This document shows, piece by piece, positions 1 through 64,000 of a stretch of DNA of 64,000 nucleotides (position 1 is its first letter; each line of letters opens with the position of its first letter). A program made the position numbers and the translations under genes. Location of the stretch: contig NC_091134.1 in the NCBI RefSeq assembly GCF_041381155.1, positions 70,240,469 through 70,304,468 on the forward strand, in the 5' to 3' direction. The notes under the pieces were generated by a model, which was given only the letters and a program-made list of their open reading frames with translations, had not been told where the DNA came from and did no database searches. Origin of the DNA: Argopecten irradians. Lineage: Eukaryota > Mollusca > Bivalvia > Pectinida > Pectinidae.

Positions 1-770
1 AACCACACCACACAACACACCATACCACACAACATACCACACCACACCACACCACAAAACACAATACACAACAACACCACAACACCATCATACGACAACA
101 CAACACATCAACACGCAACACAACAACACCAAACAAACACCAACAACACACAACAACACAACACAACAACATAACACACAACGGCATAACACACAACAAC
201 ATACAACATCACACACACAACAAAACATTATACAATAACACAACAACATACAATAACACACAACACAGCACACAACAACACCACAACACACAACAACACC
301 ACAACAAACAACAACACAACACACAATGTTCAACACAACAACGCAATACATAATGATACAACACACAACAACATCATACGATAACACGACACAACATCAC
401 AGAGCAACAGCATAACACACAACCTCACAAAACAAAACAACAGCACAACTCAACATCACACTGCACAACAAAACATCACACAGCACAACAAAACCTCACA
501 CAACAATACAACACCATTCAACAACACACGCCACAACCACAGAACACCATACAACAACGCAAAATACGACAACACTACACCACACAACCACACAACATCG
601 CACAATACAACAAAACACAAAAAACACACAACATAACAACACACCAAAAACACACAACAACACACAAAACAACACTATACAGCCACACAACACTACAACA
701 CCACACAACACAACAACACATCACACAAAAACAACACACAACCCAACAACACACAACACTAACAATAAAT
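1..770. repeat. A/C-only low-complexity tract
   Basis: Almost every base on the plus strand is A or C, in irregular mixtures of CAACA, CACAA and CCACA words, with only scattered G and T. There is no fixed period, so it reads as a degenerate simple repeat with strong strand asymmetry. The reverse strand is therefore all G/T and gives long cysteine/valine-rich open frames that are artefacts of composition. The tract runs off the left edge of the window. Confidence 0.9.
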
Positions 771-2021
771 TAAATGAGGTATTTGTTACGATGATAACAA
801 TACAAAATTTCAATTCACATCGAGGTGATTACGTAATTTAAATAATTTAAAAAAATAAAAAAAAAAAAAAATGTTTATGCAACAACTATATATGTGTATA
901 CATATACTAAGGTCATTTTTCAACAGACGATCCGTTGAGAATTTGCCAAGGTCATTTTTCGACAGACCTGCCATTGAGAATTGACCCTAGACGCTGTCAA
1001 TTTTCAACGGCAAGTTCAATTTTCAACGGCATTCGGGGTCCATTTTCAATATTGAAAAATGACCCGAAGTCAATTTCAACGGAGGTCCATTTTCAACGTA
1101 ACACCGGCCAAATCGGTAAGTTTCCTTTTTTGGCTGATTTTGATGGTTAAAATGACGATGAATTTTTTTTCATTGCTCTTCGAGGGAAGAGCTTAACCTG
1201 CTGTATGTCAGACCTGAGAATTGGAGGATCCCATTTACATAAAGGTCTTAGCATCAGACCTGGGTTTTTTTTTACATAATTATTTGTACCTAATCATTTG
1301 TCATGACTAAACATATTTTTAGAAAATACAATTTTACTTAAATACCAATGGATGGTTAGGTACGAAAAACATTTTGTAGGAGTTGTTTTTGCCAGCCGCT
1401 GTCGGCCGTCCTACTTTCTACATGTATCTTAATAATCACTGTATCATTTGCTTCTTAACATTTTAAGTAAACTCATCACTTTTTCGTTCTTTTATCTTCT
1501 TAATTAAACTATTATTAATGAATCAAACAAAATCAAGAAAAAGTCAACTCATCATTGAAATCTGTGATAATTTTATAAACTGAATCCAGTTTCATCTCTG
1601 TCTCTCGTTTAGATATATATCTGTTTGAATATGTAACAAAAATCAACACTTTTCAACCATGATATGACATACCCGTCTATACTGTGCACGAAATACAGGA
1701 CAAAGTATTATACAATAAAACATCAATTTTACTTCTACGCAATGGTGAATAACTCTTCTGTTCCGTGGGCTACTTGCATTTTTGGATTTCGTGAACGTAC
1801 GCTCCCCAGAAGACATTTTTCTATGTAAAAGAAGCGTTTCCGCGAGCGTAAATAGCGCACATTATATATGTACTCCGATTTTTACGAGTATTCCATGTTG
1901 TAAATATTGTATATGTTTATGTCGACCACTTGGAAGACGAGTCTTTGACTCAAACTATTATCGGTTTTAGACTATTATCTATTATTGCGTTTGTTTACTG
2001 GTACACTTTTAGTCTACATCA
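771..2021. other. intergenic stretch, no gene seen
   Basis: AT-rich sequence without a convincing exon. The only structure is a block at about 905-1110 built of irregular copies of a TTTTCAACG-like word in both orientations (for example GGTCATTTTTCAACAGAC), which reads as a degenerate simple repeat. The short open frames here have no coding character. Confidence 0.6.
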
Positions 2022-3115
2022 AATTGATGGCGAACATAGACTGATTACATGGACAAATTAATGGCGAACATAGCTATAGACTGATTACAGGGACAAATTA
2101 ATGGCGAACATAGACTGATTACAGGGACAAATTAATGGCGGAACATAGACTGATTACAGGGACAAATTAATAGCGAACATAGCCTGATTACAGGGACAAA
2201 TTAATGGCGGACATAGACTGATTGCATGGACAAATTAATGGCGAACATAGACTGATTACAGGGACAAATTAATGGCGAACATAGCCTGATTACAGGGACA
2301 AATTAATGGCGGACATAGACTGATTACATGGACAAATTAATGGCGAACATAGACTGATTAGAGTGACAAATTAATAGCGAACATAGCCTGATTACAGGGA
2401 CAAATTAATGGCGGACATAGACTGATTGCATGGACAAATTAATGGCGAACATAGACTGATTACAGGGACAAATTAATGGCGAACATAGCCTGATTACAGG
2501 GACAAATTAATGGCGGACATAGACTGATTACATGGACAAATTAATGGCGAACATAGACTGATTAGAGTGACAAATTAATGGCGGAAAATAGACTGATTAC
2601 AGGGACAAATTAATGGCGAACATAGACTGATAACAGGGACAAATTAATGGCGGAACATAGACTGATTACAGGGACAAAATTAATGGCGGAAAATAGACTG
2701 ATTACAGGGACAAATTTATGGCGAACATAGACTGATTACAGGGACAAATTAATGGCGAACATAGACTGATTACAGGGACAAATTAATGGCGGAACATAGA
2801 CTGATTACAGGGACAAATTAATGGCGGAAAATAGACTGATTACAGGGACAAATTTATGGCGAACATAGACTGATTACAGGGACAAATTAATGGCGAACAT
2901 AGACTGATAACAGGGACAAATTAATGGCTGTACATAGACTGAGTACATGAACAAATTAATGGCGAACATAGACTGATTACGGGGACAAATTTATGGCGAA
3001 CATAGACTGATTACAGGGACAGGGACAAATTAATGGCGAACATAGACTGATTGCATGGACAAATTAATGGCGGAACATAGACTGATTACATGGACAAATG
3101 AATGGCGGAACATAG
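2022..3115. repeat. 34-bp minisatellite, first block
   Basis: About 32 tandem copies of a 34-bp unit whose core reads GACAAATTAATGGCGAACAT followed by AGACTGATTACAGG. Variants are GATTACATGG, GATTAGAGTG and GATTGCATGG in the right half, and GCGGACATAG or GCGGAAAATAG in the left half. A higher-order pattern is visible: the block starting at 2207 recurs at 2411, a shift of 204 bp, which is six units. Stop codons occur in all frames, so it is not coding. Confidence 0.97.
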
Positions 3116-3922
3116 TGTCACGAGAGTGATAGTATGTGAGTTGGTTCACGAATATATAAACAGAATCCAACAGCTATAAACAGTTGAAAGTTTATTCATA
3201 TAAAAACGGAGACAGATAACCCTGAAATAAAAAGAACAATACCTGACAATATATAGGGACACATAAATGAACAGACTACTATATCTTCTATATTTATACT
3301 GTAAGGTATAAAATATAAACAGGTATCTATTTAATATATTATATTAAATTGTATTTTAATTTCCGAGTTACATATATTTACAAATAACATTTAATTTCCA
3401 GTCACTTGACTCTATGCATTGCCCTAACCTCACCGACCACGTGCGGTCCTTTGTTATACATAATATAAAGCTTTATGGACAAGTTATTTAAAGAAGTTTT
3501 AATTATATAAAGTATATTAATTATATTGCATAGTGAAGAATAAGTTAATTACTTTATTTCTAGTTATACATTAAATAAACATACCTTTTAGTACTGTGGC
3601 CGTAAAGCACACATGTACAGTCCAGTGCCTATTTCCAGTAATGTGCGGACACGCTTCCTCAAGGGTGGGCGTGCACGTGCAAGGACAGGGTCATGCAGGG
3701 TCAATGTGACACACTCAACCAATCCATTCACTCGCCTCTCATACGTCATCATAACAACTTACACACAGATTTACATGTACAGGACATTACATGACACAGG
3801 GACATGTAATATAAATTCAGACAGACACAGGGACATGTAAATTCAGACAATACACAGCGCATGTAGTTAAAACACCATATATAATACATATTATATATAT
3901 GGTGAATTTAAACACCGCGACA
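3116..3922. mobile_element. candidate solo LTR or LTR-like insert
   Basis: An 807-bp segment interrupts the minisatellite exactly between CATAG and ACTGATT of one repeat unit. It starts TGTCACG and ends CGCGACA, so it has TG...CA ends with short inverted termini. Inside are TATA-like AT runs and AATAAA-type signals, but no open frame, primer site or polypurine tract. A solo LTR is the simplest reading. Against it, no target-site duplication is present: the two flanks join to give an uninterrupted unit. It could instead be an old insert trimmed by exchange within the array. A small hairpin lies at about 3872-3904. Confidence 0.45.
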
Positions 3923-6900
3923 ACTGATTACAGGGACAAATTAATGGCGAACATAGACTGATTACAGGGACAAATTAATGGCGGAACATAGACTGATTAC
4001 ATGGACAAATTAATGGCGAACATAGACTGATTACAGGGACAAATTAATGGCGGAAAATAGACTGATTACAGGGACAAATTTATGGCGAACATAGACTGAT
4101 TACAGGGACAAATTAATGGCGAACATAGACTGATTACATAGACAAATTAATGGCGGAACATAGACTGATAACAGGGACAAATTAATGGCGGAAAATAGAC
4201 TGATTACAGGGACAAATTAATGGCGAACATAGACTGATTACAGGGACAAATTAATGGCGAACATAGACTGATTACAGGGACAAATTAATGGCGAACATAG
4301 ACTGATAACAGGGACAAATTAATGGCGGTACATAGACTGATTACATGGACAAATTAATGGCGAACATAGACTGATTACAGGGACAAATTTATGGCGAACA
4401 TAGATTGATTACAGAGACAAATTAATGGCGAACATAGACTGATTACATGGACAAATTAATGGCGAACATAGACTGATTACAGGGACAAATTAATAGCGAA
4501 CATAGACTGATTACATGGGCAAAATAATGGCAAAACATAGACTGATAACATGGACAAATTAATGGTGGACATAGACTGATTACAGGGACAAATTAATGGC
4601 GAACATAGACTGATTACATTGACAAATTAATGGCGAACATAGACTGATTACGTGGACAAATTAATGGCGAACATAGACTGATTACAGGAACAAATTAATG
4701 GCGGACATAGACTGATTGCATGGACAAATTAATTGCGAACATAGACTGATTACAGGGACAAATTGATGGCGGTACATAGACTGATTAGAGTGAAAAATTA
4801 ATGGCGAACATAGACTGATTACATGGACAAATTAATGGCGAACATAGACTGATTACAGGGACAAATTGATGGCGGTACATAGACTGATTAGAGTGACAAA
4901 TTAATGGCGAACATAGACTGATTACAGGGACAAATTAATGGCGAACATAGACTGATTAGAGTGACAAATAAATGGCGAACATAGACTGATTACATGGACA
5001 AATTAATGGCGAACATAGACTGATTACAGGGACAAATTAATGGCGAACATAGACTGATTACAGGGACAAATTAATGGCGGAACATAGACTGATTACAGGG
5101 ACAAATTAATGGCGGAAAATAGACTGATTACATGGCCAATAAATGGCGAACATAGACTGATTACAGGGACAAATTAATGGCGAACATAGACTGATTACAT
5201 GGACAAATTAATGGCGAACATAGACTGATTACAGGGAAAAATTGATGGCGGACATAGACTGATTGCATGGACAAATTAATGGCGAACATAGACTGATTAC
5301 AGGGACAAATTGATGGCGGTACATAGACTGATTAGAGTGACAAATTAATGGCGAACATAGACTGATTACATGGACAAATTAATGGCGGACATAGACTGAT
5401 TGCATGGACAAATTAATGGCGAACATAGACTGATTACAGGGACAAATTGATGGCGGTACATAGACTGATTAGAGTGACAAATTAATGGCGAACATAGACT
5501 GATTACAGGGACAAATTAATGGCGAACATAGACTGATTACATGGACAAATTAATGGCGAACATAGACTGATTACAGGGACAAATTGATGGCGGTACATAG
5601 ACTGATTAGAGTGACAAATTAATGGCGAACATAGACTGATTACAGGGACAAATTAATGGCGAACATAGACTGATTAGAGTGACAAATTAATGGCGAACAT
5701 AGACTGATTACAGGGACAAATTAATGGCGAACATAGACTGATTACAGGGACAAATTTATGGCGAACATAGACTGATTAGAGTGACAAATTAATGGCGAAC
5801 ATAGACTGATTACGTGGACAAATTAATGGCGAACATAGACTGATTACAGGGACAAATTAATGGCGAACATAGACTGATTACAGGGACAAATTTATGGTGA
5901 ACATAGACTGATAACAGAGACAAATTAACGGCGAACATAGACTGATTACAGGGACAAACTAATGGCGAACATAGACTGATTACAGGGACAAATTAATGGC
6001 GGAATATAGACTGATTACAGGGACAAATTAATGGCGGAAAATAGACTGATTACATGGCCAATTAATGGCGAACATAGACTGATTACAGGACAAATTAATG
6101 GCGAACATAGACTGATTACAGGGACAAATTAATGGCGAACATAGACTGATTACAGGGACAAATTAATGGCAGAACATAGACTGATAACATGGACAAATTA
6201 ATGACGAACATAGACTGATTACATGGACAAATTAATGGCGAACATAGACTGATTACAGGGACAAATTAATGGCGAACATAGACTGATTACAGGGACAAAT
6301 TAATGGCGGAAAATAGACTGATTACATGGCCAATTAATGGCGAACATAGACTGATTACAGGGACAAACTAATGGCGAACATAGACTGATTACATGGACAA
6401 ATTAATGGCGAACATAGACTGATTACAGGGACAAATTAATGGCGAACATAGACTGATTACAGGGACAAATTAATGGCGAACATAGACTGATTACAGGGAC
6501 AAATTAATGGCGAACATAGACTGATTACAGGGACAAATCAATGGTGAACATAGACTGATTACAGGGACAAATTAATGGCGAACATAGACTGATTAGAGTG
6601 ACAAATTAATGGCGAACATAGACTGATTACGGGGACAAATTAATGGCGAACATAGACTGATTACATGGACAAATTAATGGCGGAACATAGACTGATTACA
6701 TGGACAAATTAATGGCGAACATAGACTGATTAGAGTGACAAATTAATGGCGAACATAGGCTGATTACAGGGACAAATTAATGGCGGAACATAGACTGATT
6801 ACAGGGACAAATTAATGGCGAACATAGACTGATTAGAGTGACAAATTAATGGCGAACATAGACTGATTACATGGACAAATAAATGGCGAACATAGACTGA

Positions 6901-7088
6901 TTACATGGACAAATTAATGGCGGAACATAGACTGATTACATGGACAAATTAATGGCGAACATAGACTGATTACAGGGACAAATTAATGGCGAACATAGAC
7001 TGATTACAGGGACAAATTAATGGCGAACATAGACTGATTACATGGACAGATTAATTGCGGAACATAGACTGATTACATGGACAAATTA
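3923..7088. repeat. 34-bp minisatellite, second block
   Basis: Continues the same 34-bp unit for about 93 copies. Unit variants are shared with the first block, and new composite patterns recur, such as a unit with GCGGTACATAG followed by one with GATTAGAGTG (seen near 4760, 4870, 5310, 5450 and 5590). This indicates expansion by unequal exchange of multi-unit blocks. No open frame survives. Together the two blocks cover over 4.2 kb. Confidence 0.97.
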
Positions 7089-9000
7089 AACAATAGATTG
7101 GGTCAGGATGGTTACCCACAGTGTGATAAGATTGAAACAGTTTAATATTTCAAAATGAGCATGAGTCGCTTTGAAATAGTCCTTCGTTTGAAAGCCAAGA
7201 GAGCTATAAGGCGCATGTGTAATACAGGCATATCAGAACCATATGGTTTTATTTCGACACAATATTTAAAAACCACGAACAAATTCGCACTTATTAATGC
7301 AACACATTAATAGTCTATTTCATACATTATCATTTACCATATTAATTTATACATACCATTATGCAAAATATTTATAAGTGATATACGTCTTTGATTATAT
7401 ATATATTATAATCTTGAAACAAATGAGCGTTTCTGATCTGATAATGAATTGGGATTTTACCAGGAAACAGACTCAATATTGAAGGCATCTTATACCATCT
7501 ACCCAGCTTAATTTCAATGTGCCGAAGAACTTTTCAATCTTACTCCCTATACGGAGTAATATGCATTAAACCAGAGATTAAATAGATCATATCAACTTCG
7601 CTGGCTAGCCAAGGGCATAGTAGTAAACGATACCGAACGGTATCGGTATCAGCAGACTACTGCACCCTTGGCTAGCGAAGTAGAGATAATATATATACAA
7701 TCAAAATTTTAAAATAAATCAGCTATGTATCCAAATCGACCAGATATACTATACTAAAACTGCATTGGTTTCTACACAAGTTTAAGGGGCTAATTTGTCT
7801 CGGGATGGTAAGGTAAATCAAATAGAGTCGGCTTTAGTTGACCAGGGTAAATTAATTCCAATATTAAAGCGGCACGTTGACTTCATTTTGTACCGCGTTG
7901 TCCTTGCTATCTTCAGATTGATCAGTATATAACTACATTGCACTTCCACACATACATCTATATATCATAAATAATCTCTTGTTCTTTTAACGCAATCCTG
8001 TTAATTACAACCCCTATCTCTCTCCATATTGTTTTTATCTCGCTGGTAAAGCTAGTGTCATTTAACAGAACCTGGCACTAACGGTTTAAACCCGAGAACT
8101 GACGGTAGAAAGAATATCAGACGATTTATAAAGATTTTTTCCAGAGGTGTCAAGCGTGACCACAATTGAATTGGCGACTTATCATTAAATTCTATTTAAG
8201 AGTTCTGTCTTGGAACGTTGGTTTTATTGTGTAAATGTACGTACATCACCAGAGTGTGTATTGTCTTTTCGGTAAAACAAAGAAGCTGTCCGGGGACAAT
8301 ATACATATACACTACTAACTCAGGGTATTATACCAGTTCGCTGTTATACTAATTAAGCTACGTCAACTTAATCCAAATACCTTCATTAAAACAAGTCCCC
8401 TTCGAAAGCGATGTTTTGTTATAATCGATCATCCAGTCTTTACTAACCCTGCAGATCTGATGTCGGGTTATTTTGCTTGGCGTTGTTTTGACAAGCTCCG
8501 GGTATCCGTGTTTTCCTTTGTCCTAGGGATAACAATGCTTTGTGAGATTTACTTCTCCGCTGTGATAATATTATTTAGCGTATAATGTAATAGATGTGTT
8601 TGAGCTTAGAGTACAAAACGTCGCTGTCTTTCTGACTTGGCCGTCTTTAGAATAAAGATATATCACATTCCGAAGGAGACTTGGATTATGACCGCACTAT
8701 GCAATACAATGTTATCTTAATTGGTTTTAATGCTGAAGTTAAGTGGTCAAGCTTCCGCGGACCAATTGCGGCCAATGCTTCAGCTGTTTCAACAACTTAG
8801 AACACGGTTTTATAAGAGGATTTCCCTATCGATCCGCGGGAAGAGATGGATTTCGGGGTGTGGATTCCTCTGACGGAGGATCAAGCAGATGAGGTTGGGG
8901 ATGATATCACCTGCCGAAGCTTGTCGTCTGCTCGTGAAAGTACGATGGACGTAAGAGGTGAGTGGCTGTACCGTTAGTAACAGGTGAGTACGATGGATAT
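7089..9000. other. intergenic stretch, no gene seen
   Basis: Unique AT-rich sequence after the minisatellite. Apart from the hairpin at 7595-7681, no exon, RNA gene or repeat can be supported. Confidence 0.55.
7595..7681. repeat. short inverted repeat / hairpin
   Basis: An 87-bp near-palindrome. The outer arms are ACTTCGCTGGCTAGCCAAGG and CCTTGGCTAGCGAAGT, and an inner pair of ATACCG/CGGTAT words flanks the centre. It may be a very small MITE or a remnant of one; no target duplication is clear. Confidence 0.7.
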
Positions 9001-9318
9001 CATCCTCGAAACTCCAGAGGTTCCGATCACTTACGATCTCCACACCCATGGACTATCTCATGAGTAAAGCTGGAGGCAAGATAACAGAACAGGTAATTCA
9101 GACGTTTGATGTACATCAAAAGAGCCGTATACCGGTACAATGTGATTGACTGTGTAGTTTTGATGTTAGGCTTCGCTCTCTCTGTGGTCGTCAATGAAAT
9201 CTTTGCTGGCCTGTGATTGGTCAAATGTTTTCTGCTAAGCTGTCTTCAATTTCACTATGAGATAGTCCAGGGGTGTAGATATTGTTAAGTGGTCGGAACC
9301 CTTGGAGTATCGGGGATG
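9001..9318. mobile_element. MITE with 9-bp target duplication, copy 1
   Basis: A 318-bp non-autonomous element. Its ends are inverted repeats of about 70 bp, starting CATCCTCGAAACTCC and ending GGAGTATCGGGGATG. Flanking words GATGGATAT (8992-9000) and AATGGATAT (9319-9327) match at 8 of 9 positions, a 9-bp target duplication. The same family recurs at 29589-29905 with a perfect 9-bp duplication. A 9-bp duplication is typical of Mutator-like transposons; the assignment rests on that alone. Confidence 0.85.
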
Positions 9319-9327
9319 AATGGATAT

Positions 9328-10293
9328 AGTAGGTAAATAACGATTGATATGGGAGGTGAGTGTTCGCGTCTAGATTTGCTCATGATTTTCGTCTGCTTAT
9401 GAAAGTATGACGGGCGTAAAAAGGGTCTATCGTCTACTCGTGATAGAGACAAATTGCATTTTTTGTTTGTTAAAAGATGAGCAGCGATCGTGAGAGTGCA
9501 TACCGCATGTTCTTGAAAACGGCGGGACTGTATAGACTGAAGTAGCTGAGATATCTTTCATAAACTTAAACTTATAAGAATTAGTTTGTCCTCTTAAAGT
9601 AACTGAGGTCAAGCGGAGTTATGGAATATTGAAAAAAAAAACTACTGCATTTCAAAACTTATAATTGCTTGATAAATAGGGCCAACTTTAATGAAAAAGA
9701 AAAAAAATATTGTCACAAAAACTAGATCATATCCTATAATACATAACTTAAATCTAATCTTTTACGTTACTGGACATTTGATACAGTTTTCAGTTTAAAA
9801 CTAATGCTTGTAATATGAGCCGAAACGATTTCCTTTAGTAGCCTTTGATTAGAACGAATACCGATCGCGAGTCTTTTGTTATGTGTACACCACATCGCCG
9901 CAATATTTCGTTTGTAATTAAACGTGATAATAATTAAAGTATTATTTAAATCATTTCTAATTGCTACCAAAGTTAATTAACCGATATAAAAACGGACAGT
10001 GAAAGACGGCATTGTCAAAATGTAATTACCGGGAGAGTTTGACATTTTTTATCTGAGTAAACACGAACACATGACGTGAACACAAACTTGTTAGCCTCGT
10101 CCTCGGATTAGTTAAACACTACCCCCATAGTCACACTTCCCAATATAAATAGATTGCCAAGTGACATTTGGACAGCATTGACAGCTTCAAGCATTGTGAC
10201 GCCATAATATGTCTGTTCTCCTGTTTTATTTGTGACGTCACAATACTTATATCATCACCACCTTGTCTCCAAGCAACGTGTTTATTGTTTCAG
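9328..10293. other. upstream/intronic sequence, no further gene seen
   Basis: AT-rich sequence before the exon at 10294. A pyrimidine-rich stretch ending TTTATTGTTTCAG provides the acceptor of that exon. Any 5' untranslated exon cannot be placed. Confidence 0.45.
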
Positions 10294-10416
10294 CACCCAC
10301 TCCCTATGTCGGTGCCAAGTCGATGGAGAATGATTACGAGGTCCCACTTTACCGACTACGATGTCTGCGTGGGCTCGGGAAGGCAGGGTTTATACCCGCG
10401 GGACCAAAGCTTCAAG
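10294..10416 (+). CDS. probable first coding exon of an unrecognised gene
   Basis: A good 3' splice site (TTTATTGTTTCAG, ending 10293) precedes this exon and a good donor (AAG then GTAAGTG) follows it. An ATG at 10306 opens a frame of 37 codons to the donor, ending in phase 0. The residues are polar and basic (SRWRM, DYDVCVGSGRQG) and the composition is less AT-rich than its surroundings, as expected of coding sequence. Its phase matches an acceptor at 15248/15249, so it may join the long terminal exon there, giving about 312 residues if no exon lies between. No known domain is recognised. A MITE begins only 33 bp downstream of the donor. Confidence 0.5.
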
Positions 10417-10449
10417 GTAAGTGACGATTTGGTTATACATACTTTTTAG

Positions 10450-11057
10450 CACAGGGACCTGGCACGATTTTTTTAAAATAACCGTATACATATGTATATT
10501 ATAGTATCAAGGGTATGAACTCGGCAGTAGAGAAAAACGGACCTATTTTTTTAAAAACCGTGATTATTTTAATAAATGGGTTCTATACAACATTGACGGA
10601 TATCTTACCCTAAAGAGAAATAATTTATCTTTCCATTGAGTGTTTGATGAACAAAATTGGCCAAGTATTGACGAAGTTATGGCTTGATGATTCGGGAAAT
10701 TTACGAAAAATATGCTAGGTAGACATTTCCCTGTCCGGTCGAAATGTCGTCTCGGCTCTAATGGGTACCTCAAAAACCAAGCCAAAATCACAAAATCTAC
10801 GCTTGTGGTGGTAAACAGTACCCATAACTGTGTTCATCCACAATCTCCTTTGGAGGTGTCATGACCCGTACTTTGTAGAAACTCCATTTAAACATCGTGT
10901 AGCTCACTTACTTTAACCGTCACCGCCATGTTCATTTTTCTCTCGGAACGCTTCTCGACTTTACATATCGTGACTACAGTATGCAAATTATGTAATGTTG
11001 TGCTTTTGTATATATATGTATACTATTGGTTAAAAATTTTCGTGCCAGGTCCCTGTG
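10450..11057. mobile_element. 608-bp MITE with 8-bp target duplication
   Basis: Ends are inverted repeats: CACAGGGACCTGGCACGA on the left and its complement TCGTGCCAGGTCCCTGTG on the right. The flanking 8-bp words CTTTTTAG (10442-10449 and 11058-11065) are identical. An 8-bp duplication fits hAT-like or P-like DNA transposons; no transposase is encoded. A second copy, rearranged at its right end, lies at 38889-39499. The element sits in the intron just after the exon at 10294-10416. Confidence 0.92.
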
Positions 11058-11065
11058 CTTTTTAG

Positions 11066-12061
11066 TACTTGTCTGCTTCATGTGGAGCACATGAACGTTT
11101 TAATAGTTTCTTGGTAAATCTTTACGTTTAAACCTGGTCAATCTTCGAGTTATTTGTGTACCGTAAGGAATATTTTGGATATTGTCATATTTTGGCTTAT
11201 TTGGCGTTTGGCACAAAAGCGCCAAAATCTAACATACCAAACTTTGGTATCGGAGTCATGTGTACTTGAATAAGCTTTGCCGAATTAACCAGTGTCTTCG
11301 ATTATAAACGGTCGAGTTAAGAACTTCAATGTAATACAGTACATTCAAGACGAAAAAGTATGCTCGGGGCCAAGTTTCATGAACTTTAACGAATTCCTAA
11401 TTCCCGTAACTTAAATATTCAACATTTTTTATAATTTTTTTATCATAAAGCATTAAGAGTTAAGAGGGAAATCTTAATTTAGGAACCTTCCTTAAAATCT
11501 GCAATGCTTTCCTATGGAGAATTTTAAGTTACGAGATTCATGAAAAGAATGTTCTGTCATTCCTTCGTTCCGTATTTTAGTACAAGGTATAAAACTGGGC
11601 CTTGACACCGATCTTATTTTTGAAAAAAAATCTAAACTATTAACCGAGTTTCCGTATTCAACTCTACACCAGTCATTTAATCCAGTCATATAAGCATCTT
11701 TCTGAAACGACTGGAAGTGGTTTTCTTGAAAATATTGATTTTTTTTCCAGATGGGCTTTATTCTATTTGTTAATTGTATTTATAACGCTGTGACAGAACT
11801 TTAAAAATACGAGAAGATTGATCATGTAACTGAACTATTAAGGCGTTTAGGATCAGCCGTGTGTTGTTGGTTAGGGTTAATTTTGGATAATATTTTGATG
11901 GTTACGGATAGTGTTTCACTGTTACGTGTATTTGTGGTGACGTCATTGTAATTGTTGTTGATGTTGTGTATTTTTCCAGACGTGACTATCCGATACATAC
12001 CCAGTAAGTACTCGTTACCATGGTAACTTACTAACTACTCCCATAACATGAGAGTCGACTG
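11066..12061. other. intronic stretch, nothing recognised
   Basis: AT-rich sequence between the MITE and a LINE fragment. No exon with paired splice signals or repeat can be supported. Confidence 0.45.
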
Positions 12062-12430
12062 ATCAAATTCAAATTCTTTATTTGCATTAAGTTTTTCAAC
12101 TTATTTGCTTTTTTACAAATAATAATATCAAAATACAATTTGCATACATACAGGATAAGTGGAGAATGGACAAAGCATTACATTAATGACTTTCTCAAAA
12201 TAGTTGCATTATAAATATATTTACTAAGTAGATTTAATTCTTTTATATTTGCAGTACTTAAAAGTTTGGTTAATTTAAATACAGATGGTTTTTCCAATAA
12301 TGTCTTTTTATAAATTTCTTTCTAATATCTTGGTAAATTGGACAAATAAGAATAAAATGATATTCGTCCTCAATATCACGACGAGGGTCACAAAACTCAC
12401 AAACACGCTCACTTCTATCTGGTCAGCAGC
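12062..12430 (-). mobile_element. LINE 3' fragment (5'-truncated non-LTR retrotransposon)
   Basis: Read on the minus strand, about 12270-12430 encodes the C-terminal tail typical of LINE ORF2 proteins in this type of genome. A CEFC pair is followed by an acidic EDEYHF and LICP, giving a CxxC...H...C zinc-finger-like pattern, then an aromatic YW motif and a stop at 12270. The segment to 12062 is the AT-rich 3' untranslated tail. The 5' part including the polymerase is absent, as is usual for truncated insertions. It is in an intron and antisense to the surrounding gene. Confidence 0.7.
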
Positions 12431-13505
12431 TTTTTTTATTGGACGTTTATTTTGCTTACTGTCGACACGACGTAATGTTTTAAAAATGTCTCGTCGGGCT
12501 ATAGACACATCTAATATTGTTTGAGTACTTACTAACACGTCTTGTGAATAAGCTTAATGTGTGTTCCATGAACAGCAAAATGGTAGCATTGCCAAAGAAA
12601 ATGAGCTTACTAACTAAAATATTGTTCCTTTTACTAACTCAATCACATTGCACGTGTAAGCGAAAACTTAATGCTGATATCATTTGACAAGTTTGAGAAA
12701 ATGTTCTGTTATGTTTTATTAATGTAAATGAGATGTGATGTATAATGATATTGTCGCTTTGAAACAGTTTTAAGAAAAATACAACACGATAATGGTGGAC
12801 GCAGGCTTCTAGCTTCTATCAATATGAAATCAATATAAATAAGTGATACAAAACATATTAATTCAATAAAAGTGGCTACATTTAAAAATAAAAATTAAAA
12901 ATCAATACAATCACAAAGTTGTGACCATTGTTTGATGAAAACAATGGTCACTGTGGAGTTCGCCGCCGCAGCATTAAGCAGATGTCGGATACATGGTGTG
13001 GTTTCCTGGAAGTACACATCTATTTTGTTTCTTAATATTCTTGAACAAAGAAAGCATATTGCATACCCATTCCCTTGGTAACAGCCATGCCCTTAGCAAC
13101 AGCTTAACATTTAATGATTCTATTGGATATCTGAATTTGAAGTTAGTTGCAATTTGAAAATCGAAGCATTAAAATTAGGGTAAAATGTGATTTTCGAGCT
13201 TTGTATTGCTAATATGCTACATTTTCTTTGGTCTACATACTAGAAGTTATGCAATTCTAATGACAGCGGAAATTATAAGTGGGATGTCTTATGATACGAA
13301 ATGGACAAGATTGGATATGGAGTGGACATCAGCTGGGCTCTAATAAGAGTAATGGTTACCAACCAGACATTTGCGATTGGGGAAGATAAAAGTCCAACAA
13401 AGCCCGAGAAGCCAGTAAAATGTCCTGGAAAATACTTCTCACGGTTCACGGAGTGACACAACGAGCGTGAGCGTGAGTGATACACGCCAAGTACTGATGC
13501 AGTGA
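12431..13505. other. intronic stretch, nothing recognised
   Basis: AT-rich sequence; the short open frames near 13273-13485 have no supporting splice signals or recognisable motif. Confidence 0.4.
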
Positions 13506-13639
13506 ATGGACAACATAGACAGAAGTGGTCTGCGTGAGAAACTTGAGGCCAGGATTTATGGAATTACCACGGATCCTTTGGCCAGCGTGCCAATGACGAC
13601 AGTCGAAGCGGTGGAGCGGTGGGTTAGGTGATACCTCAG

Positions 13640-13774
13640 AAAATGGCTGACTGGTCCTCAGTAGCGTTAGCTGGGTACAGAGCTATAACCCAGCCACTGA
13701 TATTACAAAAAGAAGAGTATAAGATCCCCAAAATCAGGCAGTTACTGGTGCTTAAGGACAACGGAAATTCAAAG
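13640..13774 (+). CDS. possible internal exon (weak)
   Basis: A 135-bp stretch opens after CCTCAG and closes at AAG followed by GTGAGA, with both boundaries in phase 0. It could therefore be inserted between the exons at 10294-10416 and 15249-16076 without breaking the frame. It would add 45 residues ending in a lysine/leucine-rich segment (KIRQLLVLKDNG). The acceptor lacks a pyrimidine tract, which counts against it. Just upstream, 13506-13631 is another open stretch of 41 residues with coding-like composition in a different frame, closed by a stop. Either could be a decayed exon. No family is recognised. Confidence 0.22.
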
Positions 13775-15248
13775 GTGAGATGTGCCAAGTTGGACATAAA
13801 ATGTAGGTGTTAATGGTCTGCAGGACAATGAAACAGGCAGAATCGCGTCGAAAACATGGCGGCATCGTTCGAAGTTGATGTGGCAACCAGAGCAAGATGA
13901 GAATAAAAACTAGTCTGCCTTTCTCTCGTCTTTTTATATATACTACCTATATATGAAAAAAACCACGACGGAACGTCAGAATATTTCGGACTTCTGGCGC
14001 GCCTGATGGAAGAGCATACTACAACAGTCATAGCAAAGAAGCAGGCCAGTCGGCTAAACTTTGAAGGTGATCGTCTATATAGGTTAACATAGAGCGACAT
14101 CTGGTGCACGGATATCTCAATTCTAACTGAAAATATAACTATGATGTGGAACATGGAAATGTCAGAGGAACCACATGGCAGAATACGGAAAACGTTCTGT
14201 TTTATTGATCGGTTACATTGGCAGATGGACGATATACACATGGTTCATGACTACGATGAAGGAAAAAGGGGCAAATAATTTGTCAGTTTTGTCCGAGAAG
14301 GAGAGCGTAGGGTACAAAGGCTGCGTGGAAGAACTCATTGGTACCGTTTGGGACTGGTAGTTGCAAGCAGATCTTGGAATTTGTACAATGCAGTTCCCAG
14401 CTGAGATGATAGTGACACCCAGAAGGCCAGATATTCTTGTATGATCTTTGTTTTCCAAACAGATCATTTTAGTGGAAGAAATGTCTACTAAACAAGACGG
14501 GACAAACATCCGGACCTGTTAGGACTGCCAGCAATAAGGCAGTTGATTTGGAAGACCCTATGAATCCTCGGTATCACTGGAATAGAGTGTTGACTTGTGC
14601 ACATAGAAGTAGATATGTATTTAGATAATGGTTACATGACGGGCTTTACATTAGTATCTCAGTAATCACACTTCAATCACCTTCGACTATCACTTAAGTA
14701 ATATGGCGGTGGCGATGGTCTTTACTTTCAAGTGTTTAAATCACAACACCGGCAGGATGTTTTTTGTGGTTAGCATGAATGTTCCCACACACACAACACA
14801 CATACTACAGTCGAATGAGAAATAGCTTTGGGTGTCCTATCACACGCTTTATCATTCTATTTCACGTGGCGTATTCTTGACAGTAATTTGCGCCGTCTGC
14901 ACAGTCAAGCCTAAAATCACATTTATTCCAATTTTACGCTTCGATTTAGGAGATCCCCAATACAACCATTAATTATTCTCTATTCAAAGAAATGGATTCA
15001 TGTTTTCTTTGTTCAATAAATGAAACACATTTCTGCTGAAATAAAGTATTGTCGAAGAAACTAAGTTAGTTTGTATCAAAGACACACCTCTTTCGCAGCG
15101 GCAAAGACCGCCATTTTGAAACGTGCAATCCAGAATGGCAAGCCCACATTAACTGTATAAAAAGATATGACAATCTTGACATTATTGAAAATAAAGTATC
15201 ACTCATTTCACATTCTTAATAATGTTTTGCATTTGTTTAATTGAAGAG
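13775..15248. other. intronic stretch with uncertain open frames
   Basis: Contains several overlapping open frames on both strands (13810-14509) of 60-140 codons. None has recognisable motifs or paired splice sites. Nothing else can be supported before the acceptor at 15248. Confidence 0.35.
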
Positions 15249-16076
15249 CCGAAGTTCCGATGGGCTGTAGAGAGCTATGTCAAACAAGGAGTAGACCAAC
15301 ACCCAAGCCGGAAGCAGGTGCCATTCTTTCTGCACAGGTCCAAGACTCTACAAGTAATTCAAAATAAACCATTCCAGCGATATTACACACACTTAGAGAT
15401 GACGCCAACACCTCGACCGCACACAGATCGTGACCGATTGGAACCCCTAATTCGGAAAAACAAAAATGACAGGCGTTATTCTCTGTCGTTTGTGTATAAA
15501 CAGACACCTTACCCCGGGATTCTTCAGAAACCGAACACAGACCGGCCGTTGTTAAGGCGACCGACTCCACTGCGGACGCCACCGGTACAGGAAACAGACT
15601 CTCAGTTCAAAAATTTTACAAAAAGTTTAGAATTGAAACCGAAAAACTTTGCCACATCTACAGAGCAAGATATATTCTACAATAAGAACTACCCATTATT
15701 ACTGGACGCCCATGCCGAGGAGGAAGTCTCCACACTTCCGCGTAAGCGTACACCGACTCCAGAAATCTGTTTTACACCGGAAATGAAACGCGGAATGTCC
15801 ATAACGTCCAGAATTCAGAATCTGAAAATGGAAATAGACTTACTTGATAAGGAAACGGATGGGATAGACTTCCGAACTGTGTTGAGAGACGATGCGTTTG
15901 ATCCTTCTAATTGGTCGTGGAATAAGGGCAGGTCTAGTTATATGGTTCCATCGCCTTCTAGTTCTCAAATGCAGCGCCAGCGTCCTAAATCTCCCAGTCC
16001 AATGTCAGTTTGTACCCTCCCTAAAGATAAGCCACCAACCTCCTTCTCTCCCGGCAGGTCACTTTCACCGTTCTGA
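15249..16076 (+). CDS. terminal exon of an unrecognised basic, proline/serine-rich protein
   Basis: A long open frame runs to TGA at 16074. An in-frame ATG at 15222 would give 284 residues on its own. Alternatively, GAAGAG ending at 15248, preceded by a T-rich run, is a phase-0 acceptor that fits the donor at 10416. I prefer the spliced reading but cannot exclude the ATG. The protein is hydrophilic, rich in arginine, proline, serine and threonine, with many SP/TP dipeptides (KRTPTPE, PKSPSPMS, RSLSPF). It has a short heptad-like helix (SRIQNLKMEIDLLDKE) and no membrane segment. It resembles disordered cytoskeletal or nuclear proteins, but no family is recognised. The GC content is clearly above that of the flanks. 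Confidence 0.65.
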   Translation, partial: PKFRWAVESYVKQGVDQHPSRKQVPFFLHRSKTLQVIQNKPFQRYYTHLEMTPTPRPHTDRDRLEPLIRKNKNDRRYSLSFVYKQTPYPGILQKPNTDRPLLRRPTPLRTPPVQETDSQFKNFTKSLELKPKNFATSTEQDIFYNKNYPLLLDAHAEEEVSTLPRKRTPTPEICFTPEMKRGMSITSRIQNLKMEIDLLDKETDGIDFRTVLRDDAFDPSNWSWNKGRSSYMVPSPSSSQMQRQRPKSPSPMSVCTLPKDKPPTSFSPGRSLSPF

Positions 16077-16109
16077 TGGAGGACAGTGACGTAGAATTCA
16101 TTAAATTCC

Positions 16110-16115
16110 AATAAA
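16110..16115 (+). terminator. polyadenylation signal
   Basis: AATAAA lies 34 bp after the stop at 16074-16076 and is followed by an A/T-rich stretch with a second AATAAA about 20 bp on. It supports 15249-16076 as a terminal exon. Confidence 0.6.
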
Positions 16116-16451
16116 GCAAAATTGTCATGAATAAAAAAGCTCCATCCTGAAGGTTACACGTGAATCAGAATGAAGATTGTTTCCATAATATGTTGACATC
16201 ACCAATGTCATTGACACTAAACAGTGCCATAACTATTTCAATAAGTTTCTAATACAATGTAGATTGTCAGTAACATTGTTATATAACTATTCAGTGATTA
16301 CAATGATGAATAAATAAGAAAAATTATCATCAGGTTTGGTGATTTATTTTAAATAATTCAGTGGCATTATGTCAAGATATCGGTGATAATTTGTTGTTGG
16401 TTTTTAACTACTCTATCGTGATTCTGTAGCATTAACGACCGTTAATATTAA

Positions 16452-16994
16452 AGGGACAATTCAGTCTAAGAGAACATTAAAATTTGTATATATATCAGAT
16501 AAAACAAGTTCTAATGGAAATTAGATCAGTCAGTTTTACTGTGATATGCCTGAAACGCCTATGGTGGTGACATGTGTGTGAAATATTACACACTGTGGTC
16601 GAACTTCTTGTATGCCGAACCCTATCCCTTGCTCGTAAAGTAATGCAACTTTTGGCTAGAACTGCTCAAATCGCTCTGACAGTAGTGTGTTTACCTCATT
16701 AGGTGAATTGTCTTGCCTAAAAATCATTTTATCACCTTCTCAGTGGTTATGTAGTTCATTTGTTTAACGTGCGTGACTTTGGCTCGGGTATGGGTACAGA
16801 GTTAATATTGTACCTGTTTAATCGTATTGATCAACGATTTGATATTTCAACGATATTAATTAAAATACTTAACAATGTCGTGGAGATTGTCAATGTTTTA
16901 CGTTATATGTTTCATAAGAAATGTAGAACAATACATTTATGCTATATTTTGCTTATTGGTTATGTAAAAGAATTTGCCTGAGTGAATTGTCTCT
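16452..16994. mobile_element. 543-bp MITE at a TTAA target
   Basis: Ends are inverted (AGGGACAATTCA on the left, TGAATTGTCTCT on the right) and the element is flanked by TTAA at 16448-16451 and 16995-16998. TTAA targets are used by piggyBac-like and Kolobok-like transposons. An open frame at 16760-16981 is AT-driven and not convincing. Confidence 0.8.
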
Positions 16995-17240
16995 TTAACA
17001 ACACGTAGTTAGGTGCTCGCTCCTGAGAAACCCTGAGTTCTGTTCCCTGGCCGAGACGCGATTTAATGTGTTCTACATAAGATGTCCGTATAATTTGATT
17101 GGATGAGATGTGCTTGTTCTGTATCTCTAGCATCATACTTCATTTAGATAGCAGTATAAAAAGGACAAGAGAGGAGCATACTACAGTCTCCAAATCACTT
17201 CACACACACAACATACCACATACACGATAGGCTGTTCTAA

Positions 17241-17365
17241 AGATGCTCCACCGCCAACGACAGGCAATGAATACGTATCATTCTTCAGTTACAAAAGTTA
17301 CTTACTCTACCCCATTACCACCATTGAAAAGTTTGAGCTTCTTATTATAATTCAAGATAGACCCC
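17241..17365 (+). mobile_element. fragment of an inverted-repeat DNA element
   Basis: AGATGCTCCACCGCC at the start, then a segment from TTCTTCAGTTACAAAAGTTA to about 17345, match the element at 58191-58953. Only one end is present, so this is a truncated copy. Confidence 0.6.
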
Positions 17366-17860
17366 TAGAACGAATATATATATCCGGCCTACGATACCTT
17401 TCGGCCTAAAGACGACATCAGTATCTGTCTACAAATCTTTTGAGCTACAATATTGCAGCTACACGAGAAAAATCATTAGACGCCCAGCGTAAACATTGAA
17501 ATATAAATTAAACCTGTAAAACTGTGGCAGTATCAATGTACTTAGGCCTAGCATAATGCCCGGTTCTATTTGAGGAATATGTATTTATTTCAGCTTACAG
17601 CGATCGTCATGTATTTGTGCTGATTTTTTTAAATATAATTACATGAACACAATGCGAACATCGTTTCCAAAGTGACCATATTATACTCCGATTTCAAATT
17701 TAGCGGTTATGTTATCTTATTGTGATGTCATATTATTGACAACCATTGAAATATATCAAACGTAGAAAAAAATTCAAAGAGGAAATAATTCATTCCAAAA
17801 CATATATTTCAAAATGTACGGACTCTAATAGCTTGTCTCCTGTAGAGATCCATTTTTGGC

Positions 17861-18377
17861 ATTCGTACCAGTCTAAGTGAATTTGCAGATAAGACATTCG
17901 TACCAGTCTAAGTGAATTTACGGGTAAGACATTCGTACCAGTCTAAGTGAATTTGCAGGTAAGACATTCGTACCAGACTATGTGAATTTGCAGGTAAGAC
18001 ATTCGTACCAGTCTTAGTGAATTTGCAGGTAAGACATTCGTACCAGTCTAAGTGAATTTGCAGGTAAGACATTCGTACCAGTCTAAGTAAATTTGCAGGC
18101 AAGACATTCGTACCAGTCTAAGTGAATTTGCAGGTATGGCATTCGTACCAGACTATGTGAATTTGCAGGTAAGACATTCGTACCAGTCTAAGTGAATTTG
18201 CAGGTAAGACATTCGTACCAGTCTAAGTAAATTTGCAGGCAAGACATTCGTACCAGTCTAAGTGAATTTGCAGGTAAGACATTCGTACCAGTCTAAGTGA
18301 ATTTGCAGGTAAGACATTCGTACCAGTCTAAGTAAATTTGCAGATAAGATATTCGTACCAGACTATTTGAATTCGCA
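17861..18377. repeat. 35-bp minisatellite
   Basis: Nearly 15 tandem copies of a 35-bp unit: ATTCGTACCAGTCTAAGTGA then ATTTGCAGGTAAGAC. Variants are AGACTATGTGA and TAAATTTGCAGGCAAG. Most units carry CAGGTAAG, a near-perfect 5' splice-site consensus, immediately preceded by a T-rich TTTGCAG acceptor-like word. The open frame on the reverse strand is a by-product of the repeat. Confidence 0.95.
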
Positions 18378-19320
18378 TAATTTTAAAGACGCGTTGTTTC
18401 CGATTAGTGTATTTATGAACATGTATCAGTGAATGTAATTTTCATATTATTTTGACAAATACGCCGAGATACACCTAGATGTCTGACCATTTTTATGAAA
18501 ATTCGTGGATTTTAGATCATGTGTTAAACAAGTATATAGGGAGCCGGGAGATAGTGGATGTCAGGATTTTCTGACGCTAGCGCGCATTATGAAGATTGTC
18601 TGCAAAGCCCTAGCATCTATATAGACCATAGATGCCATAGGAAGATAATTTAATGCGTAAATATTGACAGACGAGTTTAAATTTTATGGTCCCCCGAAAA
18701 TATTCAAGTGCAGAACAGAAAGTGCCGGTGAATAAATCTTACCCAACTCAGTGACTCTCTTTTGGGTGATTTAACGACCGAGGACAGTGTCGGATTCTGG
18801 TGATATAGTTCATCGTTATAGAATCCTAAAGGAAAATAAGAAATAGTAAAATCAGAGATTGACACATCTCTCGAAATCTATCGGCACAACGGAATCGTCA
18901 ATGAATGTAGATGATGTGTTGGAGTGGATGTGGTCTAAATTGCCATTCTGCCAATAAAACGAGGTAGGCCTATTCACTTCGACCGCTGTTATAAACTTGC
19001 AATCAACAAGTTGGAACTTTTAATGGATGTTAGACGCAATTCGATTGGCTGAGGGAGGTCGTGATTTTGTGGAAAAAAAAAGTATAAATCTAGCGCCTAA
19101 AGCATTCCTGTTATTCTAATCAAGAAAGATAACTCCAGGATAGAGTATCTGCTCTGGTATGGTTTCAGTCTCGTTGAAGCTTCGTTTTCAACATTGATCA
19201 AAGAGTTTTTGTGTTTTTCAACAAATAATTGTCTCTATTTGTAGCAAGTTGTCAAACACAAATTATGTAAAAAATTAAACTTCTATTGTTTATAGAACCT
19301 TTAACACACGAATACACTTT
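18378..19320. other. intergenic stretch, nothing recognised
   Basis: AT-rich unique sequence; no exon, RNA gene or repeat structure can be supported. Confidence 0.5.
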
Positions 19321-19887
19321 ATGGAGAGGTGAAATTACACCTTTTTTTACTTCAACATTTTTTTCACTTAAATCGCCTGTGCGACGGCATGTTTATCTAT
19401 ATCAAGTCAATTTTTGCTGTAAATCTTTTGAAGGTTCATTGAGATGAAAATTTTAAGCATTTGAGTGTAAAATTGTAAGCTATTGGTCTTTTATTTTTAC
19501 ATTTAATGATATAAAAGTAATTTGAAATTTTAGCAAAACTGCTGAAAAATAACAAATTTTGTAACAGGACAAAAAATACGCATATTGACCCCATATTTTA
19601 TGATAGTTTTAGAACCAGAAACTTTCTTTTCTTTTGAACTGCAAAATTTTAGAAAAAGTTAGTTATCAGAACTTTTTTCTGTGAAGCGTTTAATCTGCAA
19701 TAAAATGTTTAAAAAAACCAAGGCATTTTCATCTTCAAAATTTAGGGAGTAGGGGTAAAATATATATGACCTCCTATTTTATGCTGGTTTTAGAAAGAGC
19801 AACTCTTTTTCTTTTGAATGCAAAATTTTAGAAAATTTTAGTCATCAGAGCTCTTTCTGTGAGACATTGAATTTGTCAGAAATCAGA
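19321..19887. repeat. AT-rich repeat with two diverged ~190-bp units
   Basis: Two related units follow each other. Each has ATTTTATG, TAGTTTTAGAA or GGTTTTAGAA, TTTCTTTTGAA, GCAAAATTTTAGAAAA and TCTGTGA in the same order (about 19590-19690 and 19770-19870). They adjoin the hairpin-ended repeat at 19888 and are probably part of the same dispersed family. Confidence 0.55.
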
Positions 19888-21136
19888 ACAAGAGGCCCAT
19901 GGGCCTTAACGGTCATCTGACTCATGGCACAAAACAACAAAGTCACAGTATAAAGTAGTGGTTAACAATTAATATAAACAATACAAGGAACTCCTCAGTT
20001 GAATATGTAAGTTTATGAAATAGGTAAATGTCATTTGTTGAACAAACTTGTAGCCCTTCATCCATATATGGTTGTAACTCATTCAAGGATTAATATAAGG
20101 AGTCAGATTTTAAAGCCAATTTCAGCAAAGCTCCCATTTTGGACCTCCGCCTTACTATCCCCATGGGTCTTAGCTCGGTCCTTTATAAAATATGATTGTA
20201 CTCCACTAAAGTTCCCCCTTCTGAATCAATTAAAACCCCTATAGACCAATTTTCATTGAGATCGGAGACTGAAACCTTAAAACAGGAAGTGGGCCAGCGG
20301 CCATCTTGGAATACCAAAATCTTTACAAAATATTTTGCATCATGTTCAGCATTAATTAAAACCCCTATAGACCAATTTTCATTGAGATCGGAGACCTAGA
20401 CCTGAAAACAGGAAGTGGGCCAGCTAAAACTAAGAAAATTTGCCCTTTTGGGGCCCACCCCTCAGCCCCTAGGGGTAGGACCAGACTCATTTATATAAAA
20501 TATGATTGTCATTCCCCAATGATGTTTAACACCAAATATAGATGAAATCCATCCAAGGATGAAGGAGGAGTAGGATCTTAAAGCTAAAATTAAGAAAATT
20601 TGCCCTTTCGGGGCCCCACCCCACAGCCCCTAGGGCTCAGACCTATCTCATATATATAAAATATGATTTTCCTTCCCCAATGATGTTTCACACTATATAT
20701 GGATAAAATCCATTTAAGGATGAAGGAGAAGTAGGATTTTAAAGCTAAAATTAAGAAAAATTGCCCTTTTGGGGCCCCACTCCTCTGACCCTAGGGTTCG
20801 GACCAGGCTCATTTATATAATATATGATTGTCCTTCCCAATGATGTTTCAAACAAAGTATGGATGAACTCCATTCAAGGATGAAGGAGGAGTAGGATTTT
20901 AAAGCTAAAATAAGAAAATTTGCCCTTTTGGGGCCCCACCCCTCTGACCCTAGGGGTCGGACCAGGCTCATTTATATAAAATATGATTGTCCTTCCCCAA
21001 TGATGTTTCACACTAAATATGGATGAAATCCATTCAAGGATGAAGGAGGAGTAGGATTTTAAAGCTAAAATAAGAAAATTTGCCCATTTGGGTCCCCATC
21101 CCCCAGCCCATAGGGGTCGGACCAGGCTCATTTATA
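19888..21136. repeat. dispersed repeat with ~160-bp tandem core
   Basis: Opens with ACAAGAGGCCCATGGGCC, a terminal motif also found inverted at the right end of the repeat at 29984-30480. From about 20425 the core has four to five tandem units of about 160 bp, each with AAAATTTGCCCTTTTGGGGC, a CCTAGGGGTCGGACC word, TATATAAAATATGATTGTC and GAAGGAGGAGTAGGA. The Gypsy element entered the last unit at 21136, and the matching AAATATGATTG resumes beyond its far LTR near 28614. The open frames here are shadows of the repeat. Confidence 0.8.
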
Positions 21137-21842
21137 TGTTACATGAACGAATAACAGAAATGAGAAACCAGCAGCTAAATTCAAAACACAATTTAATTAT
21201 ATATACAATATTATACAGAGATGGTTTACAATATCTAAAGTAATTGGTGGTGGTACAAGAGTAATACGATGATTTAAAGTGTTACTTATCTGTATGTGAA
21301 TGTCCTGGTATAATCCTTGATCCTTCCAGGTTTCAAATTAACAATAATCACAAATCCACAAGGAAAATGAATGTCCACAGATGATTTGTAAAGTTCCAGG
21401 CAATATGAATAAATCCACACAAAGTGTTGTAATAATCCACAGATAAAGTCACAATAGCTCTCCCAATAGAATCTTATATGGCACTGTACAATTCTTGATA
21501 TGTCTAATTACAGGTCTCATTACAGTTCTGATTAGCTTTGGACAGTTGGAGTATATATAGCTAAACCCTAATTCAAGAATATTGGAGAACCTTCTACTTC
21601 TAGAAATATCTAACTAAAAACAGTAAACAAATAAACACACAGAACTTTCTGGAAATAGATCATTCTAGATCTCTACTTATAATCAACATGTTTACAAACA
21701 TATTTGTTTATACATGATAATATTCTAGAAAGTTCTATAACCTAAATCAATGATATGACCTTTATAGGATGTATTGATAATAAAGCTATAGGAGTTATCT
21801 CCCTTATCTCATAACTACATGTATTTAGTGTCATACATAACA
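21137..21842 (-). repeat. 3' LTR of the Gypsy element
   Basis: 706 bp, starting TGTTACATGAACG and ending CATACATAACA on the plus strand. It differs from the other LTR at only a few positions (for example ACATG/ACACG near the left end and a short T-run change near 21698), which implies a recent insertion. AATAAA-type words and a TATATATAG box lie within. Confidence 0.95.
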
Positions 21843-21858
21843 CACCCCTCCTTAAGGA
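21843..21858 (-). other. polypurine tract
   Basis: On the minus strand the bases just before the 3' LTR read TTAAGGAGGGGTG, a purine run at the position expected for plus-strand priming. Confidence 0.7.
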
Positions 21859-21907
21859 AAAGAAAGTTTTCTTGAAAAGGAAACTTTCTTGACATATCAA
21901 GTCATAT

Positions 21908-23227
21908 TTAAATCCTTGATAAAGCATCAGCCAGAATATTGTCTTTCCCTTTGATATGTTTGATGTCAAGATTGTACTCTTGCAAAGTCAAACTCCACCT
22001 GAGAATTCTTTGGTTTTTGTTTTTCATTTTCCCAATGAATGTCAAAGGGTTGTGGTCGGTGAAGACCAACACAGGCACAACTGTAGTGCAGAGATATACA
22101 TCAAATTGGTTCAAGGCCAAAATCAACGCTAAACATTTTTTCTCAATGGTGGAATAATTTCTCTGGTGTTTGTCAAACTTTTTCGAGAAATAACAAATTG
22201 GATGGTCAATTTGTTCAGAACCTTCTTGCATCAAAACAGCACCAACACCTACATCGCTGGCGTCAACAAACAGTTTAAACTGTTTATTAAAATCTGGAGC
22301 AGTCAGAACTGGTGAGTTTGATAGTATGGCTTTCAATTTCTCAAAGGCAGACTTACATTCGTCTGACCAGACAAATTTGACATTTTTCTTTAACAAAGCA
22401 GTAAGTGGAGCTGCTATAACAGAGAAATTTTGACAAAATTTTCTGTAATATCCAGCCATACCAAGAAATCTCATCAGCTCTCTCTTGCTTCCAGGAGTTG
22501 GAAAATCTATAATTGAATCTACTTTGGCCTGAACAGGTTTAACCTGCCCCTGTCCTACAACATGACCTAAAAATTCAACAGTTGCATGACAAAATTCACA
22601 TTTCAATAAGTTTAGAGTCAATTTCATGGTAGTGAGTCTTTCGAAGAATTCACGAATCCCGCGTAGATGGTCTTCCCACGTGTCGTGATAGTTGATGACG
22701 TCATCGATGTATCCATCACAGCCTTCCAGGTCTGATATCACGCTGTTAAGAAGACGTTGAAATGTTGCCGGGGCATTCTTCAGACCAAACGGCATAATTT
22801 TGTACTGGTACAAACCTTGTGAGGTTACAAATGCCGACACTTCTTTAGCTCTTTCTGTTAATGGCACATGCCAATATCCTTTCAACAGGTCAAACTTGCT
22901 TACGTACTTGGCTTTGCCAACTTTGTCAATACATGAGTCAATCCTTGGAATTGGATAAGAGTCTGTTTTACTGACAGAGTTTACTTTTCTGAAGTCAGTA
23001 CAGAATCGGTATGTCTTGTCTGGCTTTGGTACCAGAACACATGGAGAGCTCCATTCACTTTTGCTTGGTTCAATAATATCATTGTCCAACATGTATTGAA
23101 TTTCTTTCTTTAAATGTTCTTCTTTCAAAGGATTGACACGGTAAGGATGTTGCTTGACAGGTGGCGCATCGCCCACATCCACGTCGTGATAGATAGCATC
23201 TGTTTTGCCTGGTGTATCCAAAAACAA
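21908..23227 (-). CDS. Gypsy reverse transcriptase and RNase H
   Basis: A 439-residue frame covers the polymerase and RNase H. Visible RT blocks are SPCVLVPKPD, FCTDFRKVN, FDLLKGYWHVPL, MPFGLKNAPATFQ and the catalytic YIDD (plus-strand 22700-22715). RNase H follows with FVDASDVGVGAVL, FTDHNPLTF and NILADALSR close to the stop. The frame lies directly upstream of the purine tract and 3' LTR, so nothing follows RNase H. In the standard gypsy order the integrase would be here. The sequence just 5' of this frame contains a stop and a frame change, so the link to integrase is broken in this copy. Confidence 0.93.
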   Translation of the reverse strand: MFLDTPGKTDAIYHDVDVGDAPPVKQHPYRVNPLKEEHLKKEIQYMLDNDIIEPSKSEWSSPCVLVPKPDKTYRFCTDFRKVNSVSKTDSYPIPRIDSCIDKVGKAKYVSKFDLLKGYWHVPLTERAKEVSAFVTSQGLYQYKIMPFGLKNAPATFQRLLNSVISDLEGCDGYIDDVINYHDTWEDHLRGIREFFERLTTMKLTLNLLKCEFCHATVEFLGHVVGQGQVKPVQAKVDSIIDFPTPGSKRELMRFLGMAGYYRKFCQNFSVIAAPLTALLKKNVKFVWSDECKSAFEKLKAILSNSPVLTAPDFNKQFKLFVDASDVGVGAVLMQEGSEQIDHPICYFSKKFDKHQRNYSTIEKKCLALILALNQFDVYLCTTVVPVLVFTDHNPLTFIGKMKNKNQRILRWSLTLQEYNLDIKHIKGKDNILADALSRI

Positions 23228-23349
23228 ATGTTTAAACTAAAGTATCAAATCTTTCAGTTCTTTGCGTTCCTCTTCTGATAGATGACACAGTTTCTTGTCC
23301 AAGTTCGCGAGCACATCTGAGTTCCGTAACTTAACACCACAGTCTAAAC

Positions 23350-23676
23350 CTACATCTTGTAACCACCATCTAAGTCTACTTTACAAATATCAGCTGTACT
23401 TTCACTTTGTGATGGTACAGAGGCCAAAGTAGCAATAGGTTGAGAGGTCTTGCTCTCTTCTCTATCTACATATTTCTTAAGCATATTAACATGACATAAT
23501 TGAGTTTTCTTGCGCCTCCCTGGAGTTTGTACAATGTAGTTAACATCATCGACCTTTTTCTCAACAACATAAGGTCCAAAATATCTAGCTTGCAAAGGCT
23601 GACTCGGTATTGGTAATAGAGCCAAAATTTTGTCACCTGGATCAAAACTTCTTGTACGGGGGCATCTTTTTATCAT
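23350..23676 (-). pseudogene. Gypsy integrase C-terminal part (GPY/F module)
   Basis: Encodes FDPGDKILALLPIP, then RYFGPYVVEKK and NYIVQTPGRRKKTQLCHVN, the GPY/F-type C-terminal domain of Ty3/gypsy integrases. It is in a different frame from the integrase core that precedes it. The change falls at a run of five C on the minus strand (near 23657), so the break may be a real frameshift or a homopolymer error in the assembly. Confidence 0.8.
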
Positions 23677-24214
23677 ACCATGCTTTCATTTTGGTTTGAG
23701 CAACGGCCAAATTTTCTTTTGCCAGTTCACATGCCCTTGTCAACCTTTGCTTAAAATTACACACATACTCTAAGAGATTCACTTTAGAATCTTCGTCCAA
23801 AATTTTGTCTTTCAAAATTTTCAAAGGACCAGTGTGTCCAAACACAAGTTCAAAAGGACTGAAGCCAAGAGATTCTTGTACAGATTCACTAACGCCAAAC
23901 AACAACATGTGTATACCTTTGTCCCAATCTCTTTTGTTTTCAAAACAATAAGATTTCATCATATTCTTCAATGTCTGATGAAAACGTTCTAAAGCACCCT
24001 GAGACTCTGGATGATAAGCACTAGACTTACACTGCTTGATCTGGAGCTGGTACATTACTTGTTGAAAAATACCAGACATGAAATTCGAACCTTGGTCCGA
24101 TTGGACAGCTTTTGGAAGACCAACCAATGTAAAGAATTTAACCAAAGCCTTGACTATGTTAGGGGGCCTTAATATTTCTGAGTGGAATGGCTTCAGGAAA
24201 GCGTGTGGAAGCAC
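23642..24214 (-). pseudogene. Gypsy integrase catalytic core
   Basis: Contains the second and third catalytic acidic residues: SDQGSNF, then HPESQGALERFH, with exactly 35 residues between D and E. These are followed by the conserved SPFELVFG segment. The frame begins after a shift at a run of C on the minus strand near 24163. The first catalytic residue lies in the preceding frame (24159-24494). Confidence 0.85.
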
Positions 24215-24494
24215 ACATAATAGTTAAAAGATACTCATTCCCAGACTTAGTTTTGGGTAGAGGACCTACACAGTCTATAATGACTCTACTGAATGGTTCC
24301 TCAAATGCTGGAATGGGGTGCAAAGGTGCCACAGGGATTTTCTGATTAGGTTTCCCTACCACCTGACAAGTATGACAAGACCTACAAAAATCAGCCACAT
24401 CCCGTTTCAACTTGGGCCAAAAGAAGTTATCTAAGATCCTGTTATATGTCTTGGTCACACCTAAATGCCCTGCCATAGGTACATCATGAGACAA
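24159..24494 (-). pseudogene. Gypsy integrase N-terminal part
   Basis: Carries the zinc-binding region (a histidine in AGHLGV, then CRSCHTC) and the first catalytic aspartate in IIDCVGPLP, as in Ty3/gypsy integrases. It ends in a frameshift into the core frame. Its position between protease and reverse transcriptase is the key feature of this element. Confidence 0.85.
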
Positions 24495-24548
24495 ACTCAG
24501 AATATCTTGCCTATACCTCGGTGGGACAACTATTTGATTGACAACCTT

Positions 24549-26135
24549 CTAGTCTTCTTCGGGAGACACATCAGGGGGGCGCCACTTGCGCATCAACACA
24601 CCTGACTTACGGAAGTAACAAACTGGGACTTTCTCAGCCTCTTCCTCACTCAAAGCACGATTACACAATAAGGAGATTTCAGGACCTTTTTCCTGTTCTA
24701 CTATAAGCTCCTCTCTAGACAAAGATGATTTACTCATCATGTCAGACAAAGAAGTACCCTTGTTAGGAACAACTCCATCACTATCAAAGTCTACAGGATT
24801 GCTCAAAAGATCACACTTGCTCCCGATATCCTCTATATCATGAGCCAAGAAAGTGTCACCTAACCCTGGACTATAATGATCCTCAACTACTGCAACATCA
24901 GAAACCTTCTTACTCATTGAACGAGTTACAGCACAAGAAGAGAAAATACCAGGAAATTCCTGTTGAATAGTCTCGGCATCACCTGTTTTATCTGGAATAC
25001 TGGACACTAAGGGATCTACCCTAACTTTCTCTCTAGCCAAGTCATTGCCTAAAATGAGCGACACGCCCTCTATGGGAAGTTCCGGTCTAACACCAATGGT
25101 GACAGGCCCAGTAACCAAGTCTGACTTTAAATAAACACAATGGAGAGGCACATTAACAAAACCTAACTCTACACCTTGAAGCAAAACACTACTACCAGAT
25201 GAGGTCTCCTCAGACAAAGGCACTACACCATATAATATTAAAGAATGAGAAGCCCCAGTATCTCTCAAAATCTTCACAGGTTTCAAGTTGGTGATATCAC
25301 TAGTAAGTGAAACAAAACCTTCAGAAATGAAGGGAGAGTACTTCTCCAAGACACTATCAGACTCTGAGCTCTTAATCTCAACAGACACTTTAGAATCTTC
25401 CACAATATCACTAAGTTTCTGACTAGGCTTTGACATAGCTAACACAGAAGGAACTGACTGTTTACGCCTTTGCTCCTTACGCTGGAGAGAATAACATTCA
25501 GACATAATATGTCCTACTTTCTTGCAGTAATTACAAACAGGACCAGAAGGAGACCCCACACCTGCCCTATGATCTGTTTTAGAATCAGACTTAGTCTTAT
25601 CACCTAATTTAGGTTTGTCGTTAGAAGGGCCACTAAAGGTTGGGTTCCCAGGCTGACCAAATTTACTAGTACCTGTGGTACTGTTTTTGTCTTGAGAACT
25701 GTTTTTAACAAATGAGCCTTTGTGGGTGAGAGCGTAATCATCAGCCATTGTAGCTGCATCACTGAGTGTTTCAACTTTTCTCTCATCTAAATGAGTTTTT
25801 ATGTTTATGTGGACACAACGTTTAAACTCCTCTATCAACAATAATTTCCTCAATTTACCGAAATCCTCATCAATTTCTTTAGAATCACACCACCTATTAA
25901 ATAATTGTTCTTTTTCTCTGGCAAATTCTACATGAGTTTGTTCATCTCTTTTTCTCGAGTTTCGAAATTTCTGGCGGTAAGCCTCAGGAACTAACTCATA
26001 AGCTTTCAAAATAGCTTTCTTGACTACGTGGTAATTTGAAATGTCATCTACAGATAAAGAAGAATGAATGTCTCTAGCTTTACCAATCAAGACACTTTGA
26101 AGAAGCATTGTAAGCTTATCTTCAGGCCATTTCAT
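24549..26135 (-). CDS. Gypsy gag C-terminal part and protease
   Basis: A 528-residue frame. The first third is a capsid-like helical region (KWPEDKLTMLLQSVLIGKA, EAYRQKFR, then EQLFNRWC). It is followed by a CCHC zinc knuckle (CNYCKKVGHIMSEC) and an aspartic protease with DTGASHSL (plus-strand about 25239-25262). The N-terminal part of gag lies beyond the fold-back insertion at 26206-27238. A single TAA stop (plus strand about 26186-26188) separates this frame from the insertion point. No frame links it cleanly to integrase. Confidence 0.88.
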   Translation of the reverse strand: MKWPEDKLTMLLQSVLIGKARDIHSSLSVDDISNYHVVKKAILKAYELVPEAYRQKFRNSRKRDEQTHVEFAREKEQLFNRWCDSKEIDEDFGKLRKLLLIEEFKRCVHINIKTHLDERKVETLSDAATMADDYALTHKGSFVKNSSQDKNSTTGTSKFGQPGNPTFSGPSNDKPKLGDKTKSDSKTDHRAGVGSPSGPVCNYCKKVGHIMSECYSLQRKEQRRKQSVPSVLAMSKPSQKLSDIVEDSKVSVEIKSSESDSVLEKYSPFISEGFVSLTSDITNLKPVKILRDTGASHSLILYGVVPLSEETSSGSSVLLQGVELGFVNVPLHCVYLKSDLVTGPVTIGVRPELPIEGVSLILGNDLAREKVRVDPLVSSIPDKTGDAETIQQEFPGIFSSCAVTRSMSKKVSDVAVVEDHYSPGLGDTFLAHDIEDIGSKCDLLSNPVDFDSDGVVPNKGTSLSDMMSKSSLSREELIVEQEKGPEISLLCNRALSEEEAEKVPVCYFRKSGVLMRKWRPPDVSPEED

Positions 26136-26205
26136 ACTATCAGCTATTTTCTCAAAATGCAGAAAATACTTGTCAACTTCTTTCTCTTAAAAAGGAGGAA
26201 CTAAC

Positions 26206-27238
26206 CACAGGTGTTCGTTTCTAATATAAACATAAGTATAATACTGGGTCAAGGTCTATAACTCGGCCGGCCATATAACACTACCCAATTTCAGAAAAAG
26301 TATGATTATTAACCAACCGTATAGGATATGATAATAGGAATACTCTCAATCGACAGCCAGATAATTTATCTTTAATTTGGTATATGATACAATATATATC
26401 ATGCCGTATAAATGTCACTAGGTATCCAGAAACATCGGAAAACAGCCAGATTTCAACTGGTCGGACACTGTGGTGTCCTCCGATAAACACGCCAGGACTC
26501 TAATGCGTAGCTCAAAAACCACTGCATGTCAACACTTCAGCGTCATAAGAATGAAAGTTTGGTAGAAAACAAACTTACCGGTTAGTAAATCCATGGATAA
26601 ATACCATCCATTTGCCTATCGTAGCCCTTTGAAATTTCCGATTGAAAAATGTATGTCTCTAGCCGCCATGTAAGTATGTGTGCAGTAGATTTGTTTTGTC
26701 GGCGTTGATTGGCTCTCGAAAATTAATTGACCAATCAACGCCGAGAAAACAAATGTACTACACACATATCAACATGACGGCTAGAGACACACATTTTTTC
26801 AATTGGAAATTTCAAAAGGCTGTATTGAGCAAATGGATGGTATATAGATAAACACTAACATACCGGTAAGTTTGTTTTTCACCAAACTTTAATTCCTATG
26901 AAGCTGAAATGTTGACATGCAGTGGTTTTTGAGCTACCCATTAGAGCCCTGGCGTGTTTATCGGAGGACACCACAGTGTCCGACCAGTTGAAATCTGGCT
27001 GTTTTCCGATGTTTCTGGATACCTAGTGACATTTATACGGCGTGATTTATATTGTATCATATACCAAATTAAAGATAAATTATCTGGCTGTCGATTGAGA
27101 GTATTCCTATTATCATATTCTATACGGTTGGATAATAATCATACTTTTTCTGAAATTGGGTAGTGTTATATGGCCGGCCGAGTTATAGACCTTGACCCAG
27201 TATTATACTTATACTTATATTAGAAACGAGCACCTGTG
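26206..27238. mobile_element. 1,033-bp fold-back transposon in gag
   Basis: Almost the whole element is one palindrome centred at about 26722, with arms of about 500 bp and a short loop in GGCTCTCGAAAATTAATTGA. The termini are CACAGGTGTTCG and CGAGCACCTGTG. AACTAAC at 26199-26205 and 27239-27245 is a perfect 7-bp target duplication. Removing the insert and one duplication restores continuity of gag. The identical open frames in the two arms (26281-26490 and 26954-27163) follow from the palindrome. No transposase is encoded. The superfamily is uncertain because 7 bp is an unusual duplication length. Confidence 0.93.
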
Positions 27239-27245
27239 AACTAAC

Positions 27246-27772
27246 CTAATGTTTCTACTGACATCAAAACCTCTGTTTCCTTGTAAACCCCTAAAAGTTG
27301 GATTACTTGAACTGTCCTGAGAAGCTAGTTCTAATTCTTTAATTCTAAGCTCTGTTTCAGCTTGAATTTTCTGCTTCTCTAGTTCTAACATCTGATCTCT
27401 CTCAATCTCTTTTTCTTTTAATTCTCTTTCAATTTCTTTGTCTCTTAACTCTCTTTCTTTGTCTATTTCTTTTTCTCTTAACTGTTTTTCTATTTCCATT
27501 TGTCTTAGTTTCATTTCATGTTCAAGTTCCATTTGTCTAATTTGAATTTCTGAGCTGACTGTTTCCTCTATACTATCTAATGCACTAGAGTCAAATTTGC
27601 CATTGTCAACAAAAATTCTTATAATTACATTCCTAATTTCAGCTTTCCTCAAATTAGTTTTGATAGTAAGGCCTAAATGTTTACCCAATAACAGTAAATC
27701 CTTCTTACTAACTTGCAAAAGAACATCCAGGGATGGGGCTTTAACAAACTGTTCTACCTGCATAGTAGTCAT
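27246..27772 (-). CDS. Gypsy gag N-terminal part (coiled coil)
   Basis: Starts at ATG 27772 (minus strand), 130 bp after the 5' LTR. After an N-terminal helix it becomes a long charged coiled coil dominated by repeated KEIE, REKEID and RELRDKE words (residues about 75-150). It is truncated by the fold-back element; the last residues of the open frame (27215-27238) come from that insert. Confidence 0.85.
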
Positions 27773-27877
27773 GTTTATCTAGCTGTTGGTTTCAAATGTA
27801 AACTCCAAGTTTAAACACAAATTTTGAAAATTTCTTAATTAATTTTTCAAAGTTAGATTTCACAAATTAAAATATCG

Positions 27878-27897
27878 ATCTCGGACACGAGCCCCCA
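27878..27897 (-). other. primer-binding site, tRNA-Pro-like
   Basis: On the minus strand, five bases after the 5' LTR, the sequence reads TGGGGGCTCGTGTCCGAGAT. It begins with the TGG expected opposite a tRNA 3' CCA and resembles the proline primer site of other retroelements, with two extra bases. The tRNA assignment is tentative. Confidence 0.6.
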
Positions 27898-27902
27898 ATT
27901 CC

Positions 27903-28607
27903 TGTTACACGAACGAATAACAGAAATGAGAAACCAGCAGCTAAATTCAAAACACAATTTAATTATATATACAATATTATACAGAGATGGTTTACAATAT
28001 CTAAAGTAATTGGTGGTGGTACAAGAGTAATACGATGATTTAAAGTGTTACTTATCTGTATGTGAATGTCCTGGTATAATCCTTGATCCTTCCAGGTTTC
28101 AAATTAACAATAATCACAAATCCACAAGGAAAATGAATGTCCACAGATGATTTGTAAAGTTCCAGGCAATATGAATAAATCCACACAAAGTGTTGTAATA
28201 ATCCACAGATAAAGTCACAATAGCTCTCCCAATAGAATCTTATATGGCACTGTACAATTCTTGATATGTCTAATTACAGGTCTCATTACAGTTCTGATTA
28301 GCTTTGGACAGTTGGAGTATATATAGCTAAACCCTAATTCAAGAATATTGGAGAACCTTCTACTTCTAGAAATATCTAACTAAAAACAGTAAACAAATAA
28401 ACACACAGAACTTTCTGGAAATAGATCATTCTAGATCTCTACTTATAATCAACATGTTTACAAACAAATTTTTTATACATGATAATATTCTAGAAAGTTC
28501 TATAACCTAAATCAATGATATGACCTTTATAGGATGTATTGATAATAAAGCTATAGGAGTTATCTCCCTTATCTCATAACTACATGTATTTAGTGTCATA
28601 CATAACA
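27903..28607 (-). repeat. 5' LTR of the Gypsy element
   Basis: 705 bp, almost identical to 21137-21842. Its outer end (28607) lies 108 bp before the first ATG of the next gene, which is transcribed in the opposite direction. Confidence 0.95.
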
Positions 28608-28715
28608 TATATATAAATATGATTGGGAGGTCAATGATCAGCATATCGGGAAATATTGATACTTCACGCGGAATGAAACTTTATTGAGTTATCGTTCTTG
28701 GCTGCTGCGCTAAGC
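28608..28715 (+). promoter_or_regulatory. compact presumptive promoter/5' UTR
   Basis: Only 108 bp separate the LTR from the start codon of the RAG1-like gene. The first part is the resumed tandem repeat (AAATATGATTGG); the rest includes TATCGTTCTTGGCTGCTGCG with no clear TATA box. Either the core promoter lies here or transcription starts in or across the LTR. Confidence 0.3.
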
Positions 28716-28777
28716 ATGATGGGAACAAGATCGTCCAAAATCCGTCGAAGAGACGGCGAAGAAGTTTCAAGCTATTC
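28716..28777 (+). CDS. RAG1-like gene, exon 1
   Basis: ATGATG at 28716 opens 20 codons plus two bases, ending at a strong donor (TATTC then GTAAGTTT). The peptide is short and basic (RSSKIRRRDGEE). I chose this exon because its phase joins exactly to the exon at 29394, giving an uninterrupted frame into the chromo-barrel-like domain. The second ATG three bases later is an equally possible start. Confidence 0.55.
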
Positions 28778-29393
28778 GTAAGTTTATTATTGTTTACTGT
28801 CAGATAGACGTGCTATTTTTGTTTCGAGAAACTATTCACAATTGTTGTCCCCTCATATATCAGCATGTCAGTCTCAGAGATTAACACAATAAACTAAAAC
28901 ATCAGTGAAGCGAAAGGTGTTTGGCATTACCGGTGTTGACGGAAAAAAACGCCCAGCACATGTCGTATAGTAACTTGCGGAACGTAGACTTTTTGGCCAA
29001 AGTTTCATATTCTGATCAAGTTGCATTACCTACTGTAGTTTAATTAACAGTATCTGTTTTACAATTTTTGTTAACACCAACAATCAGAAGTTGCTTCTAT
29101 GGGGTTTCATGATTTTTTTTTAAATTTTCATTTAAGGACGGGGGAGGGGGGGATGGGCTGTACAATCTGAAATCTGACTAGATCTACATGATTAACTGTT
29201 TAGCTTGGCTTGTGATATTCTATATTCTATATTAAATAAAGCAAATCCAGATCAGCACAGATCAGTCTAACACTGTGGTGTACTAATATAGTATGGTGTT
29301 GCTTTCATATTTTTTCATTATTGTTGAGATTAATTTAATTCTTGGCACTGTGCTTGTGCAAGAATATATTTGTCTTCATTTTTTGTTTTACAG
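28778..29393 (+). other. RAG1-like gene, intron 1
   Basis: 616-bp intron bounded by GTAAGT and TTTTGTTTTACAG. It holds no recognised element; a short G-rich run (GGGGGAGGGGGGGATGGG) lies at about 29140-29157. Confidence 0.5.
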
Positions 29394-29539
29394 CGAATTA
29401 TGCAGGCCCCAGAAGATACCGAATTCTAGAAAAGTTCAAATTCAAGAAAAACACGATGGACTTAAGCTTTATCCAGTTGAAATAATAGAGCGCTCTAGAT
29501 CTGAAGATCAAAAACAAGGAGTAAAAATACATTACATTG
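29394..29539 (+). CDS. RAG1-like gene, exon 2 (first part of chromo-barrel-like domain)
   Basis: 146 bp between a good acceptor (TTTTGTTTTACAG) and a GTAATAAC donor. It encodes a basic stretch and then KLYPVEIIERS and VKIHYIG, the beginning of a chromo-barrel/Tudor-knot fold. The strand pattern and the IHYIG motif are typical of that family. It ends with one base of a glycine codon, completed by exon 3. Confidence 0.65.
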
Positions 29540-29588
29540 GTAATAACCTTTAACAGCACTTATATTATAAATGTCTCATACAGGACAA

Positions 29589-29905
29589 CATCCTCAATAC
29601 TCCAGGGGTTCCGATCACATACGATCTCTACACCCCTGGACTATCTCATAGTAAAACTGAAGGCAGTTCAGAAGAAAATATCTGACCAATCACAGGCCTG
29701 CAAAGATTTCCTTTGAAGACTACAGAGAGAGCGACACCCAACTTCAAAGCCACACAGTCAACCACAGTGTGCCGTTATACGGTTCTTTTGATGTACATCA
29801 AAGGACTAAATTACCTGTTCTTTCCAGTTGCCTCCAGTTTTACTATGAGATAGTCCAGGGGTGTAGAGATCGTATGTGATCGGAACCCCTGGAGTATCGA
29901 GGATG
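29589..29905. mobile_element. MITE with 9-bp target duplication, copy 2 (in intron 2)
   Basis: 317 bp, with 70-bp inverted repeats starting CATCCTCAATACTCC and ending GGAGTATCGAGGATG. ACAGGACAA at 29580-29588 and 29906-29914 is a perfect 9-bp duplication. Same family as 9001-9318. The length of the duplication suggests a Mutator-like source. Confidence 0.93.
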
Positions 29906-29983
29906 ACAGGACAATTACTTACACTATACAATTCACATGTCTCATCAATAGGATTACAATTGTATATGGTGTCATGATTGCAT

Positions 29984-30480
29984 TTTTAGCTCACCTGGCC
30001 CTGCCGGTGAGCTTATGTAATGGCGTGGCATCCGTCGTCCGTCAACTTTTCACTAAAATCCCTACTATAGTCATAAACGGATGAATGGATTTTCACCAAA
30101 TTTGGTCTGAAGCTTCCTTGGGTGAAGAGAAACCAATCTTGTATAAACGGTGACCCTGGCCCCCCAGGGGCCTGAGGAGTGGGGCCCAGGGGAAATATAG
30201 CAAATTCTTTAAAATCATTCTTCTGTGGGAAAGAAGGGATTTAGTTCTAATTTAGTCTGACGCTTCCTTGGGTGAAGTGGAACCAATTTTGTATAAACGG
30301 TGGGGCTGTTCCCCAAGGCAGGTGTCAGAGGGGTGGGGCCCTATAGGAGAAATATATCAAATTCTTCAAAATCCATCTGTAGAAATAAATAGATTAAGTT
30401 CAATTCTAAAGCCTTCAAGTTGGTAGCTTGTGTTCTTAGCCTGAAACAGGTGAGCAATACAGGCCCAATGGACCTCTTGT
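29984..30480. repeat. hairpin-ended dispersed repeat (in intron 2)
   Basis: Begins TTTTAGCTCACCTGGCC with a self-complementary AGCTCACC...GGTGAGCTT hairpin. Two internal units of about 140 bp follow, with TTCCTTGGGTGAAG and ACCAATCTTGTATAAACGGT-type words. It ends GGCCCAATGGACCTCTTGT, the complement of the motif that opens the repeat at 19888. A hairpin near one end and no target duplication are compatible with Helitron-like elements, but this is not shown. Confidence 0.65.
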
Positions 30481-30606
30481 TAATAAAGTGTTTTAGATAT
30501 ACATACGTAAAGCTGAATTGTCTACACAAATTATAATTCAAAGACAGGTGTTATTGACTGTCACTGATATACATAAGCGGGATTGGACTGGGTCGATCAT
30601 CGGTGA

Positions 30607-30685
30607 CCAGGTACATGTAGCTCAGTCGGTAGAGAACTCGGCTAGTGTGCGGAGAGTCCCGGGTTCGAATCCCGGTCTGGCCCCT
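30607..30685 (+). repeat. tRNA-like sequence (SINE head or tRNA pseudogene)
   Basis: A box A-like TAGCTCAGTCGG and a perfect box B (GGTTCGAATCC) with a 5-bp T stem (CCGGG/CCCGG) are correctly ordered. The acceptor ends do not pair and the anticodon stem is poor. It is therefore not a functional tRNA gene but a tRNA-derived pseudogene or SINE head lying in intron 2. Confidence 0.6.
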
Positions 30686-30784
30686 GCATTTTCTTCTCTC
30701 CTTTTACATACATATGAAACATTTATGAATTATCAAAGTGGCATGAACATTTTTGCATAACTATTTTTTTTTTAATTCAAATAG

Positions 30785-30879
30785 GATGGCCTGCCAGATA
30801 TGACGAATGGAGGGACCCAAAGGAATTGGTGGTCCATGATACAGATCCGGAACAACCACAGATATTGGAACAACTTCAT
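30785..30879 (+). CDS. RAG1-like gene, exon 3 (end of chromo-barrel-like domain)
   Basis: 95 bp after a T-rich acceptor (AATTCAAATAG) and before a GTATGT donor. It completes the glycine codon and encodes WPARYDEWRDPKELV, the diagnostic second half of a Tudor-knot/chromo-barrel domain (IHYxGW...YDEW). It ends in phase 0. Domains of this kind bind methylated lysine or nucleic acid in MRG15- and MSL3-type proteins; the ligand here is unknown. Confidence 0.68.
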
Positions 30880-31097
30880 GTATGTTCATGTATATAGATG
30901 AAATAAGTTGTGCAATTTCCGCAAAAGTTTTGTTTTGGTCCAAGTGTATATTTTGAAAGTCTAGTACCTTCGATACGTTTAGTACCTTGGATACTTTGCA
31001 TAAGTGGGATGTCATATATATTGATAAATATGTTCAAATGTGATAAAAAAGGGTGTTCGAAAGAACTTTCAAAGACTTAAGTTGAACCAATAAGGGC

Positions 31098-31255
31098 CGA
31101 GTTGCTAGGATATCCTGACATATTGGTATTACCATAAGCCCTCCACCTGTCTGAATCCCATATAGGGCAGTTGCCAGGTGCTGACAGCTGGTCGGTTTTT
31201 CTCCACCATCTCAACATCACATGTCTTTAAATGACCCTGGCTGTTAATAGGATGA
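31098..31255 (+). mobile_element. SINE fragment, plus orientation (intron 3)
   Basis: Matches the complement of the neighbouring SINE: AGCCCTCCACCTGTCTGAATCC, GGGCAGTTGCCAGGTGCTGA and GACCCTGGCTGTTAATAGGA-like words in the same order. It is diverged and lies head to head with 31263-31477, forming an inverted pair within intron 3. Confidence 0.7.
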
Positions 31256-31262
31256 TAATCAT

Positions 31263-31477
31263 TTGGTTTTATTAGTTTATCGTCCCATTAACAGCAAGGG
31301 TCATGTAAGGACTTGCCAGGTTTGTTGGTGGAGGAAAGCAGGAGTACCTGGAGAAAAACCACTGACCAGCGGTCAGTTCCTGGCAACTGCCCCACATGGG
31401 ATTCGAACTCGCGACCCAGAGGTGGAGGGCTTGTGATTATATGTCCGGACATCTTAACCACTCAGCCAACGCGGCCC
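31263..31477 (-). mobile_element. tRNA-derived SINE (intron 3)
   Basis: On the minus strand it starts with a tRNA-like head (GGCCGCGTTGGCTGAGTGG, then a box B-like GGGTCGCGAGTTCGAATCCC region). Body words follow, with CTGACCGCTGGTCAGTGG and a T-rich tail. A second full copy lies at 38102-38326. Confidence 0.8.
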
Positions 31478-31922
31478 TGATCATTAATAATTGACGATAA
31501 TCAATCTACTCAAATCAAACCAAACTTTTCAAAAACTTATCGATACAGACCAGTTGTTTTAGTTTCAATGTAAGTGTATTACACATACCGGTATTTTACA
31601 TGTACATTTAAAGGTCATTAGAGAGGCCCTTTTTCTCTAACCATTCAAGTGGCCTCCAAGACAGGTTTGACATACAGATACCTGATTGTGTATTTATTCA
31701 TTCAGCTAATTAGTTTTTTATGGTCAAGGGTCCAAGTTTTGACCACCGAGACAATGAGCTTGTCGTCAAGATATATTGTAATATCTTTCTTAGATTAATT
31801 ATATATAAGCTCATATCCACAACACATCATCAAAATATAAAGTTTTAAATCTGGGTAGTTGGTACACTGTTTTAATTTTCTCTTTATCTTGCAGAATTTT
31901 TAATTTTCTTTTTATCTTGCAG

Positions 31923-32332
31923 AGACTCCTGAAAGAAACGTTGGGACCATCCAAAAAGGACTCCTTTAAAAACATCAGAATTCCCCTGGCCAACCAAAAA
32001 GAATTTTCGTGTTTGTCATCAAGAGGAACAGTATGTAAGCAAACAAAAACAAAAACCATATACACCATTAGGAAAAGAAATGACTTAACCCCAATATTAG
32101 GAGATAGTTGGGACTACCGGGTTTTCAACAAGGAATGTGACAATGTCTATATAATAACATCTACAGTGAAGTTCTACATACACGAGAGGAAGCCGTTGAC
32201 GGACTATGTAATCTACCCAGACCATTGTCAGGAAACAAAGATAAGCAGAGGATTTACCTTATGCTTCAACTTTGTTGTAAAGAATGGGAATAAGAGCAAG
32301 TTGATGGATCTGATAAGCAAAGATACTTTATT
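31923..32332 (+). CDS. RAG1-like gene, exon 4 (unrecognised domain)
   Basis: Starts after TTTTCTTTTTATCTTGCAG in phase 0 and ends at GTAAGA (32333), leaving two bases for the next exon. It encodes 136 residues, basic in the first half (KETLGPSKKDSFK, CKQTKTKT) and then a compact region with GDSWDYRVFN, DNVYIITSTVKFYIHERKPL and FTLCFNFVVKNG. Alternating hydrophobic strands suggest a globular beta-rich domain that I cannot assign. An upstream CAG (ending 31894) would introduce an immediate stop, so the second acceptor is chosen. If the last intron is not removed, the protein ends at the TAA 32334-32336 region as a stand-alone product of about 239 residues. Confidence 0.6.
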
Positions 32333-32405
32333 GTAAGAAATACATATATATAAGTGTGAAAGTATTTTGAGACAACTTAACTGTTAGGCAAAATTGTACT
32401 TTTAG

Positions 32406-34593
32406 TTTATGTGTGGTGACAAAGATAAGACATGTTCATATGATAATGTCATCAGGATTTGTACTTCAAAAAGATGTTGTTTTCAAAATTATTGAAAGCC
32501 AGTTTTGGCACAAGGCACTTAGCCTTGAAATGGTTGCACTGATACAAAAGGAAATTGAAAAAGAATACTCTGTTAAGTTTTCTGCTACTAACAGTGACAG
32601 GAACAGATTACGTTCATTTCTATTCAAGCTGAAATCAGATGGTTTGAGAAAAAAAAGAAAGGGTGGAAGACAGTTTGAGGCATTTAAGAATCAGCTGCAT
32701 CATGAGAAATACACTTGGTTTGTTGAGGTTACACATGACCAGAGTAACAACTTGGAAAGGGAAAATGAAAATCTCAGGAAAGAAAATGAATTTTTGAAAC
32801 AAGAAATTAAAGAAAATATAACACATATAAGACATGTAGAGAAAAAATGGAAAGCATCCTGTGAAAGGTTTCAGGAAAAATTAAACTCTGTTACTCCTGT
32901 TTCGGTTAAGCGCAAAAAACCGTTAAGTGATTGTACTAATTCTTATGTGAGCAAAATTCGAAAGTCAGAAATTGGAGAGTGCAAGAAAGCTTTACAATTT
33001 TTTGAATCGGATGAATGTAGTGTAGTTGAGGTGACTGTGATTAGAAATGGAAAGAAAGAGATTCTGTCATTGGTGGATGATTCTGATGTGTCATCAGAGA
33101 AAATACTTGACATGAATATGTTGATATATGTCCTTGACACATTTCATATTTCGCGGTCAGGTTATCATGAATTGAGCATGCTCTTCAAGTCTTTGCCTCG
33201 AAGTTTTTCTGTATCAGAACAAATTCATTTGATTAATTCCAGCTTTAATATTAGAGAAACTCCCGATGGGTTAGGAGTACAACAATCATTGAGGGAAAGG
33301 ATAATGGCTGTTGTGAAAAAACTGATTGAGCAGGATTCTTGTAATTTTGAAGATACATTGCACATAAAAATATCAGGGGATGGTACGAAAGTTGGCAAAA
33401 AACTGCATGTGGTTAACTTTTCTTTCACTATCATGAATGAGGCTCGTTGCGGCTCAGTGGAAGGGAACTACCCCATTGCTATTATAAGGACAAAGGAAAA
33501 GTATGAGGAACTGAAACTGGCTTTGAAAGATTTTCAAATGGAGGTGAAGCAGTTACAAAACTGTGAAGTACAAATCTGTGAAAAAACATATAAAGTAAAA
33601 CTTTATCTTGGCGGTGACTACAAATTTTTGTTAACTGCTTTAGGAATGCAGTCAATTTGTTCGCAGTACTCGTGCCTTTATTGTAAATGCCCTAAGCAGG
33701 AAAGGGGAGATTTGGAAAAACAGTGGTCAATTAAAAACTGTGCCTTTGGAGCTCGACCTGTTGACTATGTGTATGAAGCAAACAAAAGTAAAAAGAGAAA
33801 GCAGGCAACATATTCTGTGGTTAATGAACCCATTTTTCCAGAGATACACCTCACTGATGTAGTTATAGATGTTTTGCACTTGTTTCTCAGAATAACTGAC
33901 AAGTTAACTGCTTTGTTAATTATGGAACTTAGAACACTAGACAACATAGCAACAAAAAGCACTTTTCCGTCCGGTTTAGATAAGACCAAAGCAAAACATA
34001 TAGCACAGTTTGAAATGGTCATGGAGCAGCTGGGCATTCATTTTGAATTTGGAGTTGAAAAAGACACATCAAAACTATACTACACTGACTTGAATGGGCC
34101 AGAGAAGCGTTTGCTTTTCCAGAAATTGCAAATTTCAGATATTCTGGAAGACCAAGAAAGATCAGATGGTATTCAAGATCTTTGGAATGGATTTTTAGAA
34201 ATTCATGATTTACTACGCTCTGACAACCCATATCATGCTGTTGTGAAAGAAAAAGTCCAGTTATGGGGGTCAAAATTTGTGATTCTGTATCAGTCCCGAG
34301 ACATTACTCCATACATGCATATCCTATTTTACCATGTGGCTGAACTTATTGAAATACATGGAAATATTTCAAAGTTTACTCAGCAGGGACTTGAAAAGAT
34401 GAATGATGTATGTACAAAGGCTTACTTCAGGAGCACTAATCACAAGAACAACACTGCATTGAAGCAGATTCTTGAAAAACAAAACAGACAGCATCTCTTA
34501 GAGCACAATTTTCGTGACAAGGAAAAGACAGTGACATGCAGCAATTGCAAGAAGGTAGGTCACAGATGTGGAAAATGTCCAGAAATATGCTGA
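32406..34593 (+). CDS. RAG1/Transib-like DDE transposase-derived protein, exon 5
   Basis: The exon begins after ATTGTACTTTTAG (73-bp intron) in the phase left by exon 4, giving a protein of about 966 residues. Visible in order (full-length numbering): a helical N-part; a coiled coil with ENENLRKENEFL at about 352-398; an RNase H-like core with D563 in SGDGT; a CLYC zinc pair (C661, C664); D726 in IDVLHLF; HILFYH (H876, H881); E901 in QQGLEKMN; and a C-terminal CCHC knuckle (CSNCKKVGHRCGKC). CxxC, HxxxxH and the acidic triad are in the same order as in RAG1. The H-to-E spacing of 20 residues equals that of vertebrate RAG1 (H942 to E962). All catalytic residues are present and the frame is unbroken. 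No RING or nonamer-binding region is seen. Without splicing, translation could start at ATG 32440. Confidence 0.82.
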
Positions 34594-35573
34594 TCGATCT
34601 AGTCAGACACTTGAGTATCAGGAGTTGGTACTATCACTGTGGTGATTTAAATAGGATCACATATATTTTAAAGGAGTGGTGAAAAAGTTAAAAGACTACA
34701 AGACAATGCTATATGACTTACCTGATTGATAAGTGATACACATGTACATACAAAAATGTACATGTACATTATGTACATGTATTTACGAAATATACACAAT
34801 TTAGTTTTGGAATGCAGGTAGCATTATATTTATGTATTAAAAATCAAATATTTGTCTTTGTTATTTCTTTCCATGAAAGCTGTCGTATTTTAATTGGAGA
34901 ATTTTTTTACTGTTGTCTAGTCATCTGTCAAGATTTTTTTTAAATTGATTTTTTATGATATTAATTATTTACCTTTGTGTTGATTGTGATCTAACTTTTC
35001 TTTTATTTTTAAATTATTTTTTTGTGTTGTTGAACTGTTCTTATGTGTCTGTTTAAATAAAAAAATGAACTCTTGGTATGTTGTTAAGTTTTAATTTATT
35101 TCATCTTGTCAAAATATATAAAAATTAATATTCACATTTGAGGAAATGAGAATGATGTGTACAACATGTATATATACAATGCATATGAGGGTTGTATATT
35201 GTACAGATATTGAATAAAACCTAATATTGAACATATGCCCATATAAATAAAAATGCATTTATTATAGATCTGCAAAACATGAACATGTATACATGTACAT
35301 TGTAATTGGTGTCAAGTTTGATGACACTGGCTGTTGTAAGAAAAAAAACCAATTGAAATACCATATTTTGTAATATTAAATAGGATATTTTTAATGATGT
35401 TTATTATGATTAGACATTTCTATCTTAAATGTTTTCGATTTTCGTTCTTAAAAGTAAAACTTCAATGCCAATGTCTAGGGCGGAATAAATTTTATAGGGT
35501 AACAAATTCCCTTGGTACACACCGTCCGACTCCAAATTCTATTTAAATGACGGGGTTTTCTCAAAACAAATCA
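34594..35573 (+). other. 3' untranslated and downstream sequence
   Basis: AT-rich. Overlapping ATGTAC words at 34738-34785 form a small palindromic cluster. No gene is seen. Confidence 0.5.
35056..35061 (+). terminator. polyadenylation signal, RAG1-like gene
   Basis: AATAAA about 465 bp after the stop, followed by a T/G-rich stretch (TTGGTATGTTGTTAAGTTTT). Another AATAAA lies near 35212. The exact 3' end is unknown. Confidence 0.45.
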
Positions 35574-35700
35574 TTTCATTGGTTGATAAAATTAGATGAT
35601 GGTAAATCTCTCTACGTCATACTAAAGGTAATAGGGGATTGGTCGAGAACAAGAGAAGTTATATATACGAAACCCGGGAACTCCTGCAAAGCGCACCTTT
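35574..35700 (+). promoter_or_regulatory. candidate RNA polymerase II promoter
   Basis: Two inverted CCAAT boxes (ATTGG at 35578-35582 and 35638-35642) lie upstream of a TATATATA box at 35660-35667. The region is more GC-rich than its flanks. The spacing is plausible for a TATA promoter firing near 35690. The only open frame downstream is the weak one at 35846. Confidence 0.35.
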
Positions 35701-35845
35701 AGTTCTCGTTAACTGATGGTCTCATGAGTTCAGAAGAAACGATTTTGACGGTGAAATTTCATCTGCTTTGCTATCAAACATATATTTAATATTCTCAGAA
35801 ATACTTAAACTATCAGCAGATGGAAGTAATAATGATACTTTTTAA

Positions 35846-36175
35846 TTGATTGAAAATAACAGACAAAAAACTGTACAGTATCGAGCTTTCCTCCTCGACA
35901 AACGCACTTACTTAGCAAGAACGATAACTCTGTATATTTTTCGGAGTACAAATATTTCCCGCTATGGAGGAGGTATTTTCATCTTCAAAATCGAGGGAGT
36001 TAGGGTAGCATGTACTGTTATCCCTGAGCAGAAAGAATGGGTTGACTGTGTGGTGTTATTATCTAAACATCGGTTTTATCAATTTTGCGAATATTCATAT
36101 TTATCAGACAATGTGGAAAACATTGCTTTATATCATGTGTATTGTCAAAACAGTGAAATTCCGGTAAAATCGTAA
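35846..36175 (+). CDS. doubtful open frame, 100-odd residues
   Basis: An open frame starting from TTG, or internally, codes for a peptide with regular hydrophobic spacing (GGGIFIFKIEGVRVACTVIP, WVDCVVLLSKHRFYQFC). No family is recognised. Part of its nucleotide sequence (TTTTCATCTTCAAAAT then GGGAGT) resembles the repeat at 19720-19755, so it may be repeat-derived. It could be an exon driven by the promoter-like region upstream, but no splice site is convincing. Confidence 0.2.
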   Translation: MIENNRQKTVQYRAFLLDKRTYLARTITLYIFRSTNISRYGGGIFIFKIEGVRVACTVIPEQKEWVDCVVLLSKHRFYQFCEYSYLSDNVENIALYHVYCQNSEIPVKS

Positions 36176-36413
36176 ATTACTTTAAATATCCATCATTGAT
36201 TCACAAGCACACCACCATATTGTTTTATTTTCGTCTTTGATTAGTCAGCTAAACCTGCCTATATTATTAGTCTTTATCTATGTAAAAAAAACTTATTATA
36301 AAGGCAGGTTTAGTGGACTTAACTTTGATATGAACGCCTATTTCCAAAAATCTATATAAGAAAAAAAGTAAGTCATCAGAAAAATTTGGCTTTTCACCAG
36401 AGCAGATCATTAA

Positions 36414-36570
36414 AGGCCCACTACCTTTCCGAAACGGCTTTTAATTTTTTAAATGGGAATGTAAAACAAGATCGATAAATTTGTAGAGTCCTAAAAATTA
36501 TTATCTTACCGTTGATACTACACTTATCTTCACCTTCTGAACGATTTGATTAAAATAAATATATACTTCC
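36414..36570. mobile_element. TTAA MITE, left-half fragment
   Basis: Starts at a TTAA with AGGCCCACTACCTTTCCGAA and continues through ACCTTCTGAACGATTTGATT, as in the complete copies at 53644-54045 and 58240-58638. It stops where LINE sequence begins; the right half is not found nearby. Confidence 0.8.
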
Positions 36571-38101
36571 AATGTCCTGTGCACTAGTCGTAGAGCCGAC
36601 TTAGAATTCCACATAGGTGAAGTTGTGTGGACTGAGATCAAGTTTCCAAATAAAAAATACCTTCTCTGCACAGTATACTGACCTCCAAATTGCATACACA
36701 CTTTTTGGAATTCCTTCCGGTTCTCCCTTGAATACTCATTGTAGGCGATATCAATGTAGACCTTCTTACAGCAGACAGAAATCATCCTTTCATAAGCACG
36801 ATAAATCACTTTCATCTCACCAATGTAATAGACAGACCGAGTAGAATCGGGCGCACGTGCGACACACTCCTTGACGTTATTCTTTTATCTGACACATGTA
36901 GTCACACCTTTGCGGACACTATTGATATAGATCGTGATATCTCTGATCATCAGGCGACTTGTGTAGAATTGACTGTAGGCACAACGATAACTAAAAACTT
37001 TAATAGTAAAATCTGATGTTATAATGATGCAAATTTTGATCTTTTTAATAATAAATTAAAGACGACTGACTGGACTGAACTTTTTTCTCAAACAGGTAAT
37101 GTAGATGACATGTGTCAAGTTTTTTTCAGATAAATATTTAGGCATAGCAGACACGTGCATTCCTTCCAAAATTGTAACCATTAGGCCAAATGATAAACCA
37201 TGGTTTGACTAGGACATGAGACGAGAAATTAGGAAACGAGATAGACTGCTTCATAAATATAAATCTAATCGCACTCCGTTAAATTTAAATAACTTTAGAA
37301 AACAGCGCAATAAAGTTAACAATCAAAAGAAAAGAAAAAAAAGAATTGTTTTATGCGGACATTAATGGTCTCCTCGATAACTTTAGTAATTCAAATCCCA
37401 GAAATTTTTGGAAACTTGTCCGCAGACTTATTAAAAATTCTGATGTATCTAACTGTATTCCTCCTTTGCGGAGTGCGACTGGAATTATTGAAATTGATGA
37501 CTACACAAAGGCAAATATTTTAAACGACTACTTTATATCAATATCCAATATTGATGACAGGGGGGTGGAAGTTCCTATTGCTGAACCTAGAACTGACTCT
37601 ATAATCTCTGACGTACCAGTTACCGTAAATGCCATAATTGACATTCTCAAACCATTAAAAAGTGGGAAAGCAGTAGCACACGATTCAAGTAGTCACATTA
37701 TGCTAAAAAACACTGCAAGTGCAGTAGCCTACCCTCTTTCTATTATCTTTCGTACCTCATTAGAGACTGGATCCTTTCCTACACAATGGAAACGTGCATT
37801 AGTTATTCCTATATTTAAAAGGGTGACAAACAAGATCCTTCAAACTATAGACCCATTTCATTATTATGTACAATTGGTAAAGTATTTGAGGGACTAGTCG
37901 CAAAGTACTTACATAATTATTTGTTAGATAATTCGCTTATTTATAAATATCAGTCTGGTTTTCAACCTGGACATTCTACTACTCATCAACTCATAGAAAT
38001 CTTTCAAAATATATGTGATAATTTGGAAAAAAGACAACCAACCTGTTTAGTGTTCTGTGATATCTCTAAGGCGTTCGACTGAGTGTGGCACAGGGGATTG
38101 G

Positions 38102-38326
38102 ATTTTGTTTGTTTGTTTGTTTAGTTTTACGTCCTATTAACAGCCAGGGTCATGTAAGGACGTGCCAGGTTTGTTGGTGGAGGAAAGCCGGAGTACCCGG
38201 AGAAAAACCACCGGTCAGCGGTCAGTACCTGGCAACTGCCCCACATGGGATTCGAACCCGCATCCCAGAGGTGGAGGGCTTGTGGTAATATGTCGGGACA
38301 TCTTAACCACTCGGCCACCGCGGCTC
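38102..38326 (-). mobile_element. tRNA-derived SINE inserted in the LINE
   Basis: 225 bp, flanked by perfect 11-bp duplications CAGGGGATTGG (38091-38101 and 38327-38337). On the minus strand it has a tRNA-like head (GCCGCGGTGGCCGAGTGGTT, box B GGGTTCGAATCCC) and ends in a tail of repeated AAAC words. Removing it and one duplication restores the reverse transcriptase reading frame. Same family as 31263-31477. Confidence 0.95.
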
Positions 38327-38888
38327 CAGGGGATTGGAAAAAAAATTAACTAGCTATGGTATATCGGGAAAATTATTGATATGGTTAACTGATTATGTTA
38401 AGAACAGGTCGCAACAAGTATGTTTGGGGAATGCTAAATCTAATGTTAAAATTACTAAGGCAGGGGTGCCTCAAGGGTCTGTCCTAGGTCCCCTTTTATT
38501 TATTCTTTATATTAATGATATTACTGATAATTTAGACAGCCTATCTAGTATCTAAGCTGTTCGCTGATGATACTTCTCTTCTATGCACTGACAAATCCCC
38601 ACAAGTTATAGAACAAAAAATAAATAACGATCTCTCGAATATCAAATCTTGGGCCGATAAATGGTTAGTGAAATTTAATCCAGTAAAAACACAGGCTATC
38701 CTCATTTCGAATATTGACCTTAATTATGTAATTGATATTGTTTTTAATAATGACTTAGTTGATAGCCACCGACATCTTGGAGTGTATATTGATTCCGAGT
38801 GTAAGTGGGGCAGACATATAGACCATATCAGTAAAACTGTCACGAAACAATTAGGTGTTCTACGGAAATTAAAATTCATTCTCTCTAG

Positions 38889-39499
38889 CACAGGGACTTG
38901 GCACGATTTTTTTAAACTAACAGTATACATATATATATATTATAGTATCAAGGGTATGAACTCGGCAGTCGAGAAAAACGGACCTATTTTTTTTAAAACC
39001 GTGATTATTTTAATAAATGGGTTATATACAGTATTGACGGATATCTTACCTTAAAAAGAAATAATTTATCTTTCCATTGAGTGCTTGATGAACAAAATTG
39101 GCCAAGTATTGACGAAGTTATGGCTTGATGAATCGAGAAATTTACGAAAAATATGCTAGGTAGACATTTCCCTGTCCGGTCGAAATGTCGTCTCGGCTCT
39201 AATGGGCACCTCAAAAACCAAACCAAAACCACAAAATCTACGCTTGTGGTGGTAAACAGTACCCATAACTGTGTTCATCCACAACCTCCTTTGGAGGTGT
39301 CATGACCCGTACTTTGTAGAAACTCCATTTAAACATCGTGTAGCTCACTTACTTTAACCGTCACCGCCATGTTCATTTGTTTTTCGGAACGCTTCTCGAG
39401 TTTATTTACAAGCACAACATTACATAATTTGCATAATGTAGTCACGATGTGTAAAGTCGAGAAGCGTTCCGAAAAACAAATGAACATGGCGGTGACGGT
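38889..39499. mobile_element. rearranged second copy of the 8-bp-TSD MITE
   Basis: Starts with CACAGGGACTTGGCACGA after CTCTCTAG and matches 10450-11057 through GGCGGTGAC. The right end is then replaced by an inverted duplicate of its own sequence, so 39358-39501 is a long palindrome (CCGTCACCGCCATGTTCATT... and its complement). The normal right terminus is missing. Downstream the LINE resumes at CTCGCAGAAAAC; compared with 56640-56880, about 230 bp of LINE are lost at the junction. Confidence 0.85.
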
Positions 39500-39931
39500 C
39501 TCGCAGAAAACTCCAACTCTTATAAAATACATAATGGGCTAACCCCAACCTATCTACAAACACTCCTTCCTTCTATAGTTGCTGATAACACCTAACACCT
39601 TCTTCGTAATGCAGAAAATTACACACTTCCTAATAATAGACTTGAATCTTCAAATATATCTTTTTTCCCGTCTACCATTCGTTTATGGAACCAGTTGCCT
39701 ATAAACACTAGACATAGCGAGTCATTCTCTAATTTTAAACATGCTATCCAGAACCAAGACGTACCTGTAATACCCGACTTTTTGGCGAGGTGACTGGCGA
39801 GGGTCACCTCGCCATTGTGTTCGTGGTTGCAAAATTCTCTTACAGTCAATTTCCTCAATATGATTGGCTTAGAAATTGCTCGCAGATACTAGCGCTCCTT
39901 GCGGCAGTGTATTCAACAACTTTGATTTTAC

Positions 39932-40440
39932 CGGGAATTTTAAATAACAAATTTTGAATATGAAAGTTACTGAAATAAGCGTATCTGTAACGTTGAAATA
40001 GGAATAGTATATTACGGCTTTCATATCCTTACTAAATACACTATCCAAAAGATCTTCTGTTTGAAACTTTTCACCTGAATTGTTTACAAAGTATCTAGAC
40101 TTTTCGTCCCAAATATGGTGTTTACAATGAATGAAGACGTTTCGTTCCAAAAATGCTCCGCTCCGAAGCTGGTTCCCCACAGACGTTTTCTCCCTATTAG
40201 TGACAGTTATCCCGCAACGGAAAAAAAATAAAATCAATATTTCACCTCTAACATCAAAATTGATACCATAATGAATTTTGTAATTTGAATCAAATTTGTC
40301 TCGGAGCAAATACATTTCATGGCGAAATGGAGATGCATTTATCACGGCTGTGTTATGGCACATGGCCTTCATCCGGAACTCCTCGGGGAATAGATTCTCC
40401 AGATAATACCCGATGAGTTCAGGATGACATGAACGTAAAA
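39932..40440 (-). CDS. internal exon of an unrecognised gene
   Basis: On the minus strand a strong acceptor (GTCTTTCTTCCATTGTAG) opens a frame at 40440. It runs for about 170 codons with a balanced, clearly coding composition: ELIGYYLENLFPEEF, NASPFRHEMYLLRDKFD, IHYGINFDVRGE, NQLRSGAFLERNVFIHC, EKFQTEDLLDSVFSKD. A possible donor (CCCG then GTAAAA) is at 39931; otherwise the frame ends at a stop at 39869. No frameshift or stop interrupts it. I recognise no domain. It lies directly beside the decayed LINE, which may have entered the following intron. The upstream exons would be at higher coordinates and are not found. Confidence 0.5.
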
Positions 40441-40684
40441 CTACAATGGAAGAAAGACGACTCTAACAAAATAATATTAAAACTAACGGCAGTTATTAAG
40501 GTATGAATATTTACCACATCCATAATTATCGATAATTTTATAAGCACATCTATAAATATCAGATCATATCTATATACTAAAGCACGTTCAGAGATTACCA
40601 CTGAACCATACTTTTAAAACATTTTAGTTATTTTCACCACAGGAGCTTGACGTTCTGATCATATACATTCAGTATATTCCTTAA

Positions 40685-40925
40685 AGGATTTGTGCAGTCA
40701 AAAATGATAATTTCAGTTTATGCTGGAAATGGCTTTATTAGACCATGTAGAAACCTCTCCGTGCCGCGCGCGACCGGAATAACTTGTACACCGCCGATAT
40801 CGAGGTCAAATTTTCTGACCACCCGATTATGCATATTTTCTAGCTCTAAACCGTGTGACGTCATAATAGTCCGTGGCTTATAGCTGTACTATAACTGATG
40901 TGCTATCACTTACATCGACGGTCAC
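40685..40925 (+). mobile_element. one end of a TTAA-type MITE
   Basis: TTAA then AGGATTTGTGCAGTCAAAA; the complement of this terminus (TGCACAAATCCT then TTAA) ends the segment at 55902. Both share GTGACGTCAT/GTGATGTCAC and AGTCCGTGGCT/AGTCCGCGGCT words. The inner boundary is uncertain. Confidence 0.4.
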
Positions 40926-41529
40926 TGGAAAAGCCGATCAAATATTTTTTATGATTACTTTTGAGTGAAGTTAATCGTACAATAACTTAATAACTCGAAT
41001 ATAAATAACTAAAAGAGTGAAATTCGATGTTTCAAGACTCTAATTTATGCTCTAATAGCAGGTATCTTCGTGTAATTATGAAAGAAAATCCACACAGAAA
41101 TAAAAGTTTCAGATTTTTTGTCGAGGAGTTCAGCAACTAATAAGCTTTAATTAGATAATATTTTCCTGTAGTCTGTATCTTTGATACATTGTGAATTGCA
41201 AAGTTTGTGACTGTAAAATGAAATTTTACGTAACAATTTAAAAAAAACCTTGATTAAAGCATCAAGGATATGATGCTTGACTTACGTACACACCAGAAAC
41301 ATATATACATATATATATATATGTTTCTGGTACACGCCGATGATTGATCATTACAAACATTGTGTTGTGTGTTGCTTACTGAATAAATCGAGATACATTT
41401 ATTGCAATACCGTAAAACGTTTCAACATGTGGTAGAAAGAATTTACTTTTTATATTATAAAAGATCAAATAATTGAGATATTAAGCAAAACAAACTATTT
41501 TTTCAGACCGTGTGGTCGCTTTCCATTTT
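40926..41529. other. intergenic stretch
   Basis: AT-rich. A perfect small hairpin (CCAGAAACATATAT... and its complement) lies at about 41291-41331. Nothing else is seen. Confidence 0.45.
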
Positions 41530-42143
41530 GGAGGGCTGAAGTTGGTTGCGAGTTCCTAGTTCCTAGTTCCGTTAAATAAACGGAACTCGGGTCTGGTTCC
41601 TAGTTCCGTTTAACTTAAACGGAACTAGGAACCAGTTCCTAGTTCCGTTTAACTTAAACGGAACTAGGAACCAGACCCGAGTTCCGTTTTACAAAAGTAC
41701 TGGTCAACGAGCCGAGTTCCGTTTATTAGGATTTCTACCTCTAATTGCATGTTCAATTACATATTATATACGGGAATCGAACTTAAAGCTTACATTCATA
41801 ATACAGAACAGAATTCATATCTATAACACAGATTTCCTTAAACGGATCTGATACCTAGACCTCAGTTCCGTTTAACTTAAACGGAACTAGGAACCAGACC
41901 CGAGTTCCGTTTAACAAACATGCTGGCCAATGAGCCGAGTTCCGTTTATTAGGATTTCTACCTCTAATTGTATGTTCAATTACAAATTATATACGGGAAT
42001 CGAACTTAAAGCTTACATTCATAATACAGAACAGAATTAATATCTATAACACAGATTTCCTTAAACGGATCTGATACCTAGACCTCAGTTCCGTTTTACT
42101 TAAACGGAACTAGGAACCAGACCCGAGTTCCGTTTAACAATTT
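41530..42143 (-). repeat. left arm: 223-bp tandem units
   Basis: After the terminal repeat come palindromic GTTCCGTTTAACTTAAACGG words, then 223-bp units. CCAGACCCGAGTTCC recurs at 41671, 41894 and 42117, exactly 223 bp apart. Each unit has a GAGCCGAGTTCCGTTTATTA segment and an AT-rich part ending CAGATTTCCTTAAACGGATC. Confidence 0.93.
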
Positions 42144-43399
42144 TTATTTTTTTTCTGATATTTTAATATTCTGTTAAATTGATGTGCATTTTATCGAACT
42201 TCAAGCATAAACCAAAACTGCCTTTGAAATATACATGTATATTGTACCTATTGATCTTGGTTAAGAATATCCTTCCATGAGTCAACTAAATAGATCACAA
42301 AGAATCACCTGTTTTATGAAGTAATTGTCACAAAAACAATTGGAAATAGTAAAACAGGCTCCACGATTTCCTTAATTTTAAATCTCCATCATATAATGAT
42401 GCTTTCAATATCATATGATTATGAGTGCTATGCAATAGCGGTAGAGAGTCAGTCCCAGTATTTTTACAATTTTGAATTCCCACTTAGGATGCTACCATCG
42501 CCATATGAGCACTATCCCATACTAAATTTCAGAGAAAAAGTCGTTTATATGGAAATAAACAAATTGACCCCCCTCAAGCCCAAGGGGATAAGCCACACCC
42601 TTTGTATAATTTTGTATCCTCACCCCATACAGATACTACCTTTGCAATATTTTTGTTATATATCGTGCTAAGTTTTAGAGAAGAATTCTTTTATAAGGAA
42701 ATTAGAGTTTTTTCAATGTTAAGCCACTTTTCATGATATAATACTTACCATAACTTTAGAATTCAAATACACTACATACACCAATTTTTATAGCCCTGAA
42801 AACATTATATTTGAGAATCCCGTCTCCCTACCGTACCTTATTTCGTACTCGACAAGAGCATATATAATGGTGTCCCTTCCTAAAAACCTCTATGTAGCCA
42901 CGAGGCCAAATGACAGAGGAGGAAAGGGAGGGAGGACAGAAGGGTGGAACCCCATAAAGTTATTGTTAGTTTTACATCATGTAAATTGGTTTTACATTGA
43001 AAAACCTCAATTTCTTTTCAGTAATACGCTACCATAACTTTAGTACGCGAATTTGTCTTACCGTAATGGAGAGTCCGAAGCCAGGCAGCCCAGTCAAATG
43101 GCAAATGTAGGGGACAGGCCCCAGGCAGAGAATATAAAACAGGGTTGAATGAACAAAGGAAAAAACGGATGTACCTCCCCGTGGAAAGAGGTGCACCATT
43201 GTGAAACCTGCTCGCATAAGGTTAAAAGACCATATATGTATATAATGTATACTGAGGAGGAACAGTCACAGACTGAGTCATCGAAACTGGGCCCAAGGAA
43301 AACAGTCCATCAGAGTGGAAGGACAGAGACCGGAGGTGAAAGTAGACTGACCACGCCAAACGGCAGAAGACATGATGTCCTGGTACCTCATGAGCCCTC
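42144..43399. other. interior of the large element, no gene recognised
   Basis: AT-rich sequence with no intact frame. The segment near 42500-42650 resembles dispersed mollusc-type repeats (CCCAAGGGGATAAGCC). The right part leads into the DIRS remnant. Confidence 0.4.
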
Positions 43400-46300
43400 A
43401 CCTTTCATTTCGCATGATATTGATCATTAGACGGCTCATAAGCAATCTTGATCACCTGACATATCAATGTGGAGATGGACTGGGAGGAGATATCCTGCTG
43501 ACCCTGTTTTTAGGTCCCGACAGGAACAAAGCATCCGATAATTCTCCCCAGACTCAATAGAGACTGACAGGAAAGGCATTCTAATGGAATGGGGCGAAAA
43601 ACGTGGTTCCCAATATTTTTGTCCAAATTGCAGGATCAGTGAGAAGGGTAACGACAGAGCTAGCTCTTGCCCAAGAAATACGTGAAGAGCGAAAAGACAA
43701 TGCATAAATATCACTTCTCCTGTGGCCTGAGGCAACTGCAAGCAGGAAGACAGTCTTAAAAGTTAAAAACTTTATGGAGACCGATCCTAAAGGCACATTA
43801 GAAGCCGAAGCCCCCATTTGTGACTCTAACACGAGTTCCACTGTGGAGCTGACGTTAGGCCTGTCCAGATTGAACCCCCGAATCAAGACAGACAAAGAAA
43901 TGAAGATCCTACCTCTGGTCTACCACGGAAAGAAAATACACTGGCAATAGCTGTGCGATAGCCTGCAATAGTACATGATTGCGCTCCCTAAACAACAAGG
44001 AGAAGGAAACTCGCAATCAGCTGGGCAGAGGCCATGACCGGATCAATTTTCCTGATGATACACCAATCAAAGAAGATCTTCCAGCGTGACTAGTAGACGG
44101 CAGAGGAGAAAGACCTTATTGATCGTGCGATGCGAGCTGACATATCCGAAGAAAAGCCTGTCTGAGCTAGGACTCCTGAAATCATGTCCAAGCATGAAGG
44201 TAACGTCTGGGGCCGATTCTAACGAAAGACATTTGTTTTTGGTGGGAGAACCAGAGGACGAGCCACCAGAAACGACAAGAGCTCCGAAAACCAGGGTTGT
44301 CGCGGCAACAGTGGCGCTATCGGAAAGAGGGAGCAATAATGCTCCGGAAACCTCTGTAGAACCCTGCGTCCACGGCCCAAGCCACTTGGTTTGGCACGGA
44401 GACACAAAGGTTGACAACTGACTATTGAGAAAAGTGGCAAAAAGGTCGAGGGATATAGATGCCGTTCTGTCATAACCAGCTGGCGCCGCATGGAGATTAT
44501 CCGCCAGAACATTTGCCCTTCCTGGAAGATGCTTGACTAAAATTGTTAACTGCATTTCCTTATAGATAGGAATAATACGGAAATACGGATAGCGAGGGCA
44601 CAAAGGACGTAAGCTGATGTCCCTGTCTCTCCAGATAAGCGACCACAGTAGAGTTGTCTGTAGCCATTCAAACCGCATTGGAATGCAGAATCCTCTAAAA
44701 AGTCTGCAGAGAAAACAGAACAGCCATCATCTTCTGCATGTTCCCCAGACCACTGTATCGACTGGCAATGGATGTCGAGGGAAGCCCCTAACACTTCAAT
44801 GAACGCGTCCATGAACATGGTCACGGTGGGAGCTGGCATGGACGACAACGAAACCCCCTGAAGAACATTTGTAATTGCCTTTCAGAGTACACCACCGAGC
44901 AAACCCCTTGAGTTGAGATAACACAGAATATTTAGAGACCAACGCATTTCGACGAGGGACCGGCCGATGAAGGTCAGAGGAAGATATCTGGCCTTCTCGA
45001 ATTTGGAAAGGTGGAATGACAATACTATGAACCGTGTGGAAACGGTTTCCCAAGAAGACAATGTTTTAAGAAGGGGCACCTCATACTCTTTAAGGAACTA
45101 AGCCAACTTTAAGCAAAAGTTTCATGACTAGACGGGTGTTCCGATCCACAGATTCCCGAACTAGATGGATCATTAGCAATTCGTCGACATAGTTGTGAAC
45201 ATGTCTTCCCTAGAGTGCAGAAACCACACTACAACCAACAGCAGTTGATGGGACACCAAGCTCCCAACCTCTTGCGGATCAGAAATATTCTGGAATAGAA
45301 GCCGAGTGTGTAGTCCATAATAGGCATAATCGACCACGCCCTTTAAAAGCATGGTCCTTACTTCCTCCCGGATGGAAACTGCCTTCTCCGGATCCCCCGA
45401 AAGAGAGAAAAAATACATACTTTGACACAAAGTGTGGATGCCGCAAGTATGGAATGCCAAACCGCTCCTTCACTACAGAAAAGGCTCAAGAGTCCTGTGT
45501 GATATTCTTCCATTGACTCTAGAAAGAAGGTGGACTGACGATCTCCTACAGGAAGATGAAAACGAGGAATATCGAGACCTTCACAGATGGAGAATTGTTG
45601 CCTAACCCAAACCCTAATTAACGAAATGAGGACTTGAATCTGAGACTGGCTGAATTCTCAAGAACAGACCTTTCGTATGGAACGATCAAGGACGGAGAAA
45701 CGAATCAGGAACTTTTCGTCTTGTCCAAATGAGGGTTTGTACTCTTCCTACCCTTCCCAATGTTATCCTTGAAATAAGGCTTTGACTTCGGTCGCATATA
45801 ACAGTGGGAGCAGAATTTCTAGCCTTCTTCTTTGGTGGTGCTGACCTCTGTGAGGTAATGGCCTTCAATCTCTGAATTCTCAAAAAGGGAAGAAGGGACC
45901 ACGTCCTGCTCCAAATCAGAACAGAAGGAAGAGTGAGCTCTGAGAAAGGGTAATCAACAAACTGGACCGGTAAGGTTCTTCGACAGAGCGGTTTTGTTTT
46001 CAAAACAGAGAGAAACGCCTAGCCAACAAGACATTGATGAACAATGACACCTTCAAAGAAGCCAATGCTCTCAATGTCCTGTTCAGGGCAGAAGTATTCA
46101 AGTTTATATATGACATTCTGGACGGAGAGACGCAACAGCCTCTCCATCTTGTGGTGCTCCTTGGAGCCGAACACTACCTGGTTCACTGACCAAGTTTCCC
46201 GAGTTCAACACTCAAGCTTAGCTGGCAAAGAGGACGGCAGTCTATCGTGTATTGCATAACCAGGGGCTTGAACCTTTGACCAAAACTGAGGTGCAACAGG

Positions 46301-46410
46301 GCTAACCTAAGTGTGCGAGATGAGGAAACATTCTTCTTCATATCCAAGTTAAGATATGAATGCCATTGACCACTTTTTCTTGTTAGAGAAACACCCGTCA
46401 AATTGTCCAA
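43400..46410 (-). pseudogene. decayed DIRS-type (tyrosine recombinase) retrotransposon
   Basis: Minus-strand frames, all broken, in the DIRS order. 45686-46003 is a basic gag-like piece. 45173-45460 matches the start of the polymerase (SIREEVRTMLLKGVV, HTRLLFQN). 44480-44850 carries the RNase H region, with LPGRANVLADNL near 44493-44537 and CALAIRI in the alternate frame. 43440-43895 is a tyrosine-recombinase fragment, with LTFKTVFLLAVASGHRRSDI and ALSF followed in another frame by the LCPVRALK-like region. Frames change at least four times. No split direct or inverted terminal repeats could be identified. Confidence 0.7.
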
Positions 46411-46872
46411 TGAAAATATCTAGTAAACATCTTATTACACGTGGGGATCATAATAAACAAACTCAACGCATTGGTCAGTAAAAGCACGTGAACTGAATAT
46501 GGAATTTGAATGCGTGGGCTAAAAGGAACTCGGGTCTAATTCCTAAATTCGTATGATCTTAAACGGGACTCGGACATGGTTTGTCGACTCCGTTTCTACG
46601 CTATATTGAGTTTTACTGTGATCATATGTTCCTAAAGGTTCCGAAGACGATTACTGTAAAATGCTAGAACACTGACACGTCAAAAAAGGAACCGCTCAAG
46701 GTGCTTTGCGATTAGGAAAAGTAATATCTTGACAATGAAATGTACAATTGAAGCTCTGATTTCAAAATGATTGATGACAGTATAGTACAGGAGATCTTAG
46801 AGGATTCTTGGCGCCTACCAAAGAATGATGTATGTCTGACGAAAGAGGAATAATTTCTCTGCTTTTAAAACT
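46411..46872. repeat. degenerate unit of the right arm
   Basis: Around 46510-46600, words such as GGAACTCGGGTCTAATTCC and TTAAACGGGACTCGG are decayed versions of the 223-bp unit in plus orientation, marking the inner edge of the right arm. Confidence 0.5.
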
Positions 46873-47312
46873 ATAAATATTAAAATCCAAGATGGCTGCC
46901 TCTTGGCCATCTTGTTGATTTTGTTTCATTAAGTTGTATGGCCCATTTGGGGCTATCTTGTTGATAGATCGGTTCAAAAATGCCTTATACGCAACTAGGA
47001 ACCTAGGGGAAACCAACCTCTGAAATTTCAGACAGATCCCTTTGGTGCTTTCTGAGAAATAGAGATAAACATCTTCAACTTCCAAAATCAAAGTTGTTTC
47101 TCTGTCGGCCATCATGTCGATTAGCCCTAAAATGTAATATGCAGAACAGGGACACTAAGGTAATCTACATCTGCAATTTAAGACTTCTTGGTAACAAAAA
47201 AACTAAAAAAGAACAGGCGGACGGACGTACAGACGGACGGACAGATAGACCGACAACCTGATTACTATAAGGCACCCGTATTGCTATACGGGGCCCTATT
47301 AAGCATCAGGAT
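46873..47312 (-). repeat. hairpin-ended repeat with CAAGATGGC motif
   Basis: In reverse orientation this has the same layout as 51232-52450: a CAAGATGGCTGCC block, TTTGGTGCTTTCTGAGAAAT, a GGACGGACGTACAGACGGAC run and a terminal hairpin (CCCGTATTGCTATACGGG). It is a member of the same broad dispersed family. Confidence 0.55.
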
Positions 47313-47339
47313 ATTCATTAATTAAAGTCTTTAAAGGCA

Positions 47340-48354
47340 ATGTATAGGCCAACATCGGCTTAAACAGAACTAAGATCTGGTTCCTAGATCCGTATAATAT
47401 TAAACCGAACAGAACAGGTTTCGTTGACGGCTTCGTGAAAAGAAATCTACACTGAAATTATTTTCACTTTGATTACATGTTCCTGAAATTTCAAAGACGA
47501 TTCCTGTAAAAATATATCTTAAAAAGTCACATCTGTGCAAGCGTCTGCTCTAAACTGACCTCGGGTCTGGTTCCTAATTCCGATCAAATGAATGGAACTC
47601 GAATATGGTTCCTAGTTCTGTTTGAGCTTAAACAGGTCCCGGGTCTGGTTCCTAGTTCCGTTTAAGTTAAACGGAACCGGGGTCTAGGTGTCAAACCCGC
47701 TGATGAAATTTTGTGTTAAATAGATTGATTCTGTGTTGTATTATTCATGGAAGCTTTAAGTTCGTTTCCTGTATTACAATGGTAATTAAACATCTTATTA
47801 GAGGTAGAAATTCTAATAAACGGAACCCGGCTGGTTGACCAGTATTTGTGTTAAACGGAACTATGGTCTTGTTCCTAGTTCCGTTTAAGCAAAACGGAAC
47901 TGGGGTCTAGGTGTCAGATCTGTTTAATAAAATGTGTGTTATAGAGATTAATTCTCTGTTGTATCATTCCTGAAAGCTCAGAGCTAGATTCCTTTATAAC
48001 ATATGTAATTTAATATCTTATAAGAGGTAGAAATCCTAATAAACGGAACTCGGCTCATTGACCAGTATATTTGTGTTAAACAGAACTCGGGTCTATTTCC
48101 TAGTTCCTTTCAAGTTAAACGGAACTCGGGTCTGTTTCCTAGTTCCGTTTAAGCAAAACGGAACTAGGGTCTAGGTGTCAGATCCGTTTAAGAAAATCTG
48201 TGTTTTAGAGATAAATTATATAAGTTGTATCTATCCTGAAGCTCAGAGCTAGATTCCTTTATAACATATGTAATTTATTATCTTATAAGAGGTAGAAATC
48301 CTAATAAACGGAACTCTGCTCATTGACCAGTATATTTGTGGTAAACGGAACTCG
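47340..48354 (+). repeat. right arm, inner part: 223-bp-type units
   Basis: Diverged copies of the arm unit with GGTTCCTAGTTCCGTTTAAG, AAACGGAACTCGGG and GAGGTAGAAATCCTAATAAA in plus orientation, interrupted at 48354 by the palindromic element. Divergence is greater toward the inside. Confidence 0.85.
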
Positions 48355-48367
48355 TAGGCCGGGATCT

Positions 48368-48398
<31 letters not shown>

Positions 48399-49746
48399 TA
48401 CGTGCATCCCCCCCCCACAACTTAACGAACCAATGTTTTTCTGAACCCTTATGACCCACTGATAACGAAATCGAGAGGTAACATTGTATAAACTGGGATG
48501 AACTTCCGGTTATGACGTCATCAAGATGGCCGCCATCTCGAATTTCACTAAAGATTGAAAAATAGTCATAACATTGACATTTTTCAACCGAAGAAGACAA
48601 ATGAGGCATCAAAATGACCACAATAGAACAACAAATACATATCAGGACCATATAACCCAATATATATAGTTATTTCTACGCAGGAAATGAAAAAATCGGA
48701 TTTTAAGCTCAAAAATGGTAATTTTTAAGCAAATTTTTCATATTTGGCTTGACGCAGCAAAAATGTTTGCCAACAGCAAACTATTATTTCTAATCAGTTA
48801 TTTGACCTTTTATCAATCAGTAAAAACAACACCAACAAAAAAAACAATGTTAACATTGTATGAGCTCCGGTTATGACGTCATCAAGATGGCCGCCATCTC
48901 GAATTTCACTAACAATTGAAAAATAGTCATAGCATTAACATTTTTCAACCGAAGTAGACAAATGAGGTATCAAAATGATCATAATAGAACATCAAATTCA
49001 TACCAGGACCACATAATTCAATATATGTAGTGATTTCTAGGTAGGAAATGAAAAAATCGGATTTTAAGCTCAAAAATGATAATTTTTTAAGCAAATTTTT
49101 CATATTTGGTTTGACGCAGCTATAATTGTTTCCCAACAAGAAACTATTATTCGTAATCAGTTATTTGACCTCTTATTAATTAGTAAAAACAACAACAACA
49201 CAAATATATAGAAATGCAAGAGAATTATTGTTATACCATCATTTGGTTTACAAAACATTACCGGGTGCGTATACAGGGTATATGATTGCTGTTTTTTCCA
49301 AACCGCTGACACTACAGTTTCCGGATGTCTTAGAACTTCCTGAAGATAACATTGGCAATTGACGATTCATATCTTAACACATTTGAATTTTAAGTTGGCT
49401 TAATATCTAAGTGGGACTTGACAATTTCCTAACAAAATCCATTTTCATGTTCGAAAGTTTGTAGACTAGTAGCGTCTCAATGAATTTTTACTGCACAACG
49501 CCAACTAATAGGGTATCAAATTAAAACTGAAGAAAGCATTTGTTTCCGTTAATACCACGACACTTTCCGAAATTTGTTTCTTTTAGAAATAGCGCATCCA
49601 TTATTAACTTTATTTTTCTGTGTATAACGTAAGGAAATGTCAGATGGTTACTGCAGTATCACATATTTCTTTCAATAGTTCTTAATGATAAGCATTATCT
49701 TTGTGCGTGCTTTCTCGCCAGAGTGTCGATGAGCTGATGAGCTGAT

Positions 49747-50480
49747 ATGACATTACATTACCGGTTTACCATCGTGGTTCTAACTTGTCAACCGTCCATG
49801 GCCAGAGGTAACATCAAAAACATCGGGTTCGTGTATGTGGGAGCTCATCCTGTTTTCAACCTAGTGATTCACATATCGTATATGATGTTCCAGACCTCTC
49901 CGGTAGGATGGAAAAGACACCAGAGCCACATTCTGAAGGGTTAAGTTGCTTCTCCTTAATTCGTATGAAGCACAATTCCTCATTCTTGTGAACCCTCAGT
50001 GACCATAGATGACACAGGTGAATTCTTTGAGGTCATAAATGAAATGAGGTCTATAGTGAAGTTCCTCTCTTTGCCAAGTCTGGAGAGCACTGTAGAAAAC
50101 TTTTTCTGGAGAGTCTTCAATGGTGTATCCACGCATGCACCAGATGCGACACAACCAGTACCTTCAAGGGACATGTGAAAGTATGACCAATGAAAAACAT
50201 TCACCATTTATGACCTCATTAAAGACCTCGAGGATATAACCTGTGCCATCTATAGTCGCACGAGTGTCCACAATGTTGATGAATGGTGCTTGAATCATTC
50301 CACCATTCGAAGAATCTGGATCTGGTGTAATTTCCTGAGAAGTCTGAAACAGCATATACGATATGTTAGAATCTGAAGGAAATCCCACATCCCTGAACCT
50401 GTTGTTCCTGATATAAACTCTGGCAATGGATGGGCCATGAAAGATGACAGGCTAGAACACCACTGGTAATGTAGTGTCAA
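49747..50480. other. inverted duplicate of a gene-like fragment at the palindrome centre
   Basis: The plus-strand frame 49747-49944 (HISYMMFQTSP) and the minus-strand frame 50164-50388 (NISYMLFQTSQEITPD, INIVDTRATIDGTG) encode related peptides facing each other. The minus strand continues in another frame (49980-50207) with CVASGACVDTPLKTL. The conserved protein similarity between the arms suggests a captured coding fragment. The repeating NIS...FQTS pattern is reminiscent of right-handed beta-helix proteins, but I cannot assign it. Confidence 0.4.
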
Positions 50481-51231
50481 ATCAACTCATCGATATCGAA
50501 GACGACGCTCTGGCTTTCGACGAATTGGATACTGATATCTCGATTACTCTGATTTGGACTGCATGTACTAGCTACCAGACATGCCGAGTCACGTCAGAGG
50601 ATAGTGCAGTGAGGTGGGAAAGCACGCACAATGATAATGGTTATAATTGAGAACCAGTGAAAGAAATATGTGACATTGTGGTAACCATCTGACATTTTGC
50701 TAATAATATGCATAGGAAATAAACGAAACTATGACTTGTCCTACCCGCGGCTAGATATTCTGTCAACATTACAATCATGTTTCCTACTTATAAATCGCCA
50801 ATAGTCAAATTTATTTAAGGAACTTATAATACACCAGGAAACTGTAGTGTCAGCGGTTTGGAGTTAGAAAAATAGCATATACCCAGTATACGCACCCGGT
50901 GATGTTTTGTAAACTTAATGATGGTATAACAATAATTCTTTTTTATATCTCTTTACATTTTATTGTTTTACTGAGTGATTAGAGGTCAAATAATTGTTTA
51001 CGAATAATAGTTTGCTGTTGGTAAACATTTTTGCTGCGTCAAGCCAAATATGAAAAATTTGCTAAAAAATTATCATTTTTGAGCTTAAAATCCGATTTTT
51101 TCATTTCCTACCTAGAAATCACTACATATATTGAATTATGTGGTCCTGGTATGAATTTGATGTTCTATTATGATCATTTTGATACCTCATTTGTCTACTT
51201 CGGTTGAAAAATGTTAATGCTATGACTATTT

Positions 51232-52450
51232 TTAGCCCACCATCATCAGATGGTGGGCTATTCAAATCGCCCTGCGTCCGTGGTCCGTGGTCCGTGGTCC
51301 GTCGTCCGTCCGTAAACAATGCTTGTTATCACTTTTTCTTAAAAACTGCTGCAGGGATTTTGTTCAAACTTCACATGGAGGGTCCCCTTGGTCCCTAGTT
51401 GTGCCATACAGATTTTGAGGCTGATCGGAAAAACAAGATGGCCGCCAGGCAGCCATCTTTGATTTTGGCAGTTGAAGTTTGTTATCGATATTTCTTGAGA
51501 ACTGCTGAAGGGATTTTGTTCAAACTTCACATGGAGGTTACCCTTGGTCCCTAGTTGTGCCATACAGATTTTGAGGCTGATCGGAAAAACAAGATGGCCG
51601 CCAGGCAGCCATCTTTGATTTTGGCAGTTGAAGTTTGTTATCGATATTTCTTGAGAACTACAGTAGGGATTTTGTTCAAACTTCACATGGAGGTTACCCT
51701 TGGTCCCTAGTTGTGCCATACAGATTTTGAGGCTGATCGGAAAAACAAGATGGCCGCCAGGCAGCCATCTTTGATTTTGGCAGTTGAAAATTGTTATCGA
51801 TATTTCTTGAGAACCACTGAAGGGATTTTGTTCAAACTTCACATGGAGGTTACCCTTGGTCCCTATTTGTGCCATACAGATTTTGAGGCTGATCGGAAAA
51901 ACAAGATGGCCGCCAGGCGGCCATCTTGGATTTTGATAGTTAAGGTTTGATATCCCCATTTCTCATAAAGTGCTGAAGGGATCTTTCTCAAATTTAATAT
52001 GTATGTTCCCCTAGGGCCCTTGTTGTTCATATTGCATTTTTGGACCAAACGGTTTCTCAGATTGTACTGAAGGGATCTGTCTCAAATTTCATATGTAGGT
52101 TCCCTTAGGGACCTAGTTGTGTATATTGCATTTTGGGACCGATCGGTTAACAAGATGGCCGCCAGGCAGCCATCTTGGATTTTGTTATTCAAAGTTTGTT
52201 ATCGCTATTTCTCAGAAAGTACTGAAGGGATCTGTCTCAAAATTCATATGTAGGTTCCCCTAGGGCCCTAGTTGTGCATATTGCGATTTGGGACCGATTG
52301 GTCAACAAAATTGCTGCCAGGCAGCCATCTTGGATTTTTTTATTCAAAGTTTGTTATCGCTATTTCTCAGAAAGTATTGAATGGATCTTTCCCAAATTTC
52401 ACATGTAGGTTCCCCTAGGGCCCTAGTTGTGCATATTGTGATTTGGGACC
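51232..52450. repeat. 156-bp tandem repeat with terminal hairpin
   Basis: Opens with TTTTAGCCCACCATCATCAG, a hairpin with GATGGTGGGC, then a CCGTGGTCCGTGGTCCGTCG run. About eight units follow; GGATTTTGTTCAAACTTC recurs at 51355, 51511, 51667 and 51823 (156 bp apart), and later diverged units run to 52383. Each unit has an AAGATGGCCGCCAGGCAGCC block. Because 156 is a multiple of three, a 206-residue repetitive frame stays open on the minus strand; it is an artefact. Confidence 0.9.
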
Positions 52451-52911
52451 GATTGATAAAAGGTCAAATAACTGATTAGAAATAATAGTTTGCTGTTGGC
52501 AAACATTTTTGCTGCGTCAAGCCAAATATGAAAAATTTGCTTAAAAATTACCATTTTTTAGCTTAAAATCCGATTTTTTTTCATTTCCTGCGTAGAAATA
52601 ACTATATATATTGGATTATATGGTCCTGATATGTATTTGTTGTTCTATTGTGGTCATTTTGATGCCTCATTTGTCTTCTTCGGTTGAAAAATGTCAATGT
52701 TATGACTATTTTTCAATCTTTAGTGAAATTCGAGATGGCGGCCATCTTGATGACGTCATAACCGGAAGATCATTCCAGTTTATACAATGTTACCTCTCGA
52801 TTTCGTTATCAGTGGGTCATAAGGGTTCAGAAAAACATTGGTTCGTTAAGTTGTGGGGGGGGGGTGCACGTAGACCCCCCCCCCCCCCCCCCCCTAGATC
52901 CCGGCCTATCG

Positions 52912-53640
52912 GGTCTGGTTCCTAGTTCCGTTTAAGTTAAACGGAACTGGAGTCTAGTTGTCAGATCCGTTTAAGGAAATTTGTGTTAAGGAGATTAATT
53001 CTGTGCTGCATTATTCATGGAAGTTTTAAGTTCGATTCTTGTATATAATATGTAATTGAACATGCAGTTACAGGTAGGAATCCTAATAAACGGAACTCGG
53101 CTCATTGGCCAGCATGTTTGTTAAACGGAACTCGGGTCTGGTTCCTAGTTCCGTTTAAGTTAAACGGAACTGAGGTCTAGGTATCAGATCCGTTTAAGGA
53201 AATCTGTGTTATAGATATGAATTCTGTTCTGTATTATGAATGTAAGCTTTAAGTTCGATTCCCGTATATAATATGTAATTGAACATGCAATTAGAGGTAC
53301 AAATCCTAATAAACGGAACTCGGCTCGTTGACCAGTACTTTTGTTAAACGGAACTCGGGTCTGGTTCCTAGTTCCGTTTAAGTTAAACGGAACTGAGGTC
53401 TAGGTATCGGATCCGTTTAAGGAAATCTGTGTTATAGATATGAATTCTGTTCTGTATTATGAATGTAAGCTTTAAGTTCGATTCCCGTATATGATATGTA
53501 ATTGAACATGCAATTAGAGGTAGAAATCCTAATAAACGGAACTCGGCTCGTTGACCAGTACTTTTGTTAAACGGAACTCGGGTCTGGTTCCTAGTTCCGA
53601 ATAAGTTGAACGGAACTCGGGTCTGGTTCCTAGTTCCGTT
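52912..53640 (+). repeat. right arm, outer part: 223-bp tandem units
   Basis: CTCGGGTCTGGTTCCTAG recurs at 53131, 53354 and 53577, exactly 223 bp apart, in the orientation opposite to the left arm. Units include CCTAGTTCCGTTTAAGTTAA palindromes and AGAGGTAGAAATCCTAATAA. Confidence 0.93.
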
Positions 53641-53643
53641 TAA

Positions 53644-54045
53644 AGGCCCACTACCTTTCCGAAACGGCTTTTAATTTTTAAAATAGGAATCTAAAACAAG
53701 ATCGATAACTTTGTAGCGTCGCAAAAATTATTAACTTACCGTTAATACTACATTTATCATCACCTTCTGAACGATTTGATTAAAATAAATAAAAAAATTA
53801 TTTTCATAACGCGGGTCGTATTATGTTTCCCGCCGTCGTCCTAAATACCGGGCGGTAGTTGACTATCACTGCGCCAGACGGCAAAACAGCGAATTGACTC
53901 TCCACTGTTTTCATTTATTACGCAGGAAATCTTGCATATGTTTTGTGTCGTAACCTTATTTTAGGTCATCGGTACGCATTTTCTGATGTTATTAATGGGG
54001 TTTTTAAGAAACCTTTATATTTTGCTCCGGAAAGGTAATGGGCCT
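53644..54045. mobile_element. TTAA MITE, complete copy
   Basis: 402-bp palindromic element, AGGCCCACTACCTTTCCGAA to CGGAAAGGTAATGGGCCT, with TTAA at 53640-53643 and 54046-54049. It entered the GTTTAAG of a 223-bp-arm unit. Same family as 36414, 56439 and 58240. The TTAA target suggests a piggyBac- or Kolobok-type source. Confidence 0.95.
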
Positions 54046-54049
54046 TTAA

Positions 54050-54251
54050 GTAAAACGGAACTCGGGTCTGGTTCTTAGTTCCGTTTAAGTTAAGCGGAAC
54101 TTGGGTCTGGTTCCTAGTTCCGTTTAAGTTAAACGGAACTCGGGTCTGGTTCCTAGTTCCGTTTAAGTTAAACGGAACTCGGGTCTGGTTCCTAGTTCCG
54201 TTTATTAAACGGAACTAGGAACTAGGAACTCGCAACCAACTTCAGCCCTCC
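54050..54251 (+). repeat. right terminal repeat of the large element
   Basis: Short tandem copies of GGTTCCTAGTTCCGTTTAAG palindromes every 46 bp or so, then the terminal inverted repeat ending TTCAGCCCTCC at 54251. Confidence 0.9.
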
Positions 54252-54260
54252 TTCAATTTT

Positions 54261-56434
54261 TAATCGATATACGAGTAGATACACCGATATTATAGATATA
54301 TAATTAACCATGCATTTGGTTGGATGGTTATGTAATACATTAACAAGGATGTTGTACACAACGCCATTCATCGAACTCACCTGTAATTACCTGGCCGCGG
54401 GCAATTTATATCGGGTATTTGCTATTGTCTTACTGTCAATCAGGTAAGGACATCCGTTAATTGGATTGTGATTTGAATTATGGAAACCCCGTCCATCTAT
54501 GCTCTAGGTTTTTTATTGTCACCTCCATTTTTAAAATGAAGATGTAAAAGCAAATGGAAATAAAATATACCTGATCATACCTAGGAATATATATTACATA
54601 CAAACATATATATATATGTCGTACACAGGTAAAACAAAAATGGAAGGTGACTTATTCAGAAACAAAAATGGTTCTAAAAACTATTTCAACTAAAGGTTTA
54701 ACCTTAAAAATTATTCCAGTCTAGTACTGTAATTACGGAATCGTGGCATATAGCAATCTTCCGTAATTTCTAAGGTATTAGTAAAAATTCTAAGCATGGA
54801 TCAGTTTCATCGTTTCGAATCTAAATGTACATGTTTAGTCATACAAGAAGGGTTACAGCATTATCACACTAAATATACTTATTTAAATATCACTTAGTAT
54901 ATTTTTAAAAGGTACAAGATATATCTATTTATAATGCCTATATACAAGTAATTTCAATTTTCATTTGAACACTTTATGTGGTTACTTTTTGGATTATACG
55001 ATAAATGTTCATATATCATACTATTAAATCTCGGTACGATATACAAAACGGTCGACAATAAATATACTATTTTAAGGATTTAGTATAATTTTGAAATAAT
55101 AAATTTAAATCTACACTTAAACTGTAATTTAGGAACATATATCAGAAATACCATTGATGTATTTCTGCTTTTTAGTAAACGTTATGGATGGTTTCAAAGG
55201 CAACAATATAGATATACATATTATTTTCGGTATAAGTTCGGTACTGTTACTCCAATATCACATAACTGATAACCGTCCACATTTTACTTTTACTCAAAAA
55301 CTGTGCCGTGTTTGCATCGTTATAGCAGAAGTTTGAAATAAAAACACGGATTCTAGATATATTCATGCTAAATTTTGGGATTCTACTCGTAAAAAGATAG
55401 TGTTACATTATACTGTTTTTTATTACACTGAAATTTACATCATATGCTATCTAAATCTCAGTCCAGACTGATCCGAACATCATTTTGATATCGCTATCAA
55501 ATTGGACTGATTATCTAATCTAAAGTTAGATATATGCTTGTTTGAATTTTTGAAATGGTGTAAATGGAATGTTTTGAAACTGAAAATATCTACATCATAA
55601 AGCTAGAATAACCATTTACTCGAAAAACTCAAATCGTAGATCTAACATATACGTATATATGCTGTATATATGTATAGTACTAGGCTTACCTTGTGTAGCC
55701 GCGGACTACTGTGACATCACAAGACCACGTGACCGCCTAGCTCATTATCTCTGAACCGTAGTCGACACTACCCGTAAATCACGACCAAAACCAACCGATA
55801 GCGCTAAAAGCTAGGCGATTCGTTGGGTGGGACTTAATTTTTCATTCATCCAAAGCAATATCCTGACGTATTATCAAAAAAAATTTTGGCTGCACAAATC
55901 CTTTAAACCCAGGGTATCTGTAAACAAAAAAAGTCATGCTTATCGGTCATGACCACCAGAGGGCCCAACTTGACACTCATGCTTTGAGATCAATGGCTTG
56001 TTAGAAATGAATGTTATATCGTCAGCCTGAGAAGGGACATTCATGGGAATTCCCATTACTCTACAACCCTTACCACTTTCCTTTAATTGATTCAGATCAT
56101 TTATAACATATCTCTTTGAAAATCAGCACATCTCCACCTTTGACTGTTAGCCATTATACAACCTTTAACATTAATATACCTACATTTTGAAATAACCCAT
56201 GTACCTTATTTTCTATATCATATTTGATGCACTCTTGTAAAGATAATGGAACTCAATATCCCAGATATTTTGATACTTAACGACTAAAATGAAAACGCCA
56301 GAGTACGAACAATAACTTTGTCTACATGGTAACTATAACTCTTATCTTCACCTAACAATTTCTAATATGAACATCAGAAACACCTGCTTATATTATCATG
56401 CTTTTTATATATTTATATTAGGCAATTTTATCTT
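54261..56434. other. AT-rich stretch, no gene seen
   Basis: Long AT-rich sequence without convincing exons. The frame at 55154-55336 has no splice support. It includes the MITE-like end at 55690-55902. Confidence 0.5.
55690..55902 (-). mobile_element. TTAA-type MITE end, minus orientation
   Basis: Ends TGCACAAATCCT followed by TTAA (55903-55906), the complement of the start at 40685. It also shares GTGACATCACAAGACC and a CGCGGACTAC word with that copy. The left boundary is unclear. Confidence 0.4.
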
Positions 56435-56631
56435 TTAAGCCCCACTACCTTTCCGAAACGGCTCTGGATTTGGAAAATGGTAATGTAAAACCAGACACAT
56501 ATATTAGAAATATTAGATATATGTTTGTGGTAAAACGATATTGATTAAGTTGTTGACTTAACGTTAATATTATACTTATTATCAATCCCTAAACAACCTA
56601 ATAAAAATAAATGTTAATTTCAATTAGAAGT

Positions 56632-57589
56632 TCCTCGCAAATTAAAATTCATTCTCTCTAGACATACGTTAAGCAAAATTTATAGAACTTTTATTTTTCC
56701 TATATTGGAATATTGTTGTGAGTTGTAAGACGGGTGTAAGTTCGCTGAAGCTGAAATATTGGAAAAATTACAATTAGAGGCAGGTCGCATTGTTACGGGA
56801 TTACCATCGTTCTCAAGCAGAAACTCTATTTATTGTGAATCTGGCTGGGAGCCCTTGTCTAACAGACGGTCTCGCAGAAAACACCAACTCTTTTATAAAA
56901 TACATCATGGGCTAACCCCAACTTATCTACAAACACTCCATCCTTCTATAGTTACTGATAAAACCCAACACATTTACGTAATGCAGAAAATTATACTCTT
57001 CCTAAAAATAGACTTGAATCTTCAAATATTTCTTTTCCCCCCTTCTACCATTCGTTTATGGAACCAGTTGCCTATAAACACCAGACATTGTGAGTCTTTC
57101 TCTGATTTTAAACATGCTATCCGGTACCAAGACTTACCTGTAGTACCCGATTTTTTCTATTTTGGAGACCGTAAATTAAACATAATACATACAAAGTTCA
57201 GAAATCGTTCAAGTTCCTTACGTAGTCATTTATTCAGAGCAAATATTGTAACAGATCAAAAATGTCATTGCGGTTTCCCAGCATCTTACTGGTTTTGTAT
57301 TTACACTTAAATCATATTTGTATAACCCTCCGATCCTGACGATAAAAGAGAAACGTATATTCAAAGGGAGCCTAGAGTGACCAGGAGAAAGACAAACGAA
57401 GGAAAGGATGATATGAACATTGAGAAGTTGAAAGTTATGAAAAGTTGTTTAGAACTTCTGTCGTCTTTATCGGAGGGATAGATTTTTAAATAAAAGTACA
57501 TTAGGAGGTGAAATTATCACATTGAGGAGCATACTTGTTATAAAATATAAAATAGTTCTCTCCCCCCATCTCTCTCTTTCTCTCTCTTT

Positions 57590-57645
<56 letters not shown>

Positions 57646-57806
57646 ACAGCTTTATATATCATGTATTTCTTTTATTGTAAACGCCATCTTGTCTATGTAA
57701 TTTGAATGTTTTAATGTTTTTGGGACGGGCTTTATATAAGTTGTACAACTTGTGCCCAATCCCATTGCACATTTGGCAATAAAATATGTTTAAATCAGAA
57801 ATCATA
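56632..57806 (+). mobile_element. LINE 3' fragment, second copy
   Basis: Shares CAAATTAAAATTCATTCTCT with the LINE at 38860. It carries the C-terminal frame 56759-57310 (EKLQLEAGRIVTGLPSFSS, GWEPLSNRRSRRKHQLFYKI, STIRLWNQLP, CHCGFP), the usual tail of Jockey-like ORF2 proteins. The tail contains a CT microsatellite and ends near AATAAAATATGTTTAAATC. It is truncated at its 5' end and inserted in a TTAA MITE. Confidence 0.88.
57576..57641. repeat. CT dinucleotide microsatellite
   Basis: TCTCTC run, nearly perfect from about 57595, within the LINE 3' region. Confidence 0.95.
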
Positions 57807-58190
57807 TTGCGGGTTGTATAATGTTTCCCGCCGTCGTCTTAAATACCATTATCACTGCGCCAGACGGCAAAACAGCTAAATGAATCTTCACTCTAAACAT
57901 AGATTACGCAGGAAAATTTGCATTTGTTTGGCTTTGTAACCTTTTATATTATTTATTTTTTGTTTCGGAAAAGAAGTGGGCCTTTAAAAATAGTTTAATA
58001 ATATAGGCATGTTTAGCGGACGAAGAAAAGTCTACCTATCCTCACCCGTTTGGAATCCTTCGCATCCTAGATATTTCACGGGTTACTTTCACGATCGTCT
58101 CATCGTGAATATACAATGATAGTTACCCCTGGAATATGAATTCCCCGGAAATCAAAATGATTTACATGTGTAATTAGGAATATTAATTAA

Positions 58191-58953
58191 GATGCTAGCT
58201 CCACCGCTGACAAATGGTATTTTTATCAAAGGGGCTTAAAGGCCCACTACCTTTCCGGAGCAAAATTTAAAGGTTTCTAAAAATCATAGATAACATAAGA
58301 AAATATATATCAATGGCCTAAGATGAGGTTATAACATGAAGCTTATGCAAGTTTTCCTGCGTAATATATGATGACAGTTGAGTTTCATTTCACTGTTTTG
58401 CCTTCTGGGGCAGTGATAGTCAACTACCGCGCGGCATTTAGGACGACGGCGGGAAACATAAGACGACCCGCGTTATGAAAATTAACATTTTATTTATTTA
58501 AATTAAATTGTTCAGAAGGTGATGATAAGTGTAGCATTACCGGTAAGTTGATAACTTTTGCGACTCTACAAAATTATCAATCTCGTTTTACATTTCTATT
58601 TTAAAAATTAAAAGCCGTTTCGGAAAGGTAGTGGGCCTTTAAACCAGGAGCAGACGATTTAGTATTTTTCTTCAGTTACAAAAGTTACTTACTTTACACC
58701 ATTACCACCATTGAAAAGTTCGAGCTTCTAATTTTACTTCAGGTTAAAAATATGAAAAATAATTAATTGCATCCCGAAAATATTCCGTGGCACTATATCC
58801 TATATGGAATGAAGTACTGATTGCGCATGCATATCAAAGGCGAAATAAATCATTTCATATTATTTTTGTGTTGACTAGGCATATATATACACGATTTAAC
58901 ACCAATTATTGTTCAAATGATAAATAAGTTATCATTTGCTCTGTCAGTGGTGG
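58191..58953. mobile_element. inverted-repeat DNA element hosting a MITE
   Basis: The left end AGATGCTAGCTCCACCGCTG and the right end GTCAGTGGTGGAGCATCT are inverted. TTA (within TTAA) borders both ends. The interior shares TTCTTCAGTTACAAAAGTTA with the fragment at 17241-17365. The TTAA MITE at 58240-58638 is inserted 50 bp from the left end. Confidence 0.65.
58240..58638. mobile_element. TTAA MITE, complete copy, reverse orientation
   Basis: 399 bp, AGGCCCACTACCTTTCCGGA to TTCGGAAAGGTAGTGGGCCT, with TTAA at 58236-58239 and 58639-58642. In the opposite orientation to 53644-54045. Confidence 0.95.
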
Positions 58954-60400
58954 AGCATCTTTAAAAAATACTGTAAAGAGCCACACAACACGGTTGATGT
59001 CACAAATTAATCAAAACGCGAGGAATCATTTATGCCATATTGGATGTATTCGAATAATTTGTCAAAAAGAATAAATAAATAAATAAATAAAATCATCACA
59101 CACACATTTCTGCCCTTGCTGTGTTTCGAACCCTGCTCTTTTTGTGCATGCATTGTCTAAAGTAAAGATGCCACTAGGTGGCAGCACGATCTGCGATAAA
59201 TTTTTACCTTCAACACGAAAGAGTTCCGATGCTACAACGAAGAAGAACACCGGTTTTGTGAAAACTGCATTGTTTTATTTGATCTGATCGTGAAACCCTT
59301 CTTTGTCGGAGTATTTATTTCTAAATGGTAAACACCGTTTCCCTATACAGATGCATATCCAGTTTGGATAACGGAAGCTTAATATTGCATTATGGTATCG
59401 AGTTTTTTGGAGTAAGGTCAAGGTTGATAAAAATATCTAAATCACCCATTTCCGAAATATTTGCGTTTGAGTAATAGCCAAAATGGTGATAATATCAGCA
59501 CTTGCTAACTTCGATATTTGTTTAAAGCTGTTTATATCATAAAATGTGTAATTGCACATTGATCGTGGTTTATTTTCAGTTGTGGACCTACGGATTTCAC
59601 AAATACTGCAAATGTGTGCACGATGATAAAAGTGAATCCACTGAATTGAAACAAAATTTTAACGAAAAGATAAATTTTTACATTGAATCAAATATAAGCC
59701 TACAAATCAATTGCATACTTATATATGAAAACTTGAAAGTTTACATTTTGTACTTTACATGAATTAATCAAAATGTGTATATATGACCAAATAAACGCCA
59801 TTTTCTGTAAATAAAAATAAGATCATGTAATATGTCAATCAAATTTAAAGCCAATTAACAAGTCAAACAACAAAGTTTGTTGTTTAACCGCGATGAGAAA
59901 TATCTGATAAGCATCATTGATATCGACAAGAATTTTGTTGTCAAGAATAATCTTGCACCTGTCCTGTTACCTGTACCTGTGTTCCTGAAATTTCATTTAA
60001 ACCAGAACATACACAACAATTCAAGCAGGCTTACAAATATTTAGGTGGAGACTTTCAAGAACTCATGAAATATTCAACTACAGTACGAAACTTCAACAGT
60101 GAAGTTATATTTTAGTAAATGTGATCAAGATGGTCTAAGATTTGCTAAAACAGAATGAGATGGATTACTTGAGAAATTCTGAATCCATTACAGACAGAAT
60201 TCTGCCCCATATATGAAATCCAATAGAGTCTAATTAGAAGTTTAGACATTAATTGTCATTATTATCTGAAGTCTGATTATAGATCTATAATTCTATATCG
60301 GGAAGTGTATATGCAACGGAAAATTTAAATAAGTTTCATCAATATCCAGTTTTGTATGGATGAATTTAAATATCTTTTAAATTTATTATTGTAATTTCAG
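58954..60400. other. upstream region, no gene seen
   Basis: AT-rich, with an AAAT microsatellite near 59073-59092. A T-rich stretch ending GTAATTTCAG at 60400 is the acceptor of the next exon. A 5' untranslated exon probably lies in this interval but cannot be placed. Confidence 0.45.
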
Positions 60401-60516
60401 GAGTGACTGCCATAATTCTTCACTTATAATTAGTGGAACAGAAAACTGAACGCTGAAATGGCAGCGTTTCGAAGCAACTTGGACAACAATGTCAATAACA
60501 TGGCAGGAATGGGACA
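60401..60516 (+). CDS. probable first coding exon of an unrecognised gene
   Basis: A good acceptor (TTATTGTAATTTCAG) and a consensus donor (GGACA then GTAAGTAAT) bound the exon. The ATG at 60458 has a favourable context (CTGAAATGG) and opens 19 codons plus two bases: MAAFRSNLDNNVNNMAGM. The preceding 57 bp would be 5' untranslated. The short hydrophilic N-terminus is typical of many proteins, and no family can be named. The next exon was not found with confidence in the remaining 3.5 kb. Confidence 0.5.
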
Positions 60517-61929
60517 GTAAGTAATACAGTTCTACTTTGACCACTTTAGTATGTATATGGTATTGATTACATTCATTTATCTGGAAAGTGATTTTCAAAA
60601 AACTGGATATTGTTTCTTTTTTCCAATATGGACTAGTACTTGACCACTGTATCTAAACCTATCATAATTGTAGATCTAGACTCTCAGTGTGCTGGCTCTT
60701 TCCACCTTGATAGAGTACCGGTATGTTTTCTATATCATAATATATAAGGATATTATTCAAAATCTAAAACTAGATTTCAGACTAAATATTGAGGTAATAG
60801 ACATAGAGGTATGGTGTACAAAATGTTACATTATATTATTATACCAAACGAGCATGTGTTTAGCTATCTATACTATGGTCACAACAATATCACATACTTC
60901 TAGTGTTTCCCACAGCCCCGATTAGCATGGCGCCGCGCCGTGCCCTTTTTACCTGACGCCATGCCCCTATAACCTAACGCCCTGCCCCGTTTGTCCCCAG
61001 TACACTTTTACTAAACTACCAAAATACCAGGCAGTGGCTTGATAATTAAGTAAACAAAAGAGGTGTGACCACTCCCAGACCCCCTGACCAATACCCCAGT
61101 GGCCCTAATTAGCAGCCTTGGGCTATTTCCACCTTGGCTTGTGGTGTCACTTTCAGGTCTGTGTATTACGTAAGCTGAAGTCTGAGCAGCCGATCTTGAT
61201 CGGCAGCCTAGAAAACAATCAGCTGGTCTTTCAATAAGTTTTATGACTACAGATAGTGAGCATTACTTCAAAAACAAATACTGCTTACAACTGTAAATTA
61301 TTTACTCACGTTTTTAATGTTAAATAGCCCTATCTATATCTGATGGATGTCACAAAATTTGCAATCGTAATGGCCGCCATTTTGGGTGTATTGTAAAAGT
61401 AGATCCGGAGGTATTGAATTTCAGGATTTTTACTAATATGTACACGTTTTTAAAAATAAAAACGGTATAATTTTTTTAGAATTTCGATGTGAATTTATTT
61501 TTAGAAAAGATATATTAATAATAATAAAATTATTAAAGTGAATAGTCGGGCAAAGGAAACCAGTCTAAATGCGTTCTTTGGCCTTCCAAAAGTCATTGTA
61601 TACCATAATGATGGTCAAGTTCTGCTTACGGTGTCCAGTTTTGACCATTGAAATTTTGGGGAAGCCCCGTGTAAATTTAGCACAGTTCTAAATATAAATT
61701 CGCCAAACTCTTTGAAAACGAGGCTGCGTGGAAATGTCAACATGGACATGTGTTTCTCAGTCGTGTCGGTTTCGTTTCGTGTGATAAACCACTAATGCGG
61801 TATGCAAATTGTTGTTTTGAGATGATACATTTGATGCAAATGAAGTATTCTTACATTAATGACAATGCTTTGTAATAATTTTTCGATAAAAGCATCTTGT
61901 ACATGGAAATCGACACAAATATTCGGCCG
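60517..61929. other. intron or intergenic sequence
   Basis: Contains a GC-rich patch at 60915-60990 with repeated GCCCTGCCCC/GCCATGCCCC words. It is otherwise AT-rich. No exon is supported. Confidence 0.4.
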
Positions 61930-62008
61930 ATGCAGAGATGGGGCCCCGGCAAGGGGCAATTATTGCAGCATCGCATTCGTCGTATTTTACATCAACCGAA
62001 TCATGAAG
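61930..62008 (+). CDS. possible coding exon (weak)
   Basis: ATG at 61930 opens 26 codons with a coding-like composition (QRWGPGKGQLLQHRIRR), closed by a donor (GAAG then GTTAAGTA). The 250 bp upstream are locally richer in CpG (TCGTGTCGGTTTCGTTTCGT), which would suit a promoter and first exon. No protein family is recognised, and its relation to the exon at 60401 is unknown. Confidence 0.3.
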
Positions 62009-64000
62009 GTTAAGTACAAATAATCGTAACATAATTTCCCATTTAAAACCACACGAAAACGTTCCATAGAACGTCCATGCATGTAGCTTTCAAAGATGTG
62101 AAAATAAATTAGCTCATACATAGATATTTTACAAGTACAATATATGTGTTCAATTATTTGTGTAGTTTTTTGCAGAGATTAAATTAAATTATCTATGTCT
62201 CTGTTTGGTTTTTTTTGTAAACAATATTTGAGTTCTGGAGAGAGATGACATGAATGTCCAGCTGGAAGGAAAGAAACTTTTATGATGTATATGTATCGTA
62301 CAATGTATATATGTAAACGTACATTCCATGTAGCTGCTATAGAATTACAACTAGGAAATTCTCTCAAACATTGATAATATTTAATTCTTCACATTCATGT
62401 AGGCCTATGCTGTGAGAATTAACACATCATATATATTTCCAGAAAACATATAGGCCTACATGTATGTTACTTTCCTTTTCTGTTGTTTCCTGTTCTTTTT
62501 TGTGCTCTGAAGAAAAAGATGATTGAGTTGAAGAAAAGTAATTAATTAAGAGAAATGTGTACCACAGTACTTTGTCTGTAGCCGAGGGGGTTCTATACTG
62601 TTTTAATAGTCCAGTAATTAATAATTAAATTGAAAATTTCAAAAATTAAGATGAAATTGTAAATTCCATTTTTGAATGAAGTGGTTCCCCTCCTTTGAGA
62701 GTACACAGTGTGTATACCCTTTTTGGTTTTTAGGAATAATACCTGAATAGGAACCTGAAATAACATGACAATCAATCAGGTATGTGTGTGTTGGGGGGTG
62801 GGGGTGGGGGTGGGGGTGGGGGGGGGGGGGCTAAAAGACAGAAGAATCATGAGGTTGGGAAGTTGTAACTTGAGTGGGGGGTTGAAATATAGAAGAAATA
62901 GCTACAGATAACTGGAAGTGGAAGGGTGCTTTATCATTGATCTGGTCATTGCATATTTGGGGTTTACATGGCTTTTTTTTGGTTATTTAGTCTCATTGAT
63001 TTTGGAGCAACTTTGAATCCATATGGTACTGTATATCTTTCTTTTTTCCATGTGTAGCTATTTCTTCTGTATTTCACCCTCCGCCCAAGTCACAACTTCC
63101 CAATAGGTACCACTTTTTTGTTTAGAACTCAAATCAAAGACAGATGTACATAGTACTACATACTACATTTTAGTCTATGTGTTTGTAATCACTGTTACTA
63201 CAGTATTAATACATAAATGGTCTATGTACAAGTTACACATAGACAATAAATGTGAAATTTGGTTCAGACAAAAAGATTTTTAACATTTCAGATAACTTGC
63301 TAGTTTTATGGTTTTATTTATATGTTGAGTCTACTCTCTTGTAAAGTAGAATTTAGAAATGCTAAGACAATGGTATCTATATTGCTATATGTAAAAAAAT
63401 CCTTATATTTTAAAAGTAATTGAAAAGCTATCTCACAAGCCCTGACAAACAAATGGGCCGGCATATGGATGCAAGAATTATAATCACTGGATCTAGAGGA
63501 CTAATATAAACAAATATTTCTACAAAGTTAAACAATGAAAAAGTATTGCATCATAATTTTATTTAATGATTACAGTTGAAAGGAACATTTAATAAATTAA
63601 TACTGTTTAAATGTTCTGTTCATGATCTTCTAGGTCCATATTGGAAAAGTTTACTTTCAAGAGCACTCATATCAACATTCTTCAGTCTTCATATGATGCT
63701 AATTGTATGTATATGTATAAATACACTTGTATACAGGTCCAAGGGATGAACTTTCTGTATTCATGTCACTATGCATGCATGGTGCCTGAAAAAAAGAACC
63801 AACAATTTTTTTTATATCTGTTGAATATGACAAAAATTGAAATGATCAATTTCAAATATATATAAATGAATAAATGTAGGTTCATTCTACAGGTTTTTTT
63901 TTATTTTAGATAAAACATTTTATAAGTTGTGAATGTGTCACAGATGCATTTGATAGAATCAAATATTGTTTCAAAAAAGATACAAAATTCATTATCTATA
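62009..64000. other. AT-rich stretch to the window end, no gene seen
   Basis: No exon with paired splice signals or recognisable motif. The frame at 63641-63865 is AT-driven. It holds the G-rich tract listed separately. Confidence 0.5.
62788..62832. repeat. G-rich tract (GGGGGT repeats)
   Basis: Several GGGGGT units followed by a run of about 15 G. It could form a G-quadruplex on the plus strand. Confidence 0.9.

Follow-up and report, generated by a model that had tools for sequence, protein, structure and literature searches.

RAG1 is the enzyme that assembles antibody genes, and its partner RAG2 carries a PHD finger that reads a histone mark. RAGL transposons, among them ProtoRAG and TransibSU, encode the counterparts RAG1L and RAG2L. 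The CTT* motif of invertebrate RAG1L, Cx2Cx3GHx4C, is defined in PMC7204232, and Transib Subgroup I carries CTT1 (PMC9435367). In PMC3985635, DUF1280 denotes the Chapaev transposases and RAG1 is grouped with it. Members of the CMCT clade have 5'-CA..TG-3' ends and target-site duplications of 2–5 bp (PMC12730594).

The locus described here lies in the scallop Argopecten irradians (NC_091134.1), in a stretch of 64,000 nucleotides that we call the window. It spans 7.3 kb (window positions 28642–35966) and probably represents a DNA transposon with two ORFs in tandem on the same strand, a chromo-barrel-like gene (ORF1) upstream of a transposase with a RAG1/Transib core (ORF2). An earlier, sequence-only reading had instead proposed a single five-exon gene; all five of its exons fall within the element. 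Features are on the + strand except where noted.

Ends and copies of the element

The element is bounded by a left terminal inverted repeat at 28642–28700 (CATATCGGGAAATATT... to ...GAGTTATCGTTCTTG) and a right one at 35916–35966 on the − strand, which reads inward as CATAGCGGGAAATATTT. The two form an inverted, gapped match that was equalled by none of 500 shuffles in each of two tests, and both a second copy (copy 2) and L011, a C10 copy, have the same right end. The core of copy 2 is 98% identical to the window, and its homology begins at 28644, with limits that coincide with the inverted repeat. Because this second copy has homology limits at both inverted-repeat ends, the locus is a transposon rather than a domesticated gene. 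The ends read CATATC/CATAGC, beginning CATA; in a diverged lineage both borders are sharp and read CATATCACGAAA, and CA..TG ends occur in two lineages. The end motif GAGTTATC..CTTG is also repeated within the window, with 8 occurrences against 2.07 expected. A search of 28500–37000 with Rfam gave six matches at E ≤ 1, every one under its gathering score.

The multicopy state of the element is established, as are its ends. The core matches 63 rows in the genome, which correspond to at least 33 loci, many carrying stops, when same-strand rows closer together than 5 kb are merged; this core count is a lower bound, and the exon-4 loci described below were merged in the same way. Copy 2 itself is damaged: ORF1 is broken, with exon 4 in two frames and exon 3 only 75% identical with gaps, and ORF2 contains a stop.

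No target-site duplication is present at the ends as drawn in any of the four copies read at both ends (the window, copy 2, L014 and L027). For a CAC..GTG end pair with a 5-bp duplication, the best candidate is no better than shuffled sequence. In L014, ends in CAC with ATAT duplications are a possible alternative that would make every target CATATG, but this placement conflicts with the right end of the window itself (CTATG). A few exact 3–4 nt duplications lie near the ends, some bases off them.

The predicted transposase core of ORF2

ORF2 is a single exon at 32440–34593 that encodes 717 residues and starts where database entry P0001 does. It is likely, judging from sequence and a structural model, to encode a cut-and-paste transposase with a RAG1/Transib catalytic core. 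The predicted structure has a RAG1-like three-dimensional fold and also matches the fold of HzTransib, a Transib of known structure, in agreement with what the sequence-only reading had proposed for its exon 5; HzTransib is missing from the family profile search at E ≤ 10, though the folds match. As a single sequence ORF2 matches RAG1 below threshold, and the RAG1 homology comes from the family profile and hhalign. The coiled coil noted earlier corresponds to a long helix in the model (DSSP; exon-5 residues 116–162, positions 32749–32889).

The predicted fold and the active-site residues are established, and the latter are numbered here in the five-exon frame (exon-5 number plus 237). D563, CLYC, D726, HILFYH and E901 are present in frame as claimed, and H881 and E901 are indeed 20 residues apart. 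By hhalign, the predicted catalytic residues D563 (33379–33381) and D642 (33616–33618) match RAG1 D600 and D708. Of 104 rows, 103 have Asp at the first position and one a gap, and all 104 have it at the second; hhalign and the aligned rows place the third, E901 (34393–34395), at E962. The sequence-only reading was right about D563 and E901 but had taken D726 as the second catalytic residue, and D726 aligns with D792 of the RAG1 D-x-L-H motif. The second Asp lies 19 residues before the CxxC in both proteins (D642 in ORF2, D708 in RAG1). The same evidence as for E901 equates the ZnC2 ligands of CLYC (33673–33684) with RAG1 C727/C730 and the ZnH2 ligands of HILFYH (34318–34335) with H937/H942, so that D, D and E occupy RAG1 positions with C(2)C and H(4)H between the second D and the E; in the RAG1/Transib-fold DDE transposases of the CMCT clade this interval has C(2)C and H(3–4)H. 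In exon-5 numbering, 61 of the 104 aligned rows keep all of D326, D405, C424, C427, H639, H644 and E664, while four carry a substitution and 39 are gapped at one or several of these positions. The terminal CCHC knuckle is also present: CSNCKKVGHRCGKC (34537–34578) is an exact match to the Cx2Cx3GHx4C pattern of CTT*. The exact motif occurs in 39 of the 55 database relatives that extend to this point, out of 103 in all when the entry for the window itself is counted.

The protein search returned 91 relatives, which together with the kept residues is more than chance would give. The careful tree holds 64 rows, after exclusion of seven (six long-branched and the duplicate entry of the window) and of rows filled under 85%. 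Family patterns matched 161 stretches in GTDB genomes and 58 in IMG/VR, none of which was confirmed.

It is conceivable, if rather doubtful, that the element is a catalogued member of the Chapaev or Transib group whose two-gene layout already stands in Repbase. Among the 76 of 103 relatives that were given to a Pfam scan, five match DUF1280 at E ≤ 0.001 and seven match RAG1, as this identification would have it. Against it, the window protein lists neither profile at E ≤ 10, the ends are CATA.. with no CAC..GTG pair and 5-bp duplication beyond shuffles, and a Pfam search, with profiles that do not include the N-terminal Chapa zinc finger of Chapaev, finds neither a zinc-finger nor a RING profile in ORF2. 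The sequence-only reading had seen neither a RING nor a nonamer-binding region; no RING profile matches ORF2, and the family profile aligns a segment to the RAG1 nonamer-binding region at −0.8 bits only.

ORF1 and its relation to ORF2

ORF1 is likely, as predicted from its sequence, to encode a chromo-barrel-like domain and, downstream of it in exon 4, a conserved domain. In every one of exons 1–4 the claimed frame outscores the other two forward frames, though in exon 1 (28716–28777; ATG, donor GTAAGT) the LOD is only 0.1, which is weak evidence because this exon is short. Exon 2 (29394–29539) contains the first half of the chromo-barrel-like domain (LYPVEII...IHYIG), with a LOD of 10.0 versus −12.3 and −31.2, and ORF1 residues 20–61 are identical in copy 2. 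Exon 3 (30785–30879) supplies the second half (GW...YDEW). Its motif appears as GWPRRYDEWR, GWNKKYDE, GWHSKYDE and GLPKRFDE, each directly after the acceptor, whose position relative to the motif is the same to the base across four diverged lineages. In a regex scan of 10 sequences only the window showed the motif's first half, whereas six showed the second; tblastn recovers part of the first half in copy 2, which the scan had missed.

The Tudor-knot/chromo-barrel assignment made earlier is supported by this motif pattern and by a PDB search with ORF1 in which 30 of 31 rows (best E 0.011) are, by our sorting, MRG, ARID4, MYST, MBT or CBX proteins, whereas the Pfam chromo-barrel/Tudor-knot matches stay below their cut-offs (18.7 bits versus 28 and 15.0 versus 20.8). 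On our reading of MRG15, the aromatic positions for binding methylated lysine also appear to be kept. Exon 4 (31923–32336) encodes a 136-residue domain with its own stop, TAA at 32334–32336, and has 39 matching rows in the genome. Neither database offers it a meaningful match: the PDB gives sub-threshold lectin repeats (best E 0.011), and Pfam gives nothing at E ≤ 0.1. The L005 lineage carries its exon-3 and exon-4 homologues as one continuous open frame.

The sequence-only reading had spliced exon 4 to exon 5, giving one protein with the chromatin reader in cis to the transposase. Exons 1–3 as given above, 31923–32332 and 32406–34593 (62, 146, 95, 410 and 2188 nt) do form, with GT/AG borders, a single frame that runs for 966 residues up to its stop. 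An AG is retained just upstream of the same exon start in copy 2, and AGs also occur in the open stretch of L025. Even so, we regard a fused protein as improbable, and as the main product it was rejected on the stop position and the missing acceptors. The stop and acceptor survey covered 13 distinct loci of the 33 with an exon-4 module, duplicates of one place being counted once. All 13 loci read have the ORF1 stop at the homologous position, and L022 and L025 have no GT there. Of the 11 loci whose core start is readable, 7, among them L026 from the same subfamily as the window copy, have no in-frame AG in the open stretch upstream of the core. None of the first 91 relatives is longer than 795 residues, and the N-terminal 240 residues are matched by none of 579 candidates of about 531–1690 residues. 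The claimed exon-4 donor GTAAG overlaps the ORF1 stop (TTG-TAA-G), and because of this overlap and the stop in all 13 loci, splicing of exon 4 to exon 5 most likely does not occur.

Exons 1–4 of the proposed gene stand, as does its RAG1/Transib-fold protein; the joining of the latter to a chromatin reader in a single fused protein is not supported. The likely layout is ORF1 and ORF2 as separate ORFs. Their pairing is established: at 20 of the 33 exon-4 loci a core match follows on the same strand, in 19 cases within 700 nt, and 13 loci have none just downstream. Constraint acts on both ORFs, with pN/pS near 0.4 against diverged copies (0.36–0.47 for ORF1 exon 4, 0.41–0.46 for the core; synonymous sites near saturation). 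The further option of a single-copy transposase gene domesticated in scallops is very improbable and was rejected on the copies and ends. Catalytic residues and frame are intact in the window, and a related protein is 90.7% identical between Argopecten and Pecten. Set against this are the terminal repeats, the sharp-ended second copy at 98% identity, and an Argopecten protein (P0002) whose start is that of the L005/L014 element, itself bounded by end repeats and with three further stretches 97–99% identical in DNA.

Proposed function and known systems

In the mechanism we propose, ORF2 would pair two CATATC/CATAGC ends, cut them and re-insert the element using D563, D642 and E901, and its Cx2Cx3GHx4C tail may help to hold the end DNA, like the CTT* of lancelet RAG1L. 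ORF1 would serve as an accessory factor, binding methylated histone tails and steering the complex, and would work like the PHD finger of RAG2, to which it is not related. Such histone-guided targeting is inferred, like the transposition chemistry and any partnership of the two proteins. A RAG1-related transposon lineage may then have gained its own chromatin-reading partner independently of RAG2, and the pairing of a RAG1-type recombinase with a histone-mark reader may have arisen at least twice, a suggestion we make tentatively. If a RAG1-fold transposon does have an unrelated chromo-barrel-like partner, the question of why the RAG1–RAG2 partnership arose becomes testable, through binding of the partner gene's product to histone peptides, to the transposase or to the element ends. 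Combining a RAG1L-type CTT* tail with ends other than CAC, this family also bears on the relations among RAG1L, Transib and Chapaev.

Our literature search, with Repbase, most subscription journals and preprints outside its scope, recognised no paper on this family with its chromo-barrel gene. ORF1 shares the LY...HYxGW...YDEW pattern with the chromo-barrel proteins MRG15, MSL3 and ARID4, and differs from them in its sub-cut-off Pfam matches and in being transposon-borne. Chapaev (DUF1280) is alike in the weak DUF1280 profile matches of some relatives and in CA..TG ends like those of the CMCT clade. Its target-site duplication is 4 bp, which is not seen at the element, and the lack of a zinc-finger or RING profile in ORF2 is a further difference. 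Transib, whose terminal repeats start with CAC and are flanked by 5-bp duplications, differs in that a second gene is present here and the ends are not CAC.

RAGL transposons have a RAG1-type core, ZnC2 and ZnH2, CTT* and two genes per element, as here. Their ends start with CAC and are flanked by a 5-bp duplication, whereas the scallop element has CATA ends with no 5-bp duplication found and no RING profile. Between 28642 and 35966 there is no other ORF of at least 150 residues, stop to stop, on either strand, although a gene of small exons could escape this criterion. The two genes are convergent in RAGL transposons and in tandem here, and where RAGL transposons carry a Kelch-PHD RAG2L, the second gene seen in the scallop element is chromo-barrel-like.

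Ends, copies and surroundings of the transposon

The transposon in the window (C1:70240469–70304468) is bounded by an inverted pair, 28642–28700/35966–35916, which scores 42, whereas the best of 500 shuffles reached 30 in one test and 40 in another; part of the pair is a motif that recurs elsewhere in the window. The core, the catalytic part of ORF2, has at least 63 matching rows in the 845.8-Mb assembly, merging to 33 loci. In a second copy at C1:30.72 Mb the core is 98% identical and carries one stop; homology to the window is interrupted once, briefly, between its limits at 28644 and 35969, and ceases at both. A third copy, L011, is broken and shares its right end with the window element. 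A diverged lineage also has sharp ends (CATATCACGAAA), read on the left in L014, L028 and L027 and on the right in L014, L027 and L033. No target-site duplication lies next to the ends as drawn in any of the four copies with both ends read. Because of the inverted pair and the sharp homology limits, all five exons that the sequence-only reading assigned to one gene lie within a transposon.

A Gypsy-type LTR retrotransposon (21133–28609) finishes about 32 bp short of the left end; it has near-identical LTRs (21133 to about 21844, 27899 to about 28609) and minus-strand RT/RNase H and SCAN-like gag frames. At 29589–29905 and about 30620–30690, intron 2 holds a hairpin-like MITE with inverted arms and, by eye, a tRNA-like stretch, and intron 3 holds a repeat (31263–31475) with a 90% copy at 38112–38324; all are probably younger insertions into the element's introns. 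The window further contains a long array of 34-bp units (left part, from 2057, where a 300-nt reference matches 84 overlapping times) and arrays of 35-bp units (17755–18454), 223 bp (41.6–42.1, 47.6–48.2 and 52.9–53.6 kb) and 156 bp (51323–52090, with an open frame of 207 aa).

Reading frames and constraint

The five exons are present as originally described, their frame summing to 966 residues plus a stop, and the motifs named for the product sit in the long 3′ frame (32371–34593). For exons 1–4 (28716–28777, 29394–29539, 30785–30879 and 31923–32332) the claimed frame has a better codon score than the other two forward frames, with scoring trained on ORF2; exon 4 scores 1.6, whereas none of 47 stretches treated as non-coding exceeds −7.3 in its best forward frame.

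The fusion of exon 4 to exon 5 (32406–34593) is not supported by comparison between loci. The exon-4 domain has 39 matching rows, representing 33 loci. A core match lies downstream on the same strand at 20 of these, within 700 nt at 19; 12 of the remaining 13 have none within 10 kb. In all 13 distinct loci whose C-terminal end of the domain was read, a stop codon (TAA, TAG or TGA) closes it at a position that varies by no more than one residue, and GT is absent from this site in L022 and L025. The acceptor search covered the open stretch upstream of the core start at the 11 loci where that start could be read: an AG is present in the window, the second copy and L025, L023 has AGs in a stretch interrupted by a stop, and the other seven have none. 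In the other scallop relatives compared, the protein starts only a few residues away from the position of the Met at 32440. From the shared stop, the GT and AG missing at some loci and these starts, we conclude on sequence grounds that the element carries two predicted ORFs and that the proposed donor is in fact where ORF1 stops (TAA, 32334–32336).

Judged from substitution ratios, both ORFs are constrained. Against diverged copies, pN/pS is 0.36–0.47 for exon 4 and 0.41–0.46 for the core, rough values with synonymous sites near saturation; dN/dS is 0.29–0.68 inside the window's own subfamily. The second copy (G000:C1:30720350–30722530 plus an upstream part, L009/L010) has exon 4 divided between two frames, and its pS relative to the window, 0.18 for exon 4 versus 0.035 for the core, suggests a mosaic.

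Domains of ORF1

The Tudor-knot/chromo barrel proposed for the product stands as a resemblance in residues 42–97, where matches to MSL3_chromo-like (E 0.0019) and Tudor-knot (E 0.024) profiles are both under the Pfam cut-off. The best PDB row is MRG701 (E 0.011), and, sorted by their names, 30 of 31 rows are proteins of the chromo-barrel, chromo or MBT kinds. The motif's second half reads GWNKKYDE in the L005 lineage, GWPRRYDEWR in L029/L030, GWHSKYDE in L022 and GLPKRFDE in L025, each immediately preceded by an AG acceptor in the position and phase seen in the window. A regex scan of ten sequences recovered this half in six, missing it in the second copy, L013, L031 and L032, and the first half only in the window, plus one stop-filled match in L032. 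ORF1 of the second copy looks broken, since its exon 3 is gapped and only 75% identical; residues 20–61 are unchanged.

The 136-aa exon-4 domain has no meaningful match in Pfam or PDB searches. In L014 (C1:5983500–5993400) its last 78 codons occur twice more in tandem between ORF1 and ORF2 (3642–3875 and 3982–4215), 340 nt apart, with the same stop closing each.

Mechanism and relationship to known systems

RAG1-fold enzymes cut via hairpin formation and strand transfer. What the analysis shows for the element is its predicted fold, its active-site residues, its ends and copies, the tandem pairing of its ORFs and the constraint on them. ORF1 may serve as a chromatin-reading accessory, and would then work like the PHD of RAG2; nothing seen in this analysis points to kinship between ORF1 and RAG2.

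The ORF2-related proteins P0002 (Argopecten) and P0003 (Pecten maximus) share 90.7% identity even though the gene is part of an element with TIRs at its ends; this likeness may reflect either vertical persistence or transfer between scallops.

RAGL and Transib were considered as assignments, and the element is filed as neither because its ends do not follow the CAC-end rule; it is not assigned to Chapaev either. The DUF1280 profile matches 5 of 76 relatives at E≤0.001 and is not listed among the Pfam matches of the window protein at E≤10. A passage of PMC3985635 has DUF1280 identified with Chapaev and grouped with RAG1, and one in PMC4411706 treats Transib, TransibSU, Chapaev and Chapaev3 as a single superfamily. 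Compared with the CMCT clade (PMC12730594), the window element follows both the motif rule and the end rule, and the expected target-site duplication was not found at its ends as drawn.
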